NCBI GenBank assembly: GCA_902826705.1
Contig: CADEFY010000003.1
Location: 1-35,773, forward strand
Length of the DNA stretch: 35,773 nt
Direction of reading: 5' to 3'
Source: an uncultured bacterium
Lineage (GTDB): Bacteria; Eisenbacteria; RBG-16-71-46
A program made the position numbers and the translations under genes. The notes beneath the pieces were generated by a model that was not told the origin of the DNA, ran no database searches, and saw only the letters and a program-made list of their open reading frames with translations. Within the stretch, counting starts at the first letter, position 1, and every line of letters starts with the position of its first letter. Positions 1 to 35,773 of this stretch are shown here, piece after piece.

Positions 1-861
1 CAGCTCGCCGACGGCAGCCCGGAGCAGACGCGCATCACGTTCCAGCGCGCCTGGGCGGTGCCGCTCGTGCGCGCCAAGGTCAACGGGCATCTGGTGGTGC
101 GGGCGGTCGACCCCGCGTCGCCCGAACTGCTGCTCGATCCCTCCACCCTGCGCGTCAACGGCGTGCAGCGCGTGGACGGCGAGCGAGGCGTGTTCTGGAA
201 CGGCGCGCGCGTGGCGGTCAAGAACGGCTGGGTGCGCAGGCTCGAGCTGCGCGCCTTCGCGCTCGAGCGCGTGCCGTGCGGGGTGTTCGCGGTGCAGAAG
301 TACAGCCTCGCGGTCAATCCGCAGGGCCGATACATCCAGGGCGTGATCGGCATGAGCGTGCTCAAGCGCCTCGGCCTCACGCTCGATCTGAAAGCGCAGC
401 GCATCGAACTGCGCCGCCCCGGCGCGGCCTACACGCCGGGCAGCGGCACGCGCGTGCCGTTCGAGTGGTGGGGCGAACACGAGCTCACCGTGTACGGCTC
501 GCTCGCGGGCGGCCGCCGCATGGCCATGCTGCTCGGCACCGGCCTGCCCGAGGCGGGCGTCGGCCTGGCGCAGGAGACCGCCGACGAGCTGGGCCTGCGC
601 TCGACCACGCTGAGCCGCTGGGTGAAGGGCGCGGGGGTGTGGCTGCAGGGACGACCGTGGTCCCCGGTCATGGTGCCCACCGTGTCACTCGGCTCGATCG
701 TGCAGGACAAGGTGCCGGGGTGGGCGGGCGCGCTCGACGCCAGCGAGCTGTGGCGGCAAGGGGCACGCCGCGACGCACTGCTCGGACCGAACGCACTCGC
801 CGGCCGCCGCGTCACGTTCGACTGGGCGGCGCGCAGCTTGATCTTCGAGGACCGCGACTGA
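1..861 (+). CDS. Aspartyl-protease-like protein with both catalytic motifs degenerate (5' partial)
   Basis: The reading frame is open from base 1, so the N-terminus lies outside the window; a GTG at 58 is an internal codon or a less likely start. Two half-domains resemble the retropepsin-like/Asp_protease families. The first has VPLVRAKVNGHLVV, then, where family members carry L-D-T-G-A, it reads AVDPASPELL, and it closes with GVIGMSVLKRLGLTLDL, the usual GxxGxxxL segment. The second has LTVYGSLAGGRRMAMLLGTGLPEA, where GTG replaces DTG, and closes with LLGPNALAGRRVTFDWAARSLIF. The fold is therefore recognisable but neither active-site Asp-Thr-Gly survives, so a binding or structural role is more likely than proteolysis. 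It converges with the DUF2231 gene 16 nt downstream. The fold assignment is by motif only and is moderate. Confidence 0.55.
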   Translation, partial: QLADGSPEQTRITFQRAWAVPLVRAKVNGHLVVRAVDPASPELLLDPSTLRVNGVQRVDGERGVFWNGARVAVKNGWVRRLELRAFALERVPCGVFAVQKYSLAVNPQGRYIQGVIGMSVLKRLGLTLDLKAQRIELRRPGAAYTPGSGTRVPFEWWGEHELTVYGSLAGGRRMAMLLGTGLPEAGVGLAQETADELGLRSTTLSRWVKGAGVWLQGRPWSPVMVPTVSLGSIVQDKVPGWAGALDASELWRQGARRDALLGPNALAGRRVTFDWAARSLIFEDRD

Positions 862-877
862 TCGCGGCGGCGGCGCC

Positions 878-1414
878 CTAGGGCGTCGCCGCGGTGTCGG
901 CGGGGGGAGCGGCTTCGCGCGCTTCGCCGCGCCGGCGCGGCACGAAGCCGGGCGTCTTCACCAGTTCGCCGGCCACGCGCACGTTGGCGCCATGTTCGTA
1001 CACCAGCTCGCCGCCCTCCTTGCCGGCCAGGCCCACACCGACGGCGGCCAGCGTCTGCAGCACCAGCCCGGCGCCGACCAGCGCCTTCTGCGGCCCGCCC
1101 TTCAGGCGCGTCGCGATCGCGTAGGCGATCAGCGCGGCCACGGCGAACCGGAAGCAGTTGTGGGCGATGTCGGAGTGCTCGTGGATCGCCTCCTCCGAGA
1201 CCCCCTGCTCGTGCTCCGGGACGCGGTGCGCCGGCTTGCCGGACTCGATCGCGAAGTATGCGCCGAGCGTACCGAACACCAGCATCAGCATGGCCGCCTT
1301 GCGCAGCCATTCGCGATCGAACAGCCGGCCCACGATCGCGAAGAACGCCGAGAAGATCAGCAGCGCGATCGGCGTGTGCACGATCTGCGGGTGGAACGGG
1401 CCGAGGAAGTCCAT
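878..1414 (-). CDS. DUF2231-type integral membrane protein
   Basis: This 178-residue protein begins MDFLGPFHPQIVHTPIALLI, which matches the N-terminal His-rich signature of DUF2231 proteins (H-P-x-x-V-H-x-P-I-A-L; His8 and His13). About four hydrophobic segments follow (near residues 13-32, 38-56, 88-103 and 110-128), with a His/Glu-rich loop between the second and third (HRVPEHEQ, IHEHSD). The family is found in bacterial inner membranes and has been proposed to bind haem or metal through the conserved histidines; its function is not established. The C-terminus is hydrophilic and Ala/Arg-rich. A GGAGG ribosome site precedes the ATG, and a TAGCGT -10 element lies about 42 nt upstream. It is divergent from the methyltransferase gene at 1503. 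Confidence 0.7.
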   Translation of the reverse strand: MDFLGPFHPQIVHTPIALLIFSAFFAIVGRLFDREWLRKAAMLMLVFGTLGAYFAIESGKPAHRVPEHEQGVSEEAIHEHSDIAHNCFRFAVAALIAYAIATRLKGGPQKALVGAGLVLQTLAAVGVGLAGKEGGELVYEHGANVRVAGELVKTPGFVPRRRGEAREAAPPADTAATP

Positions 1415-1455
1415 GGCGTCCTCCGTGGGGGGGGATGGTCGATGTTCTGCGCGCG

Positions 1456-1461
1456 ACGCTA
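1456..1461 (-). promoter_or_regulatory. -10 element of DUF2231 gene
   Basis: TAGCGT on the minus strand, within a CTAG context, would start transcription near 1449 and leave a leader of about 35 nt that contains the GGAGG site. No clear -35 hexamer is visible. It matches the -10 shape seen at other gene starts in the window. Confidence 0.45.
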
Positions 1462-1490
1462 GGCGGCTCGCCGGAGCCGCGCAAGTTCTC

Positions 1491-1496
1491 TAGAGT
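1491..1496 (+). promoter_or_regulatory. -10 element placing the ICMT-type mRNA start at its ATG
   Basis: TAGAGT is followed by only 6 nt (CGCGGC) before the ATG at 1503, and there is no Shine-Dalgarno sequence. A -10 box this close puts the transcription start at or next to the start codon, so the message is probably leaderless. Confidence 0.5.
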
Positions 1497-1502
1497 CGCG
1501 GC

Positions 1503-2198
1503 ATGGTCGCACCGCCCCGTGCCGGCGCGCCGCTCGTGCGGCGCCTGATCGCACCGCTCGTGGTGCTCGCGTTCGAAGCCGCGCTGCTCGCGGCAGGCCT
1601 CGGCTCGTTCGCCGCGCTCGCGGATCCGCGCGCGCTGGCGCTGCTCGTGCTGTGGGCGGCCGGTGGCTATGCGCTGCAGTGGCTGCAACCCATGCGCGGC
1701 CACGACGCCGCCACCACGGAACGCGACCCGGGCGCCATGCTGGTGCTGCTGATGGCGCCGCTCCTCACGCCCATGGTGGGTGCGATCGGGGCGCGCATGG
1801 GTTGGGCGATGCTGCCGCAGCCGTGGCTCGTGTCATGGGCCGGGATCGCGCTGGCGGCGATCGGGCTCACGCTCCGCATCGCGGCCATGGCGCGCCTGGG
1901 CCCGCGCTTCTCGCCGCTCGTGGCCGTGCAGCGCGAGCACGCGCTCGAGACGACGGGGCTGTACACCCACGTGCGCCACCCGGGCTACCTGGGCGGGCTG
2001 CTGGCGTGCCTCGGCAGCGCGCTGGCATTCGGCAGCGCGTTGGCGTTGCCGTTGGTGCTGCTCATGCGCGTGGCGCAGGGCGCACGCATCCGCCGCGAGG
2101 AGGCGCTCATGGCGCGTACGTTCGGCGACGCCTGGCGCGCCTATGCGGACCGCACGGGCGCGCTGCTGCCGCGGATCGGCGCGCCACGCCGCGCTTGA
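1503..2198 (+). CDS. Isoprenylcysteine carboxyl methyltransferase-family membrane protein
   Basis: The 231-residue product has hydrophobic segments near residues 15-38, 44-60, 78-97, 106-128 and 163-190. It carries the ICMT/phospholipid-methyltransferase hallmark GLYTHVRHPGYLGG (152-165), followed after the last membrane helix by RIRREEALMARTFGDAWRAYADR (195-217), the conserved R-x-x-x-E-E-x-x-L-x-x-x-F-G-x-x-W-x-x-Y block that binds S-adenosylmethionine. Bacterial members methylate small or lipid substrates at the inner membrane; the substrate here cannot be told from sequence. The ATG is chosen because TAGAGT lies 6 nt upstream, implying leaderless translation. The Ogt-type gene follows after 32 nt, so the two may be co-transcribed. 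Confidence 0.75.
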   Translation: MVAPPRAGAPLVRRLIAPLVVLAFEAALLAAGLGSFAALADPRALALLVLWAAGGYALQWLQPMRGHDAATTERDPGAMLVLLMAPLLTPMVGAIGARMGWAMLPQPWLVSWAGIALAAIGLTLRIAAMARLGPRFSPLVAVQREHALETTGLYTHVRHPGYLGGLLACLGSALAFGSALALPLVLLMRVAQGARIRREEALMARTFGDAWRAYADRTGALLPRIGAPRRA

Positions 2199-2230
2199 CC
2201 CACTCGCGCGGCTCTCCGAGACTGCGGCGC

Positions 2231-2965
2231 ATGCGCATCGCCTACCATGTCGTCTCCGCGCCGGCTCCGCTGGGGCTCATGTTCCTCGCCGCCACCGGGC
2301 GCGGCATCTGCCACGCCGAGTTCATGGACCGCCGCAGCCTCAAGCGCACGTTGCAGTCGCATGCGGCCGCGCACCCGGGCGTGGAGTGGGCGCATTCGGT
2401 CTCGGACCTCAGGCCGCTCGCCGAACAGCTCGACGACTGGTTCTGCGGCGTGCGCGAACAGCTCGACTGGCCGCTCGATCCGATCGGCGACGACGTGCAG
2501 CGCGCCGTCTGGTCGGCGCTGCGCGACGTGCCGTTCGGCAGCACCTGCACGCTCACGCAGTTGGCGCGCGCCGCGGGTCAGCCGCAGGGCTCGCGCGCCG
2601 TGGCCGCCGCGGTGCTCGCCAACCCGATCGTGCTCGCGATCCCGTGTCATCGTGTGGTGGGCGCCGATGGCCGGCCCACGGCATACGTGGGCGGCCTGCC
2701 GCGCAAGAAGTGGCTGCTCGCACTCGAGCACCGGTTCCACCAGTTGCCGCACCCCGACGACAACCGCGTCATCGCCGAGGCACGCGTCGTGGTGAAGCGG
2801 CCGGTCGTCGCCGCGCGCGACAAGGCCGCCCGACCCAAACCGACCGCGGCCCGCGCGGGCAACGTGACGCGTGCGGCCAAGCCGGCCGCCAAGTCCGCAG
2901 CCGTGCGCACCGCCAAGCCGCGGGCCGCCGCGCTCGTGGCCAAGCCCGCCCGCGGCAAGCGCTGA
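2231..2965 (+). CDS. ogt: Methylated-DNA--cysteine S-methyltransferase with basic tail
   Basis: The protein has 244 residues. Residues 1-85 form the variable N-terminal domain; 86-167 form the active-site domain with IPCHRVVGADGR, where Cys139 is the acceptor for methyl groups removed from O6-methylguanine, and the flanking Ada/Ogt features NPIVLAIPCHRV and LPRKKWLLALE. The family repairs alkylated DNA in a single suicidal transfer. Typical Ogt proteins end near residue 170. This one continues for about 75 residues of low-complexity Ala/Lys/Pro/Arg sequence (AKPAAKSAAVRTAKPRAAA, ending AKPARGKR) that resembles bacterial histone-H1-like tails and probably adds non-specific DNA affinity. No N-terminal Ada zinc domain or AraC domain is present. 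The ATG at 2231 has no good ribosome site. Confidence 0.85.
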   Translation: MRIAYHVVSAPAPLGLMFLAATGRGICHAEFMDRRSLKRTLQSHAAAHPGVEWAHSVSDLRPLAEQLDDWFCGVREQLDWPLDPIGDDVQRAVWSALRDVPFGSTCTLTQLARAAGQPQGSRAVAAAVLANPIVLAIPCHRVVGADGRPTAYVGGLPRKKWLLALEHRFHQLPHPDDNRVIAEARVVVKRPVVAARDKAARPKPTAARAGNVTRAAKPAAKSAAVRTAKPRAAALVAKPARGKR

Positions 2966-2990
2966 ACCCGCCGTTCCCTCGGAGGCAGAG

Positions 2991-3947
2991 ATGACCTCGC
3001 GCCTGTTCCGCCACGCCCTCCGCGTCGCCCTGCTCGCGGCCGTGCTCACGGTTCCCGCGCACGCGCGGCAGATCCGCGTCAACGTGGCGAGTGACACGTT
3101 CTCGCCCGACAACCTCACCGTGAACCTCGCCGACCATGTGGTCTGGATCTGGACCGGCGGCACGCACGACGTGACGAGCGGCAACCCGAGCACGGGTATC
3201 CCGGACAGCCGGTTCGGCTCGGGCGCGTCGGCTTCGAGCCGCACGTTCTCGTGGAAGGCCGCGGGCACGCTCGGCGCGCAGCAGTACTTCTGCAGCATCC
3301 ATCTGCCCGGCATGGCCGGCACGCTCACGATGGTCAACAACGGCAGCGGCGCGGCCGGATCCGACTTCCGGATCACCGAGGTGCTCTACAACCCGACCTC
3401 GGGGCCCGACCAGGTCGAGATCACCAACTTCGGCGCGACCGGCGATCTGTCCAAGTACCGGCTCAAGATCAACGGGGTCAGCACGCTGAGTCTGCAGATC
3501 GGCGCGTCGGGCCCCACGTCGATCGCGATGTCCGTGCCCGCGGGGGGACGCGTGGTCATCACGCTGGGCGCGGCCGGCACCAACACGGCCACCGCGCTGT
3601 TCTACAGCAGTGCGGTCAACCAACTCACCAACAGCGGTTCGCTGGCGCTCTATGTGCCCAACACGCAGAGCCCCGCGCTCACCGACGCCTCGCAGATCAT
3701 CGACTACGTCTCGTGGAACGGCGGCAACGAGAACGAGGCCACCGCGGTCTCCGCGGGACTCTGGTTCACCGGCACCTCCGTGCCCGACGCCGCGCAGGGC
3801 CACTCGCTCGAGTTCTGCGGCATCGCCGGCCAGCATGGCCCCTCGTTCTGGAGCGAGGTGTCCTCGCCCAACCTGGGCACCAACGGCAACTGCTCCACGC
3901 CGCTCGTGCGAAGCACCTGGGGGCGGGTGAAGTCGCTGTACCGCTGA
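2991..3947 (+). CDS. Secreted cupredoxin (plastocyanin-like) fused to lamin-tail domain
   Basis: The ATG follows GGAGG with 6 nt spacing. The 318-residue protein starts with a signal peptide (cleavage likely after AHA, near residue 25). Residues 27-116 form a plastocyanin/azurin-like domain with the four type-1 copper ligands in order: His59 (GGTHDVT), Cys101 and His104 (YFCSIH) and Met108 (LPGM). Residues from about 125 to 290 look like an LTD (lamin-tail) Ig-like domain (ITEVLYNPTSGPDQVEITNF, then a VPAGGRVVITLG strand). LTD domains are common in secreted proteins and may mediate surface or polymer binding. An exported electron carrier or copper protein anchored through the LTD domain is the plausible role; no partner is visible nearby. 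Confidence 0.75.
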   Translation: MTSRLFRHALRVALLAAVLTVPAHARQIRVNVASDTFSPDNLTVNLADHVVWIWTGGTHDVTSGNPSTGIPDSRFGSGASASSRTFSWKAAGTLGAQQYFCSIHLPGMAGTLTMVNNGSGAAGSDFRITEVLYNPTSGPDQVEITNFGATGDLSKYRLKINGVSTLSLQIGASGPTSIAMSVPAGGRVVITLGAAGTNTATALFYSSAVNQLTNSGSLALYVPNTQSPALTDASQIIDYVSWNGGNENEATAVSAGLWFTGTSVPDAAQGHSLEFCGIAGQHGPSFWSEVSSPNLGTNGNCSTPLVRSTWGRVKSLYR

Positions 3948-3966
3948 TCGCGCGGCGCCGCGCGGA

Positions 3967-4926
3967 TCACCGCGCGCCGAAGTGGTCCCAACCGCGCGGC
4001 TCGAGCGCGGCGCGCGTGCCGTCGCTGCGCACCAGCACATGCGCGCCCGAGCCCTCCGTGCACACGCCGATGCGAGTGAACGGCGCACCGGCCGTGCGCG
4101 CCACGGCCGCCAGCGCATCGAACCGCGCCGGATCGATCGCGAGCAGCAGCTCGTAGTCGTCACTCGCGCGTGTCCAAGCGCCCGCGCGCACCGCCGACTC
4201 GAGCACCTCCACGCCCACGTCGCTCGCGCGCGCGAGATGGTCGAGATCGGTCGAGAGGCCGTCGCTCACGTCGATCGCCGCGCGCACTCCGCCGGCGGCC
4301 GCGAGCGCCAGCGCCACGCGCACCCGCGGCTCGGGCTGCAGCCACCGCGCCGCCGCCTCGGCAGGCACGTCGGCGAGCGAGGCGGGCGTGTGCCCGAGCG
4401 CCGCGGCCACGACCTCACCCGCCAGCCCCGGCGTGCCCGTCACCGCCAGCACATCGCCCGGCCGGGCGCCGGCACGCCGCCAGTGACGCCCGCGCTCCAC
4501 CGAGCCGAGCAGCGTGAGCGTGAAGGACATCGGTCCGGGTGCCGCAGCCAGATTGCCGCCCACGATCGCAGCGCCTTCGCTGGCGAGCAGCCGCGCGCAC
4601 GCGGGCTCGATCGCGGTCAGCGCCTCCTGTGGCGCATCGGGCGGCACGACCATCGAGAGCAGCGCCCAGCGCGGCTCGGCCGCCATCGCAGCCAGGTCGC
4701 TCAGGTTGGCGGCCGCGAGGCGGCGGCCCACGGCGGCGGCCGGCATCCACGCCAGGTCGAAGTGGCGGCCCTCGACGAACGCGTCGGTGGTGGCCACCAG
4801 GTCGCGGCCCTCGGTCAGCCGCAGCACCGCGGCATCGTCGCCCGGCCCCAGCACCACCCCCTCGCCAGGGGGCAGTGCCGAGACCAGGGCGGCGATGCGC
4901 GAGGACTCGTCGTGCGGCGAGGTCAT
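3967..4926 (-). CDS. thiL: Thiamine-monophosphate kinase
   Basis: The product (319 residues) phosphorylates thiamine monophosphate to thiamine pyrophosphate using ATP, the last step of cofactor synthesis in the cytoplasm. It shows the AIRS/ThiL signatures: GPGDDAAV (27-34) for Mg-nucleotide binding, TTDAFVEGRHF (46-56), VGRRLAAANLSDLAAM and IDVSDGLSTDLDHLAR. The length is usual for ThiL. The frame can be extended three codons to a GTG at 4935, but those bases overlap the TAGCGT hexamer that sits 7 nt before the ATG at 4926. I therefore take the ATG as the start, probably leaderless. The gene lies just downstream of the M16 peptidase operon (19 nt gap) and may also receive read-through; no other thiamine gene is present. 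Confidence 0.9.
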   Translation of the reverse strand: MTSPHDESSRIAALVSALPPGEGVVLGPGDDAAVLRLTEGRDLVATTDAFVEGRHFDLAWMPAAAVGRRLAAANLSDLAAMAAEPRWALLSMVVPPDAPQEALTAIEPACARLLASEGAAIVGGNLAAAPGPMSFTLTLLGSVERGRHWRRAGARPGDVLAVTGTPGLAGEVVAAALGHTPASLADVPAEAAARWLQPEPRVRVALALAAAGGVRAAIDVSDGLSTDLDHLARASDVGVEVLESAVRAGAWTRASDDYELLLAIDPARFDALAAVARTAGAPFTRIGVCTEGSGAHVLVRSDGTRAALEPRGWDHFGAR

Positions 4927-4933
4927 GCGCCGC

Positions 4934-4939
4934 ACGCTA
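4934..4939 (-). promoter_or_regulatory. -10 element of thiL
   Basis: TAGCGT on the minus strand ends 7 nt before the thiL ATG (4926). It is inside a CTAG sequence, lacks an obvious -35 box, and predicts a leaderless transcript. It also argues against the upstream GTG as start, because that codon would fall inside the promoter. Confidence 0.45.
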
Positions 4940-4944
4940 GAGCC

Positions 4945-6312
4945 TCAGTCGATCTTCTGCACCTCGATCGTGCCCAGCCCGTCGAGCGCCTTCTTGGCCA
5001 TCTCGGCGTTGGTCACGACCACCATGTGCAGGTCGGACACGCAGACGCGCTCGCGCAACACGCGCTTCACGTCGTCCATCGTGACCGCCTGGATGCCGCC
5101 GTTGAAGCGCGCGATCGCATCCTGCGGCAGCCCGAAGAACTGCACGTTGCCCCACTCGGCCGCCAGGTCGTCGGGCGCCTGGAGCCCGATCGGATACTGG
5201 CCCATCAGGTAGTTGCGCGCCTTGTCCAGCTCGGCCGCCGTGGGCCCCTCGTCCACCAGCTTCTTCACCTCGGCGAGCACCGCGTCGACGCACTTGCGGA
5301 GCTGCTCGTTGCGCGTGAACGTGGTGATCCGGAATGCGCCCGCGTTACGGTACATGGGGAACTGGCTGTTGATCGAGTACGTGAGGCCCTGCTCGACGCG
5401 GATCGAGTTGACGAGCCGCGAGGTGAATCCCGCACCGAGGATCGTGTTGGCCACGCGCATCGCGAAGTAGTCCGGGTGCGAGCGCGGCACGCCGATGCAG
5501 CCCATGCGGATCTGAGACTGCGTGGCCTCGGGCTTGTCCACGATGCGGATCCGGCGGCCCTGCACCTGCGCGGGCGCACGGTAGGGATCCGCGAGCGGCT
5601 CCCCAGCGCCCTTCCAGCCGGCGAACGCCTTCTCGAGCTGCGCGACGATCGCCTTGGGGTCCACGTCCCCCACCACGATCAGCGCCGAACGGTTCGGCGT
5701 GACGAACCGACGGTGGAACGCCGCCACGTCCTCGCGCGTGATCGCGTGCACACTGGCCTCGCTGCCGATGAGCGGATGCGCCAGCGGACTGTCGCCCCAG
5801 AGCACCCGCGCGAACGCCTGGTCGGCGATCACCGACGGCTCGCTCTTGTCCGACGCGATCTGCCCCAGCGTCTCCTCGCGCTTGCGATCGAACTCCTCGG
5901 TCGCGAACGCGGGAGAGGTCACCACGTCTCGGAACAGCTCGAGCCCCGTGCCCAGGTCCTTGGTGAGCACCTCGAGCGCCACCGAGAACTGCTCGGTGCC
6001 GGCTGCGGCGGACAGCGAGCCGCCCACGAACTCGATCGCCTCGGCCACGTCCTGCGCCGAGCGCTTGCCCGCGCCCTGCGTGAGCAGTTCGGCGGTGAGT
6101 CGCGCCAGGCCCTCCTTGCCCGCGGGGTCGTACACCGAACCCGCGCGTGCCGTGAGCCGCAGGTCCACGAGCGGCAGCCGCTTGCTGGGCACCACCACCA
6201 CGGGCAGGCCGTTCTTGAGCGTCACCCGCGTGACGGCCCCCGGCGTCTGCGCCGAGGCGATCCCCGAGGCCGTCACGGCCACCAGCGCGAACAGCGCGGT
6301 CGCGCGCTTCAT
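4945..6312 (-). CDS. M16-family peptidase-like subunit lacking the zinc motif
   Basis: The 455-residue product has a signal peptide (MKRATALFALVAVTASGIASAQ), then two M16/insulinase-type domains. The first is about 28-220 and the second, the M16_C-type half, about 220-440. Where active members carry H-x-x-E-H the sequence reads GLARLTAELL (68-77), so this is the non-catalytic partner. In two-gene bacterial M16 systems such a subunit pairs with an active one, as in mitochondrial processing peptidase. Its ATG overlaps the stop of the upstream active subunit (ATGA at 6309-6312), indicating translational coupling and a stoichiometric complex. Location should be periplasmic. Confidence 0.85.
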   Translation of the reverse strand: MKRATALFALVAVTASGIASAQTPGAVTRVTLKNGLPVVVVPSKRLPLVDLRLTARAGSVYDPAGKEGLARLTAELLTQGAGKRSAQDVAEAIEFVGGSLSAAAGTEQFSVALEVLTKDLGTGLELFRDVVTSPAFATEEFDRKREETLGQIASDKSEPSVIADQAFARVLWGDSPLAHPLIGSEASVHAITREDVAAFHRRFVTPNRSALIVVGDVDPKAIVAQLEKAFAGWKGAGEPLADPYRAPAQVQGRRIRIVDKPEATQSQIRMGCIGVPRSHPDYFAMRVANTILGAGFTSRLVNSIRVEQGLTYSINSQFPMYRNAGAFRITTFTRNEQLRKCVDAVLAEVKKLVDEGPTAAELDKARNYLMGQYPIGLQAPDDLAAEWGNVQFFGLPQDAIARFNGGIQAVTMDDVKRVLRERVCVSDLHMVVVTNAEMAKKALDGLGTIEVQKID

Positions 6313-7709
6313 GGCTGGCCCCCTTCACCGCCCACGGCCTCTGGCACCAGCACCGCCACGGTGCGCCGCTTGGCGTCGAACACCTCGCGCGCCACGCGCT
6401 GCACGTCGGCCGCGGACACCGTGCGGAAGCGCTCGATCGCCTCGTACATGCGGCGGTAGTCGCCGTGCACGTGCTCGAAGTAGCCGAGCTGCTGGCCCGC
6501 GCCGTTGTTGGTCTTCAGCCCCATGACGAATCCCGCCTCCACCTGGTTGCGCGCCTTCTGCAACTCGCGCTCGCTGGGGCCGTCCTTGGCGAGCCGCTCG
6601 AGCTCGGCGTACAGCGCCGCCTCGCCCTCGGCCGCGGTCTTGCCCGGCTTCATCTCGACCGAGATCTCGAACAGGCCCGGCTCGAGCCCGGCGAAGTACC
6701 CGCCGCCCACCGACAGCGCGATCTGCTGGTCGTAGACGAGCGCCTTGTGCAGCCGCGAGGACTCACCCCCCGACAGGATCGCGCTGGCCACCTGCAGCGA
6801 CCACAGGTCCGCCGAAGCCACGCTCGGGGCCTTGTAGCCGACCTGGAAGCTCACCGTCTCGCTCGGGTAGTGCACGTACACGCGGCGCTCGCCGCGCTGC
6901 TCGGGCTCGGAGTTGATCGGCGCCGGCGGCGGCGCCTGCGACGGGATCGCGCCGAAGTGGCTCTGCAGGCGGTCCTTGATCGTGCGCGAGTCGAAGTCGC
7001 CGACCACGATCAGGATGCAGTTGTTGGGCGCGTAGTAGGTCTTGAAGTAGTCCAGCATCTCATCGCGCGTGATGCGCTCCAGGTCCTTCATCCAGCCCAC
7101 GACCGGCCAGCCGTAGGGCGAGGCGAAGAACGCGGTGGTGTAGAGCGCCTCATCGAGCATGCCCGGCACGTCGTTGTCCGTGCGGAAGCGGCGCTCCTCG
7201 CGCACGACCTCGATCTCGGACTTGAGGATGTCGGGCAGCATGAGCAGGCTCTTCATGCGGTCCGCGTCCACCGTGAACATGGTCTCCAGCGACGCGCTGC
7301 CGCCCTCTTCGTAGTAGGCGGTCATGTCACGGCTCGTGAACGCGTTGGAGTACGCCCCGACCGATTCGAGCCGACGGTCGTACTCCTTGGGCGGCACGTT
7401 GGACGAGCCGTTGAACATCATGTGCTCGAAGAAGTGCGACAGTCCGGTGATGCCCTGGCGCTCGTTGCGCGAGCCCACCTTGAACCACTGCCAGAAGCAC
7501 ACGGCCGGCACGCTGGCGTCGCGGTGCAGCAGCACCGTGAGCCCGTTGGACATGGTGTAGCGCTCGACCGGGAACGACTCCGGCGTGAGCGCCGGCCGCG
7601 GTGCGGCGGGTGCCTTCCGGGCCGGCGCCGCATGCGCCGCCTGGGGCGATGCGGACGCGAAGAGGGCCAGCAGCACCGCCGCGGTGGCGGCGAGCGGTCT
7701 CGGGATCAT
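6309..7709 (-). CDS. Periplasmic M16-family zinc metallopeptidase (active subunit)
   Basis: The protein has 466 residues with a signal peptide (MIPRPLAATAAVLLALFASA, cleavage near AHA at residues 25-27). It contains the inverted zinc motif HFFEH (His92, Glu95, His96) followed by the usual FNGS, and the distal Glu in the EVVREERR stretch. The second half keeps the M16_C features (YYAPNNCILIVVGDFD, later ERELQKARNQVEAGF). M16 enzymes degrade peptides in a closed chamber built from two related halves; the second half here comes from the inactive partner encoded next. The start is set at 7709, with GGAGG six bases upstream. An in-frame upstream start would lie inside the leader after the TAGTCT promoter. 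First gene of a two-gene operon. Confidence 0.9.
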   Translation of the reverse strand: MIPRPLAATAAVLLALFASASPQAAHAAPARKAPAAPRPALTPESFPVERYTMSNGLTVLLHRDASVPAVCFWQWFKVGSRNERQGITGLSHFFEHMMFNGSSNVPPKEYDRRLESVGAYSNAFTSRDMTAYYEEGGSASLETMFTVDADRMKSLLMLPDILKSEIEVVREERRFRTDNDVPGMLDEALYTTAFFASPYGWPVVGWMKDLERITRDEMLDYFKTYYAPNNCILIVVGDFDSRTIKDRLQSHFGAIPSQAPPPAPINSEPEQRGERRVYVHYPSETVSFQVGYKAPSVASADLWSLQVASAILSGGESSRLHKALVYDQQIALSVGGGYFAGLEPGLFEISVEMKPGKTAAEGEAALYAELERLAKDGPSERELQKARNQVEAGFVMGLKTNNGAGQQLGYFEHVHGDYRRMYEAIERFRTVSAADVQRVAREVFDAKRRTVAVLVPEAVGGEGGQP

Positions 7710-7748
7710 GAGGCCTCCAGTGGGGGATCGCGGGAACACGACCCGGAC

Positions 7749-7754
7749 AGACTA
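7749..7754 (-). promoter_or_regulatory. -10 element of M16 peptidase operon
   Basis: TAGTCT on the minus strand lies about 39 nt upstream of the ATG at 7709, giving a leader of about 33 nt that contains GGAGG. It is in a CTAG context and is divergent from the promoter at 7846. Confidence 0.4.
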
Positions 7755-7845
7755 GGGACCGGCCCGCGGCGCTGCCATGCTCGCGCCCCCAACGCGGGCG
7801 GACGCAGGACGGGTGGGGGCTGCGGCGCACATGGCGGCGAACTGC

Positions 7846-7851
7846 TAGCCT
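7846..7851 (+). promoter_or_regulatory. -10 element of secreted unknown gene
   Basis: TAGCCT is followed by 7 nt (CCGGACC) and then the ATG at 7859. No ribosome site is present, so the mRNA is predicted to be leaderless. Confidence 0.45.
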
Positions 7852-7858
7852 CCGGACC

Positions 7859-8737
7859 ATGCTGCCTGTCCTTCGATTCCGCGCGCTGCTCCTTCTGCTG
7901 ACACTCCTCGCGTGGTCTGTTCCAGGCGCGGCGAAGGCCGCCGACCCGCGCTTCGGAGAACTGCCCCCCGGCGCGGCGAGCACGTCGGAGATGTCGGGCG
8001 TGGCCTGCGAGATCTGCCTGGACCATCTGGTCGAGGCCGCGGCACTCCCCGGTCGCATGCCGCGTGGCTTCCGTGCGATCACGCTCGCCGAAGCCGCCGA
8101 GGGCGACTCCGCGATGCAAGCGAGACTCGCGCAGCATCCCGAACTCGCCCCCTTGGTGATCGGTAGCCTCTGCTTCCTGGTCGCCGACACGTTCCTGGTG
8201 GATGGCGCGGATGCGCTGCGCGGGCGGCGCACGCCCATGGCGTTCTGGTGGGTGCAGGCCAGCGTCGCGGATTCCGGTGCATTGGATCGTCGGGTGCGCG
8301 GGTCCGCCTCCTACGTCCAGCTCGCGAGCTGGTACCCCCGCCGCGGGATCGATCGCGAGCGCATCCGGACCACCGACCCCATGGCGCAGTTCGCCGAGAT
8401 ACGCGCCGAGCGATCGGGGCCCTACGCATGGCGCCTCCTGCTCGAGACTCCAGGGGGCCGCATCACCGGGCACGTGCGCGGCGACGGCGTGCGCGTCGCG
8501 CGCCGCGCGACCGGCCCCGGATTCATGACGGTGCCGTGCTCCGGCGAGGAAGCCGATGCGTTCACCGTCTACACCTATTCCGGTCACCACCATCAGGGGG
8601 CCACGGCCGAGTGGCAGGCGCACGGCCCGGGCGCACTGGCGCGGGGGATCGAGCGATCCCTGCGCGAGTTCCCGATGGACACGTTCTACCAGGACGCCTG
8701 GCGGGCGCGATCGGGCCTGTACCGCCGGGACCGCTGA
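7859..8737 (+). CDS. Secreted protein of unknown function
   Basis: I do not recognise a family with confidence. The 292-residue product has a clear Sec signal peptide (MLPVLRFRALLLLLTLLAWSVPGAAKA, cleavage before ADPRFG). The mature part has a Cys pair in SGVACEICLDHLVEAA, the segment LPGRMPRGFRAITLAEA, and several beta-rich stretches (TPMAFWWVQASVADSG, PYAWRLLLETPGGRITGHVRGDGVRVA), then a His cluster (YSGHHHQGATAEW). The order of a short Pro/Gly motif followed by repeated strands faintly resembles acetoacetate-decarboxylase-like folds, but no catalytic Lys could be assigned, so no function is claimed. It is a single-gene unit with its own -10 element 7 nt before the ATG, divergent from the M16 operon. 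Confidence 0.7.
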   Translation: MLPVLRFRALLLLLTLLAWSVPGAAKAADPRFGELPPGAASTSEMSGVACEICLDHLVEAAALPGRMPRGFRAITLAEAAEGDSAMQARLAQHPELAPLVIGSLCFLVADTFLVDGADALRGRRTPMAFWWVQASVADSGALDRRVRGSASYVQLASWYPRRGIDRERIRTTDPMAQFAEIRAERSGPYAWRLLLETPGGRITGHVRGDGVRVARRATGPGFMTVPCSGEEADAFTVYTYSGHHHQGATAEWQAHGPGALARGIERSLREFPMDTFYQDAWRARSGLYRRDR

Positions 8738-8815
8738 GGCGGTGGCGACCGCGCGGCGCGGCGCCTCGAGCTGCCCCCTCGTCAGAGACCGGTGGCGCCC
8801 CATGGGAGAACGCGC

Positions 8816-8821
8816 TAGCGT
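8816..8821 (+). promoter_or_regulatory. -10 element of XRE-regulator/export operon
   Basis: TAGCGT followed by 6 nt (CCGCGC) precedes the ATG at 8828. This predicts a leaderless transcript for the whole regulator-HlyD-ABC operon. No convincing -35 hexamer is seen 17 nt upstream. Confidence 0.45.
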
Positions 8822-8827
8822 CCGCGC

Positions 8828-9667
8828 ATGCCGACTGCCCCCGACCCCGTCGCCACCGCGGCGGTCGAGACCGGATCCCGCGCCGCCGACGACCCCGTCG
8901 CTCAGCGGGTCCGTGCGCTGCGGTTGGCGCTCGGCTGGTCGCTCAAGCGCCTGAGCAGCGAGACCGAGGGGCTGGCCCCGTCGTTCCTGTTCAACATCGA
9001 GAACGGCCGCAAGGTGCCCTCCGAGGAGGTGGCGGCGCGCATCGCGCTGGCGCTGGGGGACTCCGGACACGAGGCCGTGTACCGCGCCTGGGCGCGCGTC
9101 AAGAGCCGTGGCCGCACGGGCCGCATCGACCATGACTCCATGCTCGAGGCCTGGGAGGTGCTGCGCCGCGGGTTCGCGGGGCAGGCGGCACCCGCGGCGC
9201 CCGCACGGCAGCACGAGGAGGCACGCGACCTGGGCCGCCTGCGCGTGCCGGTGCTGGCCTCGGCCACGGATCCCGGCGACAGCGTGCGCCCGCCCGCGGA
9301 GCGCGTGGTCAACACGCTGAGCCTCGACCCCACGCTCTACGGTCACGACGCGCTGCTCGCGCGCGAGCGGTTCGCGCACTGGCGACGGCCGTTCGCGTTC
9401 CCGCTCGAGCCGGCGCAGGCGGAACGCGCTCGACTGCCCAGTGGCCAGCTCGCGGTCGTCACACGCGAGCCCGCCGATGCAGCGCTCGTCGCCGACGCGC
9501 TGTACGTGCTGCGCTGCGCGGGACGGCTCGAGGTGGTGCACGGCGAGTTGCTCGCGCGCGCCGGCGCGGCCGCGGCGCTCACCACACTCGGGTTCGCCGA
9601 CGCGCGCCAGGCGCGCAGCGCCGTGGTGGGCCGGGTGGCGATGCTGCTGCCGGACGTGCGCCTGTGA
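8828..9667 (+). CDS. XRE-family regulator with S24-like C-terminal region
   Basis: The 279-residue product has a Cro/C1-type helix-turn-helix at about 25-78 (RVRALRLALGWSLKRLSSE ... SFLFNIENGRKVPSEEVAARIALAL). A linker of about 100 residues follows. The C-terminal part (about 160-279) has strands placed as in LexA/S24 repressor domains: FAFPLEP ... LPSGQLAVVTREP ... ALYVLRCAGRLEVV. The catalytic Ser (normally GDSM) and Lys are not conserved, so self-cleavage is unlikely; ligand or partner sensing is possible. It is the first gene of a tightly overlapping operon with an export system, so it is the likely local regulator. The helix-turn-helix is firm; the S24 comparison is my inference. Confidence 0.75.
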   Translation: MPTAPDPVATAAVETGSRAADDPVAQRVRALRLALGWSLKRLSSETEGLAPSFLFNIENGRKVPSEEVAARIALALGDSGHEAVYRAWARVKSRGRTGRIDHDSMLEAWEVLRRGFAGQAAPAAPARQHEEARDLGRLRVPVLASATDPGDSVRPPAERVVNTLSLDPTLYGHDALLARERFAHWRRPFAFPLEPAQAERARLPSGQLAVVTREPADAALVADALYVLRCAGRLEVVHGELLARAGAAAALTTLGFADARQARSAVVGRVAMLLPDVRL

Positions 9668-10629
9668 ACCGAGCCAGCCTCGCTGCGCTGATCGCGCTGC
9701 TGCTGGCCTCCGGTTGCGCGCGCGACACCGCACTTCGCGGCGCGGGAACGATCGAGATCGACGAGATCGACGTGGCGTCGCAGGTGGGCGGCCGGCTGCT
9801 GCGGCTGAACGTGGCCGAGGGCGACACCGTGCATGCGGGCGACACGCTCGCGGTGCTCGACCGCGGCGAGGTGGCGGCCGAACTGGCCGCGCAGCTCGCC
9901 AACGCCGAGCGCGCGCAGGCCCAGGCGCGCGACCTGCGCGAGGGCGCGCGGCCCTCCGAGGTGCTCAAGGCGCGCGCCGATGTGGCGGCCGCCGAGGCCG
10001 AGCTCGAATGGGCACGACTCGCGGCGCAGCGCGCCGAGGCGCTGCTCGCGCAGCAGGCGATCGCCCAGGCCGAGGTGGATCGCGCACGCAGCCAGCGCGC
10101 CAGCGCCGAGGCGCGCGTGCGCGCCGCACGCGAGGAGCTGCGCCTGCGCGAGGACGGCTATCGCCGCCAGCAGGTCGCGGCCGCACGCGACGCGGCGGCC
10201 GCCGCCACCGCGCAGGTGGCCGGTGCGCGCAGCCGCGTGGGCGAACTCACGCTGACGGCGCCGGCGGACGGGCTGGTGCTGCTGCGCAACTTCGAGCCTG
10301 GCGAGCTGGTGCCCGCCGGGCTGCCCGTGGTGACCCTGGGCGACCCCGACCGGCTCTGGATGCGGCTCTACATCGCGGCGCCCTTGCTGCCGCGGATCCA
10401 TGTGGGCGATCCGGTGGAGGTCACGCCCATCGGCGCCAAGCAGCCCTTCGCTGGCCACATCACGCACATCGCCACCGAGGCCGAGTTCACGCCGCGCGCC
10501 GCGCTCACCGAGGAGGAGCAGGCCAACCTCGTGTTCGCGGTCAAGGTCACGCTCGATCCCTCCGCGGGGGCGCTCAAGCCCGGGCTGCCGGCCACGGCGC
10601 ACATCCGCCCCGTCGCCGACCGCCGATGA
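9664..10629 (+). CDS. HlyD-family periplasmic adaptor lipoprotein
   Basis: The GTG start overlaps the stop of the XRE gene (GTGA). The 321-residue protein has a lipoprotein signal with lipobox LASGC (Cys18). It then has a biotinyl-lipoyl-like half (ASQVGGRLLRLNVAEGDTVHAGDTLAVLD), a long Ala/Arg/Glu-rich alpha-hairpin coiled coil (about 75-190), the second lipoyl half (LTAPADGLVLLRNFEPGELVPAGLPVVTLGD) and a beta-barrel domain. This is the membrane-fusion-protein architecture of the YbhG/EmrA type, which links an inner-membrane exporter to the outer membrane. The next two genes supply the ATPase and the permease. No outer-membrane TolC gene is present in the window. Confidence 0.88.
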   Translation: MNRASLAALIALLLASGCARDTALRGAGTIEIDEIDVASQVGGRLLRLNVAEGDTVHAGDTLAVLDRGEVAAELAAQLANAERAQAQARDLREGARPSEVLKARADVAAAEAELEWARLAAQRAEALLAQQAIAQAEVDRARSQRASAEARVRAAREELRLREDGYRRQQVAAARDAAAAATAQVAGARSRVGELTLTAPADGLVLLRNFEPGELVPAGLPVVTLGDPDRLWMRLYIAAPLLPRIHVGDPVEVTPIGAKQPFAGHITHIATEAEFTPRAALTEEEQANLVFAVKVTLDPSAGALKPGLPATAHIRPVADRR

Positions 10630-11375
10630 ACGGCGCCGCCGACCGCGGCCCCGTGATCGAAGTGCAGGGGCTGGTCAAGCGATTCGGCGCGTTCGCGGCC
10701 GTCGACGGCCTGTCGATCGCGATCGCGCAGGGCGAGATCTTCGGCATCCTCGGACCCAACGGCTCCGGCAAGACCACCACGATCCGCATCCTGTGCGGGC
10801 TCATGGACCCCACCGAGGGCACTGCCATCGTCGCGGGCGCCGATGTGGCCCGCGAACCCGACGTGGTCAAGTCGCGCATCGGTTACATGTCGCAGGCGTT
10901 CGGGCTGTATCGCGACCTGACCGTGGACGAGAACCTCGATTTCTACGCCGGCGTCTACGGCCTGTCGGGTGCACGGCGCGAGGACCGTGTGGCGTGGGCC
11001 AAGCAGGCCATGCGGCTGGGCGAGATCAGCACGCGGCTCGCTGGCGTGCTGTCGGGCGGGCAGAAGCAACGGCTCGCGCTCGCGAGCGCCATGATGCACG
11101 AGCCGCGCGTCGTGTTCCTGGACGAGCCCACCGCCGGCGTGGATCCCGCGGCGCGGCGGCTCTTCTGGCAGATCATCCGCGAGCGCGCCGCCGAGGGCAC
11201 CACGCTCATCGTGACCACGCACTACATGGACGAGGCCGAGCGCTTCGATCGGCTGGCGTTCCTGTCGCGCGGCCGAGTCAAGGCGATCGGCACGCCTGCC
11301 GAGGTGAAGGCCGTGTTCGGCACCGGCATGACGCTCGAGGACATCTTCGTATCGCTGCAGGAGAGCGACGCATGA
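10626..11375 (+). CDS. ABC exporter ATP-binding protein
   Basis: The 249-residue product has all ABC ATPase motifs: Walker A GPNGSGKT (43-50), a Q-loop in GYMSQAFGLY, signature LSGGQKQR, Walker B VVFLDEP and the switch His in VTTHYMDEAER. It is closest to drug/ABC-2 export ATPases (CcmA/YbhF type), though with one nucleotide-binding domain rather than the fused pair of YbhF. It works at the cytoplasmic face with the permease encoded next. Both junctions are ATGA overlaps (10626-10629 and 11372-11375), which supports one coupled operon. Confidence 0.92.
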   Translation: MNGAADRGPVIEVQGLVKRFGAFAAVDGLSIAIAQGEIFGILGPNGSGKTTTIRILCGLMDPTEGTAIVAGADVAREPDVVKSRIGYMSQAFGLYRDLTVDENLDFYAGVYGLSGARREDRVAWAKQAMRLGEISTRLAGVLSGGQKQRLALASAMMHEPRVVFLDEPTAGVDPAARRLFWQIIRERAAEGTTLIVTTHYMDEAERFDRLAFLSRGRVKAIGTPAEVKAVFGTGMTLEDIFVSLQESDA

Positions 11376-12496
11376 ACCGCGCACGACTGCTGTCCATGGT
11401 GCGCAAGGAGTTCGTGCAGATGCGCCGCGACCCGGCCACGCTGCGACTCATGCTCGCGGTGCCCGTGATGCAACTGCTCATCTTCGGGTTCGCGATCCGC
11501 ACCGACGTGCGCAACCTGCCCACGACCGTGTTCGACCAGAGCCAGACGGCGCAGAGCCGGGAACTGGTGCAGCGCCTCACGGCCACGGGCAACTTCGTGC
11601 TCACGGCACCGGCCCTGTCGTATGCCGATGCGCTGTCGCGCGTGGACCGCGGCACCGCGCGCGCCGCGTTCGTGATCCCGCCGGACTATGCCAGCGACCT
11701 CAAGCGTGGCCGGACCACGGCGGTGCAGGTCCTGGTGGACGCCAGCGACCCCACGGCATCCCAGAACGCCATCGCCGCCGCCCAGATGGTGGGCCAGCGC
11801 ATCGCCGTCGAGACCCTGCAGGCGCGACTCGGCGGCAGCGCCGCGCTGCGCCAGCCCGTCGACATGCGCGTGCGGCCGCTCTACAACCCCGCGCTCAAGA
11901 GCTCGGTGTTCGTCGTGCCCGGCATCATCGGCATGATCCTGAGCAACATCCTGATCATCATCACCGCGCTGTCACTGGTGCGCGAACGCGAGACGGGCAC
12001 GCTCGAACAGCTCATCGTGACGCCGCTGGCACGCAGCGAGATCATGATCGGCAAGATCGCGCCGTACGTTCTGATCGGCTACGTGCAGATGACCACGGTC
12101 CTCGTGGTGGGCCACCTGGTGTTCAAGGTGCCCGTGCGCGGTCCGCTGCTCGAGCTCTATGTGGCCACGTTCCTGTTCATCGTGGCCAATCTCGGCATGG
12201 GCCTGTTCATCTCGACGCTGGGGCGCAACCAGGCGCAGGTGACACAGAGCGCGTTCCTGTTCCTGCTGCCCAACGTGCTGCTCTCGGGCTTCATGTTCCC
12301 GCGAGAGGCCATGCCCGACCCCGCCCGCTGGGCCGGCAACCTGCTCCCGCTGACGCACTACCTCCAGCTCATCCGAGGCATCGTCCTGAAGGGAGTCGGC
12401 CTCAGAGAAGTCTGGCCCCAGACCCTCGCCCTCCTCGCCTTCGCCATCACCTTCTTCGGCCTCTCCACCCTGAGATTCCGAAAGACCCTCGAATGA
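11372..12496 (+). CDS. ABC-2 type export permease
   Basis: The 374-residue protein begins MNRARLLSMVRKEFVQMRRDPATLRLMLAVPVMQLLIFGF, the usual start of YbhS/YhhJ-like ABC-2 permeases (a cytoplasmic KEFxQxxRD segment then helix 1). A large periplasmic domain (about 45-185) is followed by five hydrophobic helices between about 190 and 368, with the conserved ERETGTLEQLIVTP loop and the FMFPREAMP motif. Only one permease gene is present, so it probably acts as a homodimer with the ATPase and the HlyD lipoprotein to export a hydrophobic compound. The substrate is unknown. Confidence 0.9.
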   Translation: MNRARLLSMVRKEFVQMRRDPATLRLMLAVPVMQLLIFGFAIRTDVRNLPTTVFDQSQTAQSRELVQRLTATGNFVLTAPALSYADALSRVDRGTARAAFVIPPDYASDLKRGRTTAVQVLVDASDPTASQNAIAAAQMVGQRIAVETLQARLGGSAALRQPVDMRVRPLYNPALKSSVFVVPGIIGMILSNILIIITALSLVRERETGTLEQLIVTPLARSEIMIGKIAPYVLIGYVQMTTVLVVGHLVFKVPVRGPLLELYVATFLFIVANLGMGLFISTLGRNQAQVTQSAFLFLLPNVLLSGFMFPREAMPDPARWAGNLLPLTHYLQLIRGIVLKGVGLREVWPQTLALLAFAITFFGLSTLRFRKTLE

Positions 12497-12540
12497 CCCC
12501 CACCCCCTCATAGGGAAGGAGGAGGAGCGAGCCCCGGCAT

Positions 12541-12697
12541 CGGGCGCGAGTTCGGGGGCCGGTGCTCTGGCGGCGGCGCCGAGAGGCTCGCGGGAGCCAG
12601 GGACTGGCGGAGCGAGCCGAGCGACGAGTGAGGAGCGAGCAGGGATGCTCGCGACGAACGTCCGCCGTCAGGGCACCGGCCCCCGAACTCGCGCCCG
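12541..12697. repeat. 25-bp perfect inverted repeat with internal hairpin
   Basis: Arms at 12541-12565 and 12673-12697 are perfect reverse complements; the match weakens but continues about 10 nt inward (CTG-CGGCGG against its complement). The 107-nt interior has a second hairpin, GCGAGC-AGGGAT-GCTCGC, and Gly-codon-like GAGCGAG runs. Just outside the right arm is a short tandem array of GCGACGA (about 12710-12733). It occupies most of the 241-nt gap between the convergent ABC permease and phoU genes. It contains no credible ORF. It may be a bidirectional terminator, a mobile palindromic (REP/MITE-like) unit or a structured RNA. Confidence 0.8.
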
Positions 12698-12737
12698 CAC
12701 GCCAAGAGAGCGACGAGCGACGAGCGACGAACGCCGA

Positions 12738-13424
12738 CTACGACCGCGAGAACTCGTCTCGCTGCGGATCCTCCGCATGATGCTTGATGATCCGCGCCTC
12801 CGCGATGAACACCACTTCCTCCGCGATGTTCGTCGCCAGATCCCCGACCCGCTCCAGGTTGCGCCCCACCAGCACCAACGACATCGACCGGTCCACCTGC
12901 CCCGGGTCTGCGATCATGCGTGAGACCAGCTCTGCGAAGAGGTGGCGGTTGAGCGCGTCCACCTCGTCATCGCGCAGCACCAGTGCGCGAGCCGTCTCCG
13001 CATCGCGGCGCACGAAGCAGTCGAGCGCCTCGCGCAGCATGCCGATCGAGGACTCGGCCAGCGCCGGCAGGTCCGCGAGCGGCGGCACCGCCGGCTTGCC
13101 CGCCAGTTCCTTGGCGCAGCCTGCGATGTTCACGCCGTGGTCGCCGATGCGCTCGAGGTCGTTGGAGATCTTGAGCGCTGAGGTGATCAGCCGCAGGTCG
13201 GTGGCCAGGGGCTGCTGCAGGGCCAGCAACTCGATACAGCGCTCCTCGATGTCGATCTCCATGCGATCGATCACCTTGTCGTCCTTGAACACCTCCTCGG
13301 CGAGCGCCGCGTCGCGTCGCTGCAGCGCTTCGACCGCTTTGCGGATGATGCTCTCCGCGCGGCCGCTCATGAGCAGCAGCTGCTGCTTCAGCTCGTCGAT
13401 CTGATGTTCGAAATGGCGTTCCAT
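12738..13424 (-). CDS. phoU: Phosphate transport system regulator PhoU
   Basis: The 228-residue all-alpha protein carries two PhoU repeats. The metal-binding motifs are NDLERIGDHGVNIA in the first and RNLERVGDLATNIAEEVVF in the second (each E-R-[IV]-[GD]-D-x-x-x-N-I). The start MERHFEHQIDELKQQLL and length are typical. PhoU couples the Pst transporter to the PhoR kinase and prevents the phosphate-starvation response when phosphate is plentiful. An AAGGAGG ribosome site precedes the ATG. It is the last gene of the minus-strand pst operon, 73 nt after pstB, and converges on the ABC export operon across the inverted repeat. Confidence 0.95.
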   Translation of the reverse strand: MERHFEHQIDELKQQLLLMSGRAESIIRKAVEALQRRDAALAEEVFKDDKVIDRMEIDIEERCIELLALQQPLATDLRLITSALKISNDLERIGDHGVNIAGCAKELAGKPAVPPLADLPALAESSIGMLREALDCFVRRDAETARALVLRDDEVDALNRHLFAELVSRMIADPGQVDRSMSLVLVGRNLERVGDLATNIAEEVVFIAEARIIKHHAEDPQRDEFSRS

Positions 13425-13497
13425 GGTCGGCAGGACCTCCTTGCCGGAATCGTCGCATGCGGCGGCCGCGGGGAGAAGCGCGCTCTCGTGCGGCGGC

Positions 13498-14346
13498 TCA
13501 GCCGAAGCGGCCCGTGATGTAATCCTCGGTCAGCTTCTGGCTCGGGCTGGTGAACACACGGCGCGTGTCGTCGAACTCGACCAGCACGCCCTGCAGCATG
13601 AACGCCGTGTGGTCCGAGATGCGCGCCGCCTGCTGCATGTTGTGAGTGACCACCACGAGCGTGTAGCGCCCCTTGAGATCGAGGATCAGCTCCTCGATCC
13701 GGGCCGTGGCGGTCGGGTCGAGCGCCGACGCCGGCTCGTCCATGAGGATCACCTCGGGCTCGACAGCCAGGCAGCGGGCGATGCAGAGCCGCTGCTGCTG
13801 CCCGCCCGAGAGCTGCATGGCCGAGCGGTCGAGCCGGTCCTTGACCTCATCCCACAGCGCCGCACGGCGCAGACTGTCCTCGACGCGCGCACCCAGTTCG
13901 CCGCGGTCGTCCAGGCCCAGCATGCGCAGTCCGAACGCCACGTTCTCGAAGATCGACTTGGGGAACGGGTTGGGACGCTGGAACACCATGCCCACGCGGC
14001 GGCGCAGCTCGACCACGTCGGTGCCCGGCGCCAGCACCGAGCGGCCCGAGACCTCGATCGCTCCTTCGACGCGGACGCCGGGGATCAGGTCGTTCATGCG
14101 ATTGAACGAGCGCAGCAGCGTGCTCTTGCCGCAGCCCGATGGACCGATGATCGCCGTCACGCTGTTGCTCGGGATCTGCAGGGTCACGCCCTTGAGCGCA
14201 TGGTGTGCGCCGTAGTGCAGCTGCAGCTCGCGCGCCGCCAGCCGGGGCACTCCCGCGGGCGCGGCAGGCTTGGGCTCGCCCGTGCGTGGCGGCACGGCGG
14301 GGCGTGTCACCAGTGAGGGCCTCGCATCGGTCATCTCCACAGTCAC
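13498..14346 (-). CDS. pstB: Phosphate ABC transporter ATP-binding protein PstB
   Basis: The protein (282 residues from GTG) has Walker [10 protein letters not shown] (68-76), the PstB-specific [15 protein letters not shown], the Q-loop motif [13 protein letters not shown], signature [13 protein letters not shown], Walker [14 protein letters not shown] and [14 protein letters not shown]. It powers uptake by PstCA at the inner membrane. The GTG at 14346 is chosen because GGAGG lies 7 nt before it, at the end of pstA; an ATG four codons later lacks a well-spaced site. It begins one base after the pstA stop. About 32 extra Pro/Ala-rich residues precede the usual PstB start. Confidence 0.95.
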
Positions 14347-14347
14347 C

Positions 14348-15292
14348 TCAGCTCCTCCCGAGCAGCCGAGCACGCAGGCGCGCGCGCAGCACGATGGCGG
14401 TCAGGTTCAGCAGCAGCGTGAGCCCGAGGAGCACGAGCACGGTGCCATACAGGATGGGCCGTGTCGCCTCGACGTCGGGGGACTGCGTGGCCAGCACGAA
14501 CACGTGGTAGCCCAGTTCCATGAACTGGTCCGTGGGCGAACTGGGCAGGTAGGGCAGGAAGTAGGCCGCACCGGTGAACAGGATCGGCGCCACCTCGCCG
14601 GCGCCGCGAGAGACCGCCAGGATCGCTCCCGTGAGGATGCCCGGCATGGCCTGGGGCAGCAGCACGTAGCGCACCGTCTGCCAGCGCGTCGCGCCCAGCG
14701 CCAGAGAAGCCTCGCGCATCTCGCGCGGCACCGTCTTGAGCGCCTCCTCGGTGGTGACGATCACCACGGGCAGGTTGAGCACCGCCAGCGTGAGCGCGGC
14801 CCAGATCAGCGACGGCTGCCCCCAGACCACGTCGAGCCCGAGCCCCTGGTCGATCGAGCGGCCGACGAACTGGATGAAGAACCCCAGCCCGAACAGCCCG
14901 AACACGATGCTCGGCACGCCCGCCAGGTTGTTGACCGCGAACCGCACCGCCTGCGTGGTCCACGCGTACGGATCGGCGTACTCGTGCAGGTACACCGCGG
15001 CCCCCACGCCGAAGGGGATCAACGCGACCACCATGAGCAGCACGAGCAGCACCGTGCCGTAGATGGCCGGGAAGATGCCGCCCTCGGTCATGCCGTTGCG
15101 GGGGGCGCCGGCCAGGAACTCCCAGGTCACCGCCTGCCAGCCGTGCCCCACGATGTCGCCCAGGATCACCGCCACCATGAGTGCGATCAGTGCGGCGGAC
15201 AGACCCGAGAGCGCCGTGAGCGACACGCCCTGCACGTCGAACGCGCGGGCCCGCGGCAATGGGCGGACATCGCGCAGCGTGTCGCTGCTCAT
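14348..15292 (-). CDS. pstA: Phosphate ABC transporter permease PstA
   Basis: The 314-residue inner-membrane protein has about six transmembrane segments. It carries the BPD-transporter EAA loop in [26 protein letters not shown], and the PstA-typical [18 protein letters not shown] and [20 protein letters not shown]. It forms the phosphate channel with PstC. The ATG overlaps the pstC stop (ATGA, 15289-15292). Confidence 0.95.
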
Positions 15293-16233
15293 GCGCCCGC
15301 CAGCCGCTTGCGCAGCCGCTCGACGAACACGCCCGCCGCCACGTTGATGATGAACGTGATCGTGAAGAGCAGCGCGCCGAGGAAGAAGAGCACCGAATAG
15401 TGCGGGCTTCCCACCACGACCTCGGCCAGTTCTGCGGCGATGCTCGCGGACAGCGTGCGCACCGAGTCAAACGGGTCGCCCGAGATGATCGCGGCGTTGC
15501 CCGAGGCCATGAGCACGATCATCGTCTCACCGACCGCGCGCGCCAGCCCCAGTAGCACCGCCGCGCCCACGCCCGCCGAGGCCGCTGGCAGCGCCACGTG
15601 CCACGCGGTCTGCCACGGCGTCGCGCCCAGCCCCAGCGACGCCTCGCGGTACGACCGAGGAACGGCGCGCAGCGCGTCTTCGGCCACCGTGTAGATCGTG
15701 GGGATCACGCCCAGCCCCAGCGCGATCCCGGCGTTGACCGCGTTGAGTCGGATCGTGGAGCCGGTCCATTGCTGCAGCCACGACGCCAGCACCATGAGCG
15801 CGAAGAAGCCCATCACCACCGAGGGGATCCCCGCCAGGATCTCGATCACCGGTTTGATCGCCTCGCGCACGCGCGGGGAGGCGAACTCGGAACTGAACAG
15901 CGCCGCCAGCACGGCGAGCGGCGTGGCGAACACCATCGCCACCACGACCACTTTGAACGTGCCCACCAACAGGGGCACGATCCCGTACTTGGGCACGTCC
16001 CCCACCGGCTGCCAGAGCGGTGTGGCGAAGAACCCCGGAACGCTCGCCTCGCGCTGCGTCTCGCGGTCGAACAGCACCGGCGCCGCTTCACGGAACACGA
16101 AGACGATGATCAGCAGCAGCCCGACGACCGCGAAGAGCGCGCTGGAGCGAAGCGCGAACTCGATGAAGCGCTCGCGCCACAGCTGCATGCGGCGGTGGCG
16201 CGTGGCGTCGATGCCGGGGCGGAGGAGAGCCAA
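15289..16233 (-). CDS. pstC: Phosphate ABC transporter permease PstC
   Basis: The protein has 314 residues if the TTG at 16233 is the start, or 299 from the ATG at 16188 (MQLWRERFIEF). The TTG is preferred because GAGCAGG lies 8-9 nt upstream and the gap to pstS is then only 12 nt; the ATG has no ribosome site. The sequence has six membrane segments, the EAA-loop EDALRAVPRSYREASLGLGATPWQ, IPSVVMGFFALMVL and ARAVGETMIVLMASGNA, all typical of PstC. It pairs with PstA. Confidence 0.93.
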   Translation of the reverse strand: MALLRPGIDATRHRRMQLWRERFIEFALRSSALFAVVGLLLIIVFVFREAAPVLFDRETQREASVPGFFATPLWQPVGDVPKYGIVPLLVGTFKVVVVAMVFATPLAVLAALFSSEFASPRVREAIKPVIEILAGIPSVVMGFFALMVLASWLQQWTGSTIRLNAVNAGIALGLGVIPTIYTVAEDALRAVPRSYREASLGLGATPWQTAWHVALPAASAGVGAAVLLGLARAVGETMIVLMASGNAAIISGDPFDSVRTLSASIAAELAEVVVGSPHYSVLFFLGALLFTITFIINVAAGVFVERLRKRLAGA

Positions 16234-16245
16234 GTGGGCGCCTGC

Positions 16246-17079
16246 TCAGCGAAGGGGGAAGTAGCCGACCTGCGTCGCGAGCTGCTGGCCTGCGTCGGAC
16301 AATACCCAGTCCACGAAGCGCCGCACATCGCCTTCGGGCTTCTTGCGCAGATAGAAGTAGAGCGGCCGCGACAGCGGATAGCTGCCATCCTGCACCGTCT
16401 TCACATCGGGCAGCACCGCCGGCGCTGTGGCCGTACGCTTGAGCGCCACCTCGCGCACGCCCTTGGCATAGGCGCCGCCGCCGTAGCCGATGCCGTTGGC
16501 ATCCTTGGAGACCGCATTCACCACCGCGGCCGTGCCCGGGAGCGTCTGCGCCCGCGGGGAGAAGTCCCGGCCGCCCAGCACGACATCCTTGAAGAACACG
16601 TACGTGCCCGAGTTGTTCTCACGGCTGTACAGGATGATCGTGGCCTCGGAGCCCCCCACCTGCTTCCAGTTGGTGATGGTGCCCATGTAGATGCCCCTGA
16701 GCTGCTCGAGTGACAGCTCGCGCACCGGGTTGCTCGTGTGCACGTACACGGCCAGTCCGTCCTTCGCCACCGGGATCTCGATGCCGGTGGTCTGGAACCG
16801 GTCGCGGAGCTTGAGCTTCTCGTCGGGCTTCATCGCACGCGAAGACTGGCACACGTCGGTCGTGCCGTTGATCAACGCGGCGATGCCGGTGCCCGAACCG
16901 CCGCCGGTCACCATCACGACCTGGCCGGCGTTCTGGTTCATGTACGTCTCCGCCCAGCGCTGCCCCAGGATCACCATGGTGTCGGAACCCTTCACGGTGA
17001 TGCCGCGGCCCGCGTGCGATGGCACAGCGGCGAGCAGCGTGAACAGGACGGCGGCGCGCGCGTGGCGGGACGGACGCAA
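16246..17079 (-). CDS. pstS: Phosphate-binding protein PstS (second copy)
   Basis: This is a PstS-family periplasmic binding protein of 277 residues. A TTG at 17079 is the best start: GGGGAGG is just upstream, and it leads into a signal peptide (RAAVLFTLLAAVPSHA) and then the mature GRGITVKGSDTMVILGQRW. An in-frame extension further upstream only covers the porin gene in another frame. Phosphate-ligand segments are visible: GSDTM, TGGGSGTGIAALINGTTDVCQSSRAM and SRENNSGTYVFF. It is closely related to the copy at 18374-19216 (shared GSDTMVILGQRWAETYM, SRENNSGTY, QTLPGTAAVVNAV). It lies directly before pstC, as the transporter's usual binding protein. Confidence 0.9.
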   Translation of the reverse strand: MRPSRHARAAVLFTLLAAVPSHAGRGITVKGSDTMVILGQRWAETYMNQNAGQVVMVTGGGSGTGIAALINGTTDVCQSSRAMKPDEKLKLRDRFQTTGIEIPVAKDGLAVYVHTSNPVRELSLEQLRGIYMGTITNWKQVGGSEATIILYSRENNSGTYVFFKDVVLGGRDFSPRAQTLPGTAAVVNAVSKDANGIGYGGGAYAKGVREVALKRTATAPAVLPDVKTVQDGSYPLSRPLYFYLRKKPEGDVRRFVDWVLSDAGQQLATQVGYFPLR

Positions 17080-17093
17080 GGAGTGGCCTCCCC

Positions 17094-18377
17094 TCAGAAG
17101 CGGTGCTGGACCTGGAACGTCCACAGGTTGTCGTGCGGATCGGCGAAGCGGCCCGCCGTGGCGGCCACCTCGGTGCGGATGTCGTCGTAGGACACGCTGA
17201 GTCGCGTGTTGCCGTCGTAGAACAGGTTGAGCCCCAGGCTCCAGCGAGCGTACTGATCGTGATCCATGTCCACGTTGGGGTCGTAGCGGTCGTGGCGCAC
17301 CACGGCCTGCGCCCACTCCCCGACGCCCTGCACCCACATCACATAGCCGCCCTGGAAGTCCGTGGCCAGGTGCGAGGCGTCCGCGCCGGGGCGCAGGAGC
17401 CGCGCCTGCTGCGTGGCGGACACGTTCACCGTCTGCACCAGCGTGCGCAGCGAGTCCGCGTTGGTGTCGTGCCCCAGGTAGCCCTCAGCCGACAGCGAGC
17501 CGCCGCCCAGTCGCGGGAGCGTGAAGAACCACTGCGCGTCGACGCCGATGCGCTCGCGTGTGGGCCACACGTCAGGCCCAGAGAGCGGCACCACGTCGCG
17601 GCCGAACGCGTAGGAGCCCGCCACGTCGAGCCACCCCTCGGACCAGCGGGCCCGGCCCACGAAGTCCTTGCCGCGTGTCGGATCGGTGTTGGCGAAGTCA
17701 GGGTCGTTCACGCCCCCGCCGTTCAAGAGCGCGACCACCGTGCGCAGCTTGGGTGTCCACTGGTCCTCGAGCTTGATGCCGCGGTCGCGTTCGCCGCTGA
17801 ACAGCACGTTCTCGGCGCGCGAGCGCTCCGGCAGCTCGCGCGTGGCCGAGCTGCGCTCGATCTCGAACCCGAATGGCACGTTGAACTGCCCGATCGTGAG
17901 CTGGTGGTCCTGCATCGGCGTCCACCAGTCCTTGAGCGTCACGTAGGCCTCGAGCAGCCGCACCGTGCGGTCCTGGCCACCATCGAAGTAGACGACCCCC
18001 TGCGAGCGTGGCGAGGAGTCGTAGGTGAGCTTGATGCGGCCACGCCGGATGAAGAACCGCGACTGGTTCGCCACGGTGAGCGCAGCAGGCGACCCGCTGA
18101 CCCGCACCGAGTCACTGCTCGCCTCGCTCACCTCGAAGCGCGCCTGCACGTAGCCCGAGAGCTTGATCTTGCGGAGCTTGTCGGTCTCGGCCTGCAGGCC
18201 GAGCAACTGCTCGGTGAGGCCCTCGAGCAGCGCATGCACCTCCTCGCGCGAGATGCTGGCGGTGGCGGTCGTGTCCGCATCGGCTTGGGCGTGGACGGGC
18301 GCCGCGTGGAGTGCCGTGGCGAGGACGCACGAGGCCGCTGCTCGCCACGGCCAGGGCGATGCAGGACGTGCGGTCAC
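17094..18377 (-). CDS. OprP/OprO-like phosphate-selective porin
   Basis: The GTG start (18377) overlaps the stop of the upstream pstS (GTGA), so translation is coupled. The product has 427 residues: a signal peptide (cleavage near VHAQA), a short coiled-coil region (ISREEVHALLEGLTEQLLGL...KLRK), then a 16-strand-type barrel starting IKLSGYVQARFE and RRGRIKLTYD. It ends in a terminal aromatic strand (WTFQVQHRF), the C-terminal Phe recognised by the outer-membrane insertion machinery. N-terminal and loop features match the phosphate-selective porin O/P family (Pfam Porin_O_P). Placement between two pstS genes supports a role in phosphate or polyphosphate entry. Anion selectivity itself is not proven by sequence. 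Confidence 0.88.
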   Translation of the reverse strand: MTARPASPWPWRAAASCVLATALHAAPVHAQADADTTATASISREEVHALLEGLTEQLLGLQAETDKLRKIKLSGYVQARFEVSEASSDSVRVSGSPAALTVANQSRFFIRRGRIKLTYDSSPRSQGVVYFDGGQDRTVRLLEAYVTLKDWWTPMQDHQLTIGQFNVPFGFEIERSSATRELPERSRAENVLFSGERDRGIKLEDQWTPKLRTVVALLNGGGVNDPDFANTDPTRGKDFVGRARWSEGWLDVAGSYAFGRDVVPLSGPDVWPTRERIGVDAQWFFTLPRLGGGSLSAEGYLGHDTNADSLRTLVQTVNVSATQQARLLRPGADASHLATDFQGGYVMWVQGVGEWAQAVVRHDRYDPNVDMDHDQYARWSLGLNLFYDGNTRLSVSYDDIRTEVAATAGRFADPHDNLWTFQVQHRF

Positions 18378-19216
18378 GGGATCGGGAAGTAGCCCACGTC
18401 GAGCACCACGCGCTGGCCCTCGGGAGAGAGGCAGAAGTCGATGAACGCCTTGGCGTCGCCGGTGGGCGTGGTGCGCGTGTAGAAGTAGAGCGGTCGCGCC
18501 AGGGGGTAGCTGCCGTCGGCGATGGACGCTTCGCTCGGCGTCACGCCGGGCGTGGCGGGATCGCGTTTGAGCGCGATCATCTTGACGCCCTTGGCGTACG
18601 CGTCGCCGCCGTAGCCGATGCCGCGCGCATCCTGCGTGACGGCGTTCACCACCGCGGCGGTGCCCGGCAGCGTCTGCACGTCCGCGGCGAAGTCGCCGCC
18701 CTCGAGCACGTGCTCCTTGAAGTACGCGTAGGTACCGCTGTTGTTCTCGCGGCTGTACGCGATGATCGGCGCCGCAGGACCACCCAGGTCCTTCCAGTCG
18801 CGGACGCGGCCCGAGTAGATGTCCCGCACCTGCTCGATCGTCATCTCGTTCACCGGACACTGCTCGCTGACATAGATCGTCAGCCCGTCACGCGCGACGA
18901 CCTGCTCGAACGGTGGCTGTCCGTGCTTGGCGGCGATCTGCTGCTGTTCGTCGGCCTTCATGGCGCGCGAGGACTGGCAGATGTCGGTGGTGCCGTTGAT
19001 GAGCGCGGCGATGCCCGTCCCCGAGCCGCCGCCCGTCACCTGGATGATCTGCCCCGGGTGCGCGGCCATGTAGGTCTCCGCCCAGCGCTGGCCCAGGATC
19101 ACCATGGTGTCCGAACCCTTGAGCGTCACGACGCGGCGCGCTTGACCGCCACACTGCACCATGGAGACCGCGAGGATCAGCCCCGCGGCGTACACCAGGA
19201 ATCGCGATCGATGCAT
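18374..19216 (-). CDS. pstS: Phosphate-binding protein PstS (first copy, operon leader)
   Basis: This 280-residue PstS-family protein begins MHRSRFLVYAAGLILAVSMVQCGG; Cys22 could be a lipidation site, although Gln at -1 is atypical. The mature part carries KGSDTMVILGQRWAETYM, GGGSGTGIAALINGTTDICQSSRAM and SRENNSGTYAYF, which line the phosphate pocket in the family. A strong ribosome site (GGAGGAAGG) precedes the ATG. It is the first gene of the run pstS-porin-pstS-pstC-pstA-pstB-phoU and lies 62 nt downstream of a PHO-box-like repeat. Two binding proteins for one permease suggest different affinity ranges or location, one possibly lipid-anchored. Confidence 0.92.
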   Translation of the reverse strand: MHRSRFLVYAAGLILAVSMVQCGGQARRVVTLKGSDTMVILGQRWAETYMAAHPGQIIQVTGGGSGTGIAALINGTTDICQSSRAMKADEQQQIAAKHGQPPFEQVVARDGLTIYVSEQCPVNEMTIEQVRDIYSGRVRDWKDLGGPAAPIIAYSRENNSGTYAYFKEHVLEGGDFAADVQTLPGTAAVVNAVTQDARGIGYGGDAYAKGVKMIALKRDPATPGVTPSEASIADGSYPLARPLYFYTRTTPTGDAKAFIDFCLSPEGQRVVLDVGYFPIP

Positions 19217-19278
19217 GAGCCTTCCTCCGGACCGCAGGCAGGGTGACGCGCGGCGAGTTTCGGCAACTTCGCCGCGCG

Positions 19279-19296
19279 GTTACCAGCGTGTAACAA
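19279..19296 (-). promoter_or_regulatory. PHO-box-like direct repeat upstream of pst operon
   Basis: On the minus strand the sequence reads TTGTTAC-ACGC-TGGTAAC: two 7-mers separated by 4 nt, the 7-4-7 layout of PhoB sites (consensus CTGTCAT-N4-CTGTCAC). The inner bases also form the inverted repeat GTTAC-N6-GTAAC. It lies 62-80 nt before the first pstS ATG. Match to the proteobacterial consensus is partial, so assignment rests on layout and location. Confidence 0.4.
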
Positions 19297-19335
19297 CTCC
19301 CTCCCGCGGTCGCAGCGCCCTTCTCCGACGGGAGG

Positions 19336-19671
19336 TCAGTCGCGCGCCCGTCCCGGGGACCAGCGCCGGCGCCGCGCTTCGACGGCCCGGCGCCGGGCCT
19401 CCGACACGGCGCTCGCATGATCCAGCCCGGCGAGCGCGACGGCGCGCGCCCAGGTGCCGAACAACCGCCGCGCGCGCGCGTAGAGCGCGGGCTGATGCAG
19501 GTGCACGCGGAACAGCGTCTGCTGCTCGCTCAACTGGCGGATGCGGAGCAGCACTTCGTCCGGCTGCATCTCGAGCGGGCGGCCGCGCTTGCGGCCTGTG
19601 GGGGGCGTGGTCATGACGGCCGTCTCTCCGCGGGTGATCGACACCGCGATGGGCTCTTCGACGATGGACAT
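19336..19671 (-). CDS. Small basic AT-hook protein with HNH-associated-repeat-like domain
   Basis: The predicted product is 111 residues from the ATG at 19671 (TGGAG upstream). It carries GRKRGRP near residues 27-33, an AT-hook-type minor-groove motif. Then comes EVLLRIRQLSEQQTLFRVHLHQPALYARARRLFGTWARAVALAGLD. The LYxxARRxFGxWxxAxxxAG pattern resembles the short helical repeat found with homing endonucleases and in small DNA-binding proteins (HNH_repeat-like). The tail is very basic (EARRRAVEARRRR). I infer a small DNA-binding or architectural regulator. It sits 119 nt upstream of the pst operon, in the same orientation. A longer frame upstream exists but shows no better start. Confidence 0.6.
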   Translation of the reverse strand: MSIVEEPIAVSITRGETAVMTTPPTGRKRGRPLEMQPDEVLLRIRQLSEQQTLFRVHLHQPALYARARRLFGTWARAVALAGLDHASAVSEARRRAVEARRRRWSPGRARD

Positions 19672-19813
19672 GGGGGTCTCCACGGGGGTCGCTGCGAGCG
19701 GGGCGCTCAGGGCGCGAAGCCGGCGCGATGGGACCATGCGAGCTGTTACGGCAAGTTGAACGCCGCATGTCTGCAGCTTGAAACCCGGCGATCGGCGCGG
19801 AGCGGAGCGCGCG

Positions 19814-20428
19814 TCAGTCCCGCAGGCTCTGCAACTTGAACTGCCCCTTGCGCTCCGCCACGGCGCGGACGTGCGGCAGCGCCACTTCGCGGCCGCTCTC
19901 GTCCCGCACCACGAGCGAGAGTCCGTTGTGCAGGCGGAAGTTGCGGAACACCGCGACGGTGTCCGTCCGGTCCCAGCGCACGAACACCAGGTGCTGGCCC
20001 GCGTACTCGTCGAGCAGCTTGGACACGCCGCCGCGCAGGCGGGCGTCCAGCAGGAACCAGGCGTCATCCGCGTGGAGGCCGGTGACCGGACGGCTCTGGG
20101 GGAACTCCCGCCAGAGGATCTCGTTGAACTCGGCGCGCGTGAGGCAGAGCCGGCGCAGCGAATCGGGGCTCGAGTGATGGATCGCGTGCACCAGCATGCG
20201 GCCCAGATGCTCCATGCTCGAGGCCCCGTCGCTGAAGCGCATGCTCACGAGAGGTGCGTTGAGGCGCCGCCCCAAGCGCACACTCGTCGACTCGGGGTCC
20301 ACGAGCGGCTTGTATCCCGGCGCGTCGCGAAGCGCCGGGTTGATCGATGACTGCTGGGCGGCGGCTCCCGTGGACAGGAGCAGCACGCAGACTGATGCGG
20401 GGAACCACCGGAGCGGGTGCGATCGCAT
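19814..20428 (-). CDS. Secreted protein of unknown function, coupled to TonB receptor
   Basis: The product is 204 residues from the ATG at 20428 (GAGG six bases upstream). An alternative ATG at 20440 would overlap the receptor stop as ATGA. A Sec signal peptide is clear (PASVCVLLLSTGAAAQQ). The mature protein contains a helical central part (MEHLGRMLVHAIHHSS...LCLTRAEFNEILWREFPQS) and a beta-rich end (LVFVRWDRTDTVAVFRNFRLHNGLSLVVRDESGREVALPHV). The order resembles small lipocalin/NTF2-like secreted proteins, but I do not recognise the family. Tight linkage to the TonB-dependent receptor suggests a periplasmic accessory of that receptor. Confidence 0.65.
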   Translation of the reverse strand: MRSHPLRWFPASVCVLLLSTGAAAQQSSINPALRDAPGYKPLVDPESTSVRLGRRLNAPLVSMRFSDGASSMEHLGRMLVHAIHHSSPDSLRRLCLTRAEFNEILWREFPQSRPVTGLHADDAWFLLDARLRGGVSKLLDEYAGQHLVFVRWDRTDTVAVFRNFRLHNGLSLVVRDESGREVALPHVRAVAERKGQFKLQSLRD

Positions 20429-20436
20429 GGCGGACC

Positions 20437-23304
20437 TCATGAGCCGAACGCCACGGACATCGACCACGCCGTGCCGGGCTTGGTGCGGTAGTACTCGACC
20501 GGGCCCTGATGCCCGGTGTACGTGACGTCGAGCAGGTTGTTGCCGGAGAGTTTGACGCGCAGATACGGAAGCGGCTTGAGATCGAGCGTGGCATCGACCG
20601 TGGTGAACGGGTCGTCATGGAAGTCCGGCGCCACATCGAAGCCCAGGCCCGCGAGCTTGCGACCCGTATGGCTCAGGAGCAGCGTGGCATCGATCCGCTG
20701 GTCGCCGGTCGCGTAGCCCAGCCCGACATTGAAGAGCCGGTCCGCCTGCCCCTGCAGGGAGTGCTCCCGGCGCACGGAGGGCGAGAGGGTCGGAGGCAGC
20801 GTGACTCGCGAGTCGATCCAGGAGGCGTTGGCGTTGACCGAGAAGCGCTGGAGAGGCGACCACACGCGTCCCAGCGACGCTCGGACCTCCAGCTCCAGGC
20901 CGCGGTTGCGGCCGCGTTCCGAGTTCACCGGGTAGAACAGCGGCTCGATGCTGCCGGCCGCCGAGATCTCGATCGGCTGGTGCATCTCCTTGAGGAACGC
21001 GCTCGCGGCGAACAGTTCGCCCAGTCCGGGGAACCACTCCACGCGCACGTCATAGTGATCCAGTCGCGCGCGCTCCAGATCCGGATTGCCGATGAACGTG
21101 AACCCCGGCAGATCGCGCATGCCCGGCACATAGTCCTCGATCCGCTGCGTGGCGAGTTCGTTGATGTCCGGTCGCGACAGCGTGCGGCTCGCACCGACTC
21201 GTACGTTGGTGCGCTCGTCCACGCTCCACGTGAGGTTGGCCGTGGGCAGCAGGTCGGTGTCGTCGAGCTCACCGAAGCTCGCGGTACGGGAGGACTGGAA
21301 CAGGTCGTAGCTGCGCAGCCGCTGCACGCCATGCTCGAGACGCGCGCCCAGCGTGGCGCGGAGCTTGCGCCCCATGGGCACGTCGGCGCTGACATAGGCC
21401 GCCGTCTGGCCCTGTTCCGCGTCATAGATGTCGTCGGGGAACGTCCACTCGGTGATGTCCGCGCCGGTGGTGGTCCCGGTCCAGTTCCCCGGGGCGAACA
21501 TCGAGTCCGCCGGCAGCGTCTCCTGCCCCTGCGGCGCACGCAGCTGGAAGCGGCGTGCCCACTGGAAGCGGTTCTTCCACTGGTCGCTCACGCCCACGGT
21601 CACCTTGCCGTTGCCGAGCGAGCCCAGGACGAATGGCGTCGACCAGTCGATCTCGGCGCCGCGCCCGCGCTCCTGCATGTCGCTGAACTCGCGCGTCGCG
21701 CCCCGGTTCTGCCCGCGCAGCACCCAGCGCACCTCCTCGATCACATGGTCGTCGTCGTCCACGTACGTGTTCACCTGCCGCGCGTAGTTCGCCTTGCGCT
21801 GGTCCGGGATCAGGCGGTCAGCGATCGAACGGCTGAGTTTCCACGACAGTCGCGACCCGCGCAGGTCGCGGAACTCGTGGCGCCCCTCGAGGCTCGCGGT
21901 GGTGATCGTGCGCTCGTTGTAGCGCAGGCGCGTGCCGCGGATCGAGTCCTGGCTGTCGTCCGACCAACCCTGGAAGAAGCGCGCCTCGTCCTCGGCCTCG
22001 CGATTCAGGAACGTACGCGCGTGCAGCGAGTGCGCCGGCGACAGGCGCAGGCTGAGCGCCGCGAGCCCGCCAAGGTTGACGCGGTCGAGCCCGCGCTCCA
22101 CCGAGCCGTCGAATCGCGGCTGCACGCCCGAGAGGTCGCCGCTCAGATCCTGCCCGAAGTAGTAGCGCGACGTCTCGCTGGAGATCTCCTGCGACCGGCT
22201 GTAGTTGCCGCTCGCCACCAGGCCCAGCGCCTTGCCGAAGATCCTGTACTCGTCACCGAATGTGAGGGCGTAGCTGCCGTTGGGAGACAGCTCTCCGCGC
22301 GTGACGCCCCATTCATTGTTGAACGAGCGGCCGATCGCGGCGCGCTCGGCGTTGGTGAGGCCGGTGCCGAGGACGCTGTTGAAGGTGGACACGCGCCGAC
22401 CCGCGGCGATCCGCAGCAGTGCCTGCGGGATCTCGCGCGAGCCCGCGCCCATGGCCCAGGCATCGCGGCTGGAGCCGCCATAGCGCAGCCCCTGCTCGAA
22501 CGTGCTGCCGGCCTCCATGCTCTGGCCTGCGGAGAACGACCACTGCCGCTGGCCCGGGAAGTCCTTGGTGCGCACCTGCACGTCTCCCCCGCCGAACTCC
22601 GCAGGGCGATCGGCCGTGTAGGTCTTCTGCACCGTGATGTTCTCGAGCAGATTGGCCGGGATGATGTCCAGCGGCACGACGCGCTTGTTGAGTTCGGGGC
22701 TCGCCAAGCGCACGCCGTCGACCTCGGTGGAGCTGTAGCGCTCCCCGAGCCCGCGCACGAACACGAACTTGCCCTCGTTGACCGACAGCCCGGTCACGCG
22801 CTTGAGCACGTCGCCCGCGTCCTTGTCAGGGGAGCGCCGCACCTGCTCCGCGCTCACTGCGTCCGACACGGCCGCAGCCTTCTGGCGGATCGTGAGCAGC
22901 GCGTTCTCGGTGTCCTGACGGCGCCGCGCCTCGACGACGATCTCCTCCTGCTGGATCGCCTCGGGGGAGAGCGCCACGGTCAGTTCCTGGACGCGCCCGG
23001 GCTCGACCGCGATGCCCGCGAGGTCCTTGCGCGCGTACGACAGCGCCTGGACGCGCAGCGTGTACGTGCCTCGCGCGGCGGCCAGGTCGAACGTGCCGTC
23101 ACTGTTCGTCATGCCGCCGACCCGCTTGAGCGTGGTGTCCGCCGGGATCAGCAGCAGGTTGATGAACGACATGGTCTCGCCGGTGTCCTTGGCGATGACC
23201 TTGCCGCGCACGTGTCCAGCGGACTGTGCGAACGCCGCGGGCGGCGAGGTCGAGGCGAACCACAGCAACGTGGCCGCGAGCAGCGGCCGGAGATGGTGCG
23301 ACAT
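20437..23304 (-). CDS. TonB-dependent outer-membrane receptor with carboxypeptidase-regulatory-like domain
   Basis: The 955-residue protein has a signal peptide (to AFAQ, residue 27). Residues 30-110 form a CarboxypepD_reg-like beta-sandwich (HVRGKVIAKDTGETMSFINL...GTYTLRVQALSY). A TonB-box-like EEIVVEA follows (120-126). The plug domain spans about 145-250 (VRRSPDKDAGDVLKRVTGLSV, FVRGLGERYSSTEVDGVRL, PLDIIPANLLENITVQKTYTADRPAEFGGGDVQV). The rest is a long beta-barrel with many aromatic-alternating strands, ending SMSVAFGS. Such receptors import large or scarce substrates with energy from TonB. The gene is placed between the phoRB/beta-helix genes and pst, so phosphate or a phosphorylated organic substrate is plausible but unproven. 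The start follows GAGG by 9 nt. Confidence 0.9.
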   Translation of the reverse strand: MSHHLRPLLAATLLWFASTSPPAAFAQSAGHVRGKVIAKDTGETMSFINLLLIPADTTLKRVGGMTNSDGTFDLAAARGTYTLRVQALSYARKDLAGIAVEPGRVQELTVALSPEAIQQEEIVVEARRRQDTENALLTIRQKAAAVSDAVSAEQVRRSPDKDAGDVLKRVTGLSVNEGKFVFVRGLGERYSSTEVDGVRLASPELNKRVVPLDIIPANLLENITVQKTYTADRPAEFGGGDVQVRTKDFPGQRQWSFSAGQSMEAGSTFEQGLRYGGSSRDAWAMGAGSREIPQALLRIAAGRRVSTFNSVLGTGLTNAERAAIGRSFNNEWGVTRGELSPNGSYALTFGDEYRIFGKALGLVASGNYSRSQEISSETSRYYFGQDLSGDLSGVQPRFDGSVERGLDRVNLGGLAALSLRLSPAHSLHARTFLNREAEDEARFFQGWSDDSQDSIRGTRLRYNERTITTASLEGRHEFRDLRGSRLSWKLSRSIADRLIPDQRKANYARQVNTYVDDDDHVIEEVRWVLRGQNRGATREFSDMQERGRGAEIDWSTPFVLGSLGNGKVTVGVSDQWKNRFQWARRFQLRAPQGQETLPADSMFAPGNWTGTTTGADITEWTFPDDIYDAEQGQTAAYVSADVPMGRKLRATLGARLEHGVQRLRSYDLFQSSRTASFGELDDTDLLPTANLTWSVDERTNVRVGASRTLSRPDINELATQRIEDYVPGMRDLPGFTFIGNPDLERARLDHYDVRVEWFPGLGELFAASAFLKEMHQPIEISAAGSIEPLFYPVNSERGRNRGLELEVRASLGRVWSPLQRFSVNANASWIDSRVTLPPTLSPSVRREHSLQGQADRLFNVGLGYATGDQRIDATLLLSHTGRKLAGLGFDVAPDFHDDPFTTVDATLDLKPLPYLRVKLSGNNLLDVTYTGHQGPVEYYRTKPGTAWSMSVAFGS

Positions 23305-23346
23305 GGGGAAGGCCCTCGATCGGGAAGGTGTCGGGTCCTCGGGGGG

Positions 23347-23363
23347 CGTCACATGGAGTGACG
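23347..23363. promoter_or_regulatory. Palindrome upstream of TonB-dependent receptor
   Basis: CGTCAC-N5-GTGACG is a perfect 6-bp-arm palindrome 43-59 nt before the receptor ATG. Its GTCAC/GTGAC halves resemble the GT(T/A)AC halves upstream of pstS, though the repeat period is 10 rather than 11 nt. It is a candidate operator, possibly for PhoB. Confidence 0.3.
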
Positions 23364-23379
23364 TGCGGAAGACGCCGCG

Positions 23380-23403
23380 GGGGGCGGGCTCGCGCCCGCC
23401 CCC
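23380..23403 (-). terminator. GC-rich hairpin after the beta-helix gene
   Basis: A perfect 10-bp stem (GGGGGCGGGC against GCCCGCCCCC) with a 4-nt loop lies 27 nt after the beta-helix stop on the minus strand. There is no strong U-run (only TCTT soon after), so it may be a partial terminator or an RNA-end stabiliser separating that gene from the receptor gene. Confidence 0.5.
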
Positions 23404-23429
23404 TCGTGGCGTTTGGATCGTGACTTGGA

Positions 23430-26400
23430 TCACTGCACTCGCACGAACTTGCCGCTGACCTGTTCGCCGTTGGCGCGCACGCGGTAGAAGTACGTGCCGG
23501 CCGGGAGCTGGCCGTCGGTGTCCCACGTGAGCCGGTGCGAACCTGCGCCACGCTCGCCCTCGGCCAGTGTGTGGACGAGCCGGCCATCGGCCGCGAACAG
23601 CTGCACCGAGACACGGCCCGCACGCGGCAGCGAGAAGAGGATCTGCAGCGCACCGCGGACCGGATTGGGCGAGGCGAAGGCCGCCAGCGCACGGCCGTCG
23701 CTCACCGGCACGTCCGTGGTGAACTGGCTGCACTGCACGCCCGGGCTGGTCACGAAGTCCCGGTCCGCGCAGTGGTTTCGGAACGTCTCGGCGCCGTTGA
23801 GCTCGAGTGCGTTGCTCTTCCAGTACGCGATGATCGAGTTGAGCACGACGCCGCCCGTGCCGCGGCGCAGGTGGATGCCGTCGGTCACCAGGCCCGGACC
23901 GGCGCCCAGGTCGCCGAGGATCGTGAAGTTGGCCAGCGTCGGGTTGGAGCGGCCCGAGCACAGCTCGGTGGCATTGCTGAACTCGTTGTTGTCTGCCTCG
24001 ATGCCGCGCTCGGCGCCGTTGTCGCTCGCCAACTGGCGGATCACCACGAACTGCGCCTTGCCGCGATAGCCGAGCTGCCAGTCGAACCCATCGTCCTGCC
24101 CGTAGGTGAGCAGCATGTTGCGCACCTGGGCGGTGCCGCCGAAGAACTCGAGCAGGTCATCGGACCCACGGTGGCACTGCACGTTCTCGATGATCGTGCC
24201 CGAGCCGACGCCGTTGAGCGTGAGCCCGTTGGCCTCGTTGTTGGTCGCGAACGTGACGCCCGCGAACTCGATGCGCAGGTAGCGCAGCACGCCCGAGTCG
24301 TCCGCGTCGTCGTTGCCGCCGAAGTAGCCGATCAGGCCGCCCTCGGAGGCGGCCGAGTCGCCGGCGCACGAGTTGACCACGTTGGTGCGGGCGTAGCCGT
24401 TGATGAACAGGCCGCCGACGCCGCCCGGTGTCTGCGAGCCCGGCGCCGCGTCCGACGTGATGATGATCGGCGCGAACGGCAGGCCGCTGGCGATGATGTC
24501 GGCGCCACGCTCGATGATGATCGTCCCCGTGGTCGCCGTCTCCTCGAAGATCACCACGCCCGGCTGCACCGTGAGCGTGGCCTGCGACTTCACGCGGAGC
24601 TGGCCGCGCACGAGGTAGTTGGAGTCCGCCGAGAACGTGCGGTCGGAGTACAGGTCCTGGTTGTCGAGGACCACGACCGGCCGCACCGGGAACGTGCGTC
24701 CGCTGCCGTCGAGACCGTAGTAGGTCCAGCCCGCGGCCCAGTCCTCACCCTGCCCCATGCCGCCGACGAAGCACTCCTTCTCGAAGAACAGGTCCTTGGG
24801 GACGTTGACCACCTTGCCGTGGCCCGCATTGCCGGCGTACGCCGGGCTGCCGAACGCCGGAACCCAGTCCGGAGCCGCCACGTCGAGCGCGCCCGTGAGC
24901 AGCGGATCGACCGACGAGTTGTTGAGGTACTGCGACGTGGCGATCAGCGCCGTCGTGGAGTCGCGCCCCGGCACACAGGGGCTGCCAGCGGACGCCGCGC
25001 CGCCATACAGGCCGCCGCTGGCGCTGAAGACGATGTTGCCGTCGAACACGATCGGGTCGGGGTCGAGGCTGGAGCTGCACGCCGTGGGCGGCGTCAGCGC
25101 TGCGATGCCCGCACGGTCGCTGCAGTGGTTGATGAACGTCTCGGCGCCGTTGAGCTCGAGTGCGTTGCTCTTCCAGTACGCGATGATCGAGTTGAGCACG
25201 ACGCCGCCCGTGCCGCGGCGCAGGTGGATGCCGTCGGTCACCAGGCCCGGACCGGCGCCCAGGTCGCCGAGGATCGTGAAGTTGGCCAGCGTCGGGTTGG
25301 AGCGGCCCGAGCACAGCTCGGTGGCATTGCTGAACTCGTTGTTGTCTGCCTCGATGCCGCGCTCGGCGCCGTTGTCGCTCGCCAACTGGCGGATCACCAC
25401 GAACTGCGCCTTGCCGCGATAGCCGAGCTGCCAGTCGAACCCATCGTCCTGCCCGTAGGTGAGCAGCATGTTGCGCACCTGGGCGGTGCCGCCGAAGAAC
25501 TCGAGCAGGTCATCGGACCCACGGTGGCACTGCACGTTCTCGATGATCGTGCCCGAGCCGACGCCGTTGAGCGTGAGCCCGTTGGCCTCGTTGTTGGTCG
25601 CGAACGTGACGCCCGCGAACTCGATGCGCAGGTAGCGCAGCACGCCCGAGTCGTCCGCGTCGTCGTTGCCGCCGAAGTAGCCGATCAGGCCGCCCTCGGA
25701 GGCGGCCGAGTCGCCGGCGCACGAGTTGACCACGTTGGTGCGGGCGTAGCCGTTGATGAACAGGCCGCCGACGCCGCCCGGTGTCTGCGAGCCCGGCGCC
25801 GCGTCCGACGTGATGATGATCGGCGCGAACGGCAGGCCGCTGGCGATGATGTCGGCGCCACGCTCGATGATGATCGTCCCCGTGGTCGCCGTCTCCTCGA
25901 AGATCACCACGCCCGGCTGCACCGTGAGCGTGGCCTGCGACTTCACGCGGAGCTGGCCGCGCACGAGGTAGTTGGAGTCCGCCGAGAACGTGCGGTCGGA
26001 GTACAGGTTCTGGTTGTCGAGGACCACGACCGGCCGCACCGGGAACGTGCGTCCGCCGCCGTCGAGCCCGTAGTAGGTCCAGCCCTGCGTCCAGTCCTGC
26101 TGCGTGCTGCCGATCGCGCCGACATAGTCGACCTGCTGGAAGAACCCGTCGTTGGGCAGGTCCAGCACCTGATGCTGGCCATTGGCGCAGAACGCCGGCG
26201 AGCCCGCGGCCGGCCGCCAGTTCGGGACGGCCACGTTCAGCGCGCCGCCGAGCAGCGGGTCGAGGTTGGAGTTGCGCGTGAACTGCGTGGTGGCGATGAG
26301 CGCCGTGGTGGAGTCGAGGCCCGGCAGACACGGGCTGCCGGCAGAGGCCGCGCCGCCGTACAGGCCGCCGCTGGCGCTGAAGACGATGTTGCCGTCGAAG

Positions 26401-26510
26401 ATGACCGGATTGACCTGGGCCGCGGCTTGAGTCGCGAAGCCGGCAGCGAACGCCAGCAGGGCGGCCAGACGTCGGACCGTGCGTGCGGCGTTCGCGTGAT
26501 CGATGCGCAT
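23430..26510 (-). CDS. Large secreted beta-helix-type protein with internal duplication and FlgD-like tail
   Basis: The 1,026-residue protein starts at an ATG with GGAGG upstream. It has a signal peptide (RLAALLAFAAGFATQAAAQ). Two tandem units of 451 residues follow (from about 35 and 486). Each begins PVIFDGNIVFSASGG or PIVFDGNIVFSASGG and leads into a parallel-beta-helix-like region with the recurring phrases GTIIIERGADIIASG, GGVGGLFINGYA, YFGGNDDADDSGVLRYLRIE, DDGFDWQLGYRGKAQFVV and GIHLRRGTGGVVLNSII. The C-terminal 90 residues form a FlgD/Por-tail-like Ig domain (SPNPVRGALQILFSLPRAG, LPAGTYFYRVRANG), often a sorting or anchoring element in FCB-type bacteria. Proteins with these phrases commonly accompany TonB-dependent receptors. 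I infer a surface or extracellular partner of the receptor encoded next; its ligand is unknown. Confidence 0.85.
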   Translation of the reverse strand: MRIDHANAARTVRRLAALLAFAAGFATQAAAQVNPVIFDGNIVFSASGGLYGGAASAGSPCLPGLDSTTALIATTQFTRNSNLDPLLGGALNVAVPNWRPAAGSPAFCANGQHQVLDLPNDGFFQQVDYVGAIGSTQQDWTQGWTYYGLDGGGRTFPVRPVVVLDNQNLYSDRTFSADSNYLVRGQLRVKSQATLTVQPGVVIFEETATTGTIIIERGADIIASGLPFAPIIITSDAAPGSQTPGGVGGLFINGYARTNVVNSCAGDSAASEGGLIGYFGGNDDADDSGVLRYLRIEFAGVTFATNNEANGLTLNGVGSGTIIENVQCHRGSDDLLEFFGGTAQVRNMLLTYGQDDGFDWQLGYRGKAQFVVIRQLASDNGAERGIEADNNEFSNATELCSGRSNPTLANFTILGDLGAGPGLVTDGIHLRRGTGGVVLNSIIAYWKSNALELNGAETFINHCSDRAGIAALTPPTACSSSLDPDPIVFDGNIVFSASGGLYGGAASAGSPCVPGRDSTTALIATSQYLNNSSVDPLLTGALDVAAPDWVPAFGSPAYAGNAGHGKVVNVPKDLFFEKECFVGGMGQGEDWAAGWTYYGLDGSGRTFPVRPVVVLDNQDLYSDRTFSADSNYLVRGQLRVKSQATLTVQPGVVIFEETATTGTIIIERGADIIASGLPFAPIIITSDAAPGSQTPGGVGGLFINGYARTNVVNSCAGDSAASEGGLIGYFGGNDDADDSGVLRYLRIEFAGVTFATNNEANGLTLNGVGSGTIIENVQCHRGSDDLLEFFGGTAQVRNMLLTYGQDDGFDWQLGYRGKAQFVVIRQLASDNGAERGIEADNNEFSNATELCSGRSNPTLANFTILGDLGAGPGLVTDGIHLRRGTGGVVLNSIIAYWKSNALELNGAETFRNHCADRDFVTSPGVQCSQFTTDVPVSDGRALAAFASPNPVRGALQILFSLPRAGRVSVQLFAADGRLVHTLAEGERGAGSHRLTWDTDGQLPAGTYFYRVRANGEQVSGKFVRVQ
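23781..24732 (-). repeat. Direct repeat, C-terminal copy within beta-helix gene
   Basis: This tract matches 25134-26085 at a constant offset of 1,353 nt. I see no difference from 23781 to 24655 (875 nt) and three single-base differences after that (24656, 24704, 24714). Flanking parts of the same units are diverged but collinear. Confidence 0.92.
25134..26085 (-). repeat. Direct repeat, N-terminal copy within beta-helix gene
   Basis: Partner of 23781-24732. The offset is exactly 451 codons, so the reading frame and repeat phase are conserved. The same offset also holds for a shorter conserved patch near 26355-26400 versus 25002-25047. Confidence 0.92.
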
Positions 26511-26572
26511 GCTGCCTCCGTTCGAGATGAGCTGGGAGAGGGACGGGAGGAGTGCCCAGCTGCGTGCACGCA

Positions 26573-26603
26573 CCGGGGGCGAGCCAGGCCTCCGGGCCCC
26601 CGG
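26573..26603 (-). promoter_or_regulatory. Hairpin in the 326-nt leader/intergenic region of the beta-helix gene
   Basis: CCGGGGGC and GCCCCCGG form an 8-bp perfect stem with a 15-nt loop, 63-93 nt upstream of the ATG. The gap from 26511 to 26836 (phoR stop to beta-helix start) holds no credible gene. Apart from this hairpin and the GGAGG site I see no clear -10 or PHO box there. The hairpin could stop phoBR read-through or regulate translation. Confidence 0.35.
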
Positions 26604-26836
26604 CACCTGCTTCGAAGGGGGCATGCGTGCCGCAGAAGAGGAGTGGGAGGCGGCGATGCCTGCACGGATGTCTGGAACTCATGGCCGGCTTGCTGCACAC
26701 CTTCCCGATGGCGAGGACCCGCTGGCCACGGCCGCCCATCTCCCACGCGTCGCATGGTGCGGGCGCATGCGCGGCCGATCCGTGTCGGCGATGTTTCGGG
26801 CGTGAGAACTCGGCGTATTGCCGGAATGACGCGCCG

Positions 26837-28588
26837 TCAGCGGACGGCGGCGACCGCGCGCAGCGGGATGCGGAACGAGAACGTGGAGCCCTCGCCCGGC
26901 GTGCTCTCGAGCGAGACCTCCCCCGCGTGCAACTGGATCGCATGCTTCACGATCGACAGCCCGAGCCCGGTGCCGCCCTTCTCGCGCGAGCGGGCCTTGT
27001 CGACACGGTAGAAGCGCTCGAACACCCGCGGCTGGTCCTCCGCCGGGATGCCGGGACCGGTGTCGCGCACCTCGAACCAGGCGAACGCATCGTCGGCGCC
27101 CAATCGCACCGTCACGCGGCCGCGCTCGGTGTACTTGACCGCGTTGTCGAGCAGGTTGGCCATGGCCTGCTCCAACTGCACCCGGTCGCCCTCCACCCAC
27201 ACCGATCCGCCGGACACCAGCTCCAGCGGAGTGTCTGCGACGCGCGCAGCCTCGCGCAGCGCCGCCACCTGACGCTCCGCGGCGGCACGCAGGTCGAAGC
27301 GCTCGCGCCGCAGCGTCACGTCCGGCCGCTCGAGTTCGGCGAGCGACAGCAGGTCCTCGACCAGGGCCTGCAGACGCACGGCCTGGTCGCGGATGATGTG
27401 CACGAAGCGCTCGCGGTGTTCGACATCCTCGAGGCCGCCCTCGGCGAGCGTCTCGGCATAGCCGCGAAGCGAAGTGAGCGGCGTGCGCAGCTCATGCGAC
27501 ACGTTGGCCACGAAGTCCTGGCGCAGCCGCTGCAGGCGCTCGGACTCCGTGAGGTCGTGCAGCACCAGCAGCACGGGTGCCGGCGCCGGGCCGCCGAGCG
27601 GCGTGGCGGTGACGCGCAGCACCTGCGCGCGCGGCGACCACAGCCGCAGCTCGCGTTCGACGGTGCGCGCCTCGCTGCGGGCCGCCTCGAGCAACTCGTC
27701 CAGGTCGGGCACGCGCGCGAACGCCTGGAACAGCGTGCCGGGCTCGGCCGGGCGGGCGGCGCCGAGCAGCGCGGCGAGGCGGTGGTTCACATGCACAACG
27801 CGCCCAGCGCCGTCCACGAGCGCGACCCCGTCGCTCATGTGCGCCAGGATGCGCTCACGATCGTCGCGCTCACGCTGGAGCGCCTCGACGCGCAGCCGCA
27901 TCTCGCGCTCCATCTCGTTGAGCACGCGACCCAACCGGCCGAGGTCGTCGGCCGGCACTTCCGCTGCGCGCGGCGCCAGGCCCTCTCGACCGATGCCGCG
28001 CGCCACACGCTCCAGCGCGTGCACACGGCCCGCGAACCGCCCCGACAATCCGAACAGCAGCGCGAAGCCGGCCAGGATCACGCCCATCGCAGCCAGGAGC
28101 GAGTCGCGCAACGACGGGGCGTGCGTCGCGCGCACGGCATCGACAGGCTCCGCCACGCGAACCACGGCCACGGGACCCGGCCCGCGGGCGGGCACCGCCA
28201 CGTACACGTACTCCACGCGCGTGCTGCGGCTCATCCGCAATGAGCGGCCGGTCCTCCCGCCGAACGCGGCCACCACCTCGGGCCGGTCGGAGTGGTCATC
28301 GAGCTGCGCGAGTGGCACTCGCGAGTCCGCCAGCACACGGCCATCGCGGGCGATCAGGGACACGCGCAGCGCGTACGTGGAATCGGCTCGGCTCGCGATG
28401 GTGGCGAACGCCTGTGCCTCCTGCACGTCGCCCGCCACGGCGACCGCCGCGCGCTCGAGGGCCGTGCCGTGCAGCTGCAGCAGCCAGCGGCGTTCCGCCT
28501 GCAGCGCGAGCAGCGTGAGCGCGGTCGCCACCGCCACCACGACGAGGCCGTGCGTGAGCAGCAGCCGCGTGCGCAGCGACAGGGTCAC
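26837..28588 (-). CDS. phoR: Phosphate-regulon sensor histidine kinase PhoR
   Basis: The 583-residue kinase starts at GTG, 3 nt after the phoB stop. Order of parts: TM1 (about 8-30), a periplasmic sensor region of about 130 residues (31-162), TM2 (164-184), HAMP (185-237), a PAS domain (240-345, RILAHMSDGVALVDGAGRVVHVN), HisKA with FVANVSHELRTPLTSLRGY (phospho-acceptor His365), and HATPase with N-box QAMANLLDNAVKYTERG, DTGPGIP and GGTGLGLSIVKH. The PAS-HisKA layout and the phoB linkage make PhoR the best call. E. coli PhoR lacks a large periplasmic domain, whereas this protein has one, like PhoR/PnpS of Gram-positives. The next operon downstream encodes the pst transporter and PhoU. Confidence 0.88.
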   Translation of the reverse strand: MTLSLRTRLLLTHGLVVVAVATALTLLALQAERRWLLQLHGTALERAAVAVAGDVQEAQAFATIASRADSTYALRVSLIARDGRVLADSRVPLAQLDDHSDRPEVVAAFGGRTGRSLRMSRSTRVEYVYVAVPARGPGPVAVVRVAEPVDAVRATHAPSLRDSLLAAMGVILAGFALLFGLSGRFAGRVHALERVARGIGREGLAPRAAEVPADDLGRLGRVLNEMEREMRLRVEALQRERDDRERILAHMSDGVALVDGAGRVVHVNHRLAALLGAARPAEPGTLFQAFARVPDLDELLEAARSEARTVERELRLWSPRAQVLRVTATPLGGPAPAPVLLVLHDLTESERLQRLRQDFVANVSHELRTPLTSLRGYAETLAEGGLEDVEHRERFVHIIRDQAVRLQALVEDLLSLAELERPDVTLRRERFDLRAAAERQVAALREAARVADTPLELVSGGSVWVEGDRVQLEQAMANLLDNAVKYTERGRVTVRLGADDAFAWFEVRDTGPGIPAEDQPRVFERFYRVDKARSREKGGTGLGLSIVKHAIQLHAGEVSLESTPGEGSTFSFRIPLRAVAAVR

Positions 28589-28591
28589 GGG

Positions 28592-29287
28592 TCAGCTCGT
28601 GGCGGGTTCGGGCGCGACGAACTTGTACCCGGCGCCGGTCACGGTCTCGATCATCGGGTGCGACTCGCCGAGCTTCATGCGCAACCTGCGCACGTGCACA
28701 TCGACGGTGCGGGTCTCGCCGAGGTAGTCATAGCCCCACACCTTGCGCAGCAGCTCCTCGCGCGACAGCACGCGGCCCGCATGCCGCGCGAGGAACGCCA
28801 GCAGGTCGAACTCGCGCGGCGTGAGCGTGAGCCGCTTGCCCTCGAGCGTGACCTCGCGCGACTGGGCGTCCACACGCAGCGCGCCGCGCTGGATCGCCGG
28901 GGATTCCTTGCCGGGCTTGGAGCGCCGCAACAGCGCCTGCACGCGCGCCACCAGCTCGCGCGGACTGAACGGCTTGGTGAGGTAGTCGTCCGCGCCATGC
29001 TCGAAGCCGAGCAGCTTGTCCATCTCGGCGGCGCGCGCCGTGAGCACGATCACCGGAAGGTCCTGCGTGGCCGGCTCGCCGCGCACCTCGCGCAGGATCT
29101 CGAGCCCGTTCTGGCCGGGGAGCATCAGGTCGAGCACGAGCGCGTCGGGGCGCGCGGCGAACACCTGGCGCAGCCCGTCGTCGCCGTCGCTCGCGACCGC
29201 GACACGGAAGCCCGCGCGCTCGAGGTTGTAGCGCAGGAGGTCGCGGATCTCCTTCTCGTCTTCGATCACCAGCACGAACTCGGGCAC
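28592..29287 (-). CDS. phoB: Phosphate-regulon response regulator PhoB
   Basis: The 231-residue OmpR/PhoB-family regulator has a receiver domain (1-120) with Asp10/Glu11 acidic pocket, phospho-acceptor Asp53 (VLDLMLPGQNG), Thr83 (VLTAR) and Lys105 (LTKPFSP). The winged-helix DNA-binding domain is about 130-228 (LTPREFDLLAFLARHAGRVLSREELLRKVWG, VDVHVRRLRMKLG). The start is GTG at 29287 with AGGAGG five bases upstream; no ATG start fits. It is transcribed with phoR from a TAGCAT -10 element and is divergent from the GNAT gene. Confidence 0.93.
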   Translation of the reverse strand: MPEFVLVIEDEKEIRDLLRYNLERAGFRVAVASDGDDGLRQVFAARPDALVLDLMLPGQNGLEILREVRGEPATQDLPVIVLTARAAEMDKLLGFEHGADDYLTKPFSPRELVARVQALLRRSKPGKESPAIQRGALRVDAQSREVTLEGKRLTLTPREFDLLAFLARHAGRVLSREELLRKVWGYDYLGETRTVDVHVRRLRMKLGESHPMIETVTGAGYKFVAPEPATS

Positions 29288-29304
29288 AGGGCCTCCTGCC
29301 GCGC

Positions 29305-29310
29305 ATGCTA
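29305..29310 (-). promoter_or_regulatory. -10 element of phoBR
   Basis: TAGCAT on the minus strand, 18 nt before the GTG of phoB, would give a very short leader of about 10 nt that still contains AGGAGG. No PHO box is evident beside it. Confidence 0.35.
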
Positions 29311-29376
29311 CGGGCGCGCTGGCGGCGCTCCAAGCACGGCTCGCCGGAATGTCTCGCCTCGTGTCCCGGGCGCGCG

Positions 29377-29382
29377 TAGAGT
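29377..29382 (+). promoter_or_regulatory. -10 element of GNAT gene
   Basis: TAGAGT lies 37 nt upstream of the ATG at 29420. The predicted leader (about 31 nt) includes GGGAG at 29408-29412, a suitable ribosome site. Confidence 0.4.
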
Positions 29383-29419
29383 CGCCGCTCGCCGTCGCCG
29401 CCGCCCTGGGAGCCTGCGC

Positions 29420-30322
29420 ATGACCGCCGACCCCGCCACCCCGCCCATCGCGATCGACCGCCTCGGTCCGCTCGACGTGCCGGAGGTGATCCGCTTCCTC
29501 GATGAGGATCCGGTCGTCAACGTGTACCTGCTGGCGCTGGTGCTGCGCGACGCGCTCGCGCGGCCGCGCGACGAGTGGTGGGCGGCCCGCCGCGCCGGGC
29601 ACATGACCGCGCTCGTGCACATGGGTGCGGGCTCGGGCGCCGTGCTGCCGTTCGGCGACGACGACGAGGCGCTACGGGCCCTCGGCCGCATGGCGGCAGG
29701 GCGGCTCGACCTGCTGCCCGCGCGCTTCCAGGTGATCGGACCGGCACTCGCGGTGGACCACCTGCGCGCGTGCTTCCCCGGCCCCACTCCCCCGCCGCGA
29801 CTCGAACGCCGCCAGCTCTATCTGGCACTCGCCGCAGACCTGCGGCACGCCATCGCGCCCCTGCCCGAACTGCGCCAGGCGCGGCGCGAGGACTACGCGA
29901 TGCTCTACGAGAGCGGCGCCGCACTGCGGGCCGAGGAGCTGCTCGAGGACCCTCGTGATGTCGACGCGATCGCCTATGCGCGGCGCGTCGAGGAGGACTG
30001 CCGCGACGGCTTCACCTATGTGTGGCGCGATGCGCGCGGACTCGTGTTCCGCGCCAGCGTGAGCGCGCTCACCGCCGACGCCGCGCAGGTGAGCGGCGTC
30101 TGGACGGCGCCCGAGCACCGCGGCCACGGCATCGCCACGCGGGCGCTGGCCGAGTTGTGCTCGCGTCTGCTCGCGCGCTCGCGCGAGGTGTGCCTGTTCG
30201 TCAACGACTTCAATGTGCCGGCGCTGGCGGTCTATCGCCGCATCGGGTTCCGCGAACGACTCGCCTGGGCCTCGGCGTTCTTCGACCGACGCCGGCCGCC
30301 GCTGCCGATCAGCCGCGCATGA
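29420..30322 (+). CDS. GNAT-family N-acetyltransferase with DUF4081-like N-terminal domain
   Basis: The 300-residue protein has an N-terminal domain of about 145 residues (LDVPEVIRFLDEDPVVNVYLLALVLRD...) resembling DUF4081, which precedes GNAT domains in many bacteria. The C-terminal GNAT domain has the acetyl-CoA-binding motif A VWTAPEHRGHGIATRAL (227-243) and a closing VNDFNVPALAVYRRIGFRERLAWASAFF. Substrate unknown; it probably acetylates a small amine or a protein lysine. The gene is divergent from phoB and converges with the HAD gene, overlapping it by 14 nt at the 3' ends. Confidence 0.85.
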   Translation: MTADPATPPIAIDRLGPLDVPEVIRFLDEDPVVNVYLLALVLRDALARPRDEWWAARRAGHMTALVHMGAGSGAVLPFGDDDEALRALGRMAAGRLDLLPARFQVIGPALAVDHLRACFPGPTPPPRLERRQLYLALAADLRHAIAPLPELRQARREDYAMLYESGAALRAEELLEDPRDVDAIAYARRVEEDCRDGFTYVWRDARGLVFRASVSALTADAAQVSGVWTAPEHRGHGIATRALAELCSRLLARSREVCLFVNDFNVPALAVYRRIGFRERLAWASAFFDRRRPPLPISRA

Positions 30323-31202
30323 GCCGTGCGGCCACGCCCTCGAGTCCGTCTTCGACGATCTCCACCTCGGGCGCGTGCGTCTCGAGCTGGCGCCGCACCA
30401 TGGCGCTCGCGTAGTCGCGCGCCAACCAGAACAGCCGCACGTCCCGCCAGGCCGGCTCCCGGCGTCGGAGCACGAGCGGCAGCGCCAGGTCGAGCGAGAA
30501 CACGTCGCCCACCACCGCCTGCGGCTGCTCCTCGCGCAGGATCTCCTCGTAGAAGGGCCGGCGCGACTCGATCATGAGGCCGCCCAGCGACAGCGGATCG
30601 CTCGCGCCGGCCTCGAGCACGAACTTGCGCGCGCCCCCGCGCAGCCACAGCGCGCCGGCGGGCCGCTCGGGGTGCACGGTGTTGGGTACGCCGGCGTGCG
30701 TGAACCAGCGCACCAGCTTGTCCGTGCCCGAGTTGGACACGAGCACGATCTCGATGCCCGCGCCGAGCAGCGCGCGGCCCGCATCGGCGGCGGCGGGCAG
30801 GATCGCGGGCCCGCGTGCGCCCTCGACCTGCTGCACCCCCTCCTTGTGCGTCCAGCCGCCGAAGCTCTCGAGCGACTCGTGCCCGTGCGCGCGCACGGCG
30901 TCCGCCATGGCGGCGGCGAGCGGCGTGCTGGGGGCGTGCAGATGCAGCCAGTACAGCAATCCTGAGTGCTCAGCGAACGGGTCCTCGTCGCCGAATGCGG
31001 ACAGCCGCCCCCCGGGTGCCCAGCCGTAGCGCTCCGGCGCGGTCCGCACTTCGGTGCGCGCCTTCGCGAGCAGCTCACCCGCCGCGGCCCGCTGCGCCTC
31101 GGGCATCCACGCCACCAACTGGCCGTCGAGCACCGCCCCCTGCGCGCGTGCCTCCTCGCGCGGGTGCGTCCACACGCCATCGAAGTCGCTGAGCAGTCGC
31201 AT
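30309..31202 (-). CDS. HAD-superfamily hydrolase-like protein
   Basis: The 297-residue product starts MRLLSDFDGVWTHP. Asp6 and Asp8 are the nucleophile and acid/base of HAD motif I (D-x-D-G). Motif II is probably IEIVLVSNSGTDK, motif III ARKFVLEAG, and motif IV AVVGDVFSLDLALPL. A helical cap is inserted between about residues 30 and 150. It should act on a phosphorylated small molecule in the cytoplasm; the substrate cannot be named. No ribosome site or clear promoter precedes the ATG at 31202, and the frame is open further upstream, so the start is less certain. Its 3' end overlaps the convergent GNAT gene. Confidence 0.75.
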   Translation of the reverse strand: MRLLSDFDGVWTHPREEARAQGAVLDGQLVAWMPEAQRAAAGELLAKARTEVRTAPERYGWAPGGRLSAFGDEDPFAEHSGLLYWLHLHAPSTPLAAAMADAVRAHGHESLESFGGWTHKEGVQQVEGARGPAILPAAADAGRALLGAGIEIVLVSNSGTDKLVRWFTHAGVPNTVHPERPAGALWLRGGARKFVLEAGASDPLSLGGLMIESRRPFYEEILREEQPQAVVGDVFSLDLALPLVLRRREPAWRDVRLFWLARDYASAMVRRQLETHAPEVEIVEDGLEGVAARLMRG

Positions 31203-31244
31203 CGCACGAGGGGAGCACGCACGCACGGCAGCGCGCAAGCGCGC

Positions 31245-31273
31245 TTGACGCTCGCACGCGCCTCGGGGACCCT
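31245..31273 (+). promoter_or_regulatory. Possible promoter of outer-membrane barrel gene
   Basis: TTGACG (31245-31250), 17 nt, then GACCCT (31268-31273). The -35 is good but the -10 is poor. The distance to the GTG at 31331 leaves a leader of about 50 nt. Confidence 0.3.
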
Positions 31274-31330
31274 GCGTGCGTCCAGCGTCCAGGACGGACG
31301 CTCCCCGATCGGCTCCAGGAAGGAGTTCCC

Positions 31331-31969
31331 GTGAAGCGCACCGCGCTCCTCGCGGGGGTGCTCGGCGTGCTGCTGGCACCCGCCCCCGCTGCTGCGTTCG
31401 TGTTCGGCCAGACCACCGGCGCCACGCCGCTGCCCATGAACGGCCATCTCGCCGGCGGCTACCTGCTGCTCTCCCAGGACGCGCTCGGCGCGGTGGGCCA
31501 GTTGCGACTGAGCCTCTACCCCGAGATCGACTTCGGCTTCCAGGGCGGGCTCGTGCGCAATGACGTCGGCGACGCTTCGCGCACCTCGCTGCGCCTGGGC
31601 GTCGACTTCAAGGCGCGTGTCGTGGCCGCCGACGAGTCCTCGCCCCTCGACGTCTCGCTCGGTGCCGCGCTCGGCGTCGACACCGCCGAGGACTTCACCA
31701 GCGTCGCGATCGGGCCGCTCGTGGTCGTGAGCCGCGACGTCGCGCTGGCCAGCGGACAGACTCTGACGCCCTACCTGAGCGCCGGGCTGCTGCTCAGCCG
31801 CTTCGATGTCAGCGACGAGGACCGCAATGACGTCTCGGTCCCGGTGCGGCTCGGTGCCGACTGGGCGATGAACCCCGGGGTCCGCCTCGTCGGCGAGGTG
31901 CAGCTCAATCTCGGGGATGCGTTCCGTGACGACGTGGGGCTGCTGCTGGGCGTCAATCTCCCGTTCTAG
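31331..31969 (+). CDS. Small outer-membrane beta-barrel protein
   Basis: The 212-residue product begins at GTG (AGGAAGGAG upstream). It has a signal peptide (KRTALLAGVLGVLLAPAPAAA) and a mature part of short alternating hydrophobic strands with turns (HLAGGYLLLSQ, VGQLRLSLYPEIDFGFQGGL, TSLRLGVDFKARVVA, DVSLGAALGV, VRLGADWAMNPGVRLVGEVQLNL). It ends VGLLLGVNLPF, with the C-terminal Phe typical of outer-membrane barrels. About eight to ten strands are predicted. The function is unknown. It stands alone directly upstream of the origin region, in the place where rpmH/rnpA are often found in other bacteria. Confidence 0.75.
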   Translation: MKRTALLAGVLGVLLAPAPAAAFVFGQTTGATPLPMNGHLAGGYLLLSQDALGAVGQLRLSLYPEIDFGFQGGLVRNDVGDASRTSLRLGVDFKARVVAADESSPLDVSLGAALGVDTAEDFTSVAIGPLVVVSRDVALASGQTLTPYLSAGLLLSRFDVSDEDRNDVSVPVRLGADWAMNPGVRLVGEVQLNLGDAFRDDVGLLLGVNLPF

Positions 31970-32061
31970 CAAGGCCTTGCGGCGTCGGATCCCACGCGCT
32001 GCCGGCAGGGCTGTGGAAAGCGGCCGGTAACCCTCTGTCGGGCAACGCGTTGACGAGGGTC

Positions 32062-32090
32062 TTGTCGGCCCTCCCGACGGGTGCTAGCTT
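32062..32090 (+). promoter_or_regulatory. Promoter of dnaA
   Basis: TTGTCG (32062-32067), a 17-nt spacer and TAGCTT (32085-32090) give a start near 32097 and a leader of about 350 nt that carries the DnaA-box cluster. This arrangement would allow DnaA to repress its own gene. Confidence 0.45.
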
Positions 32091-32241
32091 CCTCAGCCCT
32101 TCGATGGGCCCCGCTCCCCCGGGCCCCGGGCCGCCCCCACCGAAGACCATTCAACCTCTTGTGCAGCAACACCATGGCTCGCTCGCTCCGGGCACGGCCG
32201 ATGGCCCTCGCATCGCCGCTCCGGACGACGCGCCCCTCCAC

Positions 32242-32420
32242 TGTGGACAACGTGTGGAGGAACTCCCCGAAAGGACGTGCTGAGCCGCTGTCCCGCAACG
32301 CGTTATGGCCTCTCCACCGGATGTGGAGAAGCCGGGTGGAAGATCTCCACAGCAGTCCCCCCCACACGGCCCGCGGCCCCGATGGAGCAACGCTCTCGGC
32401 GCCTCGAACCCTGTGGAGAA
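32242..32420 (+). other. DnaA-box cluster upstream of dnaA (part of oriC)
   Basis: Five near-consensus DnaA boxes (TTATNCACA; reverse TGTGNATAA) are visible: TGTGGACAA 32242-32250, TGTGGAGGA 32253-32261, TGTGGAGAA 32322-32330, ATCTCCACA 32343-32351 and TGTGGAGAA 32412-32420, with a weaker TGTGGAAAG at 32012-32020. Each differs from the consensus by one or two bases and they share the local form TGTGGAGAA. A 10-bp direct repeat GCAACGCGTT occurs at 32042 and 32295. The stretch 31970-32450 has no credible gene. Confidence 0.7.
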
Positions 32421-32450
32421 ACCCGAACCTCCTCAGCAAGGATCGCGACC

Positions 32451-33890
32451 ATGGCCGTCCAGCCATCGCCCGCGGACGAACGCTCCCGCCTCTGGGATCG
32501 CGTGCTCGACTCCGTGCAGTCCCGTCTCAGCAGTGCCCAGGCGTTCGAGACCTGGTTCCGCCCCATCGTCCCGCGTGAACTCGATCCGCGGCTCGTCGAC
32601 CTCGAAGTGCCCAACGCCTTCTTCGTCGACTGGATCCACGAGCACCACCTCACGGCGCTGCGTCATGCGCTGACCGACGTGCTCGGAGCCTGTCCCGACA
32701 TCCGCTTCTCGCCGCGCGAGCCGGTCGCGCCGCCGCCTGCGACTCCGGCGGTGGACGCGCGCTCCGCGGTCGCCGCCGCCGCCGCGCCGGGCGTCACGCC
32801 CCCGGCGCGGACTCCGGCGGCTCCCACCGATGCGGCCGCGCGCGGCGCCGGGCGCAACTGGTTCGACAGCCAGCTCAACCCGCGGCTCGTGTTCGACACG
32901 TTCGTCGTGGGCGGCAGCAGCCGCTTCACGCACGCGGCCTGCCAGGCGGTCTCCCGCACGCCCGGGCAGGTCTACAACCCGCTGTTCATCTTCGGCGGCT
33001 CGGGGCTCGGCAAGACGCACCTGCTGCACGCCATCGGCCATGCGGTGAAGGACGCGCGACCCGACTCGCGCGTGCACTACGTGCCGGCGGAGCGCTTCAC
33101 CAACGAGATGATCTACGCGATCCAGCACGGCCAGACGCTGGCGTTCCGCAACAAGTACCGCAACGTCGACGTGCTGCTGATCGACGACGTGCAGTTCCTG
33201 GCGGGCAAGGAGAGCACCCAGGAGGAGTTCTTCTACACGTTCAACGCGCTGCGCGACGCCCACAAGCAGATCGTCGTCACCGCCGACCGCGCGCCCAAGG
33301 ACATCGAGAACCTCGAGGAGCGGCTGCTCTCGCGCTTCAACCAGGGGCTCATCGCCGACATCAAGCTGCCCGACCTCGAGACGCGCATCGCCATCCTGCG
33401 CAAGCGCTGCGAACAGGAACTCGCCACCGCGCAGGTCATCGACGACGTGCTGCTGCTGCTCGCGGACCGCATCCGCGGCAACGTGCGCGAACTCGAGGGC
33501 TGCCTCGTGCGGCTGCTCGCCGTGGCCTCACTCACGCACCAGCCGATCGACCTGCGGCTCGCCGAGGAGGTGCTCGCCGACTACGTGCACGCCGAGCCCG
33601 AGAGCACGTCCCCCGAGCGCATCGTCGCCGTGGTGGCGGAGCGCTTCGGGGTCAAGCCCGAGGCCATGATGGGCCAGCGCCGCACGCAGACGGTGGCGCA
33701 ACCGCGGCAGGTCGCCATGTACCTCATGCGCCAGCTCACCGACCTCTCGCTCTCCGAGATCGGACGCGTGTTCGGCGGCCGGGACCACTCCACGGTGCTC
33801 TACGCGTGCAACCAGGTGGGCCGCCGCATGCTCGCCGAGGACCCGTTCCGCGAGCGCATCGACGGCCTGATCTCCGCACTGTCCTCGTGA
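32451..33890 (+). CDS. dnaA: Chromosomal replication initiator DnaA
   Basis: The 479-residue initiator has domain I (about 1-85, [26 protein letters not shown]), an Ala/Pro-rich domain II linker (90-135), the AAA+ domain III (Walker A GGSGLGKT 182-189, Walker B LLIDDVQF, sensor [17 protein letters not shown]) and DNA-binding domain IV ending in the signature GRDHST (443-448). It binds DnaA boxes, opens the origin and loads the helicase. The ATG at 32451 is chosen from AAGGA with 8 nt spacing and from the family N-terminus; the frame is open further upstream but that part is proline/serine-rich non-homologous sequence. Confidence 0.97.
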
Positions 33891-34042
33891 ACGGGTGTTG
33901 GCGGATCGTGGAGAGCGGGGGAGAGTCCGGGGGTCCGATCGGCGGGCGTGGAGGCCGGTGCAGCACCCCACGATCGCCCAACAGCCCTCTTGTCGGATTC
34001 AACGTGCTGCGGCACAACGGGTTGATGCGGTTCGCGAGGGGG

Positions 34043-34110
34043 GTCTCCACAGGACTCACCCCGCCTACTACGACGAGGTCTTAATTATCTATCCGAGAAG
34101 CAATTAGAAG
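34043..34110 (+). other. Origin unwinding region: DnaA box, DnaA-trio-like triplets, AT-rich element
   Basis: Within the 367-nt dnaA-dnaN gap lies GTCTCCACA (34043-34051, one mismatch to the local DnaA-box form). A GC-rich spacer follows, then CTACTACGACGA (34065-34076), whose other strand read 3' to 5' is GAT-GAT-GCT-GCT, as in DnaA-trio elements. Next comes 34081-34110, the only strongly AT-rich patch I saw in the window (TTAATTATCTATC and AATTAG). Box, spacer, trios and AT-rich DNA in this order is the basal unwinding layout described for Bacillus. The rest of the gap (33891-34042) holds no gene. Confidence 0.55.
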
Positions 34111-34134
34111 GCTCTTCCAGGCGGCCGAACGACC

Positions 34135-34163
34135 TTGCCTCGCCGGGGGTCGGAATCTAGAAT
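34135..34163 (+). promoter_or_regulatory. Promoter of dnaN
   Basis: TTGCCT (34135-34140), a 17-nt spacer and TAGAAT (34158-34163) predict a start near 34170 and a leader of about 88 nt ending in GGGAG before the ATG. This is the best complete promoter in the window, and it lies just after the AT-rich element. Confidence 0.5.
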
Positions 34164-34257
34164 GCGACGGCCTTCCGATCGAGCCCCCCGAGGGACCCGG
34201 AGTGGCCTCGGAAGCCGCGGCCGGACATGCAGTTCCCAAGTGTCAGGGAGTGACGTC

Positions 34258-35409
34258 ATGGACCTCACCATCCAGCAGGGCGACCTCGCGTTCGCGGTCG
34301 GCCGCGCCCTCGGATCGGTTCAGCAGAAGAGCACCCAGCCCCTCCTGAACTGCGTGCTGTTGGAGGCCGACGCCGAGGGCCTGCGGGTCACCGGCACCGA
34401 CCTCGACGTGACCACTTCGGTGCGTGTCCCCGCGCAGGTGCGCACGCCCGGACGCACGGCCGTCGTGGCCCGCCATTTCCACGACGTGCTGCGCAAGATG
34501 CCCAAGGGCGGCCTCACGCTGAAGCACGACGGCAAGCAGCTCGAGGCGCGCTACGGCGACGGCAAGGGCTGGTCCAAGTTCCCCACGCCCATGGCCGAGG
34601 ACTTCCCGCGCGTGCCGGAGCTCAAGGGCGAGACGCGCGTGCAGCTCGAGGGCGACACCATCGCCCGTCTCGTCGAGCGCACCGCCTACGCCGTGTCCGA
34701 GGAGCCGGCCCGGCCGCAGTTGCAGGGTGTGCTGATCCAGGGCGACGCCAAGCAGATCACGTTCGTCGCCACCGACGGCCACCGCCTCGCCCGCGCCGCG
34801 CGCAAGGGCGCGTTCGCCGAGGTGTCCAAGGACGGCGTGATCGTGCCCGGGCGCGTGCTGCAACTGGTCAGCCGTTTCGCGCAGGAGGCCACGAGCCCGG
34901 TCGAGATCCGGATCGCCGACGGCAAGAACCATGTCGGCTTCTCCACCCGCGTGGGCGAGTACCAGGTGCAGGTGTCCGCGCGCCTGATCGAGGGCCCGTA
35001 TCCCAACTACGAGCAGGTGATCCCCAAGGACAACCCGCGCTCGCTCGGCCTGATGCGCACCGACGTCGTGGACGCGGTCGACCTCGTCGCATCGCACGCC
35101 GACAGCAACACCAACCAGGTGCGCTTCTCGCTGCGTGGCGGCGCGTTCGCGGTGTCGTCGGCCACGGCCGACTTCGGCGCGGGCGAGCAGTCGGTCGACG
35201 CCGAGTACAGCGGCGACGACATGGAGATCGGGTACAACGCGCGCTATCTGCTGCAGATCCTCCGCAGCCTGCCCACGGAACGCATCACGGTGCGCTTCAA
35301 GACCGCGCTGTCGGCGGGGGTCATCGAACCGGTCGGAGCGCTGCCCCAGGCGGAGGAGGACCTGCTCTGCCTGATCATGCCGCTGCGTCTGCCGGACGCG
35401 GTCGGATGA
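34258..35409 (+). CDS. dnaN: DNA polymerase III beta sliding clamp
   Basis: The 383-residue clamp shows the three-domain DnaN pattern: N-terminal MDLTIQQGDLAFAVGRALGSVQQKSTQPLLNCVLLEA, central LQGVLIQGDAKQITFVATDGHRLARA, and YPNYEQVIPKDNPR opening the third domain. The C-terminal motif LLCLIMPLRLPDAVG corresponds to the peptide-binding M-P-[MI]-R-L end. The dimer encircles DNA and tethers the replicase. GGGAG precedes the ATG by 8 nt. Its stop overlaps the start of the DUF721 gene (ATGA, 35406-35409), so the two are coupled. Confidence 0.96.
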   Translation: MDLTIQQGDLAFAVGRALGSVQQKSTQPLLNCVLLEADAEGLRVTGTDLDVTTSVRVPAQVRTPGRTAVVARHFHDVLRKMPKGGLTLKHDGKQLEARYGDGKGWSKFPTPMAEDFPRVPELKGETRVQLEGDTIARLVERTAYAVSEEPARPQLQGVLIQGDAKQITFVATDGHRLARAARKGAFAEVSKDGVIVPGRVLQLVSRFAQEATSPVEIRIADGKNHVGFSTRVGEYQVQVSARLIEGPYPNYEQVIPKDNPRSLGLMRTDVVDAVDLVASHADSNTNQVRFSLRGGAFAVSSATADFGAGEQSVDAEYSGDDMEIGYNARYLLQILRSLPTERITVRFKTALSAGVIEPVGALPQAEEDLLCLIMPLRLPDAVG

Positions 35410-35711
35410 GCATGGAATCGCTCGGGGCGATCCTCCCTCAGCTCATGCAGCAGATGGGGCTGGAGAGCGCCGCGAGAGGCTGGCGGGCCGTGGAGATGTG
35501 GCCCGAGGTCGCAGGAGAACGCGTCGCGCGCCACAGCCGCGCGACGAGCTTCCGCGACGGCACGCTGACGGTGGAGGTCGAAGGATCGGCCTGGATGCAC
35601 GAGCTCGGGTTCCTCAAGCGCGAGCTCGTCCAACGACTCGACCAGCATGCGGGGGTGGGCGTCGTCCGTGACGTCCGACTGGTGCTGGCCCGCGGAAGGA
35701 GCCTGCGGTGA
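35406..35711 (+). CDS. dciA: DciA/DUF721-family protein (replicative helicase loader family)
   Basis: The 101-residue protein matches the DUF721 core: WRAVEMWPEVAGERVARHSRATSFRDGTLTVEVEGSAWMHELGFLKRELVQRL. DciA proteins with this domain load or assist DnaB helicase in bacteria that lack DnaC/DnaI. This is a short version consisting of the domain only, with no long tail. Its ATG overlaps the dnaN stop and its own stop overlaps the gyrB GTG (35708-35711), placing it in the dnaN-gyrB operon. The symbol follows family and position; activity is inferred. Confidence 0.8.
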   Translation: MSMESLGAILPQLMQQMGLESAARGWRAVEMWPEVAGERVARHSRATSFRDGTLTVEVEGSAWMHELGFLKRELVQRLDQHAGVGVVRDVRLVLARGRSLR

Positions 35712-35773
35712 GCAAGAACGAAGGAGAGGCCACGTTGACCGAGGACCGCAAGGGTCATCACTACGACGCCACG
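35708..35773 (+). CDS. gyrB: DNA gyrase subunit B (5' fragment)
   Basis: Only 22 codons are inside the window, starting at GTG and overlapping the preceding stop (GTGA). The end reads HHYDAT, equivalent to the YDAS segment just before the ATP-binding region of GyrB, and the location after dnaN-DUF721 is the usual gyrB place. The remainder lies beyond 35773. Confidence 0.75.
   Translation, partial: MSKNEGEATLTEDRKGHHYDAT

Follow-up and report, generated by a model that had tools for sequence, protein, structure and literature searches.

What do a TonB-dependent receptor (TBDR), a large beta-helix protein and a small secreted protein do when they lie between phosphate-regulatory genes and a phosphate transport operon? 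The question is raised by the window, a 35,773-nucleotide stretch of DNA from a Candidatus Eisenbacteria MAG (genome 83% complete), in which the genes concerned share the minus strand and follow the transcription order phoB-phoR, beta-helix, TBDR, small gene, then pstS-porin-pstS-pstC-pstA-pstB-phoU. The gene order, strand and coordinates given in an earlier note on this DNA proved correct, and the features are as follows.

28592..29308, minus strand: phoB-like OmpR-family response regulator adjoining phoR; best NCBIfam match TIGR02154 PhoB (252 bits, under the cut-off of 296)
26837..28588, minus strand: phoR-like histidine kinase with HAMP, PAS, HisKA and HATPase domains (Pfam); NCBIfam PnpS (357 bits) and TIGR02966 PhoR (307 bits), both below cut-off
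23430..26510, minus strand: ElpS/FI-FII-like secreted beta-helix protein, 1026 aa, with signal peptide, two ~450-aa units and FlgD_ig/T9SS-type C-terminal tail (AlphaFold and Foldseek)
25125..26423, minus strand: first of the two beta-helix units, spanning residues 30-462 and sharing 90% identity with the other
23721..25061, minus strand: second beta-helix unit, residues 484-930, retaining the invariant acidic ladder
20437..23304, minus strand: TBDR of the ElpS-partner subfamily, 955 aa; CarboxypepD_reg, Plug and TonB barrel (Pfam), assigned by receptor scores and tree
19814..20440, minus strand: small secreted protein with WxEFPxSRP motif, 208 aa, the conserved third component, overlapping the receptor gene
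19336-19671: 111-aa ORF between the small gene and pstS1
18374..19216, minus strand: pstS1 phosphate-binding protein (TIGR02136 over cut-off)
17094..18371, minus strand: OprP-like porin, weak family match (Porin_O_P)
16246..17133, minus strand: pstS2 (TIGR02136 over cut-off)
15289..16197, minus strand: pstC (BPD_transp_1 and operon position)
14348..15292, minus strand: pstA (BPD_transp_1 and operon position)
13498..14316, minus strand: pstB (TIGR00972 over cut-off)
12738..13424, minus strand: phoU (TIGR02135 over cut-off)

The TBDR stop codon and the first ATG of the small gene share an ATGA overlap, and the proposed translational coupling of these two genes is therefore real. The trio is separated from phoR by 326 bp and from pstS1 by about 600 bp. 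The porin, previously described as OprP-like and part of the pst operon, is indeed flanked on either side by one of the cluster's two pstS genes and is kept beside pstS in relatives as well, but its family match is weak, with a Porin_O_P score just under the curated Pfam cut-off (19.6 against 20.9 bits, E=6e-4). Upstream of the Eisenbacteria modules, direct repeats with an 11-bp period did not exceed GC-rich chance. Searches with the E. coli consensus likewise gave no Pho box in the window beyond GC-rich chance, and a scan found no sigma-70 promoter or terminator patterns, as expected at 71% GC; co-transcription thus remains putative.

In the 1,026-aa protein, Pfam recognised FlgD_ig (above cut-off), Beta_helix and a sub-cutoff Por_Secre_tail, while the NCBIfam Por_Secre_tail model (TIGR04183) scored above cut-off, which together with FlgD_ig identifies a C-terminal sorting domain of the T9SS cargo type. 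Some 90 further sorting tails occur elsewhere in the host genome; the sole match there to SprA, of the T9SS machinery, covers 50 residues and falls below cut-off in this 83% complete genome. No lipobox for surface lipoprotein anchoring is visible in the signal peptide, the T9SS/FlgD tail being present instead; Poribacteria homologues have lipobox-like starts. The duplicated architecture with its FlgD-like tail had been recognised correctly: the copies recur with a period of 1,353 bp and include an 875-bp exact DNA match. An assembly artefact is disfavoured as the origin of the duplication: the flanks are dissimilar between the copies, at about 45-90% DNA identity per 60-bp block, and proteins of 2-3 units occur in other lineages, so the gene duplication is likely real. 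A repeat-consensus effect in the MAG may account for the exactness of the 875-bp match.

Alignment of 22 beta-helix sequences (Eisenbacteria, Bacteroidota, Proteobacteria and others) revealed 26 invariant columns, and an acidic ladder, a new finding here, is common to all 81 beta-helix units compared (in the second unit E759; D784, D785 and E788; D806, D807 and D810; E838 and D840). By its appearance this ladder is a candidate metal or catalytic site, and the preference expressed earlier for a binder over an enzyme is not supported. A PDB sequence search with the beta-helix profile returned no credible match; the AlphaFold model matched right-handed beta-helix proteins and FlgD in Foldseek, with fold likeness to pectate lyases, polygalacturonases and phage depolymerases. 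The predicted fold resembles that of PL3 pectate lyases and GH28 enzymes (Foldseek probability about 1, TM about 0.6 on PL3 target length), with which it would also share acidic residues on neighbouring coils, whereas sequence identity is about 10%, the conserved set is different and any activity of the beta-helix here is putative.

The small protein has 208 residues from the first ATG; the 204 residues previously given hold if the second ATG (20428) is used. It was described as a secreted unknown, and it has no Pfam or NCBIfam match and no credible PDB match in a profile sequence search, while Foldseek of its model gave nothing at E<=1e-3 and only weak SEC-C/NTF2/ketosteroid-isomerase-like matches. 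It is more than a random unknown: it was found solely beside the beta-helix/TBDR module, and among 47 Eisenbacteria genomes all 13 of 13 full-length copies fell within the 15 that carry the beta-helix (Fisher 7e-10, in a test that ignores phylogeny). Judged from its sequence distribution, it is a conserved third component of the module, which is new here.

The beta-helix/TBDR pair itself is of an already known kind, matching by synteny and published identities the ElpS/CC0171 pair of Caulobacter and the FI/FII-TBDT pairs of Flavobacterium. ElpS (CC0170) of Caulobacter crescentus is a surface lipoprotein which is induced by phosphate starvation and raises extracellular phosphatase activity, and its gene adjoins TBDR CC0171 and a T2SS cluster (PMC2996285). 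ElpS passes the outer membrane without help from the neighbouring T2SS; its production is not abolished by deletion of CC0171, CC0171 RNA is reported to be constitutive and intracellular phosphate was unchanged as far as detected (PMC2996285). Alphaproteobacterial homologues on Sphingomonas and Indioceanicola plasmids share the betahelix-TBDR-T2SS order. Unlike the lipoprotein ElpS, which is encoded beside a T2SS, the window protein combines two beta-helix units with a T9SS-type tail, shows no visible lipobox, lies by phoBR/pst and is accompanied by an extra small gene. In Flavobacterium johnsoniae, PUSIV comprises Fjoh_0542 OprP, PhoR, PhoB, TBDT 0545 and FII 0546, and PUSIII comprises TBDT 3857 and FI 3856; FI/FII and the corresponding TBDTs belong to the genes most strongly induced by Pi depletion, a response which is Pi-specific and absent under Fe or N limitation, and FI-FIII are 31-36% identical to the Caulobacter protein (PMC8115612). 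That cluster of phoBR, OprP porin, TBDT and polygalacturonase-like surface protein resembles the window, although FI/FII are Bacteroidota lipoproteins and the published cluster table has neither pstSCAB nor a counterpart of the WxEFPxSRP gene. SusC/SusD and PusC/PusD are similar in outline, each joining a TBDR to a surface ligand-binding protein, but the partner here is a beta-helix rather than a TPR-like SusD (no SusD domain was among the Pfam matches at the window module) and no glycan-degrading locus surrounds it.

A TBDR adjoins the beta-helix homologues in nearly every locus seen, the exception being one conjugative-plasmid beta-helix locus without an annotated TBDR. All 59 partner TBDRs scored at least 153 bits against the window receptor, compared with 41 bits for the best of the control TBDRs, which came from 40 loci in the same set of genomes, and all 59 lie together on one side of a branch with 100% support. 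By these scores and this tree, the partner TBDRs form a subfamily of their own, which goes with the beta-helix across at least six lineages and is likewise new here.

When the neighbourhoods of homologues were compared, as the earlier note had proposed, PhoB-like, PhoR, Pst or PhoU genes were found in the sequence of 20 kb or less retrieved around 24 of 50 homologous loci and around none of the 40 control loci, or 12/50 against 0/40 with PhoB-like regulators excluded, in Fisher tests that ignore phylogeny and with Bacteroidota and Proteobacteria sampled through plasmids and papers only. Further examples of the association come from additional genera and families within Eisenbacteria, from two more phyla and from Alteromonas, where a plasmid has the order phoB-phoR-pstS-betahelix-TBDR-ExbB/D-TonB; two genomes of another phylum (L051, L118) have Pho islands largely alike in gene content without the small gene. 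The other 26 of the 50 loci have no Pho gene nearby, and their sampled neighbours look unrelated; the Bacteroidota and alphaproteobacterial plasmid examples have none either (in Parabacteroides, a pair without any Pho neighbour). This is close to the point at which the earlier note would have given up the link, namely homologues generally lying away from Pho genes. The Pho link of the module, new here, is real but not universal. Our literature search found no paper on Eisenbacteria TBDRs and phosphate.

We regard the locus as probably the form that the ElpS / FI-FII plus TBDR module takes in Eisenbacteria, serving acquisition at the outer membrane and switched on by phosphate starvation, because of the published induction of its relatives (PMC2996285, PMC8115612) and the enrichment of Pho genes near homologues. 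The loci without Pho genes, the missing Pho box and the published findings on CC0171 and intracellular phosphate (PMC2996285) speak against it. To this extent the three-gene phosphate system first proposed finds support; the particular ligands named for it (phosphoesters, nucleotides or DNA) do not. Among the 20 neighbour genes sampled near Pho-less loci, no pattern of phosphatases, nucleases or phytases emerged. Directly supported are the order of the genes, their domains, the translational coupling, the module-specific receptor subfamily, the three-gene grouping and the statistical Pho association, and the module probably works as follows. PhoR-PhoB would induce its genes; Sec would export the beta-helix protein, whose FlgD-like tail would then direct it along a T9SS-type pathway to the surface, where its two units and their acidic ladder would capture or trim a phosphorus-bearing ligand. 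The dedicated TBDR, to go by its family, would import the product, the small protein, given its strict co-occurrence, may work with the receptor or the beta-helix at the envelope, and the porin and the Pst transporter with its two PstS proteins would then let phosphate in.

A rather doubtful alternative is that the pair serves general-purpose surface capture and uptake of glycans or other polymers, Pho genes merely reflecting joint carbon and phosphate mining of such polymers and phosphate not defining the substrate. The lyase- and depolymerase-like fold, the plant cell-wall targets suggested in PMC8115612, the roughly half of loci without Pho genes and the Parabacteroides pair would all suit it; set against these are a Pho association far above that of control TBDRs, the Pi-specificity of the published induction and the finding that 0/20 sampled neighbour genes are carbohydrate-active. 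Less probable again is a receptor that displays, releases or signals through the beta-helix instead of importing, with the beta-helix an effector which, for instance, activates or anchors extracellular phosphatases. ElpS production persists without CC0171 (PMC2996285), the export tag varies by lineage (T9SS-type tail here, lipoprotein elsewhere), which makes a special exporter unnecessary, and some loci have a dedicated TonB/ExbBD typical of import, even though the T2SS-independent crossing of ElpS and the increased phosphatase activity (PMC2996285), the alphaproteobacterial pairs adjoining T2SS and the specificity of the receptor to the module would fit such a role. That genome shuffling made the trio a chance Pho neighbour in a single genome, with no regulatory or functional link, is very improbable given the recurrence of the association across lineages, despite the gaps isolating the trio and the missing Pho box.

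Returning to the acquisition system, it is conceivable, if somewhat unlikely, that the module is a widespread and largely uncharacterised SusCD alternative, in which a dedicated TBDR subfamily works with an acidic-ladder beta-helix and, in a number of phyla, with a third component of the periplasm or envelope from an unnamed family (possibly NTF2-like in fold); Eisenbacteria and others would use it when starved of phosphate to import one specific polymer that contains phosphorus. Modules of this kind have scarcely been studied, yet they are induced by phosphate exhaustion in laboratory bacteria of two other groups, and ElpS-like proteins rank with the most abundant secreted proteins of some bacteria in that state. 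A single receptor subfamily across at least six lineages, frequent Pho neighbours and, in several lineages, a third unnamed protein make a defined module out of an orphan observation, one that is testable in laboratory strains already available and is relevant to bacterial access to organic phosphorus.

The contig belongs to a 3.3 Mb genome (completeness 83%) whose close relatives bear the name Candidatus Eisenbacteria, and we recovered the gene order and strand set out in the earlier note, whose description of the locus was accurate. Read in the direction of transcription, the minus strand carries phoB-like, phoR-like, beta-helix, TonB-dependent receptor (TBDR) and small genes, a 111-aa ORF, pstS1, an OprP-like porin gene, pstS2, pstC, pstA, pstB and phoU. 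The window has the following features:

32277-35409, (+), dnaA and dnaN, right end of the window
23430-26510, (-), gene for the secreted beta-helix protein, 1,026 aa
23761-25413, (-), exact DNA repeat of 875 bp within the beta-helix gene, its flanks diverged
20437-23304, (-), TBDR gene
19814-20440, (-), gene for the small secreted protein, 208 aa, its ATG overlapping the TBDR stop as ATGA
19336-19671, (-), ORF for a basic 111-aa product, flanked by the small gene and pstS1
16246-19216, (-), two pstS genes, one each side of the porin gene

PhoU, PstB and both PstS assignments scored above curated cut-offs; the PhoB and PhoR calls were best or near-best matches yet fell under theirs, and the porin scored just under the Pfam cut-off. 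A pstS-porin arrangement is also present in two relatives (L037, L042). The 111-aa ORF had no match in NCBIfam; its counterparts (50–53% identity) adjoin Pst/porin genes in those two relatives and a third (L041), and it is possibly a small Pst-linked DNA-binding protein. Because dnaA and dnaN occupy the window's right end, the Pho island lies near the likely replication origin.

A TBDR adjoins the beta-helix gene in 15 of the 16 first relatives (the exception sits at a contig end), in Poribacteria loci wherever contigs extend far enough, in nearly all loci from two further phyla, and on plasmids of Alteromonas, Pseudoalteromonas, Indioceanicola, Sphingomonas, Hymenobacter, Aureibacter and Parabacteroides; a Marinobacter plasmid locus is an exception. 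With the window receptor as query, all 59 partner receptors scored at least 153 bits; the 40 control TBDR loci, drawn from the same genome set, yielded just six receptors, the best at 41 bits. In a FastTree tree, which contains long branches, all 59 lay on one side of a fully supported branch. Weak, distant beta-helix relatives were present in two control loci. The pair is hence a conserved unit made of two specific subfamilies. At the loci of Alteromonas macleodii (plasmid pBGP9) and Pseudoalteromonas, the beta-helix protein has three units, and the neighbouring TBDR comes with its own DUF3450-ExbB-ExbB-ExbD-TonB set.

Genes for a PhoB-like regulator, PhoR, Pst or PhoU occurred within the retrieved stretch at 24 of 50 beta-helix loci (Eisenbacteria and two other phyla) versus none of the 40 control loci (Fisher 3e-8), and PhoR, Pst and PhoU alone at 12 versus 0 (Fisher 4e-4), counts that truncated contigs bias downwards and p-values that shared ancestry makes too small. 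In L051 and L118, both from another phylum, the genes phoB, phoR, TBDR, beta-helix and pstSCAB-phoU occur together, in L051 with the porin in addition, and the Alteromonas plasmid has the order phoB-phoR-pstS-oxygenase-betahelix-TBDR-DUF3450-exbB-exbB-exbD-tonB. The neighbours of the remaining half of the loci, where sampled, were ordinary and unrelated; the Pho link is therefore frequent, not obligatory.

Caulobacter ElpS (CC0170) is a surface lipoprotein made under phosphate starvation that raises extracellular alkaline phosphatase activity; it is conserved in Shewanella and Bacteroides, its gene neighbours the TBDR gene CC0171 and T2SS genes, and the co-occurrence of elpS and cc0171 homologues has already been pointed out (Le Blastier et al. 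2010, PMC2996285). The Flavobacterium johnsoniae proteins FI, FII and FIII are polygalacturonase-like surface proteins with 31–36% identity to ElpS; no exoprotein is more abundant than FI when phosphate is depleted, and depletion induces both FII and its TBDT, whose genes are clustered with phoBR and oprP (Lidbury et al. 2020, PMC8115612). The Caulobacter PhoB regulon includes T2SS, Pst and various TBDRs (2024 study, PMC11208175). The window locus appears to be of the same kind as the ElpS and FI-FII systems, in another phylum, a kinship based on the family alignment, the betahelix-TBDR-T2SS order of Sphingomonas and Indioceanicola (the same as that of Caulobacter elpS) and the two former papers.

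The small protein had no match in Pfam, NCBIfam or PDB. Scanning 84,980 species genomes for the protein's conserved motif, WxEFP[QEA]SRP, yielded 14 relatives, from Eisenbacteria, Poribacteria and one MAG labelled just 'bacterium', all adjoining the beta-helix and/or partner receptor gene, with the contig ending where one is missing. A full-length copy occurs in 13 of 47 Eisenbacteria genomes, all among the 15 that bear the beta-helix gene (Fisher 7e-10). Two further phyla each have roughly five loci with the small gene beside the beta-helix gene; the plasmid loci of Proteobacteria and Bacteroidota lack it. At those Poribacteria loci that were read completely, the small protein is lipoprotein-like and a TonB-like gene follows. 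In its model (pLDDT 83), helices at the N-terminus precede a seven-strand sheet; Foldseek returned weak NTF2-like and SEC-C-like matches and nothing stronger. It is natural to infer that this protein acts in the envelope with the partner receptor.

The beta-helix protein comprises two units of ~450 aa (spacing 1,353 bp, 90% protein identity) that are identical in DNA over 875 bp, while the N-terminal parts flanking this match have diverged; the repeat stems either from gene conversion or duplication in the recent past or from the assembly, as a repeat-consensus effect. Two- or three-unit proteins also occur in Indioceanicola, Alteromonas/Pseudoalteromonas and several genomes of two other phyla, and in most multi-unit proteins the copies are closer to each other than to any outside copy, a pattern that implies repeated duplication or concerted evolution. 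The C-terminus is a FlgD_ig/T9SS-type tail, one of ~90 in a genome where SprA gave a sub-threshold match only. For one unit together with the tail, AlphaFold gave a model of modest confidence (pLDDT 67 overall, mostly >80 in the helix), which matched right-handed beta-helix proteins (PL3 pectate lyase, polygalacturonase, tailspikes) in Foldseek, and the tail matched FlgD. In the 81 units compared, which come from every lineage sampled, residues E723, E759, D784, D785, E788, D806, D807, D810, E838 and D840 show little or no variation; the spacing between DDxxE and DDxxD is exactly 22 residues, roughly the length of one beta-helix coil, so that the two probably stack and form an acidic patch.

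The best-supported reading is that the trio would be a phosphate-starvation outer-membrane acquisition module, induction being published for relatives only. The surface beta-helix may capture or trim a phosphorus-bearing ligand, TonB-dependent import would come next, and phosphate would then be taken up via Pst. Of this reading, the family assignment and the Pho association were put to the test. The phosphate-source system proposed in the earlier note is right in outline; the ligands named there (phosphoesters, nucleotides or DNA) were over-specific. A known yet scarcely understood module is extended to a new phylum and gains a previously undescribed third component; its partner receptor is now defined as a subfamily, and the invariant acidic ladder offers targets for mutagenesis.
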